Source: Pelagibacteraceae bacterium AG-404-P08 (lineage in GTDB: Bacteria > Pseudomonadota > Alphaproteobacteria > HIMB59). Taken from it: a stretch of 64,000 nt of DNA. Location of the stretch: contig QCJF01000004.1 of assembly GCA_003216195.1 (NCBI GenBank), forward strand, positions 62,001 through 126,000. The letters run 5' to 3'. The number at the start of each line of letters is the position of its first letter. Positions within the stretch are counted from its first letter, which is position 1. Under the pieces are notes generated by a model, which saw only the letters and a list, made by a program, of their open reading frames with translations, searched no databases and was not told where the DNA came from. The position numbers were made by a program, and so were the translations under genes. Of this stretch, positions 1-64,000 are shown in pieces.

Positions 1-644
1 CAGATTATGGAAGTGATTTTGATCACAAATATAAAATGAGCAATTTAATTTTAGATATTTTAGATAAAACTAAATTACAACGTCTTCGACTCTCGTCGAT
101 AGATTGTGTTGAAGTTGATGAAAGTTTTAATGAAGTGCTAGAAAATCAAAGGGTTATGCCACATCTTCATCTTAGTATACAGTCTGGTGATGACATGATA
201 CTGAAAAGAATGAAAAGAAGACATAATTCGAAAGATGTATTTCAATTTGTCGAGCGTTGTAAAAAAATTAGAAAAGATATTTCATTTGGTGCAGATATTA
301 TTGCTGGATTTCCTACAGAAACAGATGCTATGTTCGGAAATACATACAAACTATTAAGAGACAATGAAATTTCTCACCTCCACATATTTCCTTTTTCTCC
401 AAAAAATAATACTCCTGCATCAAGGATGCCTCAGGTTTCTAAACCAATTATTAAAAAAAGAGCAAAAAATTTAAGGGATCTAGGTGAATTAATTTTAAAG
501 AAAGTAAAGTCCAAACTTTCATTACCAAGGGAGATCCTTATTGAAGAATTAAATTCAGGATTAGCTATTGGATATGATCAAAATTATATCAAACATAAAG
601 TACCCTTAGTAGGTGTACCTGTTGGAGAAGTAATCAGGGTTTAA
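1..644 (+). CDS. mtaB: MtaB-type tRNA methylthiotransferase, C-terminal part (cut by window edge)
   Basis: The frame is open from the first base, so the true start lies upstream and the Met at 36 is internal. Visible are the late radical-SAM core of the MiaB/MtaB family (HLHLSIQSGDD, then MKRRH, GADIIAGFPTET and FPFSPKNNTPA) and a short C-terminal TRAM-like segment. In this family MtaB converts t6A37 of tRNA to ms2t6A using two Fe-S clusters. The cysteine motifs that bind them would be in the missing N-terminal half. The stop overlaps the ftsY start by one base, which indicates a translationally coupled operon. MtaB rather than MiaB is chosen from the FPFSPKNNTPASRMP stretch and the short TRAM domain. 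Confidence 0.85.
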   Translation, partial: DYGSDFDHKYKMSNLILDILDKTKLQRLRLSSIDCVEVDESFNEVLENQRVMPHLHLSIQSGDDMILKRMKRRHNSKDVFQFVERCKKIRKDISFGADIIAGFPTETDAMFGNTYKLLRDNEISHLHIFPFSPKNNTPASRMPQVSKPIIKKRAKNLRDLGELILKKVKSKLSLPREILIEELNSGLAIGYDQNYIKHKVPLVGVPVGEVIRV

Positions 645-1462
645 TGTTTTTTTTAAAAAAAATCTTACAAAAGAATTTAAATTTAGATGAGATAGAGGAT
701 CTTTTGTTTGATAATGGTGTAGAACCAAAATTTGCTGATTTAATTATTTCAAAAATAAAAGAAAATAAATCACAAGAAGAGGATATTAAAAAAGTTATTA
801 AAGATGAACTGCTTACAAAATTCAAAGAAAATAAATTTGGTGGTTTTTCTCCTCAAAATAAAAGCTTATATATAATTGCTGGAAATAACGGCTCGGGAAA
901 AACAACATTCATAGGTAAATTTATAAATTTAATTCAAAAAAATGGCTTAAAGCCTGCTGTAATTGCAGCAGATACATTTAGGGCTGCAGCAATAGATCAA
1001 CTTGAATATTTCACAAATCAATTTGAAGTGCCCATTCATAAGGGTAATAATATGGAGGATCCATCTGCTGTTATTTTTCAAGGTATTGATAATCTGAAAG
1101 AGAGTGATGTTATTATTGTTGATACTTCTGGGAGACAGCATAATAACAAAAACTTAATGGCTGAGCTAAAAAAAATCTCAGATATAGTTTCAAAAAAATC
1201 TGATCAATTTAATTTAATAAGCACTTTTTTGACATTAGATGCTAATACTGGCCTTGCATCAAAACATATAATTGAAGGTTTTCAAGAATATATCACTTTA
1301 GATGGTATTATTTTAAATAAGGTAGACTCTAATGCCAAGTATGGGGCTCTTCTAACAATAATAAATGATTTTGATATTCCTGTAGTATTTGAAGGATATG
1401 GCGAAGGCATGAATGACTTAAGAGAGTTTCAATTTGAAGGATATTTAGATAGACTATTATAA
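644..1462 (+). CDS. ftsY: Signal recognition particle receptor FtsY (short form)
   Basis: SRP-receptor GTPase that docks ribosome-SRP complexes at the inner membrane. At 272 aa it has almost no acidic A domain: a helical N domain (about 1-65) leads straight into the NG GTPase. Visible motifs are the P-loop GNNGSGKTT (80-88), DTFRAAA (110-116), DTSGR (160-164) and NKVD (225-228). The usual forms are DTAGR and TKLD, so G3 and G4 are slightly divergent, but the downstream GYGEG motif is intact. It starts on the last base of mtaB and ends one base before yciB, an order common in alphaproteobacteria. Confidence 0.93.
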   Translation: MFFLKKILQKNLNLDEIEDLLFDNGVEPKFADLIISKIKENKSQEEDIKKVIKDELLTKFKENKFGGFSPQNKSLYIIAGNNGSGKTTFIGKFINLIQKNGLKPAVIAADTFRAAAIDQLEYFTNQFEVPIHKGNNMEDPSAVIFQGIDNLKESDVIIVDTSGRQHNNKNLMAELKKISDIVSKKSDQFNLISTFLTLDANTGLASKHIIEGFQEYITLDGIILNKVDSNAKYGALLTIINDFDIPVVFEGYGEGMNDLREFQFEGYLDRLL

Positions 1463-1463
1463 A

Positions 1464-2000
1464 ATGAAACAACTTTTTGAATTTTTTCCCTTAATTGTTT
1501 TTTTCGTAGTCTATTATAAATCAGATAAAGATCTCTATTTAAGTATTGCTGCTGTAATAGTTGCAACATTTATTTCCCTTATAGCCATCTATTTCAAAGA
1601 AAAAAAAATTTCAACAATGATGTTAGTAAGTACAATTATCTTAGTTGTTTTTGGTGGTTTAAGTATTTTTCTAAAAAATGAGATATTTTTTAAAATGAAA
1701 CCAACAATTATAAATGCTCTTTTTGCTGCAGTTTTGATTGGAAGTACGTTAATTAATAAACCTGTTTTAAAGTTATTATTAAACTCATCATTAAAATTGA
1801 CTGATGAGGGTTGGGGATTAATGAATAAAATGTGGTCAAGTTTTTTTATTCTTTTAGCTGTTTTAAATGAAATAGTTTGGCGGACTCAAACAACTGATGT
1901 TTGGGTAAATTTTAAAGTATTTGGAATAATGGGAATTACTATTGTGTTTACAATAATTCAAATTCCATTGCTAAAAAAACATTTTATTAATCAGCCATAA
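1464..2000 (+). CDS. yciB: Septation/intracellular-size protein YciB (IspZ/IspA family)
   Basis: Polytopic inner-membrane protein of 178 aa with about five hydrophobic segments. Family hallmarks are the FFPLIVFFVVYY start, the KPTIINALFAAVLIGS segment, LTDEGW and NEIVWR. The family is implicated in septation and envelope synthesis; the mechanism is not settled. It begins one base after the ftsY stop and is last in the mtaB-ftsY-yciB operon. Its 3' end overlaps the convergent pgk by 14 bp, leaving no room for a separate terminator. Confidence 0.9.
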   Translation: MKQLFEFFPLIVFFVVYYKSDKDLYLSIAAVIVATFISLIAIYFKEKKISTMMLVSTIILVVFGGLSIFLKNEIFFKMKPTIINALFAAVLIGSTLINKPVLKLLLNSSLKLTDEGWGLMNKMWSSFFILLAVLNEIVWRTQTTDVWVNFKVFGIMGITIVFTIIQIPLLKKHFINQP

Positions 2001-3153
2001 GGGCTTGGATTCCAGGAAGATCTTTGTTCTCGAGTGCCTCAAGAAAAGCACCGCCAGCTGTCGAAACAAAATAAAAATTTTCAAATTTTTCCTCAGCCAT
2101 GTTGATTGCTAAAATTGTGTCTCCACCACCTATGACGACATCTGCTTGAGATTTTGCAAGTAGATGTGCTAAATTTACTGATCCCTTTGAAAATTTATTG
2201 TCTTCGATCATTCCCATTGGTCCATTCCACAAAACAATATCGCTGTTTTCTATTAGTTTTTCTAAAGCTGCGAGTGAAGAGACTGATATATCTAGAATTT
2301 TAAAATCGTAACTTGTGGGAAGCTCATCTATTAATTTATTTTCATTTGAGTCAAGTATAACATCTGATGGAAGATGAATTTTACAATTTGTTGATTTTGC
2401 AGAATTGTAAATCATTTCAATCATATTTTCTGTGCCCTCTTCAATTAAAGAATTACCTACATTTATATTATTGTATTTAAAAAAATTATTAGCCATTGCC
2501 CCTCCAATAAAAATATCTGAGCAAGAGGATGTTAAAGATAGAAGTGTTTTTATTTTAGTTGAAACTTTTGATCCGCCAATGATCGCTAATTTTTTCTTTG
2601 GAGATTTTTTTATATTATCTATTGCTAAAATTTCTCTTTCAAAATTAAATCCAGGTGCTGACAATATGTTTTTAGCCATTTGATTAACTGATGAGTGAAA
2701 TCGGTGAGAGGCAGAAAAAGCCTCATTAACATATAAATCTAATTTATCTGTAATAGACTTACTAAAATTTAAATCATTTTTTATTTCTCCCTCAAAAAAT
2801 CTTATATTCTCTAAAAGGCTTATGGTTGGCTTATCAACATCTATTTCATTAAGACCACTATTTAAAAAACTATCATAACTAATAAAATTTAAATTTAACT
2901 CCAATATATCCTCTAACTGATCAATTAATTTTAAGAAAGAATACTTCTCATCAAAATTTTCTTTTGGCCTTCCAAAATGAGAAATAAGAAAAATATTACA
3001 TTGCTTACTTTTAATATAATCGATTGTCTCTTTAGATCTATCTAATCTTGTTTTGTCTGTAATTCTAAAATTTTTATCAATAGGTACATTGAAATCGACT
3101 CTAACTCCTACATTTCGGATTTTTTCAAAGTTGAGATTTTTAAGAGATTTCAT
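1987..3153 (-). CDS. pgk: Phosphoglycerate kinase
   Basis: Glycolytic/gluconeogenic enzyme interconverting 1,3-bisphosphoglycerate + ADP and 3-phosphoglycerate + ATP in the cytosol. The 388 aa length is typical. Motifs: RVDFNVP near the N-terminus, the substrate loop HFGRPK, LLENIRF, the hinge LWNGPMG, and the nucleotide-binding VIGGGDT followed by STAGGAFLE at the C-terminus. It stands alone, not beside gap or fba. It runs convergent to yciB with a 14-bp overlap and divergent from gcrA across a 101-bp intergenic region. Confidence 0.97.
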   Translation of the reverse strand: MKSLKNLNFEKIRNVGVRVDFNVPIDKNFRITDKTRLDRSKETIDYIKSKQCNIFLISHFGRPKENFDEKYSFLKLIDQLEDILELNLNFISYDSFLNSGLNEIDVDKPTISLLENIRFFEGEIKNDLNFSKSITDKLDLYVNEAFSASHRFHSSVNQMAKNILSAPGFNFEREILAIDNIKKSPKKKLAIIGGSKVSTKIKTLLSLTSSCSDIFIGGAMANNFFKYNNINVGNSLIEEGTENMIEMIYNSAKSTNCKIHLPSDVILDSNENKLIDELPTSYDFKILDISVSSLAALEKLIENSDIVLWNGPMGMIEDNKFSKGSVNLAHLLAKSQADVVIGGGDTILAINMAEEKFENFYFVSTAGGAFLEALENKDLPGIQALMAD

Positions 3154-3195
3154 ATTTATTCACATTTTTTTAATCATTTTAGGCTAGATTACTAC

Positions 3196-3209
3196 TACTA
3201 TATATAGTA
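3196..3209. promoter_or_regulatory. 14-bp perfect palindrome between pgk and gcrA
   Basis: TACTATATATAGTA is its own reverse complement. It lies in the 101-bp divergent intergenic region, 46 bp upstream of the gcrA start and 43 bp upstream of the pgk start. It may be an operator or simply overlapping AT-rich -10 elements for the two promoters; sequence alone does not decide. Confidence 0.35.
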
Positions 3210-3254
3210 TAAAACTACCCATATAAGGAACTAAATAGAGTAGGTATATAAAAA

Positions 3255-3725
3255 ATGTCTTGGAATAACCAAAAAGTAGAAGATCTTAAAAAACTTTGGA
3301 ATGAAGGGGTTGCTACTAGCCAGATTGGCGTGCAGCTTGGATTTACTAAAAATGCCGTAATTGGTAAGGCTTTTAGACTGGGCCTTGAAAGACGTCAAAA
3401 CTCCAGAAAAAAATCAACTCAAAATCAACAATTTTCTTCTGTCACCATGTACAGAGAAACCAGTAATTCATCCTCTCAAAATACCGTAAGAAAAGAACCT
3501 GTTCGAAGAAGAGAAAAATTTAGTTTTAAGAAAAGTATAGTTGGCACAGGAAACTTTAAATCTTGTCAATGGCCAATTGGCGACCCACTTGAAGAGGGCT
3601 TTCACTATTGTGGTGGTCAAAATATACCAACAAAACCATATTGTATTGAACATTACAAAAAAGCTTATAATGTTGACGAAAAATATTTGGATAAACTTTT
3701 AGACTTTTTGCATGAAAAAAACTAA
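3255..3725 (+). CDS. gcrA: Cell-cycle transcription regulator GcrA
   Basis: Alphaproteobacterial sigma70-interacting activator that reads CcrM-methylated GANTC promoters in the families studied. The N-terminal helix-turn-helix is clear (about 1-45: MSWNNQKVEDLKKLWNEG, then SQIGVQLGFTKNAVIGKAFR). A basic Ser/Arg-rich linker leads to the conserved sigma-binding C-terminal module (CQWPIGDP, CGG, YCIEHYKKAY). The length of 156 aa is normal. It overlaps the convergent next gene by 4 bp. It is a strong marker for an alphaproteobacterium. Confidence 0.93.
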   Translation: MSWNNQKVEDLKKLWNEGVATSQIGVQLGFTKNAVIGKAFRLGLERRQNSRKKSTQNQQFSSVTMYRETSNSSSQNTVRKEPVRRREKFSFKKSIVGTGNFKSCQWPIGDPLEEGFHYCGGQNIPTKPYCIEHYKKAYNVDEKYLDKLLDFLHEKN

Positions 3726-4684
3726 TTGTTTATATAAATAGTTTTTCCAGAACCGTTTATCCAATTCCAAATTAACTTTTGTAATGAGTTGCCTTCAAAA
3801 TCTTTGTAATACAGATCAGTAGCAGTCATAACATGCCCCCACTCAATATTTCCCTTTAGCTTTCTCTCTTCAGCATTAATTGAAAAACCAGCATTATAAA
3901 AAATTGAGTCTTCATTAATAGATTGTTTTACTTTATCTAAATTACCCTTTATGTACGGATCACCTATATTCCAAATAAAAAAAACATTATTCAAATTATT
4001 TCTTTCAAATAATGGTCTTGAAGAAAAACAATTTGCCCAATGAGAGTCTTTACAATGATCGACCCTGTCATTATATAAAAATTTAACAATTTTAGGCCAT
4101 GGTCCATCATTCCATCCTAAGCGAACATTCAAAGACTCTGCATCTAACCAAAAACTATCAGCAATAATATATGGATTTTCATATCTTTTAATTAAATCGA
4201 CGTTTAAACCCAAAGCCAAGGACCCAGCACTATAACCTGCAAAAATTAATTTATCTGCTTTTTTAAACTTTTCATCATACTGATTAAAAATATCCTCGAT
4301 AATGTATCGACCGTGAAAATAAACTTTTTCTCCATCAATATTGTTTATGTGAGTACCTTGATGTATGTCATTACTACAATAAGGAACGTAAATGACGTTA
4401 TAGTTGTTGTTAACAAAGTCCTCTACCATATACGTTTTACCTCTTTCATTTGAAACTGCAGGAGATTTCAATCCGTCATTTCTTGATCTATATTGGTCTT
4501 CGTTCGCAGCCACACCCCCTCCTTGAATATACATTAACCAATTATTTGTATTACCCTCAAAAAAGTTAAATGTTGCTTGTTCACCGTTGGAGCATAAAGC
4601 TTTAGGGTCTTTTGTTTCTATTAGCTTAGCATTTGAGAAAGATGTGAAAAGTAAAAGATATAATAGGAAAAAAATTTTTACCAT
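3722..4684 (-). CDS. Secreted pectinacetylesterase/Notum-family alpha-beta hydrolase
   Basis: 320 aa with an N-terminal signal peptide (about 1-19, cleavage after SNA). The family is recognised from the oxyanion motif YIQGGGVA (52-59), YVPYCSNDIHQG (99-110) and the nucleophile elbow GYSAGS with Ser near 152. A later GDPYIKGN and WGHVMT supply likely Asp and His. Family members remove acetyl groups from pectin or other glycans, or acyl groups from proteins (Notum). The substrate here is unknown; marine algal polysaccharide is an inference. It sits beside tRNA-Arg with its start 41 bp from the tRNA 3' end. Confidence 0.75.
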   Translation of the reverse strand: MVKIFFLLYLLLFTSFSNAKLIETKDPKALCSNGEQATFNFFEGNTNNWLMYIQGGGVAANEDQYRSRNDGLKSPAVSNERGKTYMVEDFVNNNYNVIYVPYCSNDIHQGTHINNIDGEKVYFHGRYIIEDIFNQYDEKFKKADKLIFAGYSAGSLALGLNVDLIKRYENPYIIADSFWLDAESLNVRLGWNDGPWPKIVKFLYNDRVDHCKDSHWANCFSSRPLFERNNLNNVFFIWNIGDPYIKGNLDKVKQSINEDSIFYNAGFSINAEERKLKGNIEWGHVMTATDLYYKDFEGNSLQKLIWNWINGSGKTIYINN

Positions 4685-4724
4685 AATTAATTTATAGAAA
4701 TTTTTTTTAATATGTCAAAGTTAT

Positions 4725-4801
4725 TGGCGCGCTTGGCAGGAATCGAACCTGCGACCCCCAGATTAGGAATCTGGTGCTCTATCCTACTGAGCTACAAGCG
4801 C
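4725..4801 (-). tRNA. tRNA-Arg (anticodon CCU)
   Basis: Complete cloverleaf on the minus strand: acceptor GCGCTTG pairs with CAAGCGC, then discriminator G and an encoded CCA (4725-4727). The anticodon stem CCAGA/TCTGG encloses TTCCTAA, giving anticodon CCT (reads AGG). The T-arm GCAGGTTCGATTCCTGC is intact. The first 64 nt are duplicated exactly at 7333-7396, marking it as the integration site of the element to its right. Confidence 0.95.
4738..4801. repeat. Attachment-site direct repeat, copy 1 (inside tRNA-Arg)
   Basis: These 64 bp, from tRNA nucleotide +1 through the T-loop, are identical to 7333-7396 (offset 2595). The identity stops exactly at the tRNA 5' end on one side and in the T-arm on the other. 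I interpret it as one att copy of a tRNA-targeting integrative element. Confidence 0.85.
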
Positions 4802-4854
4802 ATTACCTTGAGTATAAACGATTATCCGTCATAGTTTAAAATAAATTTTTTTAC

Positions 4855-4874
4855 CTTACTGCACTATGTATGCA
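4855..4874. repeat. 20-bp direct repeat with 11-bp-spaced TGCAC pair (left arm site)
   Basis: cttactgcactatgtatgca recurs exactly at 7233-7252, near the other end of the element. It holds TGCAC at 4860 and 4871, one helical turn apart, as expected for tyrosine-integrase arm-type sites. It lies directly upstream of the integrase stub. Confidence 0.6.
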
Positions 4875-4887
4875 CAAGGAGGTAAAC

Positions 4888-5100
4888 ATGGCTACATTTT
4901 TAAAAACAAAAAATAGAATACAAGCACAAGTAAGATTACGTGGAGTAAAAATATTTAAAACTTTTTCAGATAAAAAATCTGCTCGTGCATGGGCTACCAA
5001 TAAAGAAATGGAAATTATGCGTGGTAAGAAATATGAAGTTGATAAATCATTAACGCTAAAAGATTTATTAATTTGTATTAAATTCTTAAAACATAATTAA
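4888..5100 (+). pseudogene. Tyrosine integrase remnant (N-terminal arm-binding domain only)
   Basis: 70 aa starting MATFLKTKNRIQAQVRLRG, with a strong AAGGAGG at 4877-4883 only 4-5 nt before this ATG; an in-frame ATG at 4870 lacks such a site. The N-terminus aligns by eye with the intact integrase at 61504 (MATF, QVQVR, KKDALQWA.KE) and covers only the arm-binding domain. It stops in a spot equivalent to residue 68 of that protein, so the core-binding and catalytic domains are gone. Position beside the tRNA-Arg 5' end fits the element's original integrase. Confidence 0.75.
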
Positions 5101-5208
5101 CTCAATGCTTTTTGTTAGATTCAATTAACAACTATACAAATAATATTAAAAATGTTTTTTTTTGTATTCCCTTTACTGTTGGCGAAAAATTTTTTCTCAT
5201 AACATGAA
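5101..5208. other. Non-coding remnant between integrase stub and first 165-bp repeat
   Basis: 108 bp of AT-rich sequence with no convincing frame and no recognisable continuation of the integrase. It ends where the 165-bp repeat begins. Confidence 0.5.
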
Positions 5209-5373
5209 GTACCTTTATCTCTTAATCTGTTATTCTGTATCCTTGTGGGAACAGAATACAACAGGCAAGGGATTTATAGATCAGGAGTAAACTAAGGTTA
5301 AGGTCTATATGGCTGTATGGCACTAAGCCAATAAGCCAATAAGTTTATAAGATAATAAGGCGGTATTAACCGC
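5209..5373. repeat. 165-bp perfect direct repeat, copy 1
   Basis: Identical at every base to 6462-6626 (offset 1253). Internal structure: inverted repeat TATTCTGT (5231-5238) / ACAGAATA (5251-5258); five consecutive octamers of the form taagNNN with period 8 (5323-5362); and a terminal hairpin GCGGT-ATTA-ACCGC (5360-5373). No coding frame of interest. It cuts off the iron-ADH fragment at its right border. It may be a small mobile repeat, a structured RNA or a recombination scar; identity unknown. Confidence 0.9.
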
Positions 5374-5518
5374 TGAGGTTTTTGCCTCCATTATCGGTAA
5401 CCACTAAGGGTTTTTTAATGCCTTTGTTTTGACAAATTTCAGGCAGTTCGTTTATCCGACCAGGACCATAACGAATTGGCACAGGAAATGTCCAATTTTG
5501 ATGAGAAAGATAATCCAT
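5366..5518 (-). pseudogene. Iron-containing alcohol dehydrogenase, N-terminal fragment
   Basis: Translation from the ATG at 5518 gives 50 aa beginning MDYLSHQNWTFPVPIRYGPG, then RINELPEICQNKGIKKPLVVTDNGG. This is the N-terminal signature of Fe-dependent alcohol dehydrogenases (NW.FP..IR.G.GRI.ELP, then PL.VTD). The family is normally about 380 aa. Similarity ends exactly where the 165-bp repeat begins and a stop follows within the repeat, so the gene was truncated by the repeat or by recombination at it. The missing part is not found elsewhere in the window. Confidence 0.75.
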
Positions 5519-5640
5519 GAGTTATATTAATATTCTTTAAAGCTTCCTTGAAACCTATCAATTAATTTGAGGCTTTTAAAGAGGATACAAAATCAATACT
5601 GTATAAAAAATTATGAATATTTTTGAAAGTTCATGAGAAA

Positions 5641-6411
5641 ATGAAAATAGGAATATTTCAACCTAATATTAATCACTACTCAAGTATCGATAGTAAATTA
5701 ACAAAGATAGAGGCTATTTTAAAACAAAATGATTTAGATTTACTAGTTTTGCCTGAACTTTTTTTAAGTTTTTATTTATCAAAAGAACAAGTTTCCAAAT
5801 ATACAAATGAAGATGTTCAATTTTTTAAACAAAAGATTTTACAATTAAGTGAAAGATATCAATGTCATCTTGTTATTGGTTACCCAGAATTTGAAAATAA
5901 TCAAAAATTTAACAGCGCCCTAGTTACAGGAATTCAAAATGATATAATCTATAATCATCGAAAAACTTTTTTAGCTCCCAATCCTATGGAGCAGTCATTA
6001 TTTTCCAAAGGTCAAAATTTTGAAATTTTTGATATACATAAAATTAAATGTTCAACTCTTATTTGTTACGAGTTTGAATTTCCTGAGATAGTAAGAAAAT
6101 TAGCAAGATTAGGAGCGCAGCTCATTCTTGTTCCCACAGCTTTAATAGAGGAATTTAAATTTGTCTCTAATGAAATGCTTAAATCGAGGGCCTTTGAAAA
6201 TCAAATAGTGATGGTATATGCCAACTATTGCGGCAAATCAGAGAGTCACGATTTTTGTGGAAATAGTGCCATCGTAAATGAAAAGGGTGAAGACGTAATC
6301 AGACTGGGGGCAGAAGAAGAATTTGCGATGGCAGAAGTAAATTTTGAAAGTCAGGTATTGAGACGAAAAAGGTTACCTTATTTTAAGGATTTAACTAAAT
6401 TTGAAGCCTAA
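5641..6411 (+). CDS. Carbon-nitrogen hydrolase (nitrilase superfamily)
   Basis: 256 aa from the ATG at 5641; a TTG six codons upstream is possible. The catalytic triad is visible: Glu39 in LPELF, Lys108 in HRKTF and Cys142 in ICYEFEFPE. The fold covers the full domain, and the enzyme would hydrolyse an amide or nitrile in the cytosol. The resemblance is to the amidase/omega-amidase-like branch, but the substrate cannot be read. It is the only intact enzyme in the tRNA-Arg element and is bracketed by the two 165-bp repeats as a 1253-bp repeat-plus-cargo unit. Confidence 0.85.
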   Translation: MKIGIFQPNINHYSSIDSKLTKIEAILKQNDLDLLVLPELFLSFYLSKEQVSKYTNEDVQFFKQKILQLSERYQCHLVIGYPEFENNQKFNSALVTGIQNDIIYNHRKTFLAPNPMEQSLFSKGQNFEIFDIHKIKCSTLICYEFEFPEIVRKLARLGAQLILVPTALIEEFKFVSNEMLKSRAFENQIVMVYANYCGKSESHDFCGNSAIVNEKGEDVIRLGAEEEFAMAEVNFESQVLRRKRLPYFKDLTKFEA

Positions 6412-6461
6412 GTTCGCTGAAGTGTTTAGCTAATTTTTTCCCCGCTAACCAAGCATCCTGC

Positions 6462-6626
6462 GTACCTTTATCTCTTAATCTGTTATTCTGTATCCTTGTG
6501 GGAACAGAATACAACAGGCAAGGGATTTATAGATCAGGAGTAAACTAAGGTTAAGGTCTATATGGCTGTATGGCACTAAGCCAATAAGCCAATAAGTTTA
6601 TAAGATAATAAGGCGGTATTAACCGC
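6462..6626. repeat. 165-bp perfect direct repeat, copy 2
   Basis: Same sequence and orientation as 5209-5373, starting 50 bp after the nitrilase stop. The two copies are base-for-base identical, whereas the surrounding sequence is decayed. This suggests a recent event, gene conversion between copies, or selection on the repeat. Confidence 0.9.
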
Positions 6627-6690
6627 ACAATAAAGTACAGTCTGTATTTAATGTTTCGAACATGCTCTATTAACGTACTCCATGTGACTA

Positions 6691-6721
6691 TTAATCTGTA
6701 AAGGTAATAAGGCGGTTCTAT
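6691..6721. repeat. Possible decayed third copy of the 165-bp repeat
   Basis: TTAATCTGT (6691-6699), close to the start of the 165-bp unit, is followed at once by TAATAAGGCGGT (6705-6716), from its end. This looks like an internally deleted derivative with only the two extremities left. Confidence 0.4.
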
Positions 6722-6722
6722 T

Positions 6723-6908
6723 AAGTACATTGTACTTTCAATGACCCCGAATAATGTAGTACTTGCAATTGTCTAATCATGTACTTTCAAACACATATGT
6801 TTTGTATATTTTTCAACATGTATTGTGTAAACCCGACCACCTTATTAAGTCATATATGTAGTACATACTTTGCGTTATATTTGGGTTTACAGAAGGGAGT
6901 ACTTTCAA
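6723..6908. repeat. Cluster of GTACTTTCAA words and a palindrome
   Basis: GTACTTTCAA occurs at 6732-6741, 6781-6790 and 6899-6908, with a one-mismatch copy GTACTTGCAA at 6759-6768. The first overlaps a 15-bp palindrome AAGTACATTGTACTT (6723-6737). The last abuts the start of the small membrane ORF. They could be operator or replication-protein sites; function unknown. Confidence 0.45.
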
Positions 6909-7019
6909 ATGACATATTTATTGGGATTTATTTTTTTTCTAATGGTTGCCATTCACTTAGAAAATCTAAGACAATTCAGGGATATTAAGAATAAGTTAAA
7001 CGACATATACAATAAGTAG
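6909..7019 (+). CDS. Tiny single-pass membrane peptide (36 aa)
   Basis: ATG at 6909 opens a 36-aa frame: a hydrophobic segment (MTYLLGFIFFLMVAIHL) followed by a charged tail of the type LRQFRDIKNKLNDIYNK. A GGGAG at 6895-6899 lies 9-10 nt before the ATG. The layout (one membrane helix plus basic amphipathic helix) resembles small phage or toxin-like membrane peptides, but no family is recognisable. It lies in otherwise empty element DNA. It could be chance. Confidence 0.35.
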   Translation: MTYLLGFIFFLMVAIHLENLRQFRDIKNKLNDIYNK

Positions 7020-7332
7020 TTTACAACCTTTTTTTGAGATTTTAGCGGGAGGCTACCTATAATACATACAGACACCCGCCATGGCGCATCGGCACCATAC
7101 CCTATTTATTTTCTACATGTTAGGAATCATTTAAGAATCATAGAGGTATATTGAAAATGTTATGAATCCAATCGCCTACATAATTTAAAAAAGATTCTGT
7201 ATGATTCTTAAAATGGAAATTTAAACAAATAGCTTACTGCACTATGTATGCAAATATGATTCATAATGTGTTGGACGTATGGTAAGATACAAACATTGCA
7301 GTAAGAAAATGAAGGATAATTATTACGTGTAA
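7020..7332. other. Non-coding right end of the tRNA-Arg element
   Basis: No supportable gene. It holds a GCGGG...CCCGC inverted pair near 7045-7080, a 13-bp inverted repeat TTTAAGAATCATA (7130-7142) / TATGATTCTTAAA (7200-7212), and the second copy of the 20-bp arm-site repeat at 7233-7252. The concentration of repeats next to the att copy suggests recombination sites. Confidence 0.5.
7233..7252. repeat. 20-bp direct repeat (right arm site)
   Basis: Exact copy of 4855-4874. TGCAC at 7238 and TGCAA at 7249 again sit 11 bp apart. It lies 80 bp inside the right att copy. Confidence 0.6.
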
Positions 7333-7396
7333 AGGAATCGAACCTGCGACCCCCAGATTAGGAATCTGGTGCTCTATCCTACTGAGCTACAAGCGC
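7333..7396. repeat. Attachment-site direct repeat, copy 2 (5' part of tRNA-Arg)
   Basis: Perfect copy of tRNA-Arg nucleotides 1-64 on the minus strand. It lacks the 3' acceptor strand and CCA, so it is not a functional tRNA. It marks the right boundary of the element and is probably the original tRNA 5' half displaced by integration. Confidence 0.85.
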
Positions 7397-7440
7397 CTTT
7401 GTTTGTATACTTCATAATAATAATTCATAAAATATAAACT

Positions 7441-7929
7441 ATGAAAAAAAAAGCTGATGAATACCTATATAATGAAGCACTAAAATACTTGGGTAAATAT
7501 CCTGCAACTAAAAAAAAAATTTGTGAAATTCTAGAAAAAAGACTCAAAAATAAAAAAACTTATCAAAAAGTTATTTTCCCAGAAAATATCTCTAAACAAG
7601 AACTTATTGATAGTATCGTACAAAAGTTAGATGATTTAAAGATCATAGATGAAAGGCAATTTATTGAAACTGTGTTTCATTATTATGAACAATCACTGTT
7701 TTCTTTAAAAAAAATTAAAAACAAACTGTATCAAAAAGGTTTTGAACAAAACTTAATTAAGGAATATATCTCTAAAAAAGTATCTGAAAATCCAGATTTA
7801 GAGCTGGATATTTTAAAACGATATATTTTAAGAAAAAAACTATCGAAGTTAGAAACTAGTGAGCTTAAAAAAAAGCTCTATCAGCAAAACTTTTCAGAAA
7901 ATTCGATATACAAAGTAATAATAGATTAA
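7441..7929 (+). CDS. recX: RecX-family regulatory protein
   Basis: 162 aa, all helical and very lysine-rich. The pattern fits three-helix RecX repeats: EALKYLGKYPATKKKICEIL, then a central module with LDDLKIIDERQFIETVF and SLKKIKNKLYQKGF, then a C-terminal third repeat. RecX binds RecA filaments and limits recombination. Sequence divergence is large, so the call rests on repeat pattern and length rather than strict motifs. It begins 44 bp after the tRNA att copy and ends one base before rpmF, to which it is convergent. Confidence 0.6.
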   Translation: MKKKADEYLYNEALKYLGKYPATKKKICEILEKRLKNKKTYQKVIFPENISKQELIDSIVQKLDDLKIIDERQFIETVFHYYEQSLFSLKKIKNKLYQKGFEQNLIKEYISKKVSENPDLELDILKRYILRKKLSKLETSELKKKLYQQNFSENSIYKVIID

Positions 7930-8190
7930 TTATTTAGAAGCGGGAGCTTCAATAGTTTTTGTTGTTTCGTCAGTATTTACAGGTACTTGACCCTCAGCAT
8001 CTTTATCTTTTTTCGATTTTTTAATTATTATTTGCTTACCTCTGTACATGCCAGTGCTAAGATCAATGTGATGGGGTCTTCTCAATTCCCCAGATTTTTT
8101 GTCTTCAACGAATAGTTGAGTGCCCGCTCTATGGTGAGAGCGTCTCATATTCCTCTTTGAGGGTGTAGTTTTTCTTTTTGGTACTGCCAT
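7930..8190 (-). CDS. rpmF: 50S ribosomal protein L32
   Basis: The start is taken at the ATG at 8190 because the conserved N-terminus is [20 protein letters not shown]. The L32 body is followed by a Lys/Thr-rich C-terminal tail, making 86 aa against the usual 56-62. The tail ([17 protein letters not shown] onward) is an extension of unknown use. It is divergent from the TIGR02300 gene across 64 bp. Confidence 0.93.
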
Positions 8191-8254
8191 ATTAGAGCGA
8201 TAACATAATAAAAATTTGTATAAATTACAATAATAATGTATAAATCTGCCCACA

Positions 8255-8578
8255 ATGCAAGATGAGCAAATCGATTTAGGTCACAAAAGAACATGTCCAT
8301 GTGGTAGCGTAAAATATTATGATTTTTATCAAGACGTAATAAATTGTCCAGAGTGTGGTAAATCCATTGAAGCTGTAAATATAGCAAAACCTAAAAGAGG
8401 AAGAAAAGCGGGAGTAAGCGTTGCAACAACTACTAAAACTGACAAAGAAAACGATGAATTAAAAGATCTAATTGAAGAAACAGAAGATACTGAGACTCAA
8501 TCTGAAGATAACGATAACTTAGCTGAAGATATCAGCATTGATATTCCAACTGATAAAATCGAAGAAGAGACTAATTAA
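8255..8578 (+). CDS. TIGR02300 (FYDLN acid domain) family protein
   Basis: 107 aa. The N-terminus has [20 protein letters not shown] then CPECG, the zinc-ribbon-plus-FYDLN pattern of a small alphaproteobacterial family of unknown function. The rest is acidic and low-complexity (Glu/Asp/Thr-rich, about 60-107), as in other members. Two Cys pairs (CPC and CPEC) could bind zinc. It is convergent with carD, whose stop lies one base after this gene's end. Confidence 0.75.
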
Positions 8579-8579
8579 T

Positions 8580-9287
8580 TTATCTTTTATTTAAAATTTC
8601 TAAGATTTTTGTTGAGGCATCCTCAAATTTTAAACTTGAAGATATAGCAAATTCTCTAGTATATCTCTCAAAAGCTACTTGGAACATCTGACGCTCACTA
8701 TACGATTGCTCCGTTTGATCATCTTTCCTAAATAAGTCACGAACAACCTCAGAAAGAAGTTTAATATCACCAGAATTTATCTTTTGATCATACTCTTGCG
8801 CGCGTCTACTCCACATAGCCTTTTTAATTTTAGGTTTTTGCTTTAATACTGAAAGTGTTCTTGTCATAGATGGTTTACTAGTAATATTTCTTAGTCCAAT
8901 TAATTTTGCTTTAGCAAATGGAACTCTAATAGTTAGTTTGTCTTGGAAAAACTGTATTACATATAGTTGTTCCTCTACTAAATCATATTGGAACTTTTCA
9001 ATAGTGAGTATTCTCCCCACACCATGAGTAGGATAAACAACATTTTCTCCCGATTTAAAATCTTGCGGGGCAGTTATTTTTTTTATCTTTGGTGCTTTTG
9101 GTGTAGCTATTTTTTTAACAGCTTTTTTAACTACTTTTTTTACAACTTTTTTGACTACTTTTTTTGTAACTTTTTTAACTATTTTTTTCTTAGAGATTTT
9201 TTTTACAGAGTGTTTTTTTTTAATTACCTTGGATTTTTCATTTTTTTTTAATACTTTTTTTGACGAAGGTTTCTTTTTTACTGGCAT
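8580..9287 (-). CDS. carD: CarD-family transcription regulator with histone-like N-terminal tail
   Basis: 235 aa. From about residue 75 it is a canonical CarD/CdnL protein: the RNA-polymerase-interacting Tudor-like domain (FKSGENVVYPTHGVGRI, then FFQDKLTIRVPFAKA) and the helical DNA-binding domain (MWSRRAQEYDQKINSG, then LFR and SYSERQMFQVA). CarD stabilises open promoter complexes. The first ~75 residues are an unusual Lys/Val tail (repeats of KKVVKK) resembling histone H1-like proteins, probably giving non-specific DNA contact. It overlaps the fdxA stop by one base, so it is co-transcribed with fdxA and terB. Confidence 0.9.
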   Translation of the reverse strand: MPVKKKPSSKKVLKKNEKSKVIKKKHSVKKISKKKIVKKVTKKVVKKVVKKVVKKAVKKIATPKAPKIKKITAPQDFKSGENVVYPTHGVGRILTIEKFQYDLVEEQLYVIQFFQDKLTIRVPFAKAKLIGLRNITSKPSMTRTLSVLKQKPKIKKAMWSRRAQEYDQKINSGDIKLLSEVVRDLFRKDDQTEQSYSERQMFQVAFERYTREFAISSSLKFEDASTKILEILNKR

Positions 9288-9619
9288 TAATCAGCTCCTT
9301 TTTCACTAAAATGATTTTCAAATTTATCTTGCACACCTTCCCACTTTTTTGCGTCTACAGGGGCATCTTTTTTTGTTGAAATATTCGGCCAAACTTGTGA
9401 ATACTTTTCATTTACGTCTAACCACTTAGTACCATCATCTAAGTTATCTGGAATTATTGCTTCGACAGGGCATTCTGGTTCACAGACCCCACAGTCAATA
9501 CATTCATCCGGGTTAATTACAAGCATATTTTCACCTTCATAAAAACAATCAACAGGACAAACTTCAACACAATCCATATATTTACATTTGATACACTTAT
9601 CATTTACAAGGTAAGTCAT
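9287..9619 (-). CDS. fdxA: 7Fe ferredoxin FdxA
   Basis: 110 aa. The N-terminus [17 protein letters not shown] with [12 protein letters not shown], followed by [16 protein letters not shown], supplies the cysteines for one [3Fe-4S] and one [4Fe-4S] cluster, as in Azotobacter-type FdI/FdxA. The C-terminal extension ([16 protein letters not shown]) is normal for the family. It is a cytosolic electron carrier. It overlaps terB upstream by 4 bp and carD downstream by 1-3 bp. Confidence 0.95.
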
Positions 9620-10053
9620 AAGCTGTCTTTTACTCTATTTCTTATTAATATAAAATCTTTATCTTCAAGGCCAAGTAAAGTTGATATTTTTCTTGCTGTA
9701 GAAACCTCTAATTTGTCCTCATTGCCATCAACCATTAATACCTGCCAACATATTAAGATTATATCCATTCTTTGCTCATAACTTAGTGATGTTTTGAGTC
9801 TGAACGAGAACTGAGATAAGTCGGTATTAAAATGTTGTTGATTAGCTAATTTGTTAAATTGTTCTATGTTACTTAAAGTAGGTATTTTAAAATAATATTC
9901 GACTAATTCTGCGGCTAAGTTAATCTCCTGTTCCGTAATTTCATGGTCTGCAATAATAATTTCATAAATTAGATTGTATAAATCTGAGTCAAAAGAATGA
10001 TCCTCATTATTGTCTTTTTTTTCATTAAATGATCGGAAAAATTTACTTAACAT
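9616..10053 (-). CDS. TerB-like protein
   Basis: 145 aa helical protein with the TerB signature: an acidic [24 protein letters not shown] segment and a second copy-like stretch [25 protein letters not shown]. TerB-fold proteins are associated with metal or stress responses; the precise role here is unknown. It sits between the helicase (11-bp overlap) and fdxA (4-bp overlap), an arrangement seen in other alphaproteobacteria. Confidence 0.7.
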
Positions 10054-12595
10054 TTATATTTTTTAGTTGGTCAAATGGATTATTAAAAAGTTTATTTGGT
10101 GTTGAATTTTTTACTTTTTTTGATGGCTTTTTCAAGAATTTTTTACTTTTATTTTGTTTTACTTCAAATGTTTTATTTAGTTTAATTTTTTTAGAAATAA
10201 CTAAATCATTTTCGGCTATCCCTTGTACAATTAATGATCGATTTTTTAAAATGCTGATTAATTTATCTTTTTTTATTCCTAAAAGATTAGATAAGTCCAT
10301 TGGTAAAGAAAAAGGTCCTCTGTTTTCTCTTTTAAATAGTAATTTTTCAAATTCATTAAAAATATCTAACCTAATTAGTAAACTATCCTGGGAAATAAAA
10401 CCTAAAAAGGTTGTCAGGTCTTCATTTAATTTGTCTTGGATATTAAGAGTGGCATTACCATCTTTTGGGATATATTCATTAATATTAAAATTTTCATTAT
10501 GATAAATATTCCAAAGGTAAAACTTTAGTTTCATATATTCAGGCCTAATTAATTCAGAATTAAATATTACATTCTTCCCCAATCTGAAATTTAGGGAATG
10601 AATCTCTTTTCTTTGCAATTCATCAATAAGCTTAAATTCATCTAATATATTTGATTGATACAAATTGTAGTTACTTTCGATAATCTTGAAAATAAAACTT
10701 CTTTCCTCTGGTTTTGAGTTAAATTTCTTTAGTTGATCTGATAAATCCAATTTTGTCAGATAATTCTCATCAAACCATTTTTGAATTTTCTCCCGTATTT
10801 TTTTAATATTATCTGAGGATACCAATTGATCATCAATAATTGGTTCTAATATAGGGTGAATGAGATCATTGCCTTTTTTAAAAATCGCAACATTTGCATC
10901 GCCCCATTGAAGAAATAAATTTTGGAAATTTCCGTTTTTATCAATTTTTGAATTAATAAATAAACTATCATTGGGAGCAGCAATAAAAGTATCTACATTA
11001 AAAGACATATGCGGAAAAATTTGTTCTTTGATTAGTATTTGGTAGTTGTTATTTAAAATATCCTTAAATTTCTCATAAAAAATTATTTTAAAACCAATTA
11101 TAACTCCTATATTTTCATCTTTTATCTTAACATATCTATTATCAGTTAAAGAAATATTTTTTTTACTTATATTTAAATTTTGAATCATTTCACTTTTATT
11201 TTTATCAACAAATTTTTGCATCAAGCTAAGGTGTATCTCCTCAGATAGTTTGTTTTCGATATTTTTAACAGTTTCAACCCAAAAAGAGTTACTAATCCAG
11301 TGTTTTTGGTTAGTAATGTATAACCAAGTTCTTGTTTCATTTAAGTTATAAATAAGATCATCAATACTACCGTTGTAATTTTGTAAGAAAGAAATTTCTT
11401 TTTCTAAAAATTTATCACTAAACACCCACTGATTATTTATAAGTTCATCAAAAATTTTAGTTAATAGTTCAATATGCTTTTCATCGGAAATATTTTGATA
11501 ATCTGGGATACGACATACATTCCATAATTGTTTTAAAATTTCTGGGTTATCAAATTCAAAACTTGCCTTGTTGTCTTTAAAAAACCTTAATAAAAATTTT
11601 TGATCCTCAGCATCTTTTTTTAATATTAGTCGATGATTGTCTGGTTTTTTTTTTAAAGAAATTAATAATTCGTATTCTGATCTAAATGATAAAAGATGGT
11701 TTCTCCAAAATATTTTTTTTATGGACTCAAATTTATTTGCTTGAACATTTTCAACAGAATCTAGATTTGTAAATTTAGCTCCAAGCGTAGATCCAAAATA
11801 TCCTGATTTTGTGTAACGTCCTGCTCTTCCAGCTATTTGACCAATTTCCATATCATTTAAAGGTCGCACATATTTCCCATCAAATTTTTCAAGACCTGAA
11901 AAATATACTTGGTTGATATCCAAATTTAATCCCATTCCTATGGCATCGGTAGCTACAATATAATCAACCTCGCCGTCCTCATATAATTTAACTTGTGAGT
12001 TTCTTGTTTTAGGGCTAAGGGCACCAGCTACAAGAGCCACCCCTCCTTTTAAGGTTCTTATTTGTTCGGCAATTTCATAGAGTCCGATTAAATTAAAGGC
12101 AATAATTGCTGATCGTGGCTTAATGTTTTGAATTTTTTTATGACCAACAAAATTTAATTCGGAAAATCTATTTTTAAAAATAATTTTTGCTTCAGGTATT
12201 AATTCTCGAATAATCTCTTCCATTGTTGGAGATCCTAAGAAGATTGTTTTTTGTTCTCCACGAGAGTATAAAAGTCTTTGAGTAAAAATATGTCCTCTAT
12301 CATAGTCGGAAGCTAATTGAATCTCATCAACACAAACAAATTCAAAAAAATCATCTGGCATTGATTCGACAGTACAAAAAAAATATTTTGCTTCAGAGGG
12401 AATTATTTTTTCTTCGCCAGTAATTAATGCAATTTGATTTACGGGGTAAAGTTTGCATGCTTTATCATAATTTTCTCTTGCTAAAAGCCTTAAAGGGAAA
12501 CCAAAAACACCGTTTTTAAAGGAAAACATTTGTTCAAAAGCATAAAATGTTTTTCCAGTGTTAGTTGGGCCTAAAATTATTTCAATTTGATTCAT
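10043..12595 (-). CDS. SUV3-like DExH-box RNA helicase
   Basis: 850 aa cytosolic helicase. Motif I GPTNTGKT (9-16), motif II DEIQ (90-93), motif III-like GSPT (121-124) and motif VI QIAGRAGR (253-260) define the SUV3/mitochondrial-type family found widely in alphaproteobacteria. The remaining ~590 residues are family-specific helical regions ending in a Lys-rich tail that may bind RNA. A role in RNA turnover is inferred from the family. It is first in a helicase-terB-fdxA-carD operon with overlapping genes. Confidence 0.88.
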   Translation of the reverse strand: MNQIEIILGPTNTGKTFYAFEQMFSFKNGVFGFPLRLLARENYDKACKLYPVNQIALITGEEKIIPSEAKYFFCTVESMPDDFFEFVCVDEIQLASDYDRGHIFTQRLLYSRGEQKTIFLGSPTMEEIIRELIPEAKIIFKNRFSELNFVGHKKIQNIKPRSAIIAFNLIGLYEIAEQIRTLKGGVALVAGALSPKTRNSQVKLYEDGEVDYIVATDAIGMGLNLDINQVYFSGLEKFDGKYVRPLNDMEIGQIAGRAGRYTKSGYFGSTLGAKFTNLDSVENVQANKFESIKKIFWRNHLLSFRSEYELLISLKKKPDNHRLILKKDAEDQKFLLRFFKDNKASFEFDNPEILKQLWNVCRIPDYQNISDEKHIELLTKIFDELINNQWVFSDKFLEKEISFLQNYNGSIDDLIYNLNETRTWLYITNQKHWISNSFWVETVKNIENKLSEEIHLSLMQKFVDKNKSEMIQNLNISKKNISLTDNRYVKIKDENIGVIIGFKIIFYEKFKDILNNNYQILIKEQIFPHMSFNVDTFIAAPNDSLFINSKIDKNGNFQNLFLQWGDANVAIFKKGNDLIHPILEPIIDDQLVSSDNIKKIREKIQKWFDENYLTKLDLSDQLKKFNSKPEERSFIFKIIESNYNLYQSNILDEFKLIDELQRKEIHSLNFRLGKNVIFNSELIRPEYMKLKFYLWNIYHNENFNINEYIPKDGNATLNIQDKLNEDLTTFLGFISQDSLLIRLDIFNEFEKLLFKRENRGPFSLPMDLSNLLGIKKDKLISILKNRSLIVQGIAENDLVISKKIKLNKTFEVKQNKSKKFLKKPSKKVKNSTPNKLFNNPFDQLKNINVK

Positions 12596-12668
12596 TCAAT
12601 GAAAAGAAGTTACCATAAATAAAATGTTGACTTAATTAAATACTTTCTTAAGTTTTTTTTATGAAAAT

Positions 12669-12710
12669 GAATATCACTAGATATTCGTTTTATACTTACT
12701 AGTAAGTGTA
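12669..12710. promoter_or_regulatory. Two dyads upstream of the histone-like gene
   Basis: GAATATC-ACTA-GATATTC (12669-12686, perfect 7-bp arms) and ACTTACTAGTAAGT (12694-12707, a perfect 14-bp palindrome extending to 12691-12710 with one mismatched pair). They lie 19-60 bp before the ATG at 12729, between a candidate TTGACT (near 12633) and an AAGGAGG ribosome site (12717-12723). They look like operator sites; the binding protein is unknown. Confidence 0.5.
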
Positions 12711-12728
12711 AAAAGTAAGGAGGCTATA

Positions 12729-12932
12729 ATGGCTAAAAAGAGAAAAGCTGCAAAGAAAAAGGCAGCTCCTAAGAAAAGGAAAGCTGCAAAAAAGAAAGCA
12801 GCTCCTAAGAAGAAAAAAGCAGCACCAAAGAAGAAAAAAGCTGCCAAGAAAAAAGCAGCTCCTAAGAAAAGGAAAGCTGCAAAAAAGAAAGCAGCTCCTA
12901 AGAAAAGAAAAGCTTCTAGAAAAAGAAGATAA
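12729..12932 (+). CDS. Histone H1-like Lys/Ala repeat protein
   Basis: 67 aa built of the repeats KRKAAKKKAAPK and KKKKAAPK ending KASRKRR: no acidic residue and no aromatic residue. It resembles bacterial H1 homologues of the Hc1/AlgP type that coat DNA. A strong AAGGAGG precedes the ATG. The DNA is itself repetitive, with several near-identical blocks of about 36-60 bp, so length variation between strains is expected. It is flanked by an elaborate promoter and a strong terminator, i.e. a monocistronic and probably highly expressed gene. Confidence 0.8.
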   Translation: MAKKRKAAKKKAAPKKRKAAKKKAAPKKKKAAPKKKKAAKKKAAPKKRKAAKKKAAPKKRKASRKRR

Positions 12933-12964
12933 TTTTCTGAGTTTTAAATATTTAAAACATCAAA

Positions 12965-12991
12965 AGCGGGTTATAATCACCCGCTTTTTTT
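12965..12991 (+). terminator. Rho-independent terminator after the histone-like gene
   Basis: AGCGGGT (12965-12971), loop TATAATC, ACCCGCT (12979-12985), then a T run to 12991. The ccmA ATG begins at 12992, directly after the T run. The loop contains TATAAT at 12972-12977, correctly placed for a near-leaderless ccmA transcript; that second role is speculative. Confidence 0.9.
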
Positions 12992-13594
12992 ATGATTGAA
13001 ATAAATAACTTATCTTTTGCTAGGGGAAATTCACTAATTTATAAGAATATTAATTTTTCATTATCTCAAGGAGAATTGTTACTAATTAAAGGTGCAAATG
13101 GTGCGGGTAAGACAACTCTATTATCTAACATACTAAATTTTACTGATCCACTTGAGGGTAGAATTAACTACAATGGTTCAGAAATTGATAATCATATTGC
13201 TTCTCAATATTTTTTATATATCGGTGAAACTAACTTTGCTTTTGACTCTCTGACTTTAAACCAAAATATTGAATACTGGCTTTCAATACATAATGTAAAA
13301 TTTGATAAGTCTGTGAAAGATAAAAGTGTAAATTTTTTTTTTCAAGATTTAAATCTTGATAAAAAATTTTATCAACTTTCATTTGGTCAAAAAAAGAAAC
13401 TTCAACTACTTCTACTTATGTTAGTTAATAAACCAATTTGGATACTTGATGATCCTTTCAATGGACTTGATAATAAATCAATCATAAATGTACACAGCTT
13501 ATTAAAAAAAAAGTTGGAAAATAAAGGAATAATTATCTTAACAAGTCATCAAGATGTTAATTTAAATAATTATAAAACGCTAACTTTAGCATGA
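12992..13594 (+). CDS. ccmA: Cytochrome c biogenesis ATP-binding protein CcmA
   Basis: 200 aa ABC ATPase: Walker A GANGAGKTT (about 34-42), signature LSFGQKKKLQLL in place of LSGGQ, Walker B WILDDPFNGLD, and switch His in SHQD. Together with CcmB (and CcmC-D) it releases heme-loaded CcmE in System I cytochrome c maturation at the inner membrane. It is the first gene of ccmABCDEFGH and overlaps ccmB by 4 bp. The ATG immediately follows the upstream terminator, leaving no normal leader or Shine-Dalgarno. Confidence 0.92.
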   Translation: MIEINNLSFARGNSLIYKNINFSLSQGELLLIKGANGAGKTTLLSNILNFTDPLEGRINYNGSEIDNHIASQYFLYIGETNFAFDSLTLNQNIEYWLSIHNVKFDKSVKDKSVNFFFQDLNLDKKFYQLSFGQKKKLQLLLLMLVNKPIWILDDPFNGLDNKSIINVHSLLKKKLENKGIIILTSHQDVNLNNYKTLTLA

Positions 13595-14250
13595 TAAAAA
13601 ATTTTTTTAAATTAATTTCAAGTGAATTTCAACTTATGCTTAAAGGAAGTGTCTTTAGTTTTGTCCTTTACTGCTTATTAATTATATCATGTGCAATTTT
13701 CTCTTTATCATTAAAATATGAATCAATTGGCATGCATGCTCCATTATCTTTTCTATACGTGATGATCTTTTTTATTTCATTATTTAAAGTTGAAAAAATT
13801 TACAGCATGGATTTTGATGAGGCGAAAGTACATCAGTACATACTCTCTCCTTTTTCTTTAGAGATAATTGTTTTTGTTAAAAATATGATGATCTACTTTA
13901 ATATGATTATTTTTTTCTTTATTTTTTCGCCACTTATTTTGATAATTTTAAATATCGATTTATCATATTTATTTAAAATAAATATTCTTCTGTCACTCTC
14001 TCTTTTAAGTATTATTTTTATTGCATCAATGACTGCATCAATAACCATATCTAAAAATAATAGACTCTCTATCACAAGCATTTTAACGTTGCCTCTTTTT
14101 GTCCCTATTCTAATATTTTCAATGGCAATAACTGATTTAATTGATTTTAATGCAGGTAAGATGTATTTATTTTTTGTAGCTTATTTTTTATTAAATTTAG
14201 CTTTTTCACCTTTGCTTACTAGTTTTGCTCTTAAAAAGTTATCTGTATAA
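13591..14250 (+). CDS. ccmB: Heme exporter membrane protein CcmB
   Basis: 219 aa integral membrane protein with about six hydrophobic segments. It is the ABC-transporter membrane partner of CcmA. Identification rests on length, topology and position between ccmA (4-bp overlap) and ccmC (1-bp overlap), with family-like features such as the early FKLISSEFQLMLK segment and a DFDEAKVHQYILSPFSLEIIV loop. Confidence 0.88.
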   Translation: MIKNFFKLISSEFQLMLKGSVFSFVLYCLLIISCAIFSLSLKYESIGMHAPLSFLYVMIFFISLFKVEKIYSMDFDEAKVHQYILSPFSLEIIVFVKNMMIYFNMIIFFFIFSPLILIILNIDLSYLFKINILLSLSLLSIIFIASMTASITISKNNRLSITSILTLPLFVPILIFSMAITDLIDFNAGKMYLFFVAYFLLNLAFSPLLTSFALKKLSV

Positions 14251-14957
14251 TGTTTGCAATAACTCCAAATATTCTATCTAAATTTTTAAACACTTTATCT
14301 AAATATGTTTTTTTATTATCAATTTTATTATTAAGTGTTTCTATTTTTCTAATTATTTTTTTAGAAAACGATTATTATCAGGGTATCTCATTCAAAATTA
14401 TGTTTATTCATGTGCCCACAGCTTGGTTGTCATTGGCAATTTTTCTAGTAATGGGTGTTAGTAGTATCATTGGCTTAATATTTAAATCCCCAACCGCATT
14501 TACAGTTGCCAGATCCTTATCTCCAATAGGGTTAATAATGAGCATTATTGTTTTAGTTACTGGCTCAATATGGGGAAATTTGACATGGGGAGCGTATTGG
14601 GTATGGGATGCGAGGTTGACTTCAATGTTAATTTTAGCATTCATTTACTTGGGGCATATTCTTCTTTTATATTCGTTTGAACACTTCCAAAAAGCAGATT
14701 TTGCAGCATCAATTTTAGCAATAATAGGGTTAGTGAATTTACCAATTGTTAAATTTTCAGTTGATTGGTGGACGACTCTTCATCAGGGAAGTAGTGTTTT
14801 AAAAATAGGTGGGCCTAGTATGACTAATGATTATTTAATTACATTACTTGTAAGTTTTTTTGGCATTTTGATGCTTTCAATATTTTGGTTTTCTAACATT
14901 TTTTATATTATTACAGAAAAAAGGAAAATAGAGAGATACAGGCTATTAAATGACTAG
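14250..14957 (+). CDS. ccmC: Heme handling protein CcmC
   Basis: 235 aa, six membrane segments. The tryptophan-rich WWD-type motif is present as WGNLTWGAYWVWDARLTSMLI, with periplasmic heme-ligand histidines in HVPTAW and TLHQGSS. CcmC attaches heme to CcmE with CcmD. Its start shares a base with the ccmB stop, and ccmD begins inside its last codons. Confidence 0.95.
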   Translation: MFAITPNILSKFLNTLSKYVFLLSILLLSVSIFLIIFLENDYYQGISFKIMFIHVPTAWLSLAIFLVMGVSSIIGLIFKSPTAFTVARSLSPIGLIMSIIVLVTGSIWGNLTWGAYWVWDARLTSMLILAFIYLGHILLLYSFEHFQKADFAASILAIIGLVNLPIVKFSVDWWTTLHQGSSVLKIGGPSMTNDYLITLLVSFFGILMLSIFWFSNIFYIITEKRKIERYRLLND

Positions 14958-15081
14958 TTTAGAATTTGTTCTAATTTGCTATGGATTTTTTGGAGTCGTC
15001 TGTGCTGTGACAACGATTATAATTATGCTACTGAAGAAAAAAGTCTTTAATAAGATTAGTGCGCATAATCAAATTAAATAA
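14950..15081 (+). CDS. ccmD: CcmD, small membrane protein of heme delivery
   Basis: A 43-aa frame starting ATG at 14950, overlapping the last 8 bases of ccmC and the first 23 of ccmE. One membrane helix (about residues 7-28: VLICYGFFGVVCAVTTIIIM) is followed by a basic cytoplasmic tail KKKVFNK. Size, topology and position match CcmD, which releases holo-CcmE from CcmABC. Confidence 0.75.
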   Translation: MTSLEFVLICYGFFGVVCAVTTIIIMLLKKKVFNKISAHNQIK

Positions 15082-15508
15082 TCAGATTAAAAAAAGATTT
15101 ATTTTTTTATTAATCATACTCTTTTGCTTTTCAACCTCCATATTTTTAATAAGCTATTCTCTAAAAGATCAAATCGCATATTTTGTTGAACCAAGTGATC
15201 TAAAAAATATGAATGATATAGAAAATAAATATTTAAGAGTAGGGGGACTTGTTAAAGCAAATAGTTTAAAATTTACTGATGGAAATTGGATTTTTGAAGT
15301 AATTGATCAAAATAAAAATTCAGTAAATGTTATATTTTCAAAAACTCTTCCAAACTTAGTGGAGGAAGATAAGGGGATTATTGTTGAGGGAAAATTTATC
15401 GATAACATTTTTATTGCAGAAATAGTTTTAGCAAAACACGATGAAAATTACATGCCCCAAAGCGCAGTAGATAAGCTTAAGAAAGAAGGAAAATGGAGAG
15501 GGGATTAA
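15059..15508 (+). CDS. ccmE: Heme chaperone CcmE
   Basis: 149 aa with an N-terminal signal anchor (about 13-33) and a periplasmic OB-fold. The heme-binding histidine is His127 in AKHDENYMP, the covalent attachment motif of the H-type CcmE. The start is GTG at 15059, in overlap with ccmD. The stop at 15508 is directly followed by the ccmF start codon. Confidence 0.93.
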   Translation: MRIIKLNNQIKKRFIFLLIILFCFSTSIFLISYSLKDQIAYFVEPSDLKNMNDIENKYLRVGGLVKANSLKFTDGNWIFEVIDQNKNSVNVIFSKTLPNLVEEDKGIIVEGKFIDNIFIAEIVLAKHDENYMPQSAVDKLKKEGKWRGD

Positions 15509-17341
15509 TTGATATCTATTTTAGGTAATAGCATTATTTATATTTCGTTAATAGTTACTATATTATTCTATATAAACTACTTAACAAAAATAATTCCCTC
15601 AACCACTGTATCTTTAAGGTTAATTTATTTTATAAACCTAATTCCCTTTAGTCTTTTAGTATATGCATTTTCAATTTCAGATCTCACTTTGTTAAACGTC
15701 GTTGAGAATTCTTATATTAACGATCCAATTTTTTATAAGTTGACATCTGCTTGGGGTAGTCATGAAGGTTCAATTTTATTATGGATTTTTTTAATAAATT
15801 TATTTGGAGTTTTTTTTTTAAACAAAAATCAAACTGTAGAGATACATAAAAACATAATATTTATATCTTCTTTATTTATTCTGTATGTGTTAATCAGTTC
15901 AAATCCTTTTACCTATGTCGAGGCAAATGAAAATATTTTAGGTTTGGGTTTGAATCCAATTTTACAGCATTTTCTATTTGTCATTCACCCACCAACATTA
16001 TTCCTTGGATATATTGGTTTAATTATTCCTTTTGTGATATCTGCACATATGCTAGTGAATAAAAATTTTTCAGAAAAATTATTCAAAGAAATGTTAATTT
16101 GGTCAAAGATTTCATGGTTTTTTTTAACAGGAGGAATAGTTTTAGGATCTTATTGGGCCTATTCAGAACTCGGATGGGGAGGTTGGTGGTTCTGGGATCC
16201 AGTAGAAAATATCTCATTAATTCCATGGCTGCTAAATACTGCGTTAATACATTCCCTACAAGTTTCTATAAAAAGTAATCAACTAAAATTATGGAGCTTG
16301 AATTTAGGGCTTTACTGTTTTATTGCGTCAGTATTTGGAACATTCTTAGTTCGTTCAAATTTGATTGTATCTGTTCATAGTTTTGCAACAGATCCACTTA
16401 GAGGATTATTTTTGATTATAATAATTACATATTTGCTAGCTGTAACAGTACGATTAAATATCAAAAGTATTTCTAATTTTAATGAGGACTCATTTAATTT
16501 ACTTAGCAGGGAGAGTTTTCTTTTATTAAATAATATATTTTTTATTTGTTCTGCACTAGTTGTATTTATAGGAACAGTTTATCCATTATTTAGTGAAATG
16601 ATTCTTAAAACACCAGTTTCAGTAGGTGCACCATATTATAATTTTGCGTTTAATATGTTGTTAGCACCATTAATTTTATTCATGGCATTTGCACCACAAA
16701 TTAATTGGGGGAAGCATGAAAAAAAAGATAAACAAATACCATTTATAATAATTTTTTCATTATTAATTTCGTTGCTATCTTATTATTTTTCTAATAATTT
16801 TTATTTTGCGCTTAGTGTTTTTATTACAAGTCCATTATTTTTAAAAAGCATTTTAGTTTTAAAAACTAATTTTAAAAAAAATATAAGTTTTTATTCTCAA
16901 TGGCTAGCTCACTTAAGTATTGGTTTTTTTATAATTGCGGCAGTGTGTACAGAACAATTTGACTATGAAGAAAATCTAATATTTGAAAAAGAAACCTCAA
17001 ATGAAATAAAACTACAAAATAATAAAACCGCTATAATTAAAAATATAAAAGATGAAATCTTCCAAAATTATAAAAAAATATCAGTAGACTTATTAATTTC
17101 TGATGGACAAAAAGAAAAAGAGCTCTCACCTTCAAAAAATATCTACCAGCCCTCGGGGCAAATCACAAATGAGGTTAGCACTACTAATAACCTTTTTAGT
17201 CAATATTATGCAACAATATCAACAATTGAGAGCAATAAGGTAGGGATCAATTTAGTATATAAGCCATTTATTAATTTGTTATGGTTGAGTGCAATTATGT
17301 TAGTTTTTTCAATATTTTTATCAGTTATTAAAAAACGATGA
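15509..17341 (+). CDS. ccmF: Cytochrome c heme lyase subunit CcmF
   Basis: 610 aa, many membrane segments. Landmarks: TSAWGSHEGS, HPPTLFLGYIG, and the WWD heme-handling motif WGGWWFWDPVEN. It begins at a TTG codon immediately after the ccmE stop, with GGAGAGGGG upstream; no better start is available. CcmF with CcmH ligates heme to apocytochrome. It overlaps ccmG by 4 bp. It is slightly shorter than typical (about 640-660 aa), mostly in the C-terminal periplasmic part. Confidence 0.95.
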   Translation: MISILGNSIIYISLIVTILFYINYLTKIIPSTTVSLRLIYFINLIPFSLLVYAFSISDLTLLNVVENSYINDPIFYKLTSAWGSHEGSILLWIFLINLFGVFFLNKNQTVEIHKNIIFISSLFILYVLISSNPFTYVEANENILGLGLNPILQHFLFVIHPPTLFLGYIGLIIPFVISAHMLVNKNFSEKLFKEMLIWSKISWFFLTGGIVLGSYWAYSELGWGGWWFWDPVENISLIPWLLNTALIHSLQVSIKSNQLKLWSLNLGLYCFIASVFGTFLVRSNLIVSVHSFATDPLRGLFLIIIITYLLAVTVRLNIKSISNFNEDSFNLLSRESFLLLNNIFFICSALVVFIGTVYPLFSEMILKTPVSVGAPYYNFAFNMLLAPLILFMAFAPQINWGKHEKKDKQIPFIIIFSLLISLLSYYFSNNFYFALSVFITSPLFLKSILVLKTNFKKNISFYSQWLAHLSIGFFIIAAVCTEQFDYEENLIFEKETSNEIKLQNNKTAIIKNIKDEIFQNYKKISVDLLISDGQKEKELSPSKNIYQPSGQITNEVSTTNNLFSQYYATISTIESNKVGINLVYKPFINLLWLSAIMLVFSIFLSVIKKR

Positions 17342-17820
17342 AGAAGCATTTATTGTTACCTTTAGTAGGCTTTGTGGTGTTAGTTTTTAGTGTTCTATTT
17401 TACTTCAGTCAATCAACTACCAAAAATAATTCAAAAGATGAGGTATCGAGTTTAATATTTGAAACACCTGACTTTTATAACAATAAATTAATTAATGAAA
17501 ATACTATGGGTGACTTTTATATCATTAATTTTTTTGCCTCCTGGTGTAAGCCATGCTTAGCAGAGCACCCTTTGTTAATGGAAATGAAAAAAAAAGATAT
17601 AAAAATTATTGGTATTAATTTTCGAGATGATGAGGAGAATTTTAAAGAGTGGATTAATGAACATGGAAATCCTTTTGAATATATTTTAAGAGATGATGGT
17701 ACCATCGCTTATGAGATGGGCTTAATAGGTGTTCCAGAGACATTTTTTATATTTAATAAAATAATTCAAAAAAAAATACAAGGTCCTTTATTTTATGAAG
17801 ATGTCGAAAATTATTTATAA
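17338..17820 (+). CDS. ccmG: Thiol:disulfide interchange protein CcmG/DsbE
   Basis: 160 aa, N-terminal membrane anchor (about 5-25) and a periplasmic thioredoxin fold. The active site is WCKPC (Cys70, Cys73), preceded by INFFASWC, with the cis-Pro loop in IGVPETFFI. It reduces the apocytochrome CxxCH cysteines. The 3' end overlaps ccmH by 26 bp. Confidence 0.93.
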   Translation: MKKHLLLPLVGFVVLVFSVLFYFSQSTTKNNSKDEVSSLIFETPDFYNNKLINENTMGDFYIINFFASWCKPCLAEHPLLMEMKKKDIKIIGINFRDDEENFKEWINEHGNPFEYILRDDGTIAYEMGLIGVPETFFIFNKIIQKKIQGPLFYEDVENYL

Positions 17821-18166
17821 ATTAATTTTAATACTTTTATTAATATTTGTGTCTGCAGAGAGTTTTGCAGGTGTAAATGAACTAAGTGATTATTACAAAA
17901 CAGTCAGATGTCTAGTTTGTGAGGGTCAGAGCATTCAAGAGTCTGATACGGAATTTGCAATAAATTTAAAAGAGCAAATCCAAAAAAAATATAGCTCTGG
18001 AATGTCTATTGAAGAAATTAATCAAGAACTAATCAAAATTTATGGTGAAGAGATATCTTTTAATCCCCCTAAAAATCATATTCTACTTTGGGGAACACCA
18101 TTGATTGTACTAATAATTATTTTTATATTTATTAGAAATAAAATTAGATTTTTTAGAAAATTATAA
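17795..18166 (+). CDS. ccmH: Cytochrome c maturation protein CcmH (CycL)
   Basis: 123 aa with a signal peptide, then the redox motif VRCLVCEGQSI (Cys39, Cys42), the helical bundle and a C-terminal membrane anchor. It is the small single-domain CcmH form. No ccmI follows: the next gene is on the other strand, so the TPR apocytochrome chaperone is absent from this operon. The start could be codon 1 or the Met at codon 3. Confidence 0.93.
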   Translation: MKMSKIIYKLILILLLIFVSAESFAGVNELSDYYKTVRCLVCEGQSIQESDTEFAINLKEQIQKKYSSGMSIEEINQELIKIYGEEISFNPPKNHILLWGTPLIVLIIIFIFIRNKIRFFRKL

Positions 18167-18191
18167 GATAAGTCAATTTAGCAGCTTATCT
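18166..18191. terminator. Possible shared hairpin between ccmH and the ABC permease gene
   Basis: AGATAAG (18166-18172) and CTTATCT (18185-18191) pair across a 12-nt loop in the 19-bp gap between two convergent genes. There is no T run on either side, so termination is uncertain. Confidence 0.35.
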
Positions 18192-19031
18192 AATCAAATT
18201 GTATTTATTAAACCTCAATCTTTTTCTCTCGTTAGTTGGTAAATGTTTATTCAATCTTCTATTAATAAAACCAAACAAACCAATTATTAGTAATGTTAAT
18301 AATATAAAGTAGAAACCAACAATTGGATAAGGAACAAAAGGGTTAAAAGTTTTATCAGCGAAATAACTGGCATAATAAATCGCATCCCCTTTTTGTTGCC
18401 ACGCTGGAAAACCAGTAAAAAATACCAATGTTGTTGCATGAAACATAAAAATCGCTTCATTTGTGTATGAGGGCCATGCTAAGCGAAGCATGGTTGGATA
18501 AATAATACGTCTAAATTTTTTAAATCCTGTAAAGCCAAATGCATCTGCGGATTCTAAATCTTGACTTGGGACGGCACGCAACGCTCCATAAAAAATCTCT
18601 CCTGCGTAAGCTGATGTATTAAAAAATAAAACAATTAAAGCTCCTAGCCAAGCTTTGGTAAGCCAACGTGTTTCGACTGTAACAACAAGAAATCCTAGAT
18701 CAATATCAAATCCTAATCTTGGTAAAAGAACAAATAAATCATATGCAAAGAAAAATTGAATAAATAAAGGAGAGCCTCTAAAAATAAAAATAAATAATCT
18801 ACAAGGAGCGCTAAATAGAGATAGATGTGAATTTTTACCTAAAGCCAGAACTGTTGCAAAGAAAAATCCGAGGAGTAATGCCAAAACAGCAAAATATATG
18901 TTCCAAATCATTCCCGAACCAATTAGTACAAATTGCTCACAAAGTGTTATGTCAGCCTTTGGTAAAAGTCGCTCTCCGTAGCCTAAAGATCTAAGGCCGT
19001 AATCAGATAGTGTTTTGAAACAACTCGACAT
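18186..19031 (-). CDS. Polar amino-acid ABC transporter permease (HisM/OccM type)
   Basis: 281 aa with about five membrane segments. The permease-ATPase coupling (EAA) loop is ESADAFGFTGFKKFRRIIYPTM. The N-terminal part resembles the HisM/OccM family of arginine, histidine or opine importers. It starts one base into the end of the neighbouring permease, so the two are translationally coupled and form a heterodimer. Substrate is inferred only at the level of polar or basic amino acid. Confidence 0.85.
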   Translation of the reverse strand: MSSCFKTLSDYGLRSLGYGERLLPKADITLCEQFVLIGSGMIWNIYFAVLALLLGFFFATVLALGKNSHLSLFSAPCRLFIFIFRGSPLFIQFFFAYDLFVLLPRLGFDIDLGFLVVTVETRWLTKAWLGALIVLFFNTSAYAGEIFYGALRAVPSQDLESADAFGFTGFKKFRRIIYPTMLRLAWPSYTNEAIFMFHATTLVFFTGFPAWQQKGDAIYYASYFADKTFNPFVPYPIVGFYFILLTLLIIGLFGFINRRLNKHLPTNERKRLRFNKYNLIR

Positions 19032-19897
19032 CAGCCAGCCTTACCTGCCATAGTGGCTTGTCCTTGGGAGAGTCGAGCTGATATTTTGTCTAATACAGAT
19101 TGGGATAAGTAAGTTAATGATAAATAAAAAATCATTAACACTCCAAAATACCAGGCTCGCCAATCGGGATGAGGATACTCATACACACCCGTTTTAATCC
19201 CACCTAACTCTTTAGCCCAGTAGACTATATCCTCAATGCCAAGAAGAAATAGAAGAGGGGTTGCTTTAATTAAAATCATCCACAAATTGGATAGACCTGG
19301 TAGCGCATAAATCCACATTTGAGGTATCAGAATTCTTCTAAAGATTTGACTTTGAGAAAAACCGTAAGCCTCTCCTGTTTCTATTTGAGATTTTGGGACT
19401 GCTGCCATAGCACCAGACAAAACGTTGCCAGCAAAAGCTCCAAAAACAAAGCCAAAAGCTAGTAGAGCTAGTGAAAATCCATAAATATCATGAACCCACT
19501 CGCCAGCTGTATTTAAAGGAAGTTTTGCAGCTGCACAAACGACAAAATCATTACCTTGCCTAATTGGTTCAGTAACATCAGAACATAAAACTTTATGACG
19601 TAAATATTCAAATGCTTGATCAAGTGCTATTGGAATAAATAAAAAGAAAACTATATCTGGAATACCTCTTATCATGGCAAGATACCCTTTCCCTACAGAG
19701 CGAATAATTTTAAATGAGGATCTTGAAGCAGTAGCGCCTGCAAAACCAAATGCCATTGCCAATGGAGCAGCCAAAGAAAGCAAACCCATAACAACTACAA
19801 AGGAAAAATAAAATGACATATGTTTTGCTGTAGTGACATAACATGATAGCCACATTAATCCTTCTATGGTTTTAGGGTCTACACAATAATTAAACAT
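19031..19897 (-). CDS. Polar amino-acid ABC transporter permease (HisQ/OccQ type)
   Basis: 288 aa, multiple membrane segments, EAA loop ETGEAYGFSQSQIFRRILIPQ. A long periplasmic loop with two cysteines (VLCSDV and FVVCAA) interrupts the early membrane part; this is unusual for the family. It overlaps the FAD oxidoreductase gene by 8 bp and the second permease by one. Confidence 0.85.
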   Translation of the reverse strand: MFNYCVDPKTIEGLMWLSCYVTTAKHMSFYFSFVVVMGLLSLAAPLAMAFGFAGATASRSSFKIIRSVGKGYLAMIRGIPDIVFFLFIPIALDQAFEYLRHKVLCSDVTEPIRQGNDFVVCAAAKLPLNTAGEWVHDIYGFSLALLAFGFVFGAFAGNVLSGAMAAVPKSQIETGEAYGFSQSQIFRRILIPQMWIYALPGLSNLWMILIKATPLLFLLGIEDIVYWAKELGGIKTGVYEYPHPDWRAWYFGVLMIFYLSLTYLSQSVLDKISARLSQGQATMAGKAG

Positions 19898-20984
19898 TTT
19901 GAAATTCCTTTTGTGTAAATGATTTTTGAGGAAAAAAATCTTGAATTAAACTATTTCTTTCTCCCGTTAAAACCTCATCTATCCCAAACTTACCAGCCAA
20001 AGGTGCATTAGTAATACCTGAATGCATAACTGCTAAATAAATACCATTTAATTTTTCACCTTTTTGATTTATAAGACGTCCGATTTTTGGCCTTCCATCA
20101 ACTGGTAATGGTCGTTTGCCAAGTGTAAAGTGATCTAAAATCATATTTCCATTATAGTTAAGCCTAGTTGCCATGTCTTGGATAAGTTTTTCAGCAGTAT
20201 CGTTAATATTTTTCTCTTGGCTCAGGTCATCATCAAATTTTCCACCTATTATTAATCTTCCTTTTTCATCTTGTCTTGCATGAAAGTCAAAACCCGTAAT
20301 CGGATATTTCAATAATGAGGGCAATGGTTTTGTATAAACTAATAAACCTAAACTTGAAGTCATTTCAAACGAAATATTAATTGTTGATAATAATTCAGGA
20401 ACGCCAAGTCCTGCAGTTATAATTACCTCATCATCATTAATAATTTCATCATCGGTTTTGACACCAATAACATTGTTGCTCTCACATACTATCTCTTTTA
20501 CGTTAGTTTTTATTATTTTTGATACACTAGCTTTGAAGAGTTCTTTTGTTACTCTAACACCATCAATGGCCAAGTCATCGACACCAAAGCCTGCCATAGT
20601 TGGAATATTTATTAGATTAGGTAAGTGTTCTTTTAGTTCAGATTTAGTTGATATTTTTACCGATTGCCCCCAACTTTGATGCTGCTTTAATGTTTTTTGA
20701 AGTTCTTTCTCTTCTTGATCCCAAATAAATGCACCTTTTGAAGAATTATTTAATTTTGAAATATGATTTATTAGTTTTGGCCAGTAATTCAAATTAGCCA
20801 AACGAAAAGTAGCATAGCTTTTATCATTACTTGCATATCCGTTAACCCAGCCCCAGGTATTTGAAGTAGCTTGATTTTTGTCACCTGGTAAATGGGATGA
20901 TAAAACAGTTATCTTATCGACACCATTTTGATAGGCATGATAGGCAAAAGATGCTCCTACAATTCCTGCCCCAACTATAATCAT
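19890..20984 (-). CDS. FAD-dependent amino-acid oxidoreductase (DAO family)
   Basis: 364 aa. The N-terminal dinucleotide-binding motif MIIVGAGIVGASFAYHA is followed by a DAO-type body (WGWVNGYASNDKSY) and the C-terminal FAD loop GRPKIGRL with HSGITNAPLAGK. Enzymes of this kind oxidatively deaminate or demethylate amino acids, N-methylated amines or opines. It lies inside the transporter operon, between the binding-protein gene and the permeases, implying that the imported substrate is oxidised by it. It starts 61 bp after the terminator that follows the binding-protein gene. Confidence 0.82.
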   Translation of the reverse strand: MIIVGAGIVGASFAYHAYQNGVDKITVLSSHLPGDKNQATSNTWGWVNGYASNDKSYATFRLANLNYWPKLINHISKLNNSSKGAFIWDQEEKELQKTLKQHQSWGQSVKISTKSELKEHLPNLINIPTMAGFGVDDLAIDGVRVTKELFKASVSKIIKTNVKEIVCESNNVIGVKTDDEIINDDEVIITAGLGVPELLSTINISFEMTSSLGLLVYTKPLPSLLKYPITGFDFHARQDEKGRLIIGGKFDDDLSQEKNINDTAEKLIQDMATRLNYNGNMILDHFTLGKRPLPVDGRPKIGRLINQKGEKLNGIYLAVMHSGITNAPLAGKFGIDEVLTGERNSLIQDFFPQKSFTQKEFQNV

Positions 20985-21044
20985 TGTAAAATGGATTTTA
21001 TATTATGTTTCAATATTTATTGAATAAATATTATATAGAAAAGA

Positions 21045-21069
21045 AAGAGGACAGATATCCCGTCCTCTT
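21045..21069 (-). terminator. Hairpin after the binding-protein gene (attenuating terminator)
   Basis: On the minus strand AAGAGGAC, a 9-nt loop and GTCCTCTT are followed by a pyrimidine-rich TCTTTTC. It lies between the binding-protein stop (21095) and the oxidoreductase start (20984), so it would give more binding-protein mRNA than permease mRNA. Confidence 0.75.
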
Positions 21070-21094
21070 GTTTAGTAATTTAAATTAAATAATT

Positions 21095-21817
21095 TTAAAA
21101 AGTTGCGGCTTCAAAACCAAACCACTTTTTAATGAGTGCATTTAGTGATCCATCGTCTTTCATGGAGCTAATAGCTGCATTCATTTTTGCTTTTAACTCT
21201 GTATCAGATTCACGGATACCCATTCCAACACCACCGCCGATTGAAACCTCACCAATATTTGCAAATTCACCGTTTGACTCTGCAATAATAGATGCGAGGT
21301 AATCACCGTCTGCTAATACAGCGTCGGCTTCACCATTTTGCACTGCAGATATTGTTTCTTCTGCTGTTGCAAATTCAACTAAAGTTGCTCCACTTTCAGC
21401 AACATAACCTGCCTGAATAGTTGCAGTTTGAGCAGCAATAACAGCACTATCTACATCAATGTCTGCACCGCTCATTCCCATGTATACTGATGGAGATGGT
21501 GGAAAATAATCTTGTGTAAAGTCAATCACCTCATCACGCTCAGCGGTTATTGACATACCAGCAATAATTGTATCGTAGTTACCAGACACTAAATTAGGAA
21601 TGATAGAATCCCACTCGTTTATAACCCAAACGCAATCTAGATTTGCACGAATACAAAGCATGTCTCCAACATCTTTTTCGAATCCATCAACTTCGCCATT
21701 ATCGTTAATAAAATTATATGGAGGATAAGCACCTTCTGTGCCCATTCTTACTGTTTCTGCGACAGCAGAACCAACTAAAAAGAGCGCAGCAAATGCTGAT
21801 AGTATTATTTTTTTCAT
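21095..21817 (-). CDS. Periplasmic amino-acid-binding protein (family 3)
   Basis: 240 aa with a clear Sec signal peptide (MKKIILSAFAALFLVGSAVA, 1-20). Family-3 solute-binding features: VRMGTEGAYPPYNFINDNGE, GFEKDVGDMLC, the ligand-binding region GMSITAERDEVIDFTQ and the C-terminal ALIKKWFG. A Cys pair (CIRANLDC) is typical of lysine/arginine/ornithine or histidine-binding relatives. It carries its own AAGGAG and is followed by a terminator. It works with the two permeases at 18186-19897 and probably the ATPase at 22971. Confidence 0.9.
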   Translation of the reverse strand: MKKIILSAFAALFLVGSAVAETVRMGTEGAYPPYNFINDNGEVDGFEKDVGDMLCIRANLDCVWVINEWDSIIPNLVSGNYDTIIAGMSITAERDEVIDFTQDYFPPSPSVYMGMSGADIDVDSAVIAAQTATIQAGYVAESGATLVEFATAEETISAVQNGEADAVLADGDYLASIIAESNGEFANIGEVSIGGGVGMGIRESDTELKAKMNAAISSMKDDGSLNALIKKWFGFEAATF

Positions 21818-21929
21818 AATTTTCTCCTTGTTCTTCCTCTATTACTTCGAATAAATACTCACTAAAATATAAACTAAAATAGAGTAAATAGATAAACTTT
21901 TTATGAAAACGCTTAGAATAGTTGATTAA

Positions 21930-22310
21930 TTATGATGAGTAGAACAAATCTGCGTTGATTATACTACCGTTTTGAATATCAATATTTTGATATCGAATAT
22001 TTCCCTTAATTTTTGCTGTTGACTTAATATAGATATCTTTAGCTTGAATGTCCCCGTCAACTTCACCCTCAATTGTAATAGTATCAGCAGTAATAGTTCC
22101 TTTAACATAAGAACCTGATTTTAAATTAATGGTTGATGACTTTATAGTGCCAGTCAAATGTCCAGAAAAATCTATATAGTCTGTGGACTCGAGAGAACCA
22201 TTTATTTTTATATCTTTCGCTAAAGTTGATTGATTGATAGTGCTCTCAGTGTCAAACATAAATTCAGTTTTTACTTCAGGTTTTTTTTCACTAGATCCAA
22301 ATAATGCCAT
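21930..22310 (-). CDS. Bactofilin (second of a pair)
   Basis: 126 aa polymer-forming cytoskeletal protein. The central bactofilin beta-helix (about 25-115) is visible as a run of short hydrophobic turns (IKINGSLESTDYIDFSG, GTIKSSTINLKSG, GTITADTITIEGEVDG). N- and C-terminal tails are short. It overlaps the first bactofilin by one base. Bactofilins localise envelope or stalk enzymes in other bacteria; no peptidase partner gene is adjacent here. Confidence 0.9.
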   Translation of the reverse strand: MALFGSSEKKPEVKTEFMFDTESTINQSTLAKDIKINGSLESTDYIDFSGHLTGTIKSSTINLKSGSYVKGTITADTITIEGEVDGDIQAKDIYIKSTAKIKGNIRYQNIDIQNGSIINADLFYSS

Positions 22311-22783
22311 TATTGATCACCCTCATGGTTTTCATTAATCTCATCTTCTTTAACTTCATCAGTAGAAACAGATGAATAGGATTGGACGCTACCTCTATGT
22401 CTTAAAGTACCCTGAATTCTTGCACCATAACTTACTTGTAATGAAGTATATTCAATTACTCCTTTAATATTTGCAGAGTTATTTACGATCAAATAATCCT
22501 CTGAATTTATCTCACCATCTACACTCCCAGAGATAGTTATCTCATGACCTGACATGTCTCCACTAAAAGCACCTTTGCTATTAATGTTAATATTTGAAGA
22601 CTTCAGAGTTCCCGTAAGAGTTCCAGAAATGTCAGATGTTTCTGCTCCCTCTATTCGACCATCAACTCTAACGCCAGAACCTATGTTAACAGCTTTAGCA
22701 TCATTATCTATTGGGGTAGATTGAATTTCATCACCAACTGACTCGGTGCTATTTTCATCCATATCAGTATTATTCTCATCCAT
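22310..22783 (-). CDS. Bactofilin (first of a pair)
   Basis: 157 aa: an acidic N-terminal tail (about 1-30, Asn/Asp/Glu-rich), the bactofilin core (VNIGSGVRVDGRIEG, GTLTGTLKSSNININ, GEINSEDYLIVNNSA) and a second acidic C-terminal tail with VSTDEVKEDEINENHEG. The tails are longer and more acidic than in the neighbour, suggesting a heteropolymer with distinct partners. Confidence 0.9.
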   Translation of the reverse strand: MDENNTDMDENSTESVGDEIQSTPIDNDAKAVNIGSGVRVDGRIEGAETSDISGTLTGTLKSSNININSKGAFSGDMSGHEITISGSVDGEINSEDYLIVNNSANIKGVIEYTSLQVSYGARIQGTLRHRGSVQSYSSVSTDEVKEDEINENHEGDQ

Positions 22784-22970
22784 TAATTTATCCTAACACA
22801 AACTAAATATTCATAAAATCTAAATTATTTTCTAAAAACATTGAATTGACTAGGTTTTTAGAATTAATAAATCTGATTTTTGTAAATTTGATGTAAATTA
22901 ATAAATTAACTTTTAGATTTAATCTTTTTAGCAATATCTTTGAAATCAAAAAAATGAAATATTACTAAAA

Positions 22971-23735
22971 ATGAAAATACTTGAGCTAAATCAGTTAGAG
23001 AAAAAATTTGGTGACAATAAAGTTTTAAAAGGCATTAATCTTATTGCCAATAAAGGAGATGTCGTAAGTATTATTGGAAGTTCTGGATCAGGAAAGAGTA
23101 CTATGCTTCGTTGTGTAAATTTTCTTGAAACACCCGATAGTGGTACCGTAAATGTTTGTGGTGAAATTATCAACTGTAGTGATGAGAATTTAAAAAAACC
23201 TAGTAAAAATTTACAATCAAAAATTACTTTAATTAGAAAAAAATTGGGTATGGTTTTTCAAAGTTTCAATCTTTGGTCGCACATGAATATCCTAGATAAT
23301 ATAACAGAGGCTCCTGTAAATGTATTAGGAATAGATAAAGGAGTTGCTGAAGAACAGGCAATGATACTTTTAAAAAAAGTAGGAATTGAGGACAAGGCAA
23401 AAGAGTATCCTTCTCATCTATCGGGAGGGCAGCAACAAAGGGCTGCGATAGCTAGAGCGCTTGCTATTTCTCCAGAAATATTATTATTCGATGAACCGAC
23501 ATCATCTCTTGATCCAGAATTAGTTGACGAAGTCTTGTCTGTTATTCGTAATTTAGCTGAACAGGGAAAAACAATGTTAGTTGTAACTCATGAGATGGAG
23601 TTTGCTCGAAAAGTTTCAAATAATGTAATTTTTCTTCACGATGGTCTTGTGGAGGAGGAAGGACATCCTGACACAGTTTTCACAAATCCCCAGTCAGAAC
23701 GTTGTAGGAATTTCTTATTTAATAGACGCGAATAA
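22971..23735 (+). CDS. Polar amino-acid ABC transporter ATPase (HisP/GlnQ type)
   Basis: 254 aa: Walker A GSSGSGKST (about 37-45), Q-loop MVFQSFNLWSHM, signature LSGGQQQRAAIARAL, Walker B LLFDEPTSSLDPE, switch THEM. The Q-loop and length are those of HisP/OccP-type importers. It is the likely energy unit for the permeases at 18186-19897, but it is transcribed divergently on the far side of the bactofilins, so it has a separate promoter. Confidence 0.9.
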   Translation: MKILELNQLEKKFGDNKVLKGINLIANKGDVVSIIGSSGSGKSTMLRCVNFLETPDSGTVNVCGEIINCSDENLKKPSKNLQSKITLIRKKLGMVFQSFNLWSHMNILDNITEAPVNVLGIDKGVAEEQAMILLKKVGIEDKAKEYPSHLSGGQQQRAAIARALAISPEILLFDEPTSSLDPELVDEVLSVIRNLAEQGKTMLVVTHEMEFARKVSNNVIFLHDGLVEEEGHPDTVFTNPQSERCRNFLFNRRE

Positions 23736-23757
23736 TAATTTTTTATAATTTATCACA

Positions 23758-24042
23758 GTGAATTCATTACTACTTTTCTTGGTAAGACTATTAGACTTTT
23801 ACACACTTATTGTGTTTTTTTATGTAGTCGTATCTTGGTTGTTTCACTTTAACATATTAAATAGTCAAAATATTTTTTTGTGGCGAGTTTTTGAAAGTTT
23901 TAAAAAACTTACTGACCCTCCCTTAAATTATATAAGAAGATATTTACCAAACTTAGGTGGCTTAGATATTTCACCAGTACTTTTAATACTAATAATATAC
24001 TTGCTTAAAGATTTACTGATTGAGTATTGGCCAAGAGGATAA
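23758..24042 (+). CDS. YggT-family membrane protein
   Basis: 94 aa with two membrane segments and the YggT pattern: an N-terminal hydrophobic helix with LDFYTLIVFFYVVVSWL, a central LTDPPLNYIRRYLPNLGGLDISP, and a second helix. The start is GTG at 23758. The family is linked to osmotic tolerance and to plastid CCB3-like membrane assembly, but the molecular role is unclear. It lies 19 bp before folD and is likely co-transcribed. Confidence 0.85.
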   Translation: MNSLLLFLVRLLDFYTLIVFFYVVVSWLFHFNILNSQNIFLWRVFESFKKLTDPPLNYIRRYLPNLGGLDISPVLLILIIYLLKDLLIEYWPRG

Positions 24043-24061
24043 TGATAAGGAGAATAAAAAA

Positions 24062-24970
24062 ATGGCAGATATAATTGATGGAAAAGCTTTTGCAGCAAAA
24101 ATTAGAGCTGAGGTAAAAGAGGACTCAGATAAATTAATCTCTCAAAAACAAGTAGACCCCTGTCTAGCAGTGGTACTAGTAGGAGAAAATCCAGCTAGTA
24201 AGGTTTATGTGGGTCAAAAGACAAAAATGGCTGCAGAATGTAATATTAAAACTAAAGATTTCAAATTAGAAGCGAGTACAGATCAAGAAACATTATTGAA
24301 ATTGATTGATGAGCTAAACAATGATGACTCCGTTCATGGTATTTTAGTACAATTACCTTTACCTAAGCAAATTGATGAGAGAAAAGTAATTGATGCTATT
24401 GTTGTAGAAAAGGATGTTGATGGCTTTCATGCTATAAATGCAGGAAGACTTTCTATTGGGGGTGATATGTTGAAAAAAGCTTTTATTCCATGCACGCCTT
24501 TAGGTTCTCTTTTACTTTTAAAAGATCATGTAGAAGATTTAAAAGGTAAGAGTGCTGTTGTGATTGGTAGATCAAATATAGTGGGTAAACCTATGGCACA
24601 ACTTTTAATCGAAGAGTCGTGTACCGTTACGGTGGTGCATTCCAAAACCAAAGAAATTGAAAAAGTTTGCTCACAAGCAGATATTATTGTTGCAGCTATA
24701 GGAAGGGCTGAGATGATTGACTCAAAATGGTTAAAGGATGGTGTGGTCGTTATTGATGTTGGCATAAACAGAATAGCTATTACAAAAGAAGATGGAAGTG
24801 AAGGAAGTAAGATAGTTGGTGACGTAGACTTTGAAAGTGCCTCCACGAAAGCCTCAAAGATTACTCCTGTACCAGGTGGTGTTGGGCCGATGACTATAGC
24901 ATGTCTGCTGAGAAATACTGTAACATCAGCTTATCGTCATGCTGGTCTTGAGGACCCAAGGTCAAATTAA
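24062..24970 (+). CDS. folD: Methylene-THF dehydrogenase / methenyl-THF cyclohydrolase FolD
   Basis: 302 aa from the ATG at 24062, chosen for the AAGGAG just upstream. Signatures: catalytic Lys region ENPASKVYVGQKTK, GILVQLPLP, the NADP-binding VVIGRSNIVGKPMAQLL and the C-terminal TPVPGGVGPMT. It interconverts 5,10-methylene-, methenyl- and formyl-tetrahydrofolate, supplying purine synthesis (purH lies at 54554). It ends 2 bp before a convergent small gene. Confidence 0.96.
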   Translation: MADIIDGKAFAAKIRAEVKEDSDKLISQKQVDPCLAVVLVGENPASKVYVGQKTKMAAECNIKTKDFKLEASTDQETLLKLIDELNNDDSVHGILVQLPLPKQIDERKVIDAIVVEKDVDGFHAINAGRLSIGGDMLKKAFIPCTPLGSLLLLKDHVEDLKGKSAVVIGRSNIVGKPMAQLLIEESCTVTVVHSKTKEIEKVCSQADIIVAAIGRAEMIDSKWLKDGVVVIDVGINRIAITKEDGSEGSKIVGDVDFESASTKASKITPVPGGVGPMTIACLLRNTVTSAYRHAGLEDPRSN

Positions 24971-24972
24971 AA

Positions 24973-25317
24973 TTAAGTTTTTATTTTTCCTGAAATACTT
25001 GACCCAGGTGTTACGACATTTCCTTGCTCATCAACAATTACTGGACCGGAGACTGGATCAGTTACTCCCAATTCTGAACTAAGCTCCTCTAAAATATCTC
25101 TTATAGTGTCAAGATATGCGATCATTTGTTGGCGAGCATTGGCAAGACTATTTTCGTCAACCCACTCAACAACGCTGCAATAGGATCGCTCACCTGTTTT
25201 TATAACTTTGCGGGTAATAACTCCATCAGGATTTGAAAACTTCTTCATTGAGTCAATAAAGGATTGCTCATTACCAGGTTTAACTTTGAAACGCACGACA
25301 CTCAAAAATTTAGCCAT
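24973..25317 (-). CDS. Small ABM-like dimeric alpha/beta-barrel protein
   Basis: 114 aa. The first ~80 residues (MAKFLSVVRFKVKPGNEQSF, then SYCSVVEWVDENSL) fit the antibiotic-biosynthesis-monooxygenase / ferredoxin-like barrel pattern. The C-terminal ~35 residues are a Val/Gly/Pro-rich tail. No catalytic inference is safe. It is on the same strand as the secretion cluster, 48 bp after its last gene, and may be read through from it. Confidence 0.55.
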   Translation of the reverse strand: MAKFLSVVRFKVKPGNEQSFIDSMKKFSNPDGVITRKVIKTGERSYCSVVEWVDENSLANARQQMIAYLDTIRDILEELSSELGVTDPVSGPVIVDEQGNVVTPGSSISGKIKT

Positions 25318-25365
25318 AATTCATCCTATTAAAATTATCAAATGAAAACATCATAATTCTTAGAC

Positions 25366-27468
25366 TTAAAAACTTATTTCTCTTATTAGGGTCGCAGATA
25401 TTAAATTTAACATTTTATCAAAATAACTCTGTGGCTGAATACTTACATTTGCAACACCTAAAACTTTCTTATCGGAAAAGATTATATTTTCCGACAATTT
25501 AAGGATTGCTTTATAATAGGATCTCTCAGATTGTATTCCTCCGCCAGGTTTTTCTCTTGCAGCTATAGGGCCGTTAAAAATAGAGGTAACCGAAGGATAA
25601 AGACTAAAATCGTCTACTGGTGAATTGCTTATGGACACTACTTCTAAATCAATCCTTGGCATTTCAATTGAATTAGGAACAAAAAAACTATTTTTAAACT
25701 CTTTAACCTTTGAAATATCATTTTCAGATAAAAAAGCTATGACTTGAAATGACTCTTTATTTACAATTGACATAATTGGATCATCTTTATTTAGCCATTG
25801 ATTTTTTTTTAATTCAATTAAACTTACAATCTCTCCTTTAAATGGTGCAGTAATATTTAACGATGATTTAATTTTTTCTAAATTATTAATATTAGTTATG
25901 ATTTTTTTTTCTTCACTTTTCATTATCATTAAATCTGATTTATTTTGATCACCCTCTAAAGCATTGTTTATTTGAATTGAAATTAATTTTTTTTCTTCAA
26001 GAAGTTTTTGTATATCTGAATTAAGTGATGGCGAATTTAGTTTTATTAAGTCTGCTCCTAAATGTACAGATTGATTTTCTTTAATGTATATATCTGAAAC
26101 TTGTGAATTTATTGTTGGGTAAATTGTAATGTACTCTTCTGATTGATAAATTGCAGGAATGGACTGTGTATTTTTCCAAGGGTAGAATAAAATAAATGAT
26201 AAGGCTCCTAAAATTAAAATTGTTCTAATTACACGAATATTTAAAAAAAAACTAGAGCGAAGTTTCCACCATTCTCTTAACTCCTTTAAAATAGGTAATG
26301 CTATAAACCAAATAATTTCTACTACAAAAAGAAATATTCCTAAAATTTTGAATGCAAAAAAATAAACCAATAAAGCTATTCCGATAAATAAGAAGAACCT
26401 GTATATCCAAGTCGACCAGGCATAAATAGTAATTAAATTTTGGCGTTGTTGGCTCATATACTCAGGAGGGCTAAGACTCAATCCAAACAACCAATTTCGC
26501 AATTTCCATTTTGCAATAGCAAATGCTCGGGGCTGGAGGTTATCTATTTTTATAAAATCAGCAAATACGTAATATCCATCAAACCTCATGAATGGGCTGA
26601 TATTAATGAGAAGTGATGAAATCCATCCTGTTGTTGCAACGAAAAAAGCTGCACTTTTCAAAATTCCTGGATCAGATACTCCCCATACAAAAGTAGCCAG
26701 CAAGGCTAAATGTAGCTCTGTCGAGATTCCAGCAAAATTTATTGTCAGTCTTTTCTTATGATCTCTAAGTCTCCAAGCATTAGTATTATCAGTGTATAAA
26801 AAAGGAAAAAAGACTAAAAACGCAATTCCCATTGAATTGACATTACATCCAAAATTCTTAGCCGTGTAAGCATGGCCTAATTCATGAATTGCTTTTACAC
26901 CTACTAATGCAATTGCGTAAAAAATTAGTCCATTAAAATTGAAAAAATACAAAAAAGTATTTAAAAATTCATCCCAGCTTTGAATAACAAAATAAATTCC
27001 AATAATACCAAAAAAATAAATTATTGATCTAAAAAGTTTTTTTCCAAAAAGCTTAGCTATATTTATTGTTCTATCTAAAAAAGGATCTGGCTTAATCAAA
27101 GGTATTTTAAAAAAAAGATAATTATGAATTAAATTTAAAAACCAATGCTTTTTTTTAGCCTGATGTTGAGCTAGTAATAGTTTAACATCTTCTGAACTTG
27201 AGTGAGTTATTAAACTATTAACCTTTAAAAAATTTATAAAATCATCTAACTCCTCCTCCTCGATAGAAACCCCCTTAGCTTCTACTTTTTCAATAAACTG
27301 TTTTGAGTCTACTCCTGCAATCCAATGTCTCAGTATTCGAAAAGCATTTAAACCTAATGTAAAATATTTGTTTCTTAAATTATCATAAATCAGCCATGAT
27401 GGAGAACCGTCCTCCATAGGAGTTCCTGGTAAAAGTTGAAGGTCTTGTCTTATTGATGGAGTAATCAT
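25366..27468 (-). CDS. M50 (site-2-protease-like) metallopeptidase fused to a HlyD-type adaptor, with PqqD-like N-domain
   Basis: 700 aa in three parts. Residues ~1-90 have the winged-helix pattern of PqqD/RRE domains (PSWLIYDNLRNKYFTLG, then ILRHWIAGVDSKQFI). Residues ~130-420 are a polytopic M50 domain with the zinc motif HELGH (His195, Glu196, His199) and the third-ligand motif RFDGYY (Asp297). Residues ~430-650 are a periplasmic adaptor with paired biotinyl-lipoyl-like halves (VSDIYIKENQSVHLGADLIKL and ITAPFKGEIVSLIELKKNQWL) around a coiled coil. It starts one base before the stop of the GAF-adaptor gene is complete, so it is operonic. I infer an inner-membrane component of surface-protein export; whether it cleaves substrate is unknown. 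Confidence 0.75.
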   Translation of the reverse strand: MITPSIRQDLQLLPGTPMEDGSPSWLIYDNLRNKYFTLGLNAFRILRHWIAGVDSKQFIEKVEAKGVSIEEEELDDFINFLKVNSLITHSSSEDVKLLLAQHQAKKKHWFLNLIHNYLFFKIPLIKPDPFLDRTINIAKLFGKKLFRSIIYFFGIIGIYFVIQSWDEFLNTFLYFFNFNGLIFYAIALVGVKAIHELGHAYTAKNFGCNVNSMGIAFLVFFPFLYTDNTNAWRLRDHKKRLTINFAGISTELHLALLATFVWGVSDPGILKSAAFFVATTGWISSLLINISPFMRFDGYYVFADFIKIDNLQPRAFAIAKWKLRNWLFGLSLSPPEYMSQQRQNLITIYAWSTWIYRFFLFIGIALLVYFFAFKILGIFLFVVEIIWFIALPILKELREWWKLRSSFFLNIRVIRTILILGALSFILFYPWKNTQSIPAIYQSEEYITIYPTINSQVSDIYIKENQSVHLGADLIKLNSPSLNSDIQKLLEEKKLISIQINNALEGDQNKSDLMIMKSEEKKIITNINNLEKIKSSLNITAPFKGEIVSLIELKKNQWLNKDDPIMSIVNKESFQVIAFLSENDISKVKEFKNSFFVPNSIEMPRIDLEVVSISNSPVDDFSLYPSVTSIFNGPIAAREKPGGGIQSERSYYKAILKLSENIIFSDKKVLGVANVSIQPQSYFDKMLNLISATLIREISF

Positions 27469-28803
27469 TTAGATACCAAGTGTTTGTCGAACAAAAATAA
27501 TTGGTTTTCTAAATAAGTAAAAAAATAGTTTCACCTCTTCACCGAAAATTTTTGCAGTTCCTCTTAGTCCAATTCTTGGAGAGTTTTTAGCCGTAAGAAT
27601 TTCCGCTGTTACCCGGTAAGCTAGAGTGTTCTCACTAGTAAGTTCAGGCTCATAAGAAAATTTTGAAACCTTTGCAGGAATAACATTTAGTGGATCAGAG
27701 TCTAAAAAAACATTAATTTCTGCGTCTTTTTTGACTGTTATAGCATCTTTTACTGGCATCATTATCTCGACAACAACATTCGATGGGTCAGCAATAACCA
27801 TTATTGTCTCTCCTACCTTAAAAGGCTTGCCTATAAGAAGTGATTTATCCTTGATAACTGCAATTCCATCAGCAGGAGAATTGATCGTAGATTCATCTAA
27901 TAGATATTTCTGATAACTTAAGGTTTGTTCTACAAGTTTAATTTTACTCTGAAGTTGACTGACCATCGCTTTGTCCTCTTTACTTTGAAAAGAAGACTGT
28001 TTTGCCTGAAGTAATTCGGTTTCAATTACTTTTAATTCTTGGAAAGCTAAATCGTAATCATTTTGTAAATCTGTTTTTTCAAAAGATACTAATGTAGTTC
28101 CAATATCAACATCATCATTATTTTGAATAAAAACTTCTTGAATGACACCTTCAATAGGAGCATTAATAACATAGGGGTCTTTTGGGACAATTTCTGATTT
28201 ACCAACTGTCGATAGAGAAATTGGAATGAACATACTAGCAATAAGTCCTGCAATAATTAAAAATTGAAACCATGTATTTTTAAAAACTTTAATGGAACTT
28301 TCAAAAAAATTATTTTCTTTGAGTGATCCCATCGCGTGTCCAATAGATAAACTCAAATGTCTAATGTACTCTATGTCTTGCTCTTCCCAATTTTCATCTC
28401 TTGCAAGTATCAATGCTGCTTGAGGGCCTTTTTGATTTGAAAAACAAGGAACCCATAAAAGTTTATCAGGAATTGGATTTTCACCTTTAGCAGGAATTAA
28501 TGAGTCTTTTTCAATCGTAAATGGATGGGTATCAGGAGATCCTTCTTTTAATTTTTCTCTTATTATTTTCTGAGCTAATATAGTTGTCGAGGAAGTTTGT
28601 TCTACAACTGCTATGTCAGAAATAGCATCAATCTTAAATTTATTTGGATTTGTCCATTCTCCAAAAAAAGCGAATACAAAAGGGGTAATGTTCCTTAGTT
28701 CGTTTGTAACTGTATATCTGATTTCTACTAAAGATTTTGCTTCACGTAATTTTTTTTCAAACGTGAAAATCCTTGCTAATCGATTTAATTGGTCTTGGCT
28801 CAA
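27469..28803 (-). CDS. Membrane-fusion (HlyD-type) protein with cytosolic GAF-like domain
   Basis: 444 aa. The first ~175 residues are soluble and GAF-like (FTFEKKLREAKSLVEIRYTV, then KLLWVPCFSNQKGPQAALILA, IEYIRHLSLSIGHAMG). One membrane helix follows (about 183-200, WFQFLIIAGLIASMFI), then a periplasmic adaptor with lipoyl halves (INAPIEGVIQEVFIQNNDDV and INSPADGIAVIKDKS) around a coiled coil. The GAF-like part would put a sensory or docking module in the cytosol. It overlaps the preceding small adaptor gene by 4 bp. Confidence 0.75.
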   Translation of the reverse strand: MSQDQLNRLARIFTFEKKLREAKSLVEIRYTVTNELRNITPFVFAFFGEWTNPNKFKIDAISDIAVVEQTSSTTILAQKIIREKLKEGSPDTHPFTIEKDSLIPAKGENPIPDKLLWVPCFSNQKGPQAALILARDENWEEQDIEYIRHLSLSIGHAMGSLKENNFFESSIKVFKNTWFQFLIIAGLIASMFIPISLSTVGKSEIVPKDPYVINAPIEGVIQEVFIQNNDDVDIGTTLVSFEKTDLQNDYDLAFQELKVIETELLQAKQSSFQSKEDKAMVSQLQSKIKLVEQTLSYQKYLLDESTINSPADGIAVIKDKSLLIGKPFKVGETIMVIADPSNVVVEIMMPVKDAITVKKDAEINVFLDSDPLNVIPAKVSKFSYEPELTSENTLAYRVTAEILTAKNSPRIGLRGTAKIFGEEVKLFFYLFRKPIIFVRQTLGI

Positions 28804-29537
28804 AATACAACTCGCCCACTCATCCCAGGCAAAAGGGCAGAGCTAGCGTTTGTAATAGTACCTTTTAGTTGAATTGTTTGGCTTACAGCGTCAACATTTG
28901 CACCAATTCCACTAATTGAAGCATTGAATTCTTCTTGTATTTCATCAATATAAACAGTGATTGGATGGCCTATTGTCAGCCAAGAAACCCATTCACTAGA
29001 TACTACCATTTCTAATTCAAGAACATCAGTTTTTATAATCTTCATTAATTCTACCTGAGGTTGTATTGACTCGAATGCATTTACAACGACTTCTTCAACT
29101 GCGCCATCAAAAGGTGCTCTAATTTCACATCTTTTTACATTAAGTTCAGCAATACGCAATTCCGATTTTGCTTTCTCATACTCTGATATAGAAAGTTCAA
29201 GTTCATATTTTCCTATTGATCTCATTTGAAGCATCTGTTCATCACTTTTTAGTTTGATCAAGGCACTATTTTCATTAGCTCTAACTACATCTTTTTGTGC
29301 TTCATACAAACTACAATCAAATTGAATCAGCAAGTCTCCTTTTTGAAATCTTTCCATCTCTTTTACAGAAATTTTTTCAATACGTGCAGCTAATTCACTT
29401 GAAAGAATAGCTTCTTGAGAAGCTACTACCAAGGCTCTTGACTCTCTTACTTCAGCTTTAGAAAAAGAAGTAAATAGAAAAAATAAAATTGTTATTTTAA
29501 CCAGAAGCTTTAACAAGTTTATCTCCATAATTTTCAT
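28800..29537 (-). CDS. Small secreted HlyD/RND-type periplasmic adaptor
   Basis: 245 aa with a signal peptide (about 1-28, ending FTSFSKA). Lipoyl-like halves (ARIEKISVKEMERFQKGDLLI and CEIRAPFDGAVEEVVVNAFES) flank a short coiled coil. The beta-barrel with GHPITVYIDE and the C-terminal LLPGMSGRVVF are typical of CusB/MacA-like adaptors, but it is shorter. Its start lies 41 bp inside the end of the giant surface-protein gene; MEINLL three codons later is an alternative start. Confidence 0.8.
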   Translation of the reverse strand: MKIMEINLLKLLVKITILFFLFTSFSKAEVRESRALVVASQEAILSSELAARIEKISVKEMERFQKGDLLIQFDCSLYEAQKDVVRANENSALIKLKSDEQMLQMRSIGKYELELSISEYEKAKSELRIAELNVKRCEIRAPFDGAVEEVVVNAFESIQPQVELMKIIKTDVLELEMVVSSEWVSWLTIGHPITVYIDEIQEEFNASISGIGANVDAVSQTIQLKGTITNASSALLPGMSGRVVF

Positions 29538-32500
29538 GACCTTCGTATTGTGAGTCTAATTGCTCTTGAAGAGTTGCAAATTTTAAAAGTTTTTCATCTG
29601 CATCAAAATTTTGTGTATTTAAAACAATATTGTCCTGAGTAAGTGCATCAACTAATTGTTCAAAAATAATTGGTATGTCATTTAAACTCGATTGATCGTT
29701 TGTGTTTGGAGCTTGATTTTGATCATTATTTGAGTCATTGGGGTTAAGAGTATCATTGATAATTGTATCATCTCCTAGATTATTTTGGTTATCGAGTAAT
29801 ATTTGGCCTTTTTCATCAACAGTAACTTCAGTTTTTAAAGCTGCACTACGATCTATGAAAGGTTCAAGATTCCTTTTTAAAGTTTTATCTTGGCTAACAG
29901 AATTTCTATCCAAAGTAACATTTATTTCTCTTGTTGTATTATCATTGTCAATTGCAATCACCTTGACATCAATTGAGTAAATATCTTGAGGGAATTGAAC
30001 GATTGTCTGCCCAGTTGAAGGGTCAACACGTATCCAATTTGGAAGTGAAGAGCCGTCTTCCAAGGTTCCGGTATACTGTTTTACATTGGTTCTATAGTCA
30101 TCTCCAATAACAAATCCCAATAATGTATTTTCATTTATTCCAGTTCTTCCACTTTGGTCAATATTTAAATCTTCAACAGCAACATCAATGACTTTCATAC
30201 CTCCATTAAATGTATATTCCTTAACTAGTGAGCTTAAATTACTCCTTAAAGCTAAATCAGTTACTTGATTGCTTACTTTAGGTGTTTCAAAGGTCACTGT
30301 TTTATTAGCAATGGCAGACTCTAAAGTTTTTTTCTTTACAATAATTGGTTGGGCAGGAGCCTCTCCTGAGCCACTAGGCTTTCCAACTATAATTGTAAAT
30401 GTTTGTTGAGTTGATAGGTTACCTCCATCTGTTGCGGTTACCGTAAAAGTATAAGTGCCCTCAGTAAGACGGCCTCTGATCCTCCCTGCATCGTTAACAG
30501 TTAGACCAGCTGGTAAACCACCATAACTATAAGTTAGTGTTCCGTAAGTGCTACTGCTTGGATCTGGATCATCGAAAAAAAGTCTTGATTGAATGACAAT
30601 CCTATTATTTTCAGCACCTCTAAATGTAGGAGCTGATGTTGAAGTAGGGGCATCATTAATACCAGTTACTGTAACAGCTAATTGTGCTGTGTCAGTACTA
30701 GTTCCATTTGAAATTGTATATGTAAAATAATCTATTGCAGTTGTATCAGGAGTAAGAATGTTTGCTCCATCTTGGTCTGCAACATATGTATAAGTACCAT
30801 CAGAGTTAAGTGTTAGTGTACCATAAGTTCCAGTTAAGGCTGATCCCACAGTACCAGTGGTGCCAGTGCCCGCCTCAGCTCCTGTTCTAACATTAGAAAC
30901 TACAGCATCTGCAGTTTCGTCTGCATCAGTACCACCGTTTGTATCATTTGATAATAAACCAGAGCCTTTATTTCCAACACTTAAAGTATTTCCATCCGTC
31001 ACACTTCCTGCATCATTAGCGCCAACTACTTCATTATTTTGACCACTAACTGTAATGGTAATTGTTGCAGTATCAGATGCTGTTCCATCGGATACAGTAT
31101 AAGTAAAGACATCTGTCTCAGTCGAACCATCAGCTATATTATCAGCTGCAGCTTGATCAGCTGTATAAGTGTAAGATCCATCTGCGCCAACAGTTAATGT
31201 TCCATAAGTACCTACTATTTGAGTACCATTGCTCTCATAAGTTGAGCTTGAGGCAACAGTGCCTGTGTTGCCATTTGAGTGGGATATATTAGTTACTGTC
31301 AATGAAGAGGAATCGTCAGCGTCAGTATCATCATTCAATAAATCATCCTGAGCTGCAGTCTTAGTAACAGTTTCGTCCTCATTTACTGAGTCAGTGTCAT
31401 TTACTCCAACAGGATCGTCATTCACACCTGTTATCGTAATTGTAAGATTAGCTGTATCTGTTGTGTCACCATCATCAATTGTATAGACAAATACATCCGT
31501 TACCGTATCGCCCGCGTCTAATGCATCTGCTGTATCTTGATCAGCTACGTAAGTATAAGAACCGTCAGCTCCAATAGTTAAAGTTCCGTATGTTCCAGTG
31601 ACTGATGTGCCGCTACTATTATATGTACTTCCTGAGGAAACATTAGAGTCTGAACCATTTTCTTTTTTAATTTTAGTAACGGTAAAAGTGTCATCATCAT
31701 CTGCATCAGTATCGTCGTTCATTACATCATCTTGGGATCCCGTTTTAGTAACTGTTGCATCCTCATTAACGCTATCTGTATCGTTAACAGCTACCGGGGC
31801 GTCATTCACACCAGTAACAGTAATTGTCAATGTTGCTGTGTCAGTTGCAGTTCCATCAGAAACTGTATAGGTAAAGACGTCTGTTGCAGTATCACCTGCG
31901 TCTAAATCGTCAGCTGCACTTTGATCAGCGACATAAGTATAAGATCCATTTGAATTAAGAGTCAGTGTTCCATAAGTACCTGTTAAAGCTGATCCAACAG
32001 TACCAGTATTTCCCGTACTATCCTCCGCTCCGGTTCTAACAGCTGAAACTGTAAGAGATGCTGAGTCATCTGCATCTGTATCATCATTTAAAACATCATC
32101 CTGCGATGCAGTTTTAGAGACAGTTGCATCTTCATTAACACTATCTGTATCATTAACAGCTACTGGGGCGTCATTTACACCAGTAACAGTAATTGTCAAT
32201 GTTGCTGTTGCAGTTGCTGAATTTTCATCGGTTAGCGTATAAGTAAAAACATCAGTTGCAGGATCATTAGCATCCAAATCATCAGCTGCTGTTTGATCAG
32301 CTGTATAAGTGTAAGATCCATCGGCTCCGATTGTTAAGGTACCATATGTGCCAACTATTTGTGTTCCACTACTGCTATAAGTCGAACCCGAAGAAACAGT
32401 TCCAGAGTTACCATTCGTATGCGATATATTAGTAACCGTTAGCGAAGCATCTGTATCAGCATCTGTATCGTCATTTAATACATCGTCCTCAGATCCTGTT

Positions 32501-35500
32501 TTAGTAACAGTAGCATCTTCATTTACACTATCGGTGTCGTCTACACCCGCAGGTGTATCGTTCTTTCCTGAAACTGTAATTGTTAGTGTTGCAGTGTCAG
32601 TCGCTGTGCCATCTGACAATGTGTAAGTAAAGACATCATTTTCACTATCTCCAGCATCTAAGGCATCAGCTGCTGTTTGATCAGCTGTGTATGTATAAGA
32701 ACCATCTGCTCCAATTGTCAAAGTACCATAAGTACCAACTATTTGTGTACCACTACTATTATAAGTTGAACTTGAAGAGACTGATCCAGAATTGCCATTT
32801 GTATGTGATATATTTGATACTGAAAGAGAAGCGCTTGTATCAGTGTCTGTATCGTCATTTAAAACATCATTTTGAGAACCTGTTTTAGTAACAGTTTCGT
32901 TTTCGTTTACACTATCGGTGTCATCAACAGCTACAGGGGCGTCATTCACGCCTGTAACTGTAATTGTTAGTGTTGCTGTTGCGGTTGCAGAACCATCAGT
33001 AATTCTATAGGTAAAAACATCATCCGCTTGAACCCCTGCAGCAAGTGCTTCAGCAGCTGTTTGATTTGCTGAGTATACATATGAGCCGTCTGAACCAATA
33101 GTTAGTTGACCATAAGTTCCAGTAACAGTTGTGCCCGTGGTAGTTCCACTTGCACCGTAAGTAGTGTTATTACTCACTGATGTGCCTGAGGCTGCACTAC
33201 TATGTTGAATTTGATCAACTCTAATTGTATCTCCATCTGGATCACTATCATCATTTAAAACATCATTTTGAGCACCGGTTTTAGTTACAGATGCATTTTC
33301 ATTCACGCTATCTGTATCGTTAACAGCTACTGGGCTTTGATTACTTGCAGTGCCTCCAATAACAGTGAGTACGAGATCTGCCGTGGTTGTTGCTGTTCCA
33401 TCGGATAAAGTGTATGTAAAAGTATCAGACACTGTAGCACCATCGCTTAATCCTGAAATATCAGAACTTGCTACATATGTGTAAGAACCATCTGCGCCAA
33501 TTGTCAAAGTACCATAAGAGCCCGTTACAGATGTACCACTACTGTTATAGGAGCTCCCTGAAGAAACATTAGAATTATCGCCACCACTTTTTTTAATTTG
33601 AGTGATTCTAAGAGTGTCGTTTGTATCAAGATCACTATCTTTATGTGAACTTGAAGTTGTATGGATGACATCACCTGAGTGTTCGCCGTTTGCATCAAAA
33701 CTTCCGTCAACATTTGCATTTGCACTATTTTGAACAGTTAGTGTAGATCCTTCATTGACGACGCCGACATCATTTTGTGCTGATGGGTTATCGTTTGCCC
33801 CTAATACTTTAATAGTAATATTTGCTGTATTATCTTGCGTGCCATCCGTTATGGTGTAAACAAACACATCATTTTGACTCTCTCCAGCCGCAATGGCATC
33901 TGCAGCTGCTTGATCAGCAGCATAACTATATGATCCGTCTGCACCAATTGTAAGAGTACCATAAGTTCCTGTTACGGAGGTACCGCTACTGTTATAAGAA
34001 CTTCCCGGTTGAACAGAAGAGTCTGTGCCAAGATTTTTTCTAATGAGCTTTACACTTAAAGAGGCTGATGTATCTAAATCACTATCTTTATGAGAGCTTG
34101 AGGAGGTGTCTAAAACATCACCTGAATTTTCTCCTGTTGTGTCAAGAGAACCAGAAATGTTGGAATTTGATCCGTTTGTGACAGTCAAAGTGAGATCTTC
34201 TGTTATTGCACCTTCGTCATCTTGTGCGGTAGGAGTATCGTTTATACCAATAACTGTGATAGTGATTGTTGCAGTATCAGTTGCAGTCCCGTCAGTCAAT
34301 GTATAAGTAAATACATCTGTAACTATATCGCCTGCATCAAGAGCGTCCGCATCAGAATCGTTAGCAACGTATTTATATGAGCCGTCTGAACCAATGGTTA
34401 GTTGACCATAAGTTCCGCTAACAGTTGTGCCTGCGGTAGTTCCAGAAGCACCGTAAGTAGTATTATTGCTTACAGCTGTGGAAGAGCCCGCTGAGCTATG
34501 TTGAATTGCTGAAACTCTCAAAGAAGCACTAGCGTCAGCATCAGAGTCCTTGTTTGAACTTGAGGTTGTATCTATTACATCACCGGTATATTCGCCGGTG
34601 ATGTCTACAAAACTATATGGACTTGAAAGTGAAAAAGATTGGATTCCGTTACTTGATGCTCGAGCCAAAAATGCTTTGGATCCATCATTATTAAATATAA
34701 TATCAGTTGGGTTATCTGCATAGCTACTCACATCAAATGCACCATTAAATGTTGCTGTAGATAAGTTAAAACCGGTACTAAGATCGTATTCTAAAATTTC
34801 ATCATTTTCCTGACCTGTGATAAACAATTTTGTGCCTGTTGCGTTAAATGAAATTCCCCTTGGTGTAGCTTCTTTTGCACTAAAATCTAAACTTCTACTT
34901 GTGTATGAAATTGTTGAGGAATCAAAAGCGGTTGATAGAGAATATTCATAAACAGCATCATTAATATCTCCCAGTAAAAACATTTTAGTTCCATCAGTAT
35001 TAAAAGTAAAACCTCTAGGGTTGCCGTCTTGACCGCTTATGACAGTTGAAGTAGGTGTTGGTAATGAGGAAACATCATAGGCTGTAGATAAAGCAAATTC
35101 ATGAATCTTTTTATTACTTCCTGAGCCATTACTTATATACAGCTTCGTACCATCATTATTAAATCTTATACCACGTGGATTACCTGCGTGAGAAGAAATG
35201 TCTGTTGTACTACTTTGAGTAGCAGTATTTATATCAAAAGCAGTTGTTAAAGTATGTACAGAGATATCTGGTGAATTGCTATGATGAAGAACAAACATTT
35301 TAGTCCCATCATGATTAAATGCTACAGAACGAGTTGTGTCTGTGGTTGCATATGGAGAACCAGTATCAAGAGATGCGGGTGTTACGGTATTATCATTACT
35401 GCTATTGATAACAGTCAAAGTTCCATCTTCATTAATGGTTCCTGTATCATTTTGTGCAACAGGAGCATCGTTCACTCCCGTTACAGTTATTGTTAAAGTT

Positions 35501-38500
35501 GCGGTAGCTGTAAGTGAGTTGTCAGTGGCTTCATATGTAAAGACATCGGTTTCTATATCTCCCGCGTCTAAAGCATCAGCTGCTGTTTGATCAGCTGTGT
35601 ATATATAAGATCCGTCAGCACCAATTTTTAAAGTACCGTAAGTTCCGGTAACTGTTGTGAAATTACTTAAATGTGTACTGCTTGATGTAACAGAAGTGTA
35701 TCCGCTATCAGTGCTATGTTTGATTTTCGACACACTTAAAGTTGCTGAGTCATCCGCATCTGTATCGTCATTTAATACATCATCTTGTGCTCCAGTTTTT
35801 GTCACTGAAGCGTCCTCGTTAACGGCATCAGTGTCATCGGTAGCAACAACAGGGTCGTTTATACCTGTGACAGTAATTGTTATATTTGCAGTATCTGATC
35901 CAGTATTACCGTCGGAGACTTCATAGACAAAAACATCTGTAACTACATCGCCTGCATCCAAGTCGTCGGCCGAACTTTGGTCTGCTGTATATATATAAGA
36001 TCCGTCAGCACCAATTTTTAAAGTACCGTAAGTTCCGGTAACTGTTGTAAAATTACTTAAATGTGTACTGCTTGATGTAACGTTAGAGAAATCTCCTCCG
36101 TTCTTTTTTATTTTTGAAACACTAAGAGTATCTCCTTCAGGATCAGTGTCATTTATAAGAACATCTCCTGTGACGCCAGTCGTTCCATCAGTAACTGTAA
36201 CTGAGTCATCTTCATCTACTGCATTAGTGTTATCGGTAGCAGTTGGGTCTTCATTATCTTTACCAATTAGTGTAATCGTCAGAGTTGCGGTATCTGTTGC
36301 GTCGTGTTCATCTGATAAAGTATAAGTAAAGGTGTCAGTTAGGTTAGAGCTACTAGCACTAAATCCTGATATGCTGTCTCTAGCAACATATTTATATGAA
36401 CCGTCTGATCCAATGGTAAGAGTACCATAAGTTCCTGTTACTGAAGTACCATTGCTGTCATAGGAGGTATTATTAGTAACAGATGAAGATGAACCACCAC
36501 TAGGTTGAATTGCTGAAATTCTTAATGTAGGAGATGCGTCAGGGTCACTGTCAACATGAGAGCTTGAACTGGTATTAATTATGTCACCTGAATGTTCTCC
36601 TGTTGCATTAAATGTGCTACCAGAGTCATTGGTTTCGTTGGCATTTGCCCCATTTGTAACTGTCAACGTTTCACCCTCATCAATCACACCCACATCATTC
36701 TGGGCACTCGGTGTATCATTCACACCGGTTACTGTAATTGTTAATGTCGCAGTGTCAGTATCTGTTCCATCCGACAATGTGTAAGTAAAGACATCATTTT
36801 CACTATCTCCAACATCTAAGGCATCAGCTGCTGTTTGATCAGCTGTGTATGTATAAGAACCATCTGCACCAATTGTTAAGGTACCGTAGGTACCAACTAT
36901 TTGTGTGCCACTACTATTATAAGTCGATCCCGAAGAAACAGATCCAGAGTTACCATTTGTATGCGCTATATTTGATACACTTAGGCTCGCACTATCATCT
37001 GGATCAGAGTCGTCGTTCATTACATCGTCTTGGGAATCTGTCTTTGTAACGGTAGCATCTTCCGCAACTGTATCTGTATCGTTAACAGCAACAGGGGCAT
37101 CATTAATACCTGTAACTGTAATAGTTAAGTTGGCAGTATCTGTTAGTGCACCGTCTGAAGCTGTGTAAACGAAAACATCCGTTACTTGATCACCCGCATC
37201 CAGATCATCTGCTGCATCTTGATCAGCGACGTAAGTATAAGAACCGTCAGCTCCAATAGTTAAAGTTCCGTATGTTCCAGTGACTGATGTGCCGCTACTA
37301 TTATATGTACTTCCTGAGGAAACATTTGAGTCAGTGCCGCTGTTATGATTAATTTTTGTTACAGTAATTGTATCTCCATCAGGGTCACTGTCATCGTTAA
37401 GCACATCGTTTTGGGATCCTGTTTTAGTAACCGTAGCATCCTCATTAACGCTATCTGTATCATCTACTGCATTGAGAACTGTGTTTCCTGCTTTTGTAAA
37501 TACTCTTATGATGTCACCATGCTGTGCACCATTATTAAATCCCACATAAAGTGTATTTGAGTCGGTATCAACACCAAACCAGTCACTTCTATGGCCTGAA
37601 GGTTTACTAGTATCTGTAACACTTGTGCTCCACGTCCACTTTAATTTCTCTGTACTCCATGCATTTTGGCCGCCACTACCGTGTTGGCTGACTGTATGAT
37701 AAGTCGCTCCACTTTTATCAACTCCCGAATATGCAATAATATTATTCATATTGAACCAAACACCTAGTATTTCATTATCAAAAACCACTGACCTCACATC
37801 ATTTCTTCCTGAGTTTTCTGTGGCATAAACATAATATGAATTCATAGGGGTTGATGAAGCATCAACAGTTGTAGTGCCTGATGTTATGTCAGGGCCTGAC
37901 GTTTGGACACCATTATTATTTTCTTCAAATCCATTGGATGTACTTGTGGTCTTGTAAAAAGTAAATGAGCCTGAGTTTATATTTTCTCTCTCTAAGGTAA
38001 TAACAAAGGGTTTGTTGCCATCATCGTGATTAGAGGCAGAGGCGGCAGTTCCTGCATCATTATTGCCAGCCAATAAATTTGTTCCCGTATTTTCTACAAA
38101 ACCATCCAATGATGTAATACCATTTTGAAGAAGAGAGTGTTTGTAATCAACAACACTAATTCCGTTAGTTTCAACGATACCGTATTTTTTTTCTAAATCC
38201 CAATCACCACCCTTACCAGTAATATCAACAGAGGCTGCGATATCTGCTTGAGTAATATTTCCAATTTGTTGTATCAGTAACTTTCCTTGATCTCCTTGTG
38301 CCAGGTTACAACCATAGAATAATAAGTCACCGTCTTGAGTTAAAGAGGTACCAATTGATTGAAGTGTGGTGCTAAAAGAATGTATCGTTTCCGAATTTAA
38401 TATTGAATTTCCAAGTACCACCTGACCAGTGCTTGCGTGTCCTATAATATGTACTGCATCGATGTCACTTTGATCTTGCAAAATGCTTTGCATTTTTTCA

Positions 38501-38802
38501 AAGCCGTTTTCATTTGAGTCAATTAAATAGATAGATTTTGTGTCATCGATGGAGTTAATGATTGTTTGAAAATCATCAACGCCCTTGTCTATAAAAACAA
38601 TTTCTTTTCTCGAGTCGTTATTATGTGTAATCGCTTTTAAATTATTTGAAAGATCGCTTTCGTTAAGAGAGTTATTTTGAATTTGGTCTTCAACAGCCTC
38701 AATAGCTTCACTAGCAGCATAAACAGCAGCACCATCAAACATGATCCTCGGTTCCAGCATTTGAATGCTAAAATGTGGATAAGTTTTCTGTTTATCAGCC
38801 AC
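29497..38802 (-). CDS. Giant repetitive surface protein (LEPR motif, DUF4347, VCBS/cadherin-like repeats)
   Basis: 3101 aa, start GTG at 38802 with AAGAGGAGAG upstream. The N-terminus has MLEPRIMFDGAAVYAA (about 15-30), a motif found at the start of many giant exported proteins; there is no Sec signal. DUF4347 follows (about 68-225: IIGHASTGQVVLG, DLLFYGCNLAQGDQG, GGDWDLE). From about 440 to 2715 there are about 15 VCBS/cadherin-like repeats (DTDSVNEDATVTKTGSQ ... YGTLTIGADGSYTY ... DTATLTITVTGVND). Repeat 6 is interrupted by five propeller-type units (about 1136-1398). An Ig-like domain (2717-2810) and a unique C-terminus follow. There are no RTX GGxGxD nonapeptides. It is a probable adhesin or surface-layer protein exported by the adjacent adaptors and the divergent TolC. 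Confidence 0.88.
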   Translation of the reverse strand: MADKQKTYPHFSIQMLEPRIMFDGAAVYAASEAIEAVEDQIQNNSLNESDLSNNLKAITHNNDSRKEIVFIDKGVDDFQTIINSIDDTKSIYLIDSNENGFEKMQSILQDQSDIDAVHIIGHASTGQVVLGNSILNSETIHSFSTTLQSIGTSLTQDGDLLFYGCNLAQGDQGKLLIQQIGNITQADIAASVDITGKGGDWDLEKKYGIVETNGISVVDYKHSLLQNGITSLDGFVENTGTNLLAGNNDAGTAASASNHDDGNKPFVITLERENINSGSFTFYKTTSTSNGFEENNNGVQTSGPDITSGTTTVDASSTPMNSYYVYATENSGRNDVRSVVFDNEILGVWFNMNNIIAYSGVDKSGATYHTVSQHGSGGQNAWSTEKLKWTWSTSVTDTSKPSGHRSDWFGVDTDSNTLYVGFNNGAQHGDIIRVFTKAGNTVLNAVDDTDSVNEDATVTKTGSQNDVLNDDSDPDGDTITVTKINHNSGTDSNVSSGSTYNSSGTSVTGTYGTLTIGADGSYTYVADQDAADDLDAGDQVTDVFVYTASDGALTDTANLTITVTGINDAPVAVNDTDTVAEDATVTKTDSQDDVMNDDSDPDDSASLSVSNIAHTNGNSGSVSSGSTYNSSGTQIVGTYGTLTIGADGSYTYTADQTAADALDVGDSENDVFTYTLSDGTDTDTATLTITVTGVNDTPSAQNDVGVIDEGETLTVTNGANANETNDSGSTFNATGEHSGDIINTSSSSHVDSDPDASPTLRISAIQPSGGSSSSVTNNTSYDSNGTSVTGTYGTLTIGSDGSYKYVARDSISGFSASSSNLTDTFTYTLSDEHDATDTATLTITLIGKDNEDPTATDNTNAVDEDDSVTVTDGTTGVTGDVLINDTDPEGDTLSVSKIKKNGGDFSNVTSSSTHLSNFTTVTGTYGTLKIGADGSYIYTADQSSADDLDAGDVVTDVFVYEVSDGNTGSDTANITITVTGINDPVVATDDTDAVNEDASVTKTGAQDDVLNDDTDADDSATLSVSKIKHSTDSGYTSVTSSSTHLSNFTTVTGTYGTLKIGADGSYIYTADQTAADALDAGDIETDVFTYEATDNSLTATATLTITVTGVNDAPVAQNDTGTINEDGTLTVINSSNDNTVTPASLDTGSPYATTDTTRSVAFNHDGTKMFVLHHSNSPDISVHTLTTAFDINTATQSSTTDISSHAGNPRGIRFNNDGTKLYISNGSGSNKKIHEFALSTAYDVSSLPTPTSTVISGQDGNPRGFTFNTDGTKMFLLGDINDAVYEYSLSTAFDSSTISYTSRSLDFSAKEATPRGISFNATGTKLFITGQENDEILEYDLSTGFNLSTATFNGAFDVSSYADNPTDIIFNNDGSKAFLARASSNGIQSFSLSSPYSFVDITGEYTGDVIDTTSSSNKDSDADASASLRVSAIQHSSAGSSTAVSNNTTYGASGTTAGTTVSGTYGQLTIGSDGSYKYVANDSDADALDAGDIVTDVFTYTLTDGTATDTATITITVIGINDTPTAQDDEGAITEDLTLTVTNGSNSNISGSLDTTGENSGDVLDTSSSSHKDSDLDTSASLSVKLIRKNLGTDSSVQPGSSYNSSGTSVTGTYGTLTIGADGSYSYAADQAAADAIAAGESQNDVFVYTITDGTQDNTANITIKVLGANDNPSAQNDVGVVNEGSTLTVQNSANANVDGSFDANGEHSGDVIHTTSSSHKDSDLDTNDTLRITQIKKSGGDNSNVSSGSSYNSSGTSVTGSYGTLTIGADGSYTYVASSDISGLSDGATVSDTFTYTLSDGTATTTADLVLTVIGGTASNQSPVAVNDTDSVNENASVTKTGAQNDVLNDDSDPDGDTIRVDQIQHSSAASGTSVSNNTTYGASGTTTGTTVTGTYGQLTIGSDGSYVYSANQTAAEALAAGVQADDVFTYRITDGSATATATLTITVTGVNDAPVAVDDTDSVNENETVTKTGSQNDVLNDDTDTDTSASLSVSNISHTNGNSGSVSSSSTYNSSGTQIVGTYGTLTIGADGSYTYTADQTAADALDAGDSENDVFTYTLSDGTATDTATLTITVSGKNDTPAGVDDTDSVNEDATVTKTGSEDDVLNDDTDADTDASLTVTNISHTNGNSGTVSSGSTYSSSGTQIVGTYGTLTIGADGSYTYTADQTAADDLDANDPATDVFTYTLTDENSATATATLTITVTGVNDAPVAVNDTDSVNEDATVSKTASQDDVLNDDTDADDSASLTVSAVRTGAEDSTGNTGTVGSALTGTYGTLTLNSNGSYTYVADQSAADDLDAGDTATDVFTYTVSDGTATDTATLTITVTGVNDAPVAVNDTDSVNEDATVTKTGSQDDVMNDDTDADDDDTFTVTKIKKENGSDSNVSSGSTYNSSGTSVTGTYGTLTIGADGSYTYVADQDTADALDAGDTVTDVFVYTIDDGDTTDTANLTITITGVNDDPVGVNDTDSVNEDETVTKTAAQDDLLNDDTDADDSSSLTVTNISHSNGNTGTVASSSTYESNGTQIVGTYGTLTVGADGSYTYTADQAAADNIADGSTETDVFTYTVSDGTASDTATITITVSGQNNEVVGANDAGSVTDGNTLSVGNKGSGLLSNDTNGGTDADETADAVVSNVRTGAEAGTGTTGTVGSALTGTYGTLTLNSDGTYTYVADQDGANILTPDTTAIDYFTYTISNGTSTDTAQLAVTVTGINDAPTSTSAPTFRGAENNRIVIQSRLFFDDPDPSSSTYGTLTYSYGGLPAGLTVNDAGRIRGRLTEGTYTFTVTATDGGNLSTQQTFTIIVGKPSGSGEAPAQPIIVKKKTLESAIANKTVTFETPKVSNQVTDLALRSNLSSLVKEYTFNGGMKVIDVAVEDLNIDQSGRTGINENTLLGFVIGDDYRTNVKQYTGTLEDGSSLPNWIRVDPSTGQTIVQFPQDIYSIDVKVIAIDNDNTTREINVTLDRNSVSQDKTLKRNLEPFIDRSAALKTEVTVDEKGQILLDNQNNLGDDTIINDTLNPNDSNNDQNQAPNTNDQSSLNDIPIIFEQLVDALTQDNIVLNTQNFDADEKLLKFATLQEQLDSQYEGHENYGDKLVKASG
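31547..31644. repeat. 98-bp perfect repeat inside the surface-protein gene, copy 1
   Basis: Identical at all 98 bases to 37229-37326, 5.7 kb away in the same gene. Other VCBS repeats are similar but not identical in DNA. Codon-level identity at this distance suggests recent duplication or gene conversion between repeats. Confidence 0.85.
34607..35395 (-). repeat. Beta-propeller-like block inserted in VCBS repeat 6
   Basis: About 263 residues with five copies of a roughly 48-residue unit: PRGIRFNNDGTKLYI, HEFALSTAYDVSS, PRGFTFNTDGTKMFLL, YEYSLSTAFDSSTI, and so on. The block separates the start of one cadherin-like repeat (NDTGTINEDGTLTV) from its second half (EYTGDVIDTTSSS). The pattern is that of propeller blades; five blades plus the flanks could close a propeller. 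Confidence 0.65.
35600..35691. repeat. 92-bp near-identical repeat inside the surface-protein gene, copy 1
   Basis: Matches 35990-36081 with a single mismatch over 92 bp, offset 390 bp. These are neighbouring VCBS repeats and look like a recent tandem duplication or conversion. Confidence 0.85.
35990..36081. repeat. 92-bp near-identical repeat, copy 2
   Basis: Partner of 35600-35691, one mismatch. Homology ends sharply on both sides. Confidence 0.85.
37229..37326. repeat. 98-bp perfect repeat, copy 2
   Basis: Partner of 31547-31644. It lies in the first VCBS repeat of the protein, whereas copy 1 is in a repeat near the end. Confidence 0.85.
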
Positions 38803-38846
38803 TTATTTTCTCTCCTCTTATCTCTCCAATCCAGAAATATACAATA

Positions 38847-38915
38847 AATTCAATGGATTTTCATTGAATTTGTAAAAATATATAAGAATTTCACAGTTGT
38901 TTTTTATCCACAACT
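38847..38915. promoter_or_regulatory. Two dyads in the divergent promoter of the surface protein and TolC genes
   Basis: AATTCAATG (38847-38855) / CATTGAATT (38862-38870) is a perfect 9-bp inverted repeat with a 6-bp spacer. AGTTGT (38895-38900) / ACAACT (38910-38915) is a second. Both lie in the 149-bp intergenic region separating the two opposing transcripts, so one factor could control both. No known regulator binding site is recognised. Confidence 0.55.
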
Positions 38916-38951
38916 ATGAGATTTTATCCTGTTATTTTTGACGGGGAAAGA

Positions 38952-41354
38952 ATGGCTAATTATAAGGTTTTTGTTGTATTAATTGCTTCAATTTTTATTT
39001 GGGGGTGTTCAAAGACACCTGTTCCAATTGTAAAAGAAGAGGTTCAACTTTCATCTCAAGAAGATTTAGAGTATCTGAAACAAACATCTGAAAATGCTCC
39101 CCTAGAAATTGATCTATATCAGGCAATTGCCATTGCAATAAAAAATAACCGTGATTTACGAATGAACCTAATGGACTCCGCATTAAGTCAGGGTCAAATA
39201 GATGTGATCAAGTTTGATATGTTACCAAAATTATCAGTTAATGCAGGTTATAAAGTTTTAAGAGACCACCCTGCATCAACGAGTGTTAATATGACTTCTG
39301 AAATTGAAGAAAATAAATCAGCAGAAATGATTGCTGAAGATCCAACATATACACTTTCACAATCAACACCTTCAAATACATACGACGTTGGTTTTACCTG
39401 GAATGCGTTAGACTTTGGTTTGTCTTATGTTAGGGCAGGACAACAGGCTAACAAATATTTGATCTCAAAAGAGTTGGAGCGTAAGGCTATTCATAATCTT
39501 ACAAAGGAAGTTATTTATGCTTATTGGAAGACTCTTTCTGCTGATGAATTATTAAGTCAAATAAACCCTTTAATGGATAGAGTTAATGCAGCATTAGATG
39601 ACTATGAGTACATTGAGGAACTTTTAATCAGTTCTCCTATGGATGCGTTATTATATCAAAAAGAATTACTTGATGTTTTACAAATTCTAAATACACAGCG
39701 TCGAGCTTTAATGGACTCACGTGCACAATTATCAAAACTAATGGGCCTCTTACCAGATCAGGAATACCTTTTAGTTAAAACAGAACAGCCTTTAACTGAA
39801 CTTAATATGTCACTAGAGGAACAAGAAGAGGCAGCGTTATTTTCGAGACCAGAGCTCCTAGAAGTTAGGTACAAGAAAAAAGTTACAGCGCAAGAAGCGA
39901 GGGCATCAATGCTTTCATTATTACCTTCACTTCAATTTAACGCCACATGGACTTATGACTCCAACAAATATTTATTAAATAGAGATAATGCAGAATATGG
40001 CGCTGTATTTGGGGCTAATTTATTGAATATTTTCCAAGCTAGTAATATCAATGATATAAACAACATCAATGAAAAGCTCATAGAAGAGCAAAGATTAGCT
40101 ATTTCAATGGCTGTCCTATCACAAGTTCACATCGCAAATATCAACTATGCTCAGAGTTTAAGAGAATACAGCAATGCTAAACATTATCTTAGTGTTGCAC
40201 AAAGAATTAACGAACTAATAGCAAATGCTCAAAAAATTTCACGATTTGGAGAGTTAGAAATAATAAGAGAAGAAGCAAGTTTACTTGTATCCCGTTTAAG
40301 GAATGACATAGCATATGCTGAATTACAATATAGTCTTGGTACTTTATATTCATCTGTAGGGATGAATTTTACTCCAGAAAATTTAGCTGAGATAAGTGAT
40401 AATGATCTAGCATTAGCTCTTAAAGAAAACTTAAATCGTTGGACAAAAAAATATAATTCATTTGTATCGATACCTTTAAACGAACAAAATCCTGTACTTA
40501 TTCAGTCAGCAAAAATATCTGAGGAAAACGTGAATTTATCTAATTATGATTTTGTGGATTTTATATTTAAATTTGATGAGAAAACATTTTATTTAGAGGG
40601 AAGTGGAAAGACTAGGTACAGTGTAAAAATGGCTAATGGAGATCCTTTACCATCATGGTTAGTATTTCTTCCTTCACAACATATGTTCGTTGGTAGTCCC
40701 CCATTTGCGGTAGGATCTTTAGATTTAACAATTGAAGCTAGTAATGATATTACAAATATTTCGGATACATTCACATTGAGTTGGAATACAAATGAGTTTT
40801 CGCCTAAAACCATTCCTGAAAAAGAAATTATAGAACCAGAAGTAATTAATGAAGATCTACTTAATGCTCTTAATGAAGCACTTGAAGCAAAACTTGAGAG
40901 TATTATCATTTTAGATGAAGAGGTTAATGAAGAACAATTAGACTCCCTCATTGCAGCTCTAAACTCTAATGAAAAACAAAATTTATTGGACTCAGCTGAT
41001 ATTATCTTCGACTCAAGTTTTAAATTAAAATCTAAGCCCAAACCGAACAAAAATGTATTAATTGCCGCCCTCAGTGATAGCCTCAAAAATCAAATTGACT
41101 CAATGACCTCTTATGACCCCAATCAATCAGCTTTTATTCAAATTGGTGCTTTTAAAAAAGAAAAAGTTTCTCTAGTTGTTGCAGACGATGTAGCCAAAAA
41201 AATTGGTACACGCGTTGAAGTGAGACCAACTTTAGTTTCTGACCCTGTAATGTATAGAATTTTAGTAGGGCCTGAGCATAAAGATCAAATTGTAAATGTA
41301 ATAGCTGATATTATGGAACTTGGAATATCAGACTATTTTTTAACCCAAGGATAA
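38952..41354 (+). CDS. TolC-family outer-membrane lipoprotein with CADG-like and SPOR domains
   Basis: Start taken at the ATG at 38952 (GGGGA upstream): this gives a lipoprotein-type leader with lipobox-like FIWGC (Cys19). An upstream ATG at 38916 lacks these features. Of 800 aa, about 50-500 form the two outer-membrane-efflux repeats (IDLYQAIAIAIKNNRDLRMN, LSYVRAGQQANKY, RPELLEVRYKKKVTAQEARAS). About 530-620 is a CADG/Ig-like domain (PLPSWLVFLPSQHMFVGSPP). An acidic linker leads to a C-terminal SPOR domain (about 725-800: FIQIGAFKKEKVSLVV, YRILVGPE). SPOR domains bind denuded peptidoglycan at division sites. Divergent from the surface-protein gene. Confidence 0.82.
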   Translation: MANYKVFVVLIASIFIWGCSKTPVPIVKEEVQLSSQEDLEYLKQTSENAPLEIDLYQAIAIAIKNNRDLRMNLMDSALSQGQIDVIKFDMLPKLSVNAGYKVLRDHPASTSVNMTSEIEENKSAEMIAEDPTYTLSQSTPSNTYDVGFTWNALDFGLSYVRAGQQANKYLISKELERKAIHNLTKEVIYAYWKTLSADELLSQINPLMDRVNAALDDYEYIEELLISSPMDALLYQKELLDVLQILNTQRRALMDSRAQLSKLMGLLPDQEYLLVKTEQPLTELNMSLEEQEEAALFSRPELLEVRYKKKVTAQEARASMLSLLPSLQFNATWTYDSNKYLLNRDNAEYGAVFGANLLNIFQASNINDINNINEKLIEEQRLAISMAVLSQVHIANINYAQSLREYSNAKHYLSVAQRINELIANAQKISRFGELEIIREEASLLVSRLRNDIAYAELQYSLGTLYSSVGMNFTPENLAEISDNDLALALKENLNRWTKKYNSFVSIPLNEQNPVLIQSAKISEENVNLSNYDFVDFIFKFDEKTFYLEGSGKTRYSVKMANGDPLPSWLVFLPSQHMFVGSPPFAVGSLDLTIEASNDITNISDTFTLSWNTNEFSPKTIPEKEIIEPEVINEDLLNALNEALEAKLESIIILDEEVNEEQLDSLIAALNSNEKQNLLDSADIIFDSSFKLKSKPKPNKNVLIAALSDSLKNQIDSMTSYDPNQSAFIQIGAFKKEKVSLVVADDVAKKIGTRVEVRPTLVSDPVMYRILVGPEHKDQIVNVIADIMELGISDYFLTQG

Positions 41355-41363
41355 ATTTAAAAT

Positions 41364-41750
41364 ATGGATGAGTCCAAAATAAAAGAAATATTTAGTTATC
41401 TTTTAAAGGATCATAACTTGGATAAATTTTTGGAATATTGCACTGAGGATATACAATTTATATTACATCCAAAACACGTTGCGGCTGGTCACTATGATAA
41501 AAAAGGCATTTATACTCTTTTTAGTCACCTGGCAAAATCTTTTCCTAATTGGAGTGAGACTATTGACGAAGTTTATCACGATAAAGAGAAAAAAGTGTTT
41601 ACCATCATCTCAAAAGGTAATTCTTCAACTATCACAGATATTTGGGATATACAAATTGCTCATTACAATGAATTAGGAAAAATATTTAAAGTTGAAGATC
41701 GTATAGATACCCTTCACCTTGCTGAAGGAAATGTAGGTCCTAGAATTTAA
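41364..41750 (+). CDS. SnoaL/NTF2-like protein
   Basis: 128 aa single-domain protein with the NTF2-like pattern: an N-terminal helix pair ([21 protein letters not shown]), then [30 protein letters not shown] and a beta-sheet. Function cannot be assigned. It follows the TolC gene by 9 bp and is probably co-transcribed. It overlaps the convergent argG by 11 bp. Confidence 0.7.
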
Positions 41751-42933
41751 TTTTATTTTTTTTTAGTCTTAATGCATTTAGTTTAATAAAACCCTCTGCA
41801 TCACGTTGATCATAATTAGAAGTTTCAAAAGTAGCTAAATCTTCATCATACAAGCTGTTAGGTGACTGTCTTCCAACAACAATCACATTGCCTTTATAAA
41901 GAGCGATTTTTACTTGGCCATTAACTCTTTTCTGGGTGGTATCAATTGCTTGTTGCATCATTACTCTTTCTGGAGCAAACCAAAAGCCATTATAAACTAA
42001 TCTTGCATATTTAGGCATAAGTTCGTCTTTTGCGTAAACTTCCTCTCTGTCAAGAGTAATACTTTCCATAGCACGGTGTGCTTTCAAAAGAATAGTTCCG
42101 CCCGGTGTTTCATAGACACCTCGCGATTTAATTCCTACATACCTATTTTCTACAATATCCACTCTTCCAATACCGTTAGATGCTCCTAATTTATTTAACT
42201 TTTCTAGCAAATTAAAAGGGGATAATTTTTTTCCGTTGATACCAATCGGGTCACCATTTTTAAATTGAATAGTTATCACTGTCTCTTTATTTGGAGCTGA
42301 CTGAGGGCTTTTTGAAATACCAAAAACATTTTCAGGTGGTCTTTTCCAAGGATCTTCAAGGATTTTTCCTTCTGCAGATCGATGAAGAACATTCGCATCC
42401 ACACTGTAAGGGGATTCATTTTTATTATGTTTCATAATAGGGATTTTATTTTTTGCTGCAAATTCCAACAGTTTTGTTCTAGATAATAAATCCCACTCTC
42501 TCCAAGGCGCAATTACTTTTATTTTAGGATCTAAGGCATAGTAAGAAAATTCAAATCTTACCTGATCATTTCCTTTACCTGTTGCTCCATGAGATACGGC
42601 ATTAGCTTTTTCTTTTTTTGCAATTTCAATTTGTCTCTTAGCAATTAACGGTCGAGCGATTGATGTACCTAGAAGATACTCACCCTCATAAATTGTATTA
42701 CAACGAAACATTGGAAAAACATAATCTCGAACAAATTCTTCTTTTAAATCTTCAATGAATATTTTCTTTGCGCCAAGTTTTTTTGCTTTGATTTTCGCAT
42801 CAGTTAACTCTGCGCCTTGACCAAGATCGGCTGCATAGGCAATAACATCTGCGTTATATTCAGTTTGTAGCCATTTCAGTATGACGCTTGTGTCTAATCC
42901 GCCTGAGTAGGCTAAAACAATTTTATTTTTCAT
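41740..42933 (-). CDS. argG: Argininosuccinate synthase
   Basis: 397 aa, normal length. ATP pyrophosphatase P-loop [15 protein letters not shown] at the N-terminus, substrate motifs [17 protein letters not shown], the [17 protein letters not shown] segment and the C-terminal [18 protein letters not shown]. It condenses citrulline and aspartate with ATP in arginine synthesis. The IalB-like gene lies 4 bp upstream on the same strand. Confidence 0.97.
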
Positions 42934-42937
42934 TTCC

Positions 42938-43414
42938 TTAGCAGTCTTGTTGAAGAGAATTATATGCGTTAGTAAAACCTATTAACGTATAAGTATCTGT
43001 TGTTTCTGTGCCTCTTTTAGAATACCCGACTACTGTCATTTTTTTACCAGCTTTAAGAGCTTTAATGATGACAGTGTCGTCTGCCATCGACCAAGCAGAG
43101 TCATCCTCTCCAAAAAATTGATAGTTTTTTGAGTCAATAGTAACTTTAACATATTTTTGTGAGTCATATGGATAGCCAGCGTCTATTCTTACGTATTCAG
43201 CTGCACCTTCTTTGAATACATAAAAAATTACTGCTCCTCTGTTTGTGTAATCACCTTCTTCTGAAGTTGGTACCTGAAAAATAGAGCATGTTTTATTATT
43301 AATTTTTTTAAAAGACCACTTGCCATGCTCAAAGTCAATAGAGTGATTGGCAAACAAATTACTTACTAAAAAACATAAGCATAGAGTTAAGTATGATATT
43401 TTTTGTTTAAACAT
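42938..43414 (-). CDS. Invasion-associated locus B (IalB) family periplasmic protein
   Basis: 158 aa with a signal peptide (about 1-22). The family is recognised by [42 protein letters not shown] near the C-terminus (positions ~108-150) and two cysteines at the ends of the mature domain (Cys43 and the terminal Cys). IalB-type proteins are common in alphaproteobacteria, including free-living ones; their role is not established. It is probably co-transcribed with argG, an odd pairing. Confidence 0.78.
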
Positions 43415-43493
43415 GCTGATTTAATGTCAGAGAATATACCAATTAAGATTGATTTTTAAAATAATAAATGGAAAGATATAAAGTGAGAGATTG

Positions 43494-44090
43494 ATGGTTA
43501 AAGTTAAAAATCCTTTTGTGGAAGCACTTCAGAAAATTGCTGAAAGACAAGATATTGGAAGTTTTAAGAAAATATTCGATTATTTTGGTCCGAGGTTAAA
43601 ATCTTTTTTGATGAAATCAGGCGCGGATGATGCAATTGCAGAGGAAATCATTCAAGAAACTATGACTATTATCTGGACCAAAGCTGATTATTATGACCCT
43701 TCTGTGGCTTCGCCGAGCACCTGGATTTATACTATCGCTCGTAACAAGAAAATTGATATTTTAAGAAAAACTAGAAAAGCAGTCTTGGAGGACATTGAGA
43801 CTGCCATTTTACCTCCTGTTGAGTCGAAAGCAGATGAAAATATTGAACATGACCAAAAATTTGAAATGGTGGCACAATATTTAGATGATCTTCCAAAAGA
43901 TCAACTGGATCTGCTAAAGATGAATTTCTTCGAAGAAAAATCACATGGTGAAATTGCTGAGATTACTAAAATTCCTTTAGGCACTGTAAAATCAAGAATT
44001 CGTCTGGCATTAGAGAAGATCCGCGGCAAATTGGAACAAGACGGCAGTATGTTTAATCTAAATAATGATGGCGGAAGTATGGTTAACTAG
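43494..44090 (+). CDS. ECF sigma factor (RpoE/SigK-like)
   Basis: 198 aa from the ATG at 43494 (a TTG one codon earlier is less likely). Region 2 is visible as IFDYFGPRLKSFLMKSGADD with EEIIQETM and WIYTIARNKKIDILRK. Region 4 is LPKDQLDLLKMNFFEEKSHGEIAEITKIPLGTVKSRIRLALEKIR (about 143-187). It is immediately followed by a ChrR-like anti-sigma gene with no gap. In relatives such pairs respond to singlet oxygen or membrane stress. No RpoE-type autoregulatory promoter is evident upstream. Confidence 0.9.
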   Translation: MVKVKNPFVEALQKIAERQDIGSFKKIFDYFGPRLKSFLMKSGADDAIAEEIIQETMTIIWTKADYYDPSVASPSTWIYTIARNKKIDILRKTRKAVLEDIETAILPPVESKADENIEHDQKFEMVAQYLDDLPKDQLDLLKMNFFEEKSHGEIAEITKIPLGTVKSRIRLALEKIRGKLEQDGSMFNLNNDGGSMVN

Positions 44091-44705
44091 ATGACATTCG
44101 AAATACTTAGTACACCTGTAAATTCACCTGCAAGTCTTATTTTCCAGCAATGTTTGGCCGAAGTTGACCCTGAGAATAGATCCCTTAACTCTGCGATGAA
44201 CGAGGTGGGTGGTTATTTTTTAGATAAGTCTGAGACCTCCCCTCTATCTAATGAATTATGGAATAAAGTTTTAGATCAAACAAAAAATAAAACATCTGCA
44301 CCTCAAATTAATGAGGAGCACGATCCTTTGTTAAGTCAATTGCCAGTTACCTTAAGATCCCATTTAAGAAATAAAAATATTAAGTGGAAATCTTTTAAAG
44401 ATGTTAAGGTTGCTTCTATACTTCCCAAAGACAATAACGAAAAACTAGAACTCATCCACGTAATGCCCGGTGCAAAAATTCCTCAACACACACATGAAGG
44501 AAATGAAAGTTTTTTAGTTTTACATGGATCTTATAGTGATGAGTACGGTAATTATAAGCAAGGATCTGTTCAAGTAAGAAGTGATGATCATAATCACACA
44601 CCTGTTGGTGATGCTAAAACTGGCTGTATCGGATTAGCATACACTCACGGTAGAATTAAATTCTCCGGTAAATTCGGTAAGTTACTGAATTTAATCGCTA
44701 ATTAA
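44091..44705 (+). CDS. ChrR-like anti-sigma factor with cupin domain, no zinc motif in the N-domain
   Basis: 204 aa. The C-terminal half is a cupin with metal ligands (MPGAKIPQHTHEGNESFLVLHGSYSD, DDHNHTPVG, then GCIGLAYTHGRI), as in ChrR. The N-terminal anti-sigma helices contain VGGYFLDKSETSPLS but lack the His/Cys zinc-binding HxxxCxxC that defines the ChrR anti-sigma domain; only an isolated Cys near 22 remains. It may inhibit the sigma factor by a zinc-independent fold. It starts on the base after the sigma stop. Confidence 0.8.
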   Translation: MTFEILSTPVNSPASLIFQQCLAEVDPENRSLNSAMNEVGGYFLDKSETSPLSNELWNKVLDQTKNKTSAPQINEEHDPLLSQLPVTLRSHLRNKNIKWKSFKDVKVASILPKDNNEKLELIHVMPGAKIPQHTHEGNESFLVLHGSYSDEYGNYKQGSVQVRSDDHNHTPVGDAKTGCIGLAYTHGRIKFSGKFGKLLNLIAN

Positions 44706-44711
44706 TTTTAT

Positions 44712-45110
44712 TTATAATATGTATAAAATATGTGCGGGAGCAATTCCAGCTGTTAAGATTAATCTCAAAATGAAATAGTCTGTTTGAATTACTTTTTCTT
44801 TAAAATAAAAAAAGAAATCAAAGCATAAAACTATAAAATAACCTACTATAAAAAATCCAATAGTATCATCAAATTTTAAGTCAAATGCTAAAACCAAAAA
44901 AGCATAAACAGCTGGGCAAACACTGAACAAAATAGCTATATTATTTTTTGATTGAAGGTAAACACCCCAATACACGGCACCTAAAAATGACATGATGACT
45001 GCAGAGTAATAAACGAACATATCTTTATCAAAATCAAGAAATATTAAATCGATGTTGTAAAAACAAAGATAAAAAGGAATTAAACCTGGAATACCTATCA
45101 GGAAAATCAT
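44712..45110 (-). CDS. DUF3429 family membrane protein
   Basis: 132 aa with four or five hydrophobic segments. The DUF3429 pattern is seen in IGIPGLIPFYLCFY near the start, SFLGAVYWGVYL in the middle and the C-terminal YFILRLILTAGIAPAHILYIL. Related to mitochondrial TMEM69; function unknown. It overlaps phhB by 4 bp. Confidence 0.75.
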   Translation of the reverse strand: MIFLIGIPGLIPFYLCFYNIDLIFLDFDKDMFVYYSAVIMSFLGAVYWGVYLQSKNNIAILFSVCPAVYAFLVLAFDLKFDDTIGFFIVGYFIVLCFDFFFYFKEKVIQTDYFILRLILTAGIAPAHILYIL

Positions 45111-45349
45111 TCTTGATAAAGTTTATCGATTTGCTCTGCTAAATCTAGGTCTCTTTGGGTAACTTTTTGTACATCGTGAGAAATAAGAGAAATGGTAACG
45201 GTTCCGTAATCTAAAATAATTTGAGGATGATGATTTTTTTTCTCAGATAACATCGCCACTTGGCTAGTAAAGGCGAAGCTTTTTCTGTAATTTTTAAAAT
45301 CAAAAGTTTTTGTCAATCTACCCTTATTGTCTTTTGGCCAATCAGTCAT
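45107..45349 (-). CDS. phhB: Pterin-4a-carbinolamine dehydratase-like protein
   Basis: 80 aa, shorter than the usual ~95 because the N-terminal strand is trimmed. Diagnostic SEKKNHHPQIILDYGTVTISL (NHHP active-site histidines) and the terminal DLDLAEQIDKLY. It would dehydrate 4a-hydroxytetrahydrobiopterin; no phenylalanine hydroxylase gene is adjacent, so it may serve as a moonlighting or generic pterin enzyme. Part of an AKR-phhB-DUF3429 operon. Confidence 0.85.
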   Translation of the reverse strand: MTDWPKDNKGRLTKTFDFKNYRKSFAFTSQVAMLSEKKNHHPQIILDYGTVTISLISHDVQKVTQRDLDLAEQIDKLYQE

Positions 45350-45352
45350 AGC

Positions 45353-46390
45353 TCAAGGTGCGGGTGATGGATTGTTTTCATGTACGTCATTAATTTCATC
45401 AATAATTTCTTTTGATAATTCTATATCTACTGAATTTATATTTTCTTTCAACTGATCCATTTTTGTTGCGCCAATAATATTGCTTGTAACAAAGTCTTGT
45501 TGATTAACAAATGCAAGTGACAATTCAGTAGGGGTAAGTCCGTTATCCTCAGCAATTTTACAGTATTGCTCTGTAGCAACAATTGATCTCTCATTGGTGT
45601 ACCTAGTCCAATCCTCCCAAATTGTTAAACGTGCACCATCTGGTTTTTTAGAGTTTCTGTATTTTCCAGTTAACACACCGCAAGCTAAAGGGGAATAAGC
45701 TAACAAACCTACCTGATCTCTAATGGATATTTCAGACATACCAACTTCATAAGTTCTGTTAAGTAGACTATATGGATTTTGAACAGACATAACTCTTGGT
45801 AGGTTTTTATATTTAGACAAGTTGATGTAATTCGATAAGCCATAGGGAGTTTCATTAGATAAGCCTAGATATCTAATCTTACCTTGATCGATAAATTTTT
45901 TTGCTGTCTCTAGAATTTCTTCAAAGGGAGTCCATTCTTTTTCTTCTTTATAATTTTTATATCCTAACCTTCCAAAAAAATTTGTTTTTCTCTCTGGCCA
46001 ATGTAGTTGATAAAGATCAATGTAATCTGTTTGTAATCTTTTTAGACTTCCCTCTAATGCTTCGGTGAAATGTTTCTCATTAAATTGTAAACCACCTCCT
46101 CTAATCCATCTTACATCAGGGCCTGCGACTTTTGATGCTAATATTACTTTCTCTCTATTATTTTTCTGTTTAAACCAATTACCAATTATTTTTTCAGTGG
46201 CACCATATGTTTTTTCTTTACCCTTAACTGAATAATATTCCGCAGTATCAAAGAAATTGACCCCTTTTTCCAAAGAATAATCCATTTGCTCAAACGCCTC
46301 ATTTTCTGTATTTTGTTCACCCCAGGTCATTGTACCAAGGCAAATAAGGCTTACTTTTAAGTCAGTATTTCCTAAGGGTTTGAATTTCAT
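45353..46390 (-). CDS. Aldo/keto reductase (Tas/YajO type)
   Basis: 345 aa (beta/alpha)8 NADPH oxidoreductase. The start is MKFKPLGNTDLKVSLICLGTMTWG; catalytic tetrad is seen in DTAEYY, the Lys in VILASKVAG and His in YQLHWPE. Coenzyme-binding residues lie in LLAYSPLACGVLTGKY and TSNIIGATKMDQL. It resembles the Tas branch (YKNYKEEKEWTPFEEIL insertion). It ends 3 bp before phhB. Confidence 0.92.
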   Translation of the reverse strand: MKFKPLGNTDLKVSLICLGTMTWGEQNTENEAFEQMDYSLEKGVNFFDTAEYYSVKGKEKTYGATEKIIGNWFKQKNNREKVILASKVAGPDVRWIRGGGLQFNEKHFTEALEGSLKRLQTDYIDLYQLHWPERKTNFFGRLGYKNYKEEKEWTPFEEILETAKKFIDQGKIRYLGLSNETPYGLSNYINLSKYKNLPRVMSVQNPYSLLNRTYEVGMSEISIRDQVGLLAYSPLACGVLTGKYRNSKKPDGARLTIWEDWTRYTNERSIVATEQYCKIAEDNGLTPTELSLAFVNQQDFVTSNIIGATKMDQLKENINSVDIELSKEIIDEINDVHENNPSPAP

Positions 46391-46461
46391 AAAAGATTCA
46401 TACGGTTTTACTTGAAAAATATCAAGATAATAGCCATATTAAAAATAATTAAGGAGAAATA

Positions 46462-47169
46462 ATGGTCGAATTAAAACAAAATACATATTCGCAGTCACAA
46501 TCTACTACTATAGATCAGGGCTTAAGGGATTATATGATGAAAGTCTATAACTACATGACATCTGGTTTAGCGATAAGTGGTTTAGTGGCATGGGGATTTT
46601 CTCAGTCTCCTACTTTAATGGGGGCTATTTATGGCACAGCACTTCAATGGGTTGTAATGCTCGCTCCACTTGGATTTATTTTCTTTTTAGGTGCAAGATT
46701 ACAGAAAATGTCTACCTCTGCAGCTCAGATGACATTTTGGGCCTTCGCTGCTGTGATGGGAATTTCACTGTCTTATATATTCATAGTTTTTACTGGTGTC
46801 AGCATTGTTAGAGTATTTTTAATTACGAGCTGTACATTCGCTGCGATGAGCATCTATGGATATGCAACTAAAAGAGATTTAACTAAGTTTGGTTCATTTC
46901 TAATGATGGGACTGATTGGAATTATTATCGCTAGTATTGTAAATATATTTTTACAAAGCTCAGCGATGCAATTTGTAATTTCTTGTGTGGGTGTTTTAGT
47001 CTTTGTGGGTTTAACTGCTTACGATACTCAAAGAATTAAATCAACTTATTATCAAGTTGCTGGAACTGCTTTTGCAGGAAAAGCTGCAATCATGGGTGCA
47101 CTGACATTATACTTAGACTTTATAAACCTATTCATAATGTTGATGCAATTATTTGGTCAAAGAAGATAA
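46462..47169 (+). CDS. Bax inhibitor-1 / YccA family membrane protein
   Basis: 235 aa with seven hydrophobic segments. Family features: an N-terminal soluble stretch with IDQGLRDYMMKVYNYMTSGLAISG, and the C-terminal YDTQRIKSTYY with the conserved Asp, then LYLDFINLFIMLMQLFG. The family acts as membrane stress modulators/pH-sensitive Ca2+ leak. AAGGAGA precedes the ATG. A good terminator follows, so it is monocistronic. Confidence 0.92.
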   Translation: MVELKQNTYSQSQSTTIDQGLRDYMMKVYNYMTSGLAISGLVAWGFSQSPTLMGAIYGTALQWVVMLAPLGFIFFLGARLQKMSTSAAQMTFWAFAAVMGISLSYIFIVFTGVSIVRVFLITSCTFAAMSIYGYATKRDLTKFGSFLMMGLIGIIIASIVNIFLQSSAMQFVISCVGVLVFVGLTAYDTQRIKSTYYQVAGTAFAGKAAIMGALTLYLDFINLFIMLMQLFGQRR

Positions 47170-47190
47170 ATAAATCTCAAATTTAATTAT

Positions 47191-47220
47191 AAGGGGTCAT
47201 TATTGGCCCCTTTTTTTTTA
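47191..47220 (+). terminator. Rho-independent terminator after the BI-1 gene
   Basis: AAGGGG, a 10-nt loop and CCCCTT followed by a run of T to 47219. It lies 21 bp after the stop at 47169. Confidence 0.92.
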
Positions 47221-47265
47221 CTAAATTATCGTATCAATTTTTTAATTAGTCATTAATATCCTCGC

Positions 47266-48150
47266 GTGATTGGATACATCTTAGCAATTAGTGCTGCAGC
47301 TACGTGGTCTATGGTTGCTTTATCAGCAACTAGAATTGTCAGATATTTTGGAAGTTATAATTATAACCTTTTAAGATTAATAGGAATAATAGTCCTCTTC
47401 TTACCCTACATTGTAATTAATTGGGATCCGATTTATTTAAATAAATCAATATTCATAGCAATATTTTTATCTTCGGTAATTGGCATTATAATAGGAGACA
47501 CATTTTTATTTGTGTGCCTCAAAAGGCTTGGGCCTAGAAGGCAAGCTTTATTATTTTCTTTGCAAATACCCTTTACTATCATTTTAGCAAAAATATTTTT
47601 ACAAACACTTCCATCTATGGTCGAGCTCTTTGGATGCTTTTTAATTTTTTTTGGAATCATAGTTGCAATACAATTTAATCGAACAATTCCTGATGATGAC
47701 TTAGAGAATATTCAAGGAAACAAATATATTGGACTGATTGCTGGCGTTGGTCTAGCACTGTGTCAGGCTATTGGAATCATTCTTATGAAACCTGCGCTTG
47801 AAGTAACAGACCCAATCATTGTGTCTTATGTAAGAGTTTTAATAGCAGCGATATTGATGTTTTTTAGCTTAGGATTTCTGAAAAATAATAATCTTTTAGA
47901 AAGAATGAAAGATATTAAAAAAACTTTTTATAGTATTTTTCTTGGCTTTATGGGAATGGGCGTTGGAATGACTATGTTAATAATTGCTCTTAAAAATGGA
48001 GATCCAGGAATTATTTCAACTTTATCAAGCACAATGCCAATTATGATAATACCAATATTATGGATTGTTAGTAAAAATTATGCAGGGAATCTAGCAGTAA
48101 TAGGCGCTACTCTAACTTGTTTTGGAGCAGGAGTAATTTTTTTAAATTAA
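47266..48150 (+). CDS. EamA/DMT-family transporter
   Basis: 294 aa with ten hydrophobic segments in two EamA repeats; start is GTG at 47266. The first half ends at LGPRRQALLFSLQIPFTIILAKIFL and the second at STLSSTMPIMIIPILWIV, both typical repeat ends. It likely exports or imports small metabolites; substrate unknown. It overlaps the convergent hemY-like gene by 4 bp. Confidence 0.85.
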   Translation: MIGYILAISAAATWSMVALSATRIVRYFGSYNYNLLRLIGIIVLFLPYIVINWDPIYLNKSIFIAIFLSSVIGIIIGDTFLFVCLKRLGPRRQALLFSLQIPFTIILAKIFLQTLPSMVELFGCFLIFFGIIVAIQFNRTIPDDDLENIQGNKYIGLIAGVGLALCQAIGIILMKPALEVTDPIIVSYVRVLIAAILMFFSLGFLKNNNLLERMKDIKKTFYSIFLGFMGMGVGMTMLIIALKNGDPGIISTLSSTMPIMIIPILWIVSKNYAGNLAVIGATLTCFGAGVIFLN

Positions 48151-48578
48151 TCCGAGCCTTTCTCAACGTTGACTATTTTTAGATCCTTTGTTTTTTTAAT
48201 TTGTGTTTGTAATATTTTGTTTAAAGGATCCTTACCTAGGTATTTTTTAAATTTTTTCTGACTTTGTGCAGCTTTATCTGTATTACCTTCAGTTATCGCA
48301 ACTAATGTCTCTCTTAAATGTTCAAGACCTTTTTGCTCATTTGAGGATTTGTAGCGCATATATGCAGCTCGTGGATAAATAAAAAGCTTTGTAAAAGCAT
48401 AAGAAAACAAAATTAAAAGAATAAGAAATGTTATTAAGACAAAAAGGAATTGGACAATGGGAATGCTCAGTTGCCAAATTCCTAAAACGAGTGAAAGATT
48501 GCCAGCATTATTAAACAGATAAAAAAGAACACCATAACCACTTATAAAAATTATTAAAATTACTAGAAGCCTTATCAT
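48147..48578 (-). CDS. HemY N-terminal-domain protein (short form)
   Basis: 143 aa. Two membrane segments (about 1-25 and 38-65, with LGIWQLSIPIVQFLF) followed by a helical stretch RAAYMRYKSSNEQKGLEHLRETLVAITEGNTDKAAQ, which is the HemY_N pattern. Typical HemY is about 400-500 aa with TPR repeats; only the N-domain and a start of one TPR are left. Not a protoporphyrinogen oxidase. Adjacent to mic60 as in other alphaproteobacteria. Confidence 0.75.
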   Translation of the reverse strand: MIRLLVILIIFISGYGVLFYLFNNAGNLSLVLGIWQLSIPIVQFLFVLITFLILLILFSYAFTKLFIYPRAAYMRYKSSNEQKGLEHLRETLVAITEGNTDKAAQSQKKFKKYLGKDPLNKILQTQIKKTKDLKIVNVEKGSD

Positions 48579-49369
48579 TAAATCATATTCTCCAGAAAAA
48601 TTTGATTATCGTTGTAGATTTGGGCTAGTTCATAAGAAGATTTAAAAAATATTTTTTGGTTAGGATTTAATTTCTCATATTCAATTATCGCCTTTGTATA
48701 TTGTCGATTATACATTGCATTAATAAACGATGGTAAGGGTTCTAATGAATTTTTTGTTATCTGAATTTCAAATATATTTTCAATAATTCTTTTTAGCCAT
48801 TGAAAATTATTTTTTTTCATAAATTCATTTTGTACATATGTATTTTCATTAATTTGTAATTGTTGTAATGAATATGTATAGTCTGGAATAGTGAGTAATT
48901 CTTTAAATTTTTCTTCATTAAAAAATAAATATTGATTTTGAAGTTTTTGAATATTTTTATTTCGAATTTGTTGTTGATCAATATTAACTATAATCTGATT
49001 TATGGACAAAATTAATTCATATGCTTCATCATTGGATAATGTAATTTGCTGTGGCTCTGGCTCAACAACAGTAGTTTGGGGTATTTCTTGAACATTTTTT
49101 GCTAACTCTAGTATAAGAGACTCAAGACGATCTACTTTATCTTCGAGTTCTTTATTGTTTAAGTCATTAACAGAAGTTGTCTCTTTTTGAACATTTGGTG
49201 ATTGAGTTTCTTGATTTAATTTACTGATTTGAGCCTCATCAAATATTAAAAGGTTATTTCGATACAAGTAGCCTCCTGCTACAGTTATAAGGATTAGAAA
49301 TATAACTATTAGGAAAAGATTTCGTTGTAGAAAACTTTTTTTACTGTCATTTTTTTGATTTTCAGACAT
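48578..49369 (-). CDS. Mic60/mitofilin-like protein
   Basis: 263 aa: an N-terminal membrane anchor (about 18-36), a Thr/Gln-rich linker, a coiled coil (NNKELEDKVDRLESLILELAKNV) and a C-terminal helical region (FINAMYNRQYTKAIIEYEKLNP, FKSSYELAQIYNDN). This is the layout of alphaproteobacterial Mic60 (COG4223), which shapes intracytoplasmic membrane junctions. Synteny with hemY and, divergently, tsaD supports it. hemC and hemD, usually found between, are absent here. Confidence 0.7.
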   Translation of the reverse strand: MSENQKNDSKKSFLQRNLFLIVIFLILITVAGGYLYRNNLLIFDEAQISKLNQETQSPNVQKETTSVNDLNNKELEDKVDRLESLILELAKNVQEIPQTTVVEPEPQQITLSNDEAYELILSINQIIVNIDQQQIRNKNIQKLQNQYLFFNEEKFKELLTIPDYTYSLQQLQINENTYVQNEFMKKNNFQWLKRIIENIFEIQITKNSLEPLPSFINAMYNRQYTKAIIEYEKLNPNQKIFFKSSYELAQIYNDNQIFLENMI

Positions 49370-49398
49370 TCAATAAGAATCTATATTTTTTTATAATA

Positions 49399-50415
49399 AT
49401 GAAAGTTTTAGCAATAGAAAGTTCTTGTGATGATACATCTGTAGCCATTGTAAATGATGATAAAAGTATTGAATTTCTTGAAACAATTAATCATAGGAAA
49501 TTTCATAAAGATCTTGGGGGTGTCATACCCGAAATGGCAGCTAGACAGCATTTAGAAATTCTAGATTTATTAGGTAAATCAATTAAAAAAATTAATTTTT
49601 TCAAAATTTCAGCAATAGCTGCAACATTTGGACCTGGCCTTATTGGTGGTTTAATTGTGGGATCATCTTTTGCAAAAGGTCTATCAATGTCTAAAAATAT
49701 AAACCTTATTCCAATTAATCATTTACAAGCACATTTGTTGTCACCTCGGCTTGTATCTGAAATTAAGTTTCCTTATTTATGTCTACTCGTCTCTGGAGGA
49801 AATACGGCATTAGTATTGGTTAAAAATCCAAAAAAATTTATCACTCTTGGATCAACAATTGACGACTCTGCAGGTGAGTGTTTTGATAAAGTAGCTAAAG
49901 GTTTAGGCTTAGGTTATCCTGGTGGACCAGAAATTGAACGTCTAGCAATAGGTGGAAATATTGAAAGGTTTGAACTCCCAATGCCTTTGGCAAAAAAAAA
50001 TAACTGTGAATTTTCTTTTTCAGGTTTAAAAACAGCAGCGCTAAATACCATCACAAAAAATAAAATAACGAAAAAATTTATGAGAGACTTTTCGGCTTCA
50101 TTTCAACATACTGTATTTAAAGTGTTAGAAATTAAAATATCAAATAGCATTAAACTTTTACAAAAAGAAAATATTAAAATTAATGATTTTTCTATTTGTG
50201 GTGGAGTAGCAGCAAATAAATATTTAAATACTGAACTTCGAAAACTTATTGCAACAAAAAATCTTAATTATCATCAAGTGCCTTTATCTTTATGCACCGA
50301 TAATGCCGCAATGATTGGTTGGAACGCTATCGAATATATGAAAACTAGAAAAACCAAGTTAAATAATTACAATGTTAGACCATCACCTAATATATTAATT
50401 CATGAACACTTCTAA
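49399..50415 (+). CDS. tsaD: tRNA threonylcarbamoyladenosine transferase TsaD
   Basis: 338 aa. ASKHA fold with MKVLAIESSCDDTSVAIV, the metal ligands in NHLQAH (His111-His115 region), LLVSGGNTAL, and the ATP-binding ICGGVAANKYL with a later DNAAMIGW. It transfers the threonylcarbamoyl group to A37 of ANN-decoding tRNA, the substrate that MtaB (at 1) then methylthiolates. It overlaps the EVE gene by 14 bp. Confidence 0.96.
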   Translation: MKVLAIESSCDDTSVAIVNDDKSIEFLETINHRKFHKDLGGVIPEMAARQHLEILDLLGKSIKKINFFKISAIAATFGPGLIGGLIVGSSFAKGLSMSKNINLIPINHLQAHLLSPRLVSEIKFPYLCLLVSGGNTALVLVKNPKKFITLGSTIDDSAGECFDKVAKGLGLGYPGGPEIERLAIGGNIERFELPMPLAKKNNCEFSFSGLKTAALNTITKNKITKKFMRDFSASFQHTVFKVLEIKISNSIKLLQKENIKINDFSICGGVAANKYLNTELRKLIATKNLNYHQVPLSLCTDNAAMIGWNAIEYMKTRKTKLNNYNVRPSPNILIHEHF

Positions 50416-50830
50416 AAATTATTGGCTCCTAAAATCAGAACCTAGCTCTTGGTCATGGGGTCAACAAAAAAAGAAAAAAACTGAACATTGGGACGGTGTT
50501 AGAAACTATCAAGCGGCAAATAATATGAAAAAGATGAAAAAAGGAGATGAGTGTCTTTTTTATCACTCAGTAACCGAAAAAGCTATAAAGGGAATAGTAA
50601 AGGTTACTAAGGAATATTATCCAGATCACACAGATAAAAAAGGAATATTTGGAATGGTTGACGTAACCTATGTCAAAGATCTTAATGAAGTTTACTTATC
50701 AGAAATAAAAGCAGATCCATTTTTCCAAGATTTTCCACTTGTAAAACAAGCTAGATTAAGTGTCATGCCTGTAACATTGAAGCAATGGAAGAAATTAATT
50801 AAGATGAGTGAAAAAAATGAGAGAATTTAA
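50402..50830 (+). CDS. EVE-domain (thymocyte nuclear protein 1-like) protein
   Basis: 142 aa: [44 protein letters not shown] and [19 protein letters not shown] are all hallmark EVE segments. EVE proteins bind modified bases in DNA or RNA; the target here is unknown. It starts within the end of tsaD and ends inside the start of acs. Confidence 0.88.
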
Positions 50831-52733
50831 ATTATCTAATCCTCTTTTATCAAAAGAACAATATGAAGAGATGTATGCGGAGTCTTTTAGTAATAAAGAG
50901 CAATTCTGGTCTAAAGTTGCAAAATCTCAACTAACGTGGTCTAAAGATTTCACTAAAGTTAAAAATACAAACTACAACGGTGAGGTATCTATCAAATGGT
51001 TTGAAGATGGTGAGTTGAACGTTTGTTATAACTGTGTAGATAGATATGCGGAGACACAACCAAATGAAATAGCAGTCCTTTGGGAAGGAGATGATACCAG
51101 CAAAAGTAAGACTTACACTTATAAAGAACTAAAGACTGAAGTAAGTAAATTTGCAAACGTTTTAAAAAAACTTGGCGTGCAAAAAGGTGATGTTGTAACA
51201 ATTTATTTAACAATGATTCCTGAAGTTGCATTTGCTATGTTGGCTTGTGCAAGAATTGGTGCAATACATTCAGTAATATTTGGGGGCTTTGCCCCAGAGT
51301 CAATAGCAGGACGAATTAAAGATTGCAAATCTCAATTTGTAATTACTGCTGACGAGGGTGTTCGAGGTGGAAAAATAATTCCATTAAAAAAATATATTAA
51401 TACAGCTTTAGAGAGTTGTGATAGTTCCATAAAAACTCTTGTTATTCGATATACAAATACTCAAGAAGAATTACATAAAGATAATAATTTTTATTATGAT
51501 GAATTAGTTAAAGAAGTTGATGATCAATGCGAATGCGTATCAATGAATGCGGAAGACCCTCTTTTCATTTTATATACATCTGGCTCTACTGGTAAGCCAA
51601 AAGGTGTTCTTCATACTTCAGGAGGATATTTAGTTTATGCATCATTTACTCATAAGTACTCTTTTGACTATCATCCAGGTGATATTTATTGGTGCACCGC
51701 TGATGCTGGATGGATTACAGGACACTCTTATTCAGTTTATGGCCCATTAGCAAATGGAGGTAAAACATTATTATTTGAAGGCGTTCCTAACTATCCAGAC
51801 TTTTCTCGCTTTTGGGAGGTTTGTGATAAATACAAAGTTAATATTTTTTACACAGCACCCACTGTATTAAGATCTTTAATGAAGGAGGGTGACTCTTATA
51901 TTGAAAGGTGTGATTTAAGTTCTCTAAGAATCTTAGGGACTGTTGGTGAGCCAATTAATCCAGAAGCTTGGAATTGGTATTCAACGATAGTTGGTAAGGA
52001 CAAATGTCCGGTTATTGATACATGGTGGCAGACGGAAACTGGTGGGCATCTAATTTCTCCAATACCCGGTGTTTCAAAACTTAAACCTGGAAGTGCAACA
52101 CAACCTTATTTTGGCATTGATGCTGCTATAGTTGATGATAACGGAAATATTTTAGAGGGTGAATGTGAGGGTAAGCTTTGTATTCTAGATAGTTGGCCAG
52201 GGCAAATGAGAACAGTATACGGTGATCATAAGCGTTTTATTGATACTTATTTTAGCCAATTTAAAGGTAAATATTTTACAGGCGATGGATGTAGAAGAGA
52301 CAAAGATGGATTTTACTGGATTACAGGTAGGGTAGACGACTGTATCAATGTGTCAGGTCATTTACTAGGAACCGCAGAGATTGAAAGTGCATTCGTAGAA
52401 CATGAACTTGTTTCCGAAGCTGCAGTTGTAGGCTACCCTCATGACATTAAAGGCCAAGGAATTTATGCCTATGTCACAACAAATACTGGAGTAGAAGTTA
52501 GTGATTTGTTGAAAAATGAGCTTGTACAATGGATAAGAAAAAAAATTGGCCCCATAGCTACGCCAGATAAGTTACAGTTTTCACCGGGTCTGCCAAAAAC
52601 AAGATCAGGTAAGATTATGAGAAGAATTCTAAGAAAAATAGCATCAAAAGAACAAGACCAATTAGGTGATACATCAACATTAGCAGATCCAAATGTTGTT
52701 CAATCCTTAATAGACGGATCTAAAAATATCTAA
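50817..52733 (+). CDS. acs: Acetyl-CoA synthetase
   Basis: 638 aa from the ATG at 50817 (a GTG at 50808 is possible). AMP-forming ligase signature [28 protein letters not shown], the hinge [24 protein letters not shown] and the acetylation-site motif [16 protein letters not shown]. It activates acetate to acetyl-CoA. GHLLGT replaces the usual GHRMGT/GHRLST; otherwise normal. Gene end is 19 bp before rsmB. Confidence 0.95.
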
Positions 52734-52752
52734 TTTTTCTGATATTAATAAC

Positions 52753-53901
52753 TTGCTTAACTCAATCAAAAGAATTGACCAGGGGAGTAGTATTGATACT
52801 GTCATTTCCACCTACCCAAAAGTAAAAAGAAGTTTTCTGTTTTTGGTGATACAGGAATATTACAGAAATTATGAAAACCACAATCAAATAATTTATCGAT
52901 ATACTCATAGTAAAACACCTAAGAAAATAATAATTATTTTAAAGATTAGTTTAACGTTAATATTTTTTTCTAACAAACCTACTTTTTCTATCGTAAATGA
53001 TGCAGTTGAAGAAAGTAAATTTTTAAAAAAAGAAAAGTTAGTAAATGCAGTTTTAAGAAATATTTTACGCAAAAAAAATGAGATAAAACACGGGAACTTA
53101 ATTTATCCATGTTTTAAGAAGATACTTGATAAAATTTTTTCTAGTAATTCAATTAGGGAATATATTTACTCTACTTTGTTTACTAAACCCAAAAATTATC
53201 AAATTAGCTTATCTGACAAAAAAGACGCTATATATGGTAAAAGGGTTTTTATTTTAGAAAAAAAAATTATGAAAGATTGTTTCGTTCAGGATATTGGAAA
53301 TTTCGAAGTAATTAACTTTATACATAAATTTTATAAAGACAAAAATTTAATTGATGTGTGTGCAGCTCCAGGGGGAAAAAGTATATTATTACAATCATTA
53401 GGATTTAATATAACTGCAATAGATAAGTCTCAAATTCAATTGAAAAAATTTAATGAAAATCTAAGTCGATTAAAGTTAAAAATCAATATTCAAGAGGTAG
53501 ACTTTCTTAAGAATAAATTTAACAATAAATTTAATTCAATTTTATTGGATGCACCTTGTAGTGCTTTGGGAACTTTCAGAAGAAATCCGGACGTTACAGT
53601 AAAAATTGATAAGTCTATGATAAAAAAACATCAAAAAATTCAAATTGAAATGATTGAAAAATCCCTAAAAATATTAAATATTGGGGGGTTTTTAGCATAT
53701 GTTGTTTGTTCATTTCATCCCTTTGAGACAATCAATGTCATTGATAAAATTATTCAAAAACATAAAACTGTTAAAATACACAACATTAAATCAGATAAAA
53801 TGATAAAGAGACAGAATGGATATTTTATTAACCCTCTTAAATTTAAAAAATTAGGTGGCTCAGATATTTTTTTTGTTTCAATATTAGAAAAAATAAAATG
53901 A
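52753..53901 (+). CDS. rsmB: RsmB-family rRNA m5C methyltransferase
   Basis: 382 aa, start TTG at 52753 (no better codon in frame). An N-terminal NusB-like helical domain (about 1-130) precedes the SAM domain: DVCAAPGGKS, AIDKSQIQLKKFNENLSRL, the catalytic LLDAPCSALGTFRRNPDV and YVVCSFHPFE. It methylates C967-type cytosine of 16S rRNA. The order rsmB-rpe-purH, with 4-bp and 1-bp overlaps, is a common alphaproteobacterial cluster. Confidence 0.85.
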   Translation: MLNSIKRIDQGSSIDTVISTYPKVKRSFLFLVIQEYYRNYENHNQIIYRYTHSKTPKKIIIILKISLTLIFFSNKPTFSIVNDAVEESKFLKKEKLVNAVLRNILRKKNEIKHGNLIYPCFKKILDKIFSSNSIREYIYSTLFTKPKNYQISLSDKKDAIYGKRVFILEKKIMKDCFVQDIGNFEVINFIHKFYKDKNLIDVCAAPGGKSILLQSLGFNITAIDKSQIQLKKFNENLSRLKLKINIQEVDFLKNKFNNKFNSILLDAPCSALGTFRRNPDVTVKIDKSMIKKHQKIQIEMIEKSLKILNIGGFLAYVVCSFHPFETINVIDKIIQKHKTVKIHNIKSDKMIKRQNGYFINPLKFKKLGGSDIFFVSILEKIK

Positions 53902-54554
53902 AAGTAAAAATATCTCCATCAATTCTGGGTGGGTCGTTTTCTAATATGGAGAAAATTATATCTGATCTTGATCAATCAAATGCGGAATATATTCATTTTG
54001 ATGTAATGGATGGTGATTTTGTACCTAATTTAACATTTGGTCCTCAATTTATTTCAGATTTGAGATCAAAAACAAAAAAAATCTTCGATGTACACTTGAT
54101 GATAAATAGGGTTACTAATTCTTTAAAAGACTATATTAATGCAGGATCAGATATTATTACATTTCATTATGAGATAGATGAAAATTTAAATGAAATTATT
54201 AGCGAAATAAAAAAAAATAATATCAAAGCAGGAATTGCCATTAAGCCTGGAACTTCCTGGGAGGATATTAAAAAATATTTAAATTTAATTGATCAAGTAA
54301 TTATAATGACTGTAGAACCTGGTTTTGGAGGACAATCATTTATGCATGATCAAATTAAAAAAATTGAAAATATTTGCCATTACATTAAAGAAAATAATTT
54401 GAATGTTGATATAGAAATAGACGGTGGTGTCAATTATGAAACTGGAGAACTTTGTATTACAGCAGGTGCAAGTATTCTTGTTGCAGGGTCTTTTTTATTC
54501 AAACAGGACGATTTAACCTTAGCTACAAATAAATTAAAAGATTATTTTAATTAA
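53898..54554 (+). CDS. rpe: Ribulose-phosphate 3-epimerase
   Basis: 218 aa TIM barrel: KISPSILGGSFSNM, FDVMDGDFVPNLTFGP, DVHLMINR, TVEPGFGGQSFM and the phosphate loop GGVNYETGELCITAGASILVAGS. It interconverts ribulose-5-P and xylulose-5-P. Overlaps rsmB by 4 bp and purH by 1. Confidence 0.96.
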   Translation: MKVKISPSILGGSFSNMEKIISDLDQSNAEYIHFDVMDGDFVPNLTFGPQFISDLRSKTKKIFDVHLMINRVTNSLKDYINAGSDIITFHYEIDENLNEIISEIKKNNIKAGIAIKPGTSWEDIKKYLNLIDQVIIMTVEPGFGGQSFMHDQIKKIENICHYIKENNLNVDIEIDGGVNYETGELCITAGASILVAGSFLFKQDDLTLATNKLKDYFN

Positions 54555-56023
54555 TGAAAATAAATAAAAATGCTCTTATATCAGTTTACGATAAGATTGA
54601 TCTTGAAAATATTGCAAAATTTCTAATTAAAAAAAAATACACTATTTACTCAACAGGAGGATCGTCAAATTATTTGAAAAAAATAAATCTTCCATATGTC
54701 GAGATATCTAAATATACAAAACAAAAAGAAATTTTAAACGGAAGAGTAAAAACACTTCATCCAAAGATATTTGGTGGAATTCTTGCTGCAAATACTCAAG
54801 AGCATCAAAAAGAATTGAAAGGTCAAAAAATACCAAATTTCGATTTGTTGATTGTTAATCTTTATCCTTTCGAGGAAACCATTAAAAGAAAAAAAAATGC
54901 TGATGAGATTATTGAAATGATTGACATAGGCGGTCATAGCTTAATTCGAGCAGCAGTTAAAAACTACTCAAAAACTTTAATAGTTGTTGATCCCTTAGAT
55001 TATCCAAAAATAATAAAAAAATTTCCTGCTTCAACTGCTGACAGAAAAAAATATGCGATAAAAGCTATGAGACAAATCACTAAATATGACATCGCAATAT
55101 CAAATTGGTTTGAAGGAAAAAATAATGAGGAATATCCGTTAAGATATGGCGAGAACCCTCAACAAAAAGCAGTTGCTGTAATCGATAAAAAAAGGTTTAG
55201 ACAATTAAGTGGTGAAAAGAGATTAAGTTACAATAACTTATTAGATTTAGATGCTGCAGTGAAAATAGCATATGAGACAAGTTCAAAAAAAAATATTTGT
55301 ACTATTATCAAACATAATATTCCGTGTGGGGCATCAATAGAAAATACACAAATAAAAAGTTACACAAATGCTCTTCAAGGGGATCCGGTAAGTGCATTTG
55401 GTGGAATAGTAGCTTTCAATAAAAAAATTAATATTTTGACAGCCAAACAATTAGTAAAGAATTTTTACGAAGTTGTTGCCGCACCAAATTATGACAAAAA
55501 AGCTTTAGAAATATTAAAAGCAAGAAAAAATTTAAGAATTTTAAAAGTAAGAAAGTTTATAGATAAGATAGAAAAAAGATCAATATTTGCAGGAACTCTT
55601 ATTCAGGACGTTGATAATAAAAAATCTTCAATAGAAACAATATGCGGTGTAAATAAATTAAAAGAAGAAAAGATTGATTTTTTTATTAATGTTTTAAAAT
55701 TCATTAAATCGAATGCAATTGCTATTTTTAATCAAACTAGTTTGATAGCTCAATCTGGTGGTCAAACATCAAGAGTAGACTCACTAAAATATTGTTTATT
55801 AAAATTAAAACATAAAAAGACACAAAAAAAGATTAATGAATTATATTTATTTTCAGATGCATTTTTTCCTTTCACAGACTCTCTAAAACTAATAAAAACT
55901 GAAAAATTTAAAGTGAGCATATATGCACCATTGGGATCTATAAATGACTCAGAAATTAAAAAATTTGTTAAAAAAAATAAGTTAAATTTTTTTAAGTTAA
56001 GTGATCGTCATTTCAAACATTGA
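54554..56023 (+). CDS. purH: Bifunctional AICAR transformylase / IMP cyclohydrolase
   Basis: 489 aa (family about 510-530). MGS-like IMP cyclohydrolase domain first (ISVYDKIDLENIAKFL, STGGSSNYLKK, GRVKTLHPKIFGGIL), then the transformylase domain (LRYGENPQQKA, IIKHNIPCGASI, GDPVSAFGGIVAF, FFPFTDSLKL). It makes IMP from AICAR using 10-formyl-THF. A slightly divergent C-terminus. The start shares the last base of rpe. Confidence 0.95.
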   Translation: MKINKNALISVYDKIDLENIAKFLIKKKYTIYSTGGSSNYLKKINLPYVEISKYTKQKEILNGRVKTLHPKIFGGILAANTQEHQKELKGQKIPNFDLLIVNLYPFEETIKRKKNADEIIEMIDIGGHSLIRAAVKNYSKTLIVVDPLDYPKIIKKFPASTADRKKYAIKAMRQITKYDIAISNWFEGKNNEEYPLRYGENPQQKAVAVIDKKRFRQLSGEKRLSYNNLLDLDAAVKIAYETSSKKNICTIIKHNIPCGASIENTQIKSYTNALQGDPVSAFGGIVAFNKKINILTAKQLVKNFYEVVAAPNYDKKALEILKARKNLRILKVRKFIDKIEKRSIFAGTLIQDVDNKKSSIETICGVNKLKEEKIDFFINVLKFIKSNAIAIFNQTSLIAQSGGQTSRVDSLKYCLLKLKHKKTQKKINELYLFSDAFFPFTDSLKLIKTEKFKVSIYAPLGSINDSEIKKFVKKNKLNFFKLSDRHFKH

Positions 56024-56328
56024 TAGAAATTTTTAAAAATAAGCCGCCAAAAAATCATTATATATCAATGAAAAAGTATCAAAATATAGAATTTAAGCAG
56101 CGATATACAATCAAACTTATAGAAAAATTTTTTAATGAGTTTCCCGAAGAAAGAAGAGGAAGAAGAAAATTTAAAGAAAAAGAAATTCAAAATATCAAAC
56201 ATCTGATTTACGAAAAAATATTTCAAAAAGGTAAAAAAGTTAATGCGGACTGTATTGGCTCAATTAAAGAAAAGGTTGATAAAGATTTTATAACAATTAG
56301 AGTCTCCTATTTTAAAAAAAATGGATGA
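56020..56328 (+). CDS. Small basic protein of unknown function
   Basis: 102 aa from a TTG start overlapping purH by 4 bp. Very basic helical protein with RYTIKLIEKFFNEFPEERRGRRKF and IKHLIYEKIFQKGKKVNAD. No family recognised; a nucleic-acid-binding role is possible from charge alone. It overlaps the HAD gene by 8 bp, so it belongs to the same operon. Confidence 0.6.
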   Translation: MIEIFKNKPPKNHYISMKKYQNIEFKQRYTIKLIEKFFNEFPEERRGRRKFKEKEIQNIKHLIYEKIFQKGKKVNADCIGSIKEKVDKDFITIRVSYFKKNG

Positions 56329-56875
56329 AAATAGAATATTATTTGCCGATCTGGATGGCACAATAATAAGAGAAGATTTATCGAACCTTGCTTTTATTAA
56401 TTGTTTAAAAAAAAATCCATTTAAATTACTTTATTATCTGTTTATTTTTCTATTTAGAGGTAAACCATATTTAAAAGAAAAAATATCAAAAGAATTTATT
56501 GTACCTATAAATCGACTTACATTTAATAAAAGTGTTATAAAGTACATTAGAGAGGTAAGAAATAGACACAGGGTTGTCTATCTTATATCAGGGAGTCATC
56601 AAATTTTAGTTGATCAAATACACCACAATTTAAAATTATTTTTTGAGTCTTTCGGCACAAGAGAAAATTTTAATATGGTTGGAATTAATAAAGTCAAATT
56701 TATTAAAAATGAGCTAAAAATTATAAATTTTGATTATATTGGCAATAGCAAAAAGGACTTACCAATTTGGAGATATTGTAAAAAAATTATTCATACAAAT
56801 GCCACTAGTAATCTTAAAAAGATTATAAATAAATCTAATTTGGATATCATAGAAGTAAAAGAAAATTTTAATTAG
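56321..56875 (+). CDS. HAD-superfamily phosphatase-like protein
   Basis: 184 aa. Motif I FADLDGTI (nucleophile Asp), a cap with LFRGKPYLKEKIS, motif II LISGSHQ and motif IV-like YIGNSKKDLPIW. The arrangement resembles the HAD half of HAD-UbiA fusions that act on prenyl-phosphate-linked sugars; the UbiA part is missing. Substrate unknown. It lies 5 bp before the LysE gene. Confidence 0.7.
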   Translation: MDENRILFADLDGTIIREDLSNLAFINCLKKNPFKLLYYLFIFLFRGKPYLKEKISKEFIVPINRLTFNKSVIKYIREVRNRHRVVYLISGSHQILVDQIHHNLKLFFESFGTRENFNMVGINKVKFIKNELKIINFDYIGNSKKDLPIWRYCKKIIHTNATSNLKKIINKSNLDIIEVKENFN

Positions 56876-56880
56876 ACTAT

Positions 56881-57504
56881 ATGTCTGAAATAATTTTCCT
56901 AAAAATTTTTATTGTATGTCTCCTAGGTGCAATATCACCTGGTCCAAGTATGGTTGTTGTTATTAACAATGCTATCTTTAAAGATAGATTTCATGGAATC
57001 TTAACTGCCCTTGGACATGGAATAGGTATTGGAATTTATGCACTATTTGCAGTTCTTGGAATTGCTTTGATCATCAAAACTAATATTTTTATTTTCAATG
57101 GCTTAAAGTTAATTTCAATAATGTTTCTTATTTATCTGGGTTATAAATCTATAACAAATCAAAATAATTTAAACTTTGATGAATTAGATGTAAAAAGTGG
57201 TATAGAGTCTTTTTTTCAAGGACTGAGCATTTCACTTTTAAACCCTAAAATATTTATTTGGTTTGTAGCCATTTATTCTCAATTCATGTCTATTGAAAAT
57301 GATTTGATTTTTAATATTTACTTAATCCTCACTGCAGGAATAGTTGATACAACATGGTACATTGTTTTAACTTTCTTGGTGACTTCTAATGTTGCTTTAG
57401 AATTTATTAAAAGCAAATCTAAAGTATTACAAAAGATTGTAGGACTAGTTTTTTTGTTAATAGGTTTATTTTTATTATTTCAAGTATTAGCTAGTTTTAC
57501 TTAA
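56881..57504 (+). CDS. LysE/RhtB-family exporter
   Basis: 207 aa with six hydrophobic segments and the family signature GAISPGPSMVVVINNAI at the N-terminus, then ISLLNPKIFIWFVAIYSQF. It likely exports amino acids or homoserine lactones. It overlaps the convergent methyltransferase by 8 bp. Confidence 0.88.
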   Translation: MSEIIFLKIFIVCLLGAISPGPSMVVVINNAIFKDRFHGILTALGHGIGIGIYALFAVLGIALIIKTNIFIFNGLKLISIMFLIYLGYKSITNQNNLNFDELDVKSGIESFFQGLSISLLNPKIFIWFVAIYSQFMSIENDLIFNIYLILTAGIVDTTWYIVLTFLVTSNVALEFIKSKSKVLQKIVGLVFLLIGLFLLFQVLASFT

Positions 57505-58201
57505 TGATTTCATAGCAAGCAACTCTAGTTCTTGGGTGTTTTAAGTTACTTTCTTCAATTATTTTAATTTCACCAAAGAGGTCCTTTAAATTGGTTATAT
57601 CTTGATATTCAGTAGCAATATCAAATATAAAAACAGTATTATTATTTGAAACCTCTTTCATAGTATCAAGATATTGGGAAAGTGGATAATGATAACCCAT
57701 CGACACTAGTGATATGCACAAGTCAATAGAATTTGGTTTTATGGAAAAATTTTTATCAACGTCAATTAAATTTAATTTATCTTCCTGTATATTATTGTTG
57801 ATTAGAAAGTTTTTAGTAACATTTGTAATGCTATATGATTCATAATTATCACTAAAACCATAAACGATTTTACTATCTATATTATTTTTATCTAAAAGAT
57901 AAAATTTTTGACAATCTATAAAATAATCATTAAGAAAAATATTAATTAATCCAATACCACAACCTATATCCATAATATTTTTGACGTTACTAGGGAGGTA
58001 ATTTTTTAGTGTTTCAAACTCTTCTTTGATTTTATCAAAAACTTTTTGTTCTAAGTTAATATCTTGAAAATAATTTATAAAAAAATTAGTAAATAAGGAT
58101 CTACCAAAGAACTTTCTCAATTTTATTTGGCTTGAAGATAAGAATTCGTTTCTTTGTAATAAGAGTAGTTTTTTTTCTAAATTATTATTAAATTTAAGCA
58201 T
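57497..58201 (-). CDS. Class I SAM-dependent methyltransferase-like protein
   Basis: 234 aa. SAM motif I IMDIGCGIGLINIFL with motif-II-like acidic LLDKNNID; post-I region NSIDLCISLVSMGYHYPLSQYLDTMKEV. Paired, divergently, with another methyltransferase-like gene at 58287, suggesting joint glycan or small-molecule modification. Low sequence specificity makes the target unknown. Confidence 0.65.
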   Translation of the reverse strand: MLKFNNNLEKKLLLLQRNEFLSSSQIKLRKFFGRSLFTNFFINYFQDINLEQKVFDKIKEEFETLKNYLPSNVKNIMDIGCGIGLINIFLNDYFIDCQKFYLLDKNNIDSKIVYGFSDNYESYSITNVTKNFLINNNIQEDKLNLIDVDKNFSIKPNSIDLCISLVSMGYHYPLSQYLDTMKEVSNNNTVFIFDIATEYQDITNLKDLFGEIKIIEESNLKHPRTRVACYEIIK

Positions 58202-58286
58202 TAATTATTATATAAATTTTTAAACTATTTTTTATTCTTATTTTGTAATTGCCATTGTTAAAAGTCTTAGGTAGGAATCTTAATAG

Positions 58287-59159
58287 ATGAGTTTTGAAAT
58301 ATTAATTAATACCCTTACAGATTTGATAAGCGAAAATGAAAAAGAAAAATCATCTCACTGGCGGGAAATACTAAGAAACAAACGATCATTTCTAAATTTC
58401 AAAGAAAATTATGGGTACGGACAGTACAAAGAATATAATAAATTTTATGAAACCTATCACAATTTAATGCAAACTCTTATTTTTGGAAGAGAATTAAAAG
58501 AATTTAATGAATACAAATTAGTAAAACATTATTACAAAAAATTTAATAGACAGGTAGAGTGTGATGTCGTAAGACACATCTTTACCTTTAATCTACTTAA
58601 TAAATTTAGATTATTGAAAGATAACGTAGCAGTAATTGGGGATGGTAAAGCCAATTTTATTTTAGGGTCAAGAATAATTAATCCAGAAATAAAATTATTT
58701 TCTATTAACTTACCCGAATTACTAATTAATGATTTATTAATAATTAATCAAAGTAATATTTTTTCTCATGAAGAAATATGTGTGGTAAAAGAAGAAGCTG
58801 ACTTAGAAAAAGAGCACATAAAACTTTTTTTGATACCTGCTAATAAAAATAATCTATTAGAGTCAAAAAAAATAGATTTGTTTGTAAATATTGTATCATT
58901 TCAGGAAATGAATTATGAACAAATAAATAATTATTTCAGTATTATAAAATCTAATAATTCTTATTTGTATAATTGCAATAGAGAAAAAAAAATCTTACCA
59001 GATGGAATTAAGATTGAGTATGAAAAATATCCTTTCGACAACGCGAAGTTTTTATTTAAAGAGGAATGTATTTGGCATAAAAATATTTACTTAAGTAAGT
59101 ATCCATTTATAAAGAAATATGAAGGGAGTCATATACACTCACTTTGTAAATTTAATTAA
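58287..59159 (+). CDS. Putative sugar O-methyltransferase
   Basis: 290 aa. The N-terminal SHWREILRNKRSFLNFKENYGYG and the late LFVNIVSFQEMNYEQINNYF fit the putative sugar O-methyltransferase group associated with cell-surface polysaccharide loci. The central VAVIGDGKANFILGSRI takes the place of motif I. No catalytic claim beyond family resemblance. It precedes the polysaccharide lyase by 138 bp. Confidence 0.6.
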   Translation: MSFEILINTLTDLISENEKEKSSHWREILRNKRSFLNFKENYGYGQYKEYNKFYETYHNLMQTLIFGRELKEFNEYKLVKHYYKKFNRQVECDVVRHIFTFNLLNKFRLLKDNVAVIGDGKANFILGSRIINPEIKLFSINLPELLINDLLIINQSNIFSHEEICVVKEEADLEKEHIKLFLIPANKNNLLESKKIDLFVNIVSFQEMNYEQINNYFSIIKSNNSYLYNCNREKKILPDGIKIEYEKYPFDNAKFLFKEECIWHKNIYLSKYPFIKKYEGSHIHSLCKFN

Positions 59160-59297
59160 TTTTTATTTTACCTTATTTGTGTATAATAAGCATAAATCAT
59201 ATTTGTCAGTGTTTATCAAATTGTTCAAAACATAAATTAATAAGTTAAAATTAATCATGCTTTACATTTACTCTCATTTCAGTCTTTTAATAATAGA

Positions 59298-60173
59298 ATG
59301 ATTAAACCCCTAATAAGTAAATTATTTAGTTTGATATTTCTTCTTATATTAATCAAAACTAATGCTTTAGGTAATAATTTCCTATTTGATAAAAATGGCA
59401 ATTTATTTATAGAAACTTCAAATAGTGGTTTTATATTTCATAAAAACTTTATGGGCCAAAACAAACATAACTTTGATTATATAAAGGACAATTCAAAATC
59501 ACGAAGTGGTAATTATTATCAAAAATTTGAACTTAGAAATGGTGATTGTTTTGGTGATGAAAATTGGAGTGACTGCGATAATGATAGACAAAGGATTGAG
59601 TTTTCTTCAGAGCCAAATCAACCAATATTTGGTAAACAATGTTATGGTTACAGCATAAAACTATCTAATAATTTTACTGATATTAAGAAAGTTAGCACAA
59701 CATTAGGTCAGATACACCAAAAGGGTGGCCCATCTGGAAAAGCAAATAGTTTACCTTCCTTCCCTCCGTTGATTCAAATTGATGCTAGAAAAGGAAATTT
59801 GTACTTAAATTGGCATAAACTTAGTGGCTCTAGAGATAATGTTAGAGATGAATCAAAATATTATAAATTAAAAACATTAAAAAGTATGAAAGGTGTATGG
59901 ACAGATATTTCTTTGTGCTTAGATTTTGAAAATAAGAGAATAGATGCTTGGGTTGATGGGAATAACATTGTTAAAATCTCAGAGTCACCAATATTTTTTG
60001 AGCCAAAGTCAATTTACTTTAAACACGGTATATATCAGTCTTTCATCAGTAACTACACTTCATTCAAAAGGGAAACACCTACACAAATTGTATATTATGA
60101 TGAGGTAAGAAGAGGTAATTCTATTGAAGATGTAGATGTCAACGTTAACCCTGATTTAGAATTTATTGATTAA
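59298..60173 (+). CDS. Secreted polysaccharide lyase (PF14099-like jelly-roll)
   Basis: 291 aa with a signal peptide (about 1-24). Beta-jelly-roll features: YYQKFELRNGDCFGDENWSDC, GQIHQKGG, PPLIQIDARKGNLYL, and the C-terminal YFKHGIYQSF with TQIVYYDEVRRGNS typical of the heparin-lyase-like PF14099 group. It would cleave uronic-acid-containing polysaccharide outside the cell. It ends 14 bp before the tRNA-Gly att copy, and may be a previous cargo or host gene. Confidence 0.75.
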   Translation: MIKPLISKLFSLIFLLILIKTNALGNNFLFDKNGNLFIETSNSGFIFHKNFMGQNKHNFDYIKDNSKSRSGNYYQKFELRNGDCFGDENWSDCDNDRQRIEFSSEPNQPIFGKQCYGYSIKLSNNFTDIKKVSTTLGQIHQKGGPSGKANSLPSFPPLIQIDARKGNLYLNWHKLSGSRDNVRDESKYYKLKTLKSMKGVWTDISLCLDFENKRIDAWVDGNNIVKISESPIFFEPKSIYFKHGIYQSFISNYTSFKRETPTQIVYYDEVRRGNSIEDVDVNVNPDLEFID

Positions 60174-60186
60174 AAATGTCATGTAA

Positions 60187-60239
60187 TTTGGAGCGGGCGA
60201 AGGGATTCGAACCCTCGACTTCAACCTTGGCAAGGTTGC
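60187..60239. repeat. Attachment-site direct repeat: 3' part of tRNA-Gly, copy 1
   Basis: 53 bp identical to 61365-61417 (offset 1178), covering the tRNA-Gly 3' end with CCA, T-arm and most of the anticodon arm. It lacks the 5' half and is not a functional tRNA. Left boundary of the 1.18-kb element. Confidence 0.9.
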
Positions 60240-60307
60240 CATGTACAATTTATACTAAGTTAAATAGACAATTTTTTTTTATAATATTTCAGATTTTGAT
60301 TTCAAAG

Positions 60308-60326
60308 TGTCGGAGAGGTGTCGGAC
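60308..60326. repeat. 11-bp-spaced pair TGTCGGAG / TGTCGGAC (left arm sites)
   Basis: TGTCGGAG at 60308 and TGTCGGAC at 60319, one helical turn apart, 69 bp inside the left att copy. The same word pair recurs at the right end (61326). Confidence 0.6.
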
Positions 60327-60369
60327 GTTTTTGTAGATTTTTACTTTTTTTTGGTATTAATTATTAATT

Positions 60370-61311
60370 GTGAAAACTTATGATTTAGGAAAAATTGAGC
60401 AGGTCGACGTAAGAGAGATTTGGGAAAAAGAAGATACAGAATTTACCCCATGGTTAGCAAAACAGGAAAATATAGAAAGATTAGGTCTTGCTTTAGGAAT
60501 TGACTTAGTTGTTGAGGCAGAAGAAAAAGAAGTTGGGCCTTTTAGGGCTGACATATTATGTAAAAATGAAGCCACTGAAGAATGGGTATTAATTGAAAAT
60601 CAATTAGAAAAAACAGATCATAAGCACTTAGGACAGCTTTTAACTTATGCAACAGGCTTAGAAGCTGTTACAATTGTTTGGGTAGCAAAAGATTTTAGTG
60701 AAGAACATAGAGCAGCACTTGATTGGCTAAATAAAATTACTGAAGAAAAATATACTTTTTTTGGAATTAAAATTGAAATTTTAAGAATTGGAGAAAGTAT
60801 GGCTCCAAATTTTAAAGTGGTAAGTCAGCCTAATGATTGGTCAAAAAGTATATCCTCTGCGGTATCAAAAATTACTTCAGAAGATTTAAGCGAAACAAAA
60901 TTAATGCAACTAGATTTTCATAATGAAGTTTGTAATAAAATTAAAAGTAAAAACTTAACTAATTTAAAAATAAGAAAGGCTTTTCCTCAAGCTTATCATA
61001 TTTATGCAATTGGCAAATCTGTTGGGCACTTAGCACACGTCTGGAATACAAGAGAGAACACGCTAGTTGTTGAGGTGTATTTTCCTAAAGACAAATCTAT
61101 TATTGAAAATCTGCACAAAGACAAAGACGAAATTGAAAATGAATTTGGTGAAAATTTAGATTGGCAATTTTTACCTAATAAAATAGCTTCTAGAATTGCA
61201 CTAACAAGAGAAAATACGTTTTTAAAACAAAAAGAAAATTGGGATCAATATATTGATTGGGCGATTACTAAATTAGACAAGCTTTACCAAGTTTTTCATA
61301 AAAGATTATAA
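60370..61311 (+). CDS. DUF4268 protein with PD-(D/E)XK-like nuclease core
   Basis: 313 aa from a GTG start. The N-terminal part carries a nuclease-like core: GPFRADILCKN (Asp61) then WVLIENQLEKTDHKHLGQLLTYA (Glu76, Gln78), i.e. the D...ExQ form of PD-(D/E)XK. The C-terminal ~120 residues contain the DUF4268 pattern (IYAIGKSVGHLAHVWN, LVVEVYFPKDKSIIENLHKDK). Proteins of this type are often found alone in mobile elements and suspected of defence; not shown here. It is the sole gene of the tRNA-Gly element. Confidence 0.8.
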   Translation: MKTYDLGKIEQVDVREIWEKEDTEFTPWLAKQENIERLGLALGIDLVVEAEEKEVGPFRADILCKNEATEEWVLIENQLEKTDHKHLGQLLTYATGLEAVTIVWVAKDFSEEHRAALDWLNKITEEKYTFFGIKIEILRIGESMAPNFKVVSQPNDWSKSISSAVSKITSEDLSETKLMQLDFHNEVCNKIKSKNLTNLKIRKAFPQAYHIYAIGKSVGHLAHVWNTRENTLVVEVYFPKDKSIIENLHKDKDEIENEFGENLDWQFLPNKIASRIALTRENTFLKQKENWDQYIDWAITKLDKLYQVFHKRL

Positions 61312-61325
61312 AGTAAATTACCAAC

Positions 61326-61344
61326 TGTCGGAGAAAAGTCGGAG
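61326..61344. repeat. 11-bp-spaced pair TGTCGGAG / AGTCGGAG (right arm sites)
   Basis: Pair at 61326 and 61337, 21 bp inside the right att copy, same orientation as the left pair. Confidence 0.6.
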
Positions 61345-61364
61345 AAATATAAAAAAGTTTATTT

Positions 61365-61417
61365 TTTGGAGCGGGCGAAGGGATTCGAACCCTCGACTTC
61401 AACCTTGGCAAGGTTGC
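61365..61417. repeat. Attachment-site direct repeat: 3' part of tRNA-Gly, copy 2 (within the tRNA)
   Basis: Partner of 60187-60239. This copy continues into the intact 5' half and so is the one within the functional tRNA. Confidence 0.9.
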
Positions 61418-61441
61418 GCTCTACCCCTGAGCTACGCCCGC
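61367..61441 (-). tRNA. tRNA-Gly (anticodon GCC)
   Basis: Full cloverleaf on the minus strand: acceptor GCGGGCG/CGCCCGC, discriminator T, encoded CCA (61367-61369); anticodon stem CAACC/GGTTG around TTGCCAA gives GCC. T-arm GAGGGTTCGAATCCCTT. It is flanked on both sides by integrated DNA. Confidence 0.95.
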
Positions 61442-61473
61442 AGTAAGCCACTTCTGAAACATTCAACCCTCTC

Positions 61474-61492
61474 TGTCACAACTGTGTCACAA
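61474..61492. repeat. 11-bp-spaced pair of TGTCACAA (arm sites of the intact integrase)
   Basis: TGTCACAA at 61474 and 61485, exactly 11 bp apart, 33 bp from the tRNA 5' end and just ahead of the integrase ribosome site. Same TGTC core and spacing as the pairs in the neighbouring element. Confidence 0.6.
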
Positions 61493-61503
61493 GGAGAGAT
61501 AAA

Positions 61504-62448
61504 ATGGCAACATTCAGAAGAAGAAACAATAAATGGCAAGTTCAAGTTAGAAGGGCTCACCTAGGCTCAATCAGCCAGACTTTTAACCAAAAAAAAGATG
61601 CACTTCAGTGGGCTAGAGAGAAAGAGATAGAACTCCAGCAATACTGTATCGAATTCAAAAGAGATAAGTTCCCAATTCTCTCAGATTTAATTGCTAGATA
61701 TATAAAAACAGTTTCAATAAACAAAAGAGGCTATGACTTTGAGCGATACTGCTTCAACAACATTCTCAAGAGCAAAATATCAAAAACACCAATTAATTTT
61801 ATAACCACACAACATCTTTCTGAATACAGGGAACAGAGATTAAAGTCAGTAAGATATTCCACCTTTGTTAGAGAGCTAAATTTAATTAGACACCTCTTCT
61901 CTGTTGCAATCAAAGAGTGGGGGTTTGCTATCAATAATCCATGCAAAATGATTGCAAAGCCTATTGTAATTAATAGAAGAGAGAGGAGGCTATCCATTAG
62001 TGAATACAATTATCTAGTTAAAGGGAATTACCCGCAGTTGAAACTGAGAAATATAATAGAGTTAGCAATAGAAACTGGGATGAGGCGAGGTGAAATACTG
62101 AATATAAAAACTGAACACATTAACGGGCAAACACTCTTGATACCTCAAACTAAAAATGGTCATCCAAGAACAATACCTCTAACTAAAAGAGCCTTAAATA
62201 TTTTAGAGAATTCACATTTACCGTTTGCTTACACTCCAAATGCATTAAGAATTGCCTGGGAGAGATTAAAAAGGAATGGAAATATAAAAGACCTTCACTT
62301 TCATGACTTAAGGCATGAGGCTATCTCTAGATTTTTTGAAAAAGGGTTAAGCATGCCTGAGGTTGCTTTAATATCTGGACACAAAGATGTGAGAATGCTC
62401 TTCAGATACACCCACTTAAAAGCTATTGATTTATTGATTAAATTATAA
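61504..62448 (+). CDS. Tyrosine site-specific integrase
   Basis: 314 aa, complete. N-terminal arm-binding domain (MATFRRRNNKWQVQVRRAHL), SAM-like core-binding domain (about 60-150) and catalytic domain with Arg194 (GMRRGE), Lys217 (TKNG), His267-x-x-Arg270 (HDLRH), His293 (SGHKD) and the nucleophile Tyr302 (RYTH). AAGGAGAG precedes the ATG. It points away from the tRNA-Gly 5' end. It is the only intact integrase in the window and could also act on the neighbouring 1.18-kb element. Confidence 0.95.
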   Translation: MATFRRRNNKWQVQVRRAHLGSISQTFNQKKDALQWAREKEIELQQYCIEFKRDKFPILSDLIARYIKTVSINKRGYDFERYCFNNILKSKISKTPINFITTQHLSEYREQRLKSVRYSTFVRELNLIRHLFSVAIKEWGFAINNPCKMIAKPIVINRRERRLSISEYNYLVKGNYPQLKLRNIIELAIETGMRRGEILNIKTEHINGQTLLIPQTKNGHPRTIPLTKRALNILENSHLPFAYTPNALRIAWERLKRNGNIKDLHFHDLRHEAISRFFEKGLSMPEVALISGHKDVRMLFRYTHLKAIDLLIKL

Positions 62449-62463
62449 TTAGGAACTTTAAGT

Positions 62464-63132
62464 TTATTGATAGCAAAATTCTTTATCGTACTTCTCGCAC
62501 ATTGTATCTAAAAAGTTTTTTATAATATTCATTGCTTGTGTGCCTAAATCTTTAAAACTTTCCTCACTTGCGGCATATTTTTTTACATCTGAAATGCCAA
62601 AATTTTTTGCAATTAAATTTCTGAATACCATAAAGCCTAATTCAAAATCCTTAATCTCATCTGGAGAAATTTCACGCTCAAAATCTGCTCCACCATCAAC
62701 CATAAAGCTGTATTCATTAACTGCCTCCAAAAAATCATAGTTTAATAGACTTAGACCTTGCTCAATACCATTTTCAAATTGATATATCCAATATCTATCC
62801 TCACCGAATAAATTTATATGATAACCATCTAACAAATCATTTTTATACTCACTAAAACTAACATCAAGAGAATTGCTTGCTATCATCTCTAAAAAGAGAC
62901 CAGTCTTTTTTCCACTTTCGTAGTTACCATACATATATGAATGTTCAGTCCTACCAACATCTCCAGCCTCATAATTATTAACACACACACCAAAACCTGT
63001 TATGAGATTATTTTGATAGGTTCCCTCAATATAACAATCCTCACTATCATTACTAACTAATATAAAATCTTTAGCATTTACGTTTGTAGACAGGTTTATG
63101 ATGAATAAGGTTAGAGCAAAAAAAAATTTCAT
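62464..63132 (-). CDS. Secreted MORN-like repeat protein
   Basis: 222 aa with a signal peptide (about 1-20, ending NVNA). Two or three MORN-like units (YIEGTYQNNLITGFGVC, YMYGNYESGKKTGLFLEM, YKNDLLDGYHINLFGED) are followed by a helical C-terminus with a terminal Cys pair. Unknown role; cargo of the integrase-bearing element by position. It overlaps the next gene by 4 bp. Confidence 0.55.
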   Translation of the reverse strand: MKFFFALTLFIINLSTNVNAKDFILVSNDSEDCYIEGTYQNNLITGFGVCVNNYEAGDVGRTEHSYMYGNYESGKKTGLFLEMIASNSLDVSFSEYKNDLLDGYHINLFGEDRYWIYQFENGIEQGLSLLNYDFLEAVNEYSFMVDGGADFEREISPDEIKDFELGFMVFRNLIAKNFGISDVKKYAASEESFKDLGTQAMNIIKNFLDTMCEKYDKEFCYQ

Positions 63133-63569
63133 TTTTTAAATTTATACAACTTGTATGAAATAAATAAACTTATCAGAGCCAAATATATTGAGAATAAAGG
63201 CAGATTTAAACCAGAGTTAAACTCTAAACTCAAATTTATGTAATGATATGTGAGAGCTACATACACGAGACTTATTAAAATATTTAAAACTAGAAGAGGC
63301 ACTCTCAAAATAATTTTATTTTTGATTAACAGGTAGGCAAAAAGAAGAAAGGCTATTGGACTATAAAGAACCGCCAAAGCAAACAAATTAGACAAGATTT
63401 GGTAAACATCGGGGCTATAGGTTAAGGTGTTTCCCACTCTATGTCTGACGTAATCATTACCCAAAAACACCCATACACTAAATAAACCAAAAAATGTGTG
63501 AACTATTGCCAAAGTTATTTTTATTCCTCTCATAGCGGTTAAAGAATTACTTAATAGTAAAGAATACAT
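63129..63569 (-). CDS. Four-helix membrane protein of unknown function
   Basis: 146 aa with four hydrophobic segments (about 16-37, 58-82, 89-110, 118-140) and a basic tail. An internal Met at 13 (MRGIKITLAIV) is an equally good start. No family recognised. Operonic with the MORN-like gene by overlap. Confidence 0.55.
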   Translation of the reverse strand: MYSLLLSNSLTAMRGIKITLAIVHTFFGLFSVWVFLGNDYVRHRVGNTLTYSPDVYQILSNLFALAVLYSPIAFLLFAYLLIKNKIILRVPLLVLNILISLVYVALTYHYINLSLEFNSGLNLPLFSIYLALISLFISYKLYKFKK

Positions 63570-63587
63570 TCTAAAATAATACCTATT

Positions 63588-64000
63588 TTACAAAAGTGGT
63601 TCTGAGGTCGAACAAGATAACTCACTCTTACTTTTCCCAGAATTATAAATCATCACCATATCAAGGTTATTTCTATTAAGCCTGTACTCAAATAAATCGT
63701 CATCTTTGCGTCCAAATACATATAGGTTATCACTTTTTTCTTTAAGGTAGAATTCATAACCTTCATCGTCGTCATATAAGGTTTCATTTTTAAGAGTATA
63801 AAAAAAATTTATTTCTTGGTCATTGTTGGCGCCATAATTTCCTAAAAAACATTTTAATTTAATTCCATTAGAGTTACTGGCAACTTGATTTTCAGAAATA
63901 TACTCATCAATTTTACTTTTTACATCGTCAAAACTATCGTTAATTTCTACACCATATTTCTCACTCAACTTACTTGTAAATAAAGAATGTTTTTTTTTGT
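63588..64000 (-). CDS. Unknown acidic protein, N-terminus beyond the window
   Basis: The frame is open to the right edge. The visible part is about 137 aa, with a TTG at 63968 as one internal start candidate, but the coding pattern continues upstream (KKKHSLFTSKLSEKYGVEI), so it is probably truncated by the window. The protein is Asp/Glu-rich with FLGNYGANNDQEINFFYTL and a C-terminal CSTSEPLL. No family recognised. It ends 18 bp before the membrane-protein gene. Confidence 0.5.
   Translation of the reverse strand, partial: KKKHSLFTSKLSEKYGVEINDSFDDVKSKIDEYISENQVASNSNGIKLKCFLGNYGANNDQEINFFYTLKNETLYDDDEGYEFYLKEKSDNLYVFGRKDDDLFEYRLNRNNLDMVMIYNSGKSKSELSCSTSEPLL

Follow-up and report, generated by a model that had tools for sequence, protein, structure and literature searches.

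Introduction

The ducts of LapE-type type I secretion systems belong with the TolC-family outer membrane factors, and the termini of TolC lie on the periplasmic side. Giant adhesins are exported by type I secretion of the LapA/BapA type (accessible part of PMC12153261). In E. coli, the equator of TolC has been proposed to touch the peptidoglycan (PMC13082787), and the lipoprotein YbjP, a protein of its own, is a binding partner of the channel (PMC13082787; the complex also in PMC13095208). For E. coli TolC, it is still under study how a tripartite duct is seated in the peptidoglycan layer (PMC13082787). Denuded glycan at the septum is the ligand of the known SPOR domains, and in 2019 all SPOR proteins were said to act in division or morphogenesis (accessible part of PMC6895207).

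The order HIMB59 (AEGEAN-169) is a streamlined ocean lineage; words for secretion or adhesins do not occur in PMC10308909. Here, a TolC-family protein with two additional C-terminal modules was analysed in the window, which is the whole stretch of 64,000 nucleotides of HIMB59 DNA under study. No description of a TolC-CADG-SPOR architecture or of an M50-HlyD adhesin system was found in the open-access papers searched. The component families are known; none of the papers searched describes how they are combined in one protein, the repeated occurrence of this combination, or its link with an adhesin cassette in which no ABC gene was seen.

Organization of the adhesin cassette

The cassette was located between folD and argG (24020–42933), with tolC oriented divergently to the surface-protein gene and argG on the far side of tolC (Table 1). 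Met13 (at 38952) of the TolC open reading frame is likely the true start, as it was nearly invariant in alignment A2, which contained 13 members of the HIMB59 group. In the M50-HlyD fusion, residues His194, Glu195, and His198 were invariant in 15 of 15 sequences. No ABC exporter was seen within the listed cassettes of the window and its relatives. In an 82%-complete genome, one ABC_membrane protein scored over the cut-off and one under it; the former was judged to be MsbA-like by sight and by a ubiA-like neighbour. The conserved C-terminal tail of the surface proteins is a candidate export signal.

Table 1. Features of the TolC-family gene and the neighbouring adhesin cassette in the window.
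Feature	Residues	Position	Strand	Evidence
TolC-family outer membrane factor with CADG and SPOR tail	812 aa	38916..41354	+	ORF
Signal peptide and probable lipobox, Cys31		38952..39008	+	Cys31 conservation; Pfam LPAM_1
OEP/TolC channel region	~62–508	39099..40439	+	Pfam OEP; VIA-align
CADG (He_PIG) beta-sandwich module	~513–627	40452..40796	+	Pfam; dystroglycan fold match
Linker, low-confidence helices	~628–737	40797..41126	+	AlphaFold2 model
SPOR domain	738–812	41127..41351	+	Pfam; alignment; fold match
Giant surface protein, DUF4347 and VCBS/cadherin-like repeats, presumed cargo	3101 aa	29497..38802	-	ORF; domain searches
He_PIG module of surface protein	2744–2806	30385..30573	-	Pfam, 43 bits
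CADG-like module of surface protein with SLPNWIRVDPSTGQ	~2869–2965	29908..30198	-	TolC-CADG profile; hhalign
Conserved surface-protein C-terminal tail (F.xL..QL..YG.xL)		29500..29580	-	Alignment A7
RND/HlyD-type periplasmic adaptor		28800..29537	-	TIGR01730, 110.1 bits, over cut-off
Second HlyD-type adaptor, N-terminal extension		27469..28803	-	Pfam HlyD_3, HlyD_D23
Peptidase M50-HlyD fusion, inner-membrane component		25366..27468	-	Pfam; alignment

A small SnoaL-like open reading frame (41364–41750) started 10 bases past tolC and was shorter at locus L034. It was considered as a YbjP-like partner of the duct and dropped, because no signal peptide was seen and no match was present at the loci of several relatives. 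An ECF sigma factor followed by a ChrR-like cupin (43491–44705) lay near the cassette, as also at relatives' loci, and two adjacent bactofilin-like open reading frames (21930–22783) were recognized by sight.

Distribution and co-occurrence of the cassette

When 100 genomes of the order HIMB59 were compared, TolC and M50-HlyD occurred together in 30, TolC only in 4, M50-HlyD only in 2, and neither in 64, the match lists being compared by hand. TolC was matched in 36 genomes, including two with short remnants that are counted among the 64, and M50-HlyD in 32. The cassette was present or absent as a block. In two genomes (G029 and G015) argG adjoined folD with scraps of TolC remaining, and in another (G039) TolC and the surface protein were broken while M50-HlyD was intact. 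TolC was carried by 3 of 48 genomes of the kinship family f2, which is probably GCA-002718135.

M50-HlyD was found in 24 of 386 sampled genomes of the class. A search of genome contigs gave 594 confirmed loci, the best 80 of which included SAR11, Marinobacterium, Colwellia, Azospirillum, Nitrospira, Pectobacterium, and others; among these 80, M50-HlyD and the two adaptors were conserved from SAR11 to Nitrospira. Many loci among the matches listed had the surface protein, TolC, the two adaptors and M50-HlyD in that order, and TolC formed one cluster with the surface protein, with the adaptors and M50-HlyD, or with all of these in HIMB59, SAR11, MOX_bin7, Azospirillum, and others. Also among the matches listed was an M50-HlyD 96% identical to the window copy, from the single-cell genome AG-891-G06, which is named as HIMB59-1.B in the accessible part of PMC10734472.

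The OEP family includes efflux channels, and an ordinary drug-efflux TolC might merely adjoin the adhesin gene. This TolC is closely tied to M50-HlyD and the adhesin, both by co-occurrence and by gene linkage, and the genes are lost as a unit, which makes such an arrangement very improbable.

Channel region of the TolC-family protein

The TolC of the window matched Pfam OEP in two stretches over the cut-off (74.7 bits; residues 68–277, E 1.1e-20). Its AlphaFold2 model (32 sequences, mean pLDDT 70) was aligned with TolC-family structures at VIA-align Z values of up to 22. Together, these two results place the protein in the TolC/OMF family. A Foldseek search with the model returned 44 chains at E ≤ 0.001; judged by title, these were channels of the TolC family. 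The score for TIGR01844, the TolC of type I secretion, was 20.5 bits, far under the cut-off of 225 bits. Cys31 was invariant in 13 of 13 relatives, whereas the Pfam lipoprotein site LPAM_1 was found in only 2 of the 13; the duct is a putative outer-membrane lipoprotein. OEP, He_PIG, and SPOR were each matched by all 13 members of A2 at E ≤ 0.1.

CADG module of the TolC tail

The sequence-only reading had described the stretch 40500–41354, which corresponds to residues 529–812, as a TolC lipoprotein tail with a CADG-like module and a SPOR domain. Both modules were confirmed. Pfam He_PIG was matched at residues 548–623 with 26.5 bits, over the cut-off of 24, and a beta-sandwich was predicted by AlphaFold2 at residues 549–624. 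The cut-off was missed by 6 of 10 TolC relatives scanned singly and passed by 4 of 9 SPOR-bearing ones. When residues 513–627 of the model were compared with dystroglycan domains, Z values of 10.6, 10.1, and 9.5 were obtained by VIA-align, the best being with 8yt8_O (r.m.s.d. 2.7 over 97). A profile of 17 TolC CADG modules gave weak sequence matches to dystroglycan and SraP (E 0.003–0.05), intermixed with rows of ribosomal proteins, one of which was topmost.

SPOR domain and its putative glycan-contact residues

The SPOR domain of the window scored 17.5 bits (residues 738–808, E 0.0053), under the Pfam cut-off of 21, whereas all nine SPOR-bearing relatives scanned singly passed it with 21.6–25.1 bits. 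A beta-alpha-beta-beta-alpha-beta fold was predicted by AlphaFold2 at residues 739–811. This part was well matched to the SPOR domain of RlpA (6i09/6i05) with a VIA-align Z of 11.6 (r.m.s.d. 1.8 over 75), and to CwlC with a Z of 8.4. Likewise, the first Foldseek match after the 44 TolC-type chains was RlpA SPOR in complex with denuded glycan (TMt 0.81, E 4.5e-3).

In RlpA, the denuded glycan is touched by residues Gln270, Arg302, Arg309, and Arg311, with Phe274 at one edge (accessible part of PMC6895207). The corresponding residues of the window protein were Gln742, Val774, Arg781, and Leu783, with Phe746 at the position of Phe274. Two of the four contact side chains, Gln742 and Arg781, were therefore retained in a near-gapless alignment.

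The sub-threshold score, the partial loss of the basic patch and the absence of SPOR from family f2 would fit a fold that has decayed or been repurposed, does not bind glycan and is kept for structural reasons. However, the SPOR tail was better conserved than the linker, with the motifs QIGAF and YRILVGP kept, and SPOR tails recurred in unrelated branches, so that this explanation is considered unlikely. A wall tether by the SPOR tail, which would bind peptidoglycan, is likely.

Proposed septal display

The earlier proposal that the SPOR domain tethers the pore to septal peptidoglycan was upheld in part: the domain is of the right kind for a wall tether, but the septal part was not supported. 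Targeting to the septum needs the contact residues, a septal amidase and other SPOR proteins, whereas the duct could be tethered to the wall without any of them. Amidase_3 is the classic septal amidase family. It was over the cut-off in 0 of 100 genomes of the order HIMB59, and all 10 genomes tested for Amidase_2 had such a protein. When 37 genomes of genus g1 were searched with Pfam SPOR, 16 gave a match, each in its TolC, and 21 gave none; a second SPOR protein was found in one genome only (G024), by a search of limited sensitivity that misses the window copy itself.

The retention of Gln742, Phe746, and Arg781, the presence of Amidase_2, and the septal glycan binding and service in division or morphogenesis of known SPOR domains are in favour of septal targeting of the duct by its tail, with adhesin display at the septum or poles as the consequence. 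Against it stand the loss of two of the three basic-patch arginines, the missing Amidase_3, and the near absence of other SPOR proteins from the genus. Septal targeting by the tail is thus weakened on sequence grounds, and septal or polar display is regarded as rather improbable.

CADG modules common to TolC and the adhesin

The TolC-CADG profile matched the adhesin of the window at residues 2909–2957 with 23.5 bits, spanning the stretch (~2919–2938) whose resemblance to the TolC module had been pointed out in the sequence-only reading. The same profile matched C-terminal modules of many adhesins and gave no matches in reversed-ORF decoys of the fetched loci. When the TolC and adhesin CADG sets (A8 and A9) were compared by hhalign, an E value of 4.7e-16 was obtained. 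At the SLPNWIR module of the adhesin, the window copy gave no Pfam He_PIG match, and RibLong was matched at E 0.045. The model of the adhesin C-terminus was poor (mean pLDDT 45.9), and its Foldseek matches were mostly generic cadherin strings with TM values of 0.11–0.15 to the query. An adhesin fragment of genome G501 (L205 8083–12348) contained five tandem CADG repeats, which were repeatedly matched by the window TolC itself.

A tree of CADG domains was calculated from 56 of 60 picked modules over 86 columns, with some long branches. The 17 TolC modules formed one clade (98/98), with the G501 tandem repeats nearest, and the C-terminal adhesin modules of HIMB59, SAR11, and Marinobacterium formed a separate clade (100/99). 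Because the TolC modules form a clade of their own, the resemblance between TolC and adhesin is one at superfamily level. The suggestion of a shared domain therefore held for the CADG superfamily, common to TolC and its cognate adhesin, but not for specific docking, and docking through a recently copied shared domain was rejected as the default.

The TolC module might still recruit or retain the cognate adhesin by docking on its CADG-like modules. Homologous modules in both partners are in line with this, and so are the G501 repeats, which are matched by the window TolC and closest to the TolC clade in the tree. Since the TolC modules form a single clade across bacteria, with no genome-by-genome pairing with adhesins, and many systems have no CADG on TolC, docking appears improbable.

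Variable tails of the TolC proteins

A TolC tree was calculated from 79 rows (78 different), leaving out L171, L189, L202, and short pieces. The tail labels were taken from Pfam, with some rows labelled by sight and the SPOR of L164 by likeness to L140. SPOR was labelled in 16 of the 79 rows, which needed at least 6 changes; CADG, in 23 rows, needed 3 changes, of which the starred branches force 1. Over-cut-off Pfam SPOR matches were found at loci L087, L140, L188, and L192, with G238, Azospirillum lipoferum, MOX_bin7, and an Amphritea MAG as carriers.

In SAR11, the SPOR-like tails of L176–L181 were recognized from one weak hhalign match (E 0.0012, probability 19) and by sight, and the two of them scanned with Pfam SPOR gave no match; without these six, the SPOR label applies to 10 of 79 rows. 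SPOR was absent from 6 of the 12 SAR11 tails read. In one SAR11 branch (L183 403–2934; L187 1489–3957), a long charged coiled-coil-like tail replaced SPOR after the CADG module. The TolC of a Colwellia MAG (L197) gave a sub-threshold LysM match (17.8, cut-off 20.9), and that of Amphritea sp. 1_MG-2023 (L144 1354–3261) ended in an NTF2-like Cds6_C domain (51.9 bits). SPOR, He_PIG, and LysM were matched in 0 of the 48 A3 TolCs, a set picked for the absence of a visible extra domain.

SPOR tails have been gained or lost repeatedly in the TolCs of the adhesin system, as read from these sequences. Since SPOR is lacking in family f2, in half of the SAR11 tails read and in all A3 TolCs, the system does not depend on a wall tether.

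Proposed model and comparison with known systems

The duct carries a CADG module and a wall-binding module on its tail, and therefore one protein probably clips it to both the outer membrane and the cell wall. The favoured reading, held with fair though not high confidence, is a wall-clipped outer-membrane lipoprotein duct dedicated to giant-adhesin export. The tolC product would be the outer-membrane exit duct of an exporter serving the neighbouring adhesin. Its C-terminus would leave the channel on the periplasmic side and form the CADG module beside it, three per trimer, as a possible collar around the duct. After a linker of ~110 residues, the terminal SPOR domain would grip the peptidoglycan. 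The lipid on Cys31 above and the wall grip below would keep the duct upright, and this anchorage may bear the load of a surface-displayed protein of 3,100 residues.

More tentatively, and with less than even confidence, the cassette may represent a widespread, undescribed giant-adhesin exporter in which the M50/HlyD fusion and two HlyD adaptors replace the ABC transporter and TolC has repeatedly been welded to the wall by SPOR, LysM-like, or other tails. Streamlined ocean bacteria (HIMB59 and SAR11) retain this costly cassette for a giant surface protein. Since ducts with built-in wall-binding domains have close relatives without them, the seating of ducts in the peptidoglycan becomes testable by domain deletion. 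A SPOR domain on an export duct would also widen the roles of SPOR beyond division and morphogenesis, as these are given in the accessible part of PMC6895207.

When compared with LapA/BapA-type type I secretion, the cassette was similar in that a giant repetitive adhesin adjoins adaptor and TolC genes, but no ABC transporter was seen in it, and an M50-protease/HlyD fusion with two further adaptors is found instead (accessible part of PMC12153261). The OEP channel fold is the same as in the TolC-family factors TolC and OprM (Z up to 22); unlike these, the window protein carries ~300 extra residues comprising CADG, linker, and SPOR. RlpA is likewise built with a C-terminal SPOR domain (Z 11.6) and has an outer-membrane lipid anchor, which the window protein probably has too, but RlpA acts in cell separation as a lytic transglycosylase (accessible part of PMC6895207), whereas the window protein is presumably an export duct. 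In the E. coli TolC-YbjP complex, a lipidated extra domain lies beside the channel near the equator, an arrangement that the window protein would share. YbjP is not part of the TolC chain, differs in fold and is described as not avid for peptidoglycan (PMC13082787), whereas in the window TolC the extra domains are fused to the duct, and one of them is a SPOR domain.

What the first reader, a model, noticed from the sequence alone, without database searches (positions are those of the whole stretch)
60187..61417. Minimal integrase-less element: one nuclease-like gene between tRNA-Gly att copies
A 1178-bp unit has 53-bp tRNA-Gly 3' repeats at its ends, arm-like pairs near both, and only a DUF4268 gene. 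It looks like a satellite mobilised in trans, possibly by the integrase just across the tRNA (61504), with a putative defence or competition gene as cargo.
Basis: partly seen in the sequence, partly recalled or inferred. Interest (0 to 1): 0.66.

Follow-up and report, generated by a model that had tools for sequence, protein, structure and literature searches.

The report
Single-gene element lacking its own integrase
A 1.2-kb DNA unit in a streamlined marine alphaproteobacterium consists of a complete phage-P2-style attachment site plus one candidate anti-phage gene and no integrase; related species carry whole rows of such one-gene units at tRNA and tmRNA genes, some of which have clearly jumped between species intact.

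Summary
Observation confirmed. Window 60187-61366 is bounded by 53-bp copies of the tRNA-Gly 3' half. It has one 11-bp-period arm pair near each end (TGTCGGA type), the only perfect GC-containing pairs of that kind in 64 kb, and one intact gene matching candidate defence family PDC-S11 (DUF4268). No integrase or remnant is inside. The neighbouring integrase (61504) belongs to a separate 6.1-kb element with its own ends and different arms (TGTCACA), so it is not the likely helper. A related intact integrase in another species (G069) has the TGTCGGA pair beside it.

The unit is not unique. tRNA-Gly, tRNA-Arg and tmRNA genes in this order carry arrays of 0.5-1.5 kb one-gene cassettes with matched arm pairs of many sequence types. 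Whole cassettes are up to 99.6% identical between species whose adjacent core DNA is 81.6% identical, and array order differs. The arm layout equals the annotated Int-binding arms of phage P2.

Best reading: non-autonomous integrative gene cassettes moved in trans by P2-type integrases of matching arm specificity. Excision was not observed. Closest known: CIMEs and tRNA-linked 'additive' island cassettes. New variant of a known kind, more general than first proposed.

The parts
60187..60239 (-). left attachment repeat: 53-bp copy of the tRNA-Gly(GCC) 3' half, through the anticodon stem-loop
   Evidence: identical to 61365-61417
60308..60325 (+). left arm pair TGTCGGAGAGGTGTCGGA, 11-bp period, putative integrase arm-type sites
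   Evidence: chance expectation 0.00; layout equals annotated Int arm sites of phage P2
60370..61311 (+). single cargo gene, 313 aa, GTG start: DUF4268 protein, full-length match to candidate phage-defence family PDC-S11
   Evidence: Pfam PF14088 E=1e-20; PADLOC PDC-S11 E=8.7e-113
61326..61343 (+). right arm pair TGTCGGAGAAAAGTCGGA, 11-bp period
61365..61441 (-). right attachment site within an intact tRNA-Gly(GCC) gene (61367-61441)
61474..61491 (+). left arm pair TGTCACAACTGTGTCACA of the separate neighbouring 6.1-kb integrase element (not part of the unit)
   Evidence: matching pair at the other end, L004 11401
61504..62448 (+). tyrosine integrase IntA of the neighbouring element, which runs out of the window to G000:C4:129488 (not part of the unit)
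   Evidence: Pfam PF00589; third tRNA-Gly copy
59298..60173 (+). polysaccharide-lyase-like gene that abuts the tRNA-Gly directly in relatives lacking the unit (empty-site flank)

Best explanation
The unit is a non-autonomous integrative gene cassette: a complete P2-type attP split over its two ends (arm pair - tRNA-Gly anticodon core - arm pair) plus one gene. A P2-like tyrosine integrase whose arm specificity is TGTCGGA, supplied in trans by another element (the IntB lineage seen in G069, or a phage carrying a relative), would recombine the two tRNA-Gly copies, release a circle of about 1.18 kb and reinsert it at a tRNA-Gly anticodon loop, regenerating the tRNA 3' half. Repeated insertions at the same tRNA build arrays of such cassettes. 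The cargo probably protects the host against phage. Shown: anatomy, matched arms, absence of an integrase, recurrence of the layout with many cargos and arm types, intact transfer of sister cassettes between species. Inferred: that this particular copy still moves, the identity of its helper, how DNA passes between cells, and the cargo's function.
For: Arms and ends. P2's annotated Int-binding arms are 11-bp-period direct-repeat pairs on both sides of the core: P' TGTGGACACTGTGTGGACA is 8/8 and P is 6/8; the nearest phage integrases to IntB are Peduoviridae, the P2 family. For most integrases of this superfamily whose start could be placed, including the TGTCACA and the TGTCGGA type, an 11-bp-period pair lies between att and the integrase start, its sequence differing by lineage. 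Intact IntB in G069 has TGTCGGAGAGGTGTCGGA beside it. 43 intervals of 0.3-1.6 kb between tRNA-Gly copies: 25 reach a four-copy arm score of 40 at period 11, 0 of 4300 shuffles do, and one in total at six other spacings; nearly all hold one dominant ORF. A second TGTCGGA cassette lies at tRNA-Arg in the same genome. DUF4268 homologues at 29-31% identity (32-33%) are again ~1.2-kb one-gene units, at tmRNA and at tRNA-Gly, with other arms. Mobility of the class: sulfotransferase cassette 99.6% identical over its whole length between genomes whose core flank is 81.6% identical, with other array neighbours; similar for further cassettes. Empty sites and presence/absence. PDC-S11.
Against: No excised circle or recombination was seen. 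No close copy of this DUF4268 cassette was found, so its own mobility is argued from its class. The host assembly (82% complete) has no TGTCGGA-type integrase. The G069 integrase element has TTGGAGCG arms at its other end, so the IntB-TGTCGGA pairing rests on adjacency at one end. 18 of 43 small intervals do not reach the arm threshold, and some have mismatched arms, so decay is common. The arm zones and threshold were set. Viral contigs gave no arm-plus-att match.
Confidence: 0.74

Rival explanations
1. Deletion remnant (CIME-type): an integrase-bearing element lost everything but its ends and one gene and is now stuck; arrays are graveyards of decayed elements.
For: TTGGAGCG-arm elements keep only 82-130 aa N-terminal integrase stubs next to the att; some small cassettes have mismatched or unrecognisable arms; a decayed integrase stub also lies in the tRNA-Arg unit of this window.
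Against: No integrase trace in this unit or in DUF4268 cassette homologues at 29-31% identity; the same one-gene layout recurs with about 20 unrelated cargos, most with matched arms; intact one-gene cassettes moved recently between species. Origin by deletion and present mobility are not exclusive.
Confidence: 0.15
2. The neighbouring integrase (61504) mobilises the unit in trans.
For: Same tRNA-Gly core on both; adjacent; the core-binding specificity is presumably shared.
Against: Arms differ (TGTCGGA against TGTCACA), and the TGTCACA-type integrase elements examined carry TGTCACA-type pairs at both ends; G051 and G022 have that element without the unit.
Confidence: 0.08
3. The cassettes spread by homologous recombination at the tRNA locus, using the att copies and flanks as homology, and the arms are relics.
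For: Homologous recombination is invoked for other islands of the HIMB59 clade (PMC10734472).
Against: Identity stops at the att: cassette 99.6% and core flank 81.6%, with different neighbours on the other side, leaving only the roughly 45-50 bp att as homology. Arm period and position stay sharp across unrelated cassettes.
Confidence: 0.07

Closest known systems
CIME (cis-mobilizable element; definition in PMC5704250)
   Same: att sites kept, integration and transfer genes absent, stands in tandem with integrase-bearing elements at a tRNA
   Different: CIMEs are decayed ICEs/IMEs; here units are one gene, recur with many cargos and arm types, and sister units moved between species without a linked integrase
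Additive flexible genomic islands / tRNA-targeted gene cassettes of streamlined bacteria (Ca. Methylopumilus PMC10872708; Ca. Actinomarinales PMC7771536)
   Same: tRNA-fragment direct repeats delimiting small cassettes (330 bp-42 kb, 1-63 CDS in Methylopumilus) that differ between close relatives
   Different: in the passages read, no integrase arm sites, no integrase-less attP definition, no helper matching
Peduoviridae (P2-type) attP
   Same: arm pair - core - arm pair, direct repeats with 11-bp period, homologous integrases
   Different: no integrase, excisionase or phage genes in the unit; core is a tRNA anticodon stem-loop
Tycheposons (Prochlorococcus; described via PMC10872708)
   Same: the neighbouring 6.1-kb element: tRNA at the border, tyrosine recombinase next to it, cargo
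   Different: the unit has no recombinase and is 1.2 kb against 4-200 kb
Integron gene cassettes (from general knowledge)
   Same: one gene plus a recombination site, in arrays, moved by an integrase encoded elsewhere
   Different: no IntI platform; the site is a tRNA half plus phage-type arms; arm sequence differs per cassette

Membership tests
P2-type (Peduoviridae) attachment site | pair of direct-repeat arm sites on each side of the core, same orientation | tested here: met
P2-type (Peduoviridae) attachment site | bound and recombined by a cognate integrase | not testable with these tools
   only adjacency of an IntB gene to near-identical arms in G069
CIME | retains attL and attR, lacks integration and transfer genes | tested here: met
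CIME | derived by decay of an ICE or IME | tested here: inconclusive
   no remnant inside; decay seen in larger elements only
Tycheposon | carries its tyrosine recombinase | tested here: not met
   one ORF only
Phage satellite (PICI/PICMI-like) | own integrase and replication or packaging-interference genes | tested here: not met
   one ORF only
Integron gene cassette | attC site and IntI integrase | tested here: inconclusive
   no attC search was run; the unit's ends are tRNA-Gly halves with arm pairs; NCBIfam integron-integrase model far below cut-off for IntA, 18 against 265 bits
PDC-S11 candidate defence family | full-length profile match | tested here: met
   residues 1-312, E=8.7e-113
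PDC-S11 candidate defence family | anti-phage activity | not testable with these tools
   needs phage challenge
PD-(D/E)XK nuclease | D...(D/E)xK/Q motif on the nuclease fold | tested here: inconclusive
   invariant D61 and E76-N-Q78 in five homologues; model pLDDT 74.5, no convincing nuclease hit, part of it resembles YbjN/CesT

The most novel reading that the evidence does not exclude
A general, integron-like gene-cassette economy without a resident integrase. tRNA and tmRNA genes serve as array platforms; each cassette is one gene plus a P2-type attP whose 11-bp arm sequence is a key to one of many integrase specificities circulating in phages and satellites. Cassettes, including single-gene anti-phage genes, thus hitchhike on whichever element brings the matching integrase.
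Probability: 0.5. Interest if true: 0.86.

Novelty: new variant of a known kind. Interest (0 to 1): 0.73.

Why it matters
It would explain how streamlined ocean bacteria gain single accessory genes at tRNA genes without carrying integrases or islands, and gives a readable arm code that predicts which integrase moves which gene. It also points to some of the smallest hitchhiking elements (down to 479 bp here) with testable helpers.

Tried and rejected
Genome and viral scans for DUF4268 with one protein found no relatives. An arm-plus-att pattern in viral contigs gave none. The single viral contig with the tRNA-Gly core lacks arms. DUF4268 structure: low-confidence model, matches weak. Extra conservation of arms over other noncoding DNA in sulfotransferase cassettes could not be judged, divergence too low. 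11-bp pairs were not found by the script around the attP of Mannheimia phage PHL101, so the P2 comparison rests on P2 itself. GTTTAACACC-type repeats in several genus members were seen by eye but not captured by the period-11 test. Neighbouring integrase as helper: rejected on arms.

Full report
Observation. The unit is real and exact. 53-bp repeats lie at 60187-60239 and 61365-61417, 1178 bp apart, and the right one is part of an intact tRNA-Gly(GCC) gene on the minus strand. Between them is one ORF, 60370-61311, a DUF4268 protein. Near each end is a pair of TGTCGGA repeats with an 11-bp period (60308 and 61326; chance expectation 0.00). These are the only perfect 11-bp-period pairs with at least four G/C bases in the 64-kb window.

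The neighbour is a different element. A third complete tRNA-Gly copy lies 6.1 kb to the right, outside the window. The integrase at 61504 sits between the second and third copies, and that interval has TGTCACA pairs at both ends. G051 and G022 carry that integrase element at the same tRNA without the DUF4268 unit. In G051, G049, G020 and G047 the polysaccharide-lyase-like gene that borders our unit abuts the full tRNA-Gly directly, which shows the left junction of the empty site. So the unit is an independent insertion, and its arms do not match the neighbour's integrase.

It is one of many. tRNA-Gly cores repeated in tandem were found in many genomes of the order (by my count of the table about 66 of the 127 with a recognisable site have two or more). 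I read 52 loci, which gave 79 att-to-att intervals. Of 43 intervals of 0.3-1.6 kb, 25 have a four-copy arm score of 40 or more at period 11. At periods 8, 9, 10, 12, 13 and 14 the total is one, and in 4300 shuffles none. The zones and threshold were set after a first look, so the contrast between periods is the fairer control. Pairing a left end with a right end of another cassette reached 40 in 11% of cases, because several cassettes share arm types. Arm position is stereotyped: about 70-85 bp after the core and 40-68 bp before the next one. Nearly every cassette holds one dominant ORF; cargos are a sulfotransferase, FkbM methyltransferases, DUF805, MFS, HNH, a LexA-like DNA-binding protein, lipoprotein-like and unknown proteins.

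Other target genes and arm types. The host genome has a second TGTCGGA-armed cassette at tRNA-Arg(TCG), next to a TGTCCCA-armed one. In two relatives a DUF4268 homologue (31% identity) is the sole gene of a ~1.19-kb unit at the tmRNA gene with TGTGTCA arms. In a genome of another family a third homologue (29%) is the sole gene of a 1180-bp unit at tRNA-Gly with ACTGC-type arms. The same kind of gene thus keeps the same layout across three arm types and two target genes.

Integrases and arms. Integrases of this superfamily in the order mostly carry an 11-bp-period pair between the target gene and their start codon, with sequences differing by lineage (in L145, L161 and L163 no pair met the criterion). 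The TGTCGGA pair lies beside an intact integrase of 333 aa in G069; that element's other end has TTGGAGCG arms, so the pairing rests on one end. The nearest phage integrases are of Peduoviridae. In phage P2 itself the annotated Int-binding P and P' arms are 11-bp-period direct repeats on both sides of the core. This ties the repeats seen here to a known kind of binding site; it is an inference by analogy, not a binding assay.

Mobility. Whole cassettes were compared with the core DNA beyond the tRNA. The sulfotransferase cassette of L098 and L106 is 99.6% identical over 1286 bp while 2.9 kb of flank is 81.6% identical. L111/L127: 98.3 against 83.6. The 97-aa-protein cassette of L098/L109: 97.4 against 81.2. 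Of 66 comparable pairs, 19 have the cassette more than 8 points above the flank, and 17 the reverse, as expected if cassettes come from mixed sources. Array order also differs (sulfotransferase distal in L098, next to the tRNA in L106 and L110). Integrase-less units therefore move as units. No such near-identical copy was found for the DUF4268 unit itself.

Cargo. The protein matches all four PDC-S11 profiles of PADLOC, the best at E=8.7e-113 over residues 1-312. PDC are candidates, not tested systems. D61 and E76-N-Q78 are invariant in five homologues and fit a PD-(D/E)XK-like site, but the structural model was weak and did not confirm a nuclease fold. Relatives occur on plasmids and in an archaeal provirus.

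Decay. TTGGAGCG-armed elements of 2.8-4.6 kb keep only N-terminal integrase stubs, and several cassettes have mismatched arms (L110, L124). Loss of the integrase therefore happens, and may be how such cassettes arise.

Host. Named relatives are single-cell and metagenome assemblies of uncultured marine Alphaproteobacteria. That the order is HIMB59/AEGEAN-169 is my inference from genome size, habitat and these records; not verified.

Literature. tRNA-fragment repeats delimiting small cassettes are described for Ca. Methylopumilus (PMC10872708) and Ca. Actinomarinales (PMC7771536), and CIMEs in PMC5704250; the HIMB59 island paper mentions no integrase, and tRNA only as absent from its island borders (PMC10734472). 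I found no account of one-gene units with a complete split attP and matched arms. Only a limited open-access library was searched.

Noticed in passing
window 4725-7395: Two tRNA-Arg(CCT) copies 2.6 kb apart enclose a 76-aa integrase N-terminal stub (4870-5100), a 262-aa ORF resembling a carbon-nitrogen hydrolase (by eye) and an exact 165-bp internal repeat (about 5209-5373 and 6462-6626): looks like a decayed integrated element.
   Followed up: partly
G000:C4:41148-43857 (L060 11148-13857): Array of two cassettes at the 5' side of tRNA-Arg(TCG), one TGTCGGA-armed and one TGTCCCA-armed; here the tRNA 5' half, not the 3' half, is repeated.
   Followed up: partly
L098, L099, L104, L122, L146, L147, L150, L151, L157, L164: N-terminal integrase stubs of roughly 70-130 aa next to TTGGAGCG/TTGGATCG arms recur in several genomes; either repeated deletion or a retained arm-binding domain with a role of its own.
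   Followed up: partly
L039-L045: tRNA-Gly elements of 1-4.5 kb in the host's genus with GTTTAACACC-type repeats near their ends and a different core continuation (TTGGCAATGATnAAGTCG): another element family at the same tRNA.
   Followed up: no
L092 (G142:C3:111579): Closest DUF4268 homologue in the order (45-46%) lies beside a gene with repeated NUMOD-like motifs, not in a cassette; possibly a phage or prophage region.
   Followed up: no
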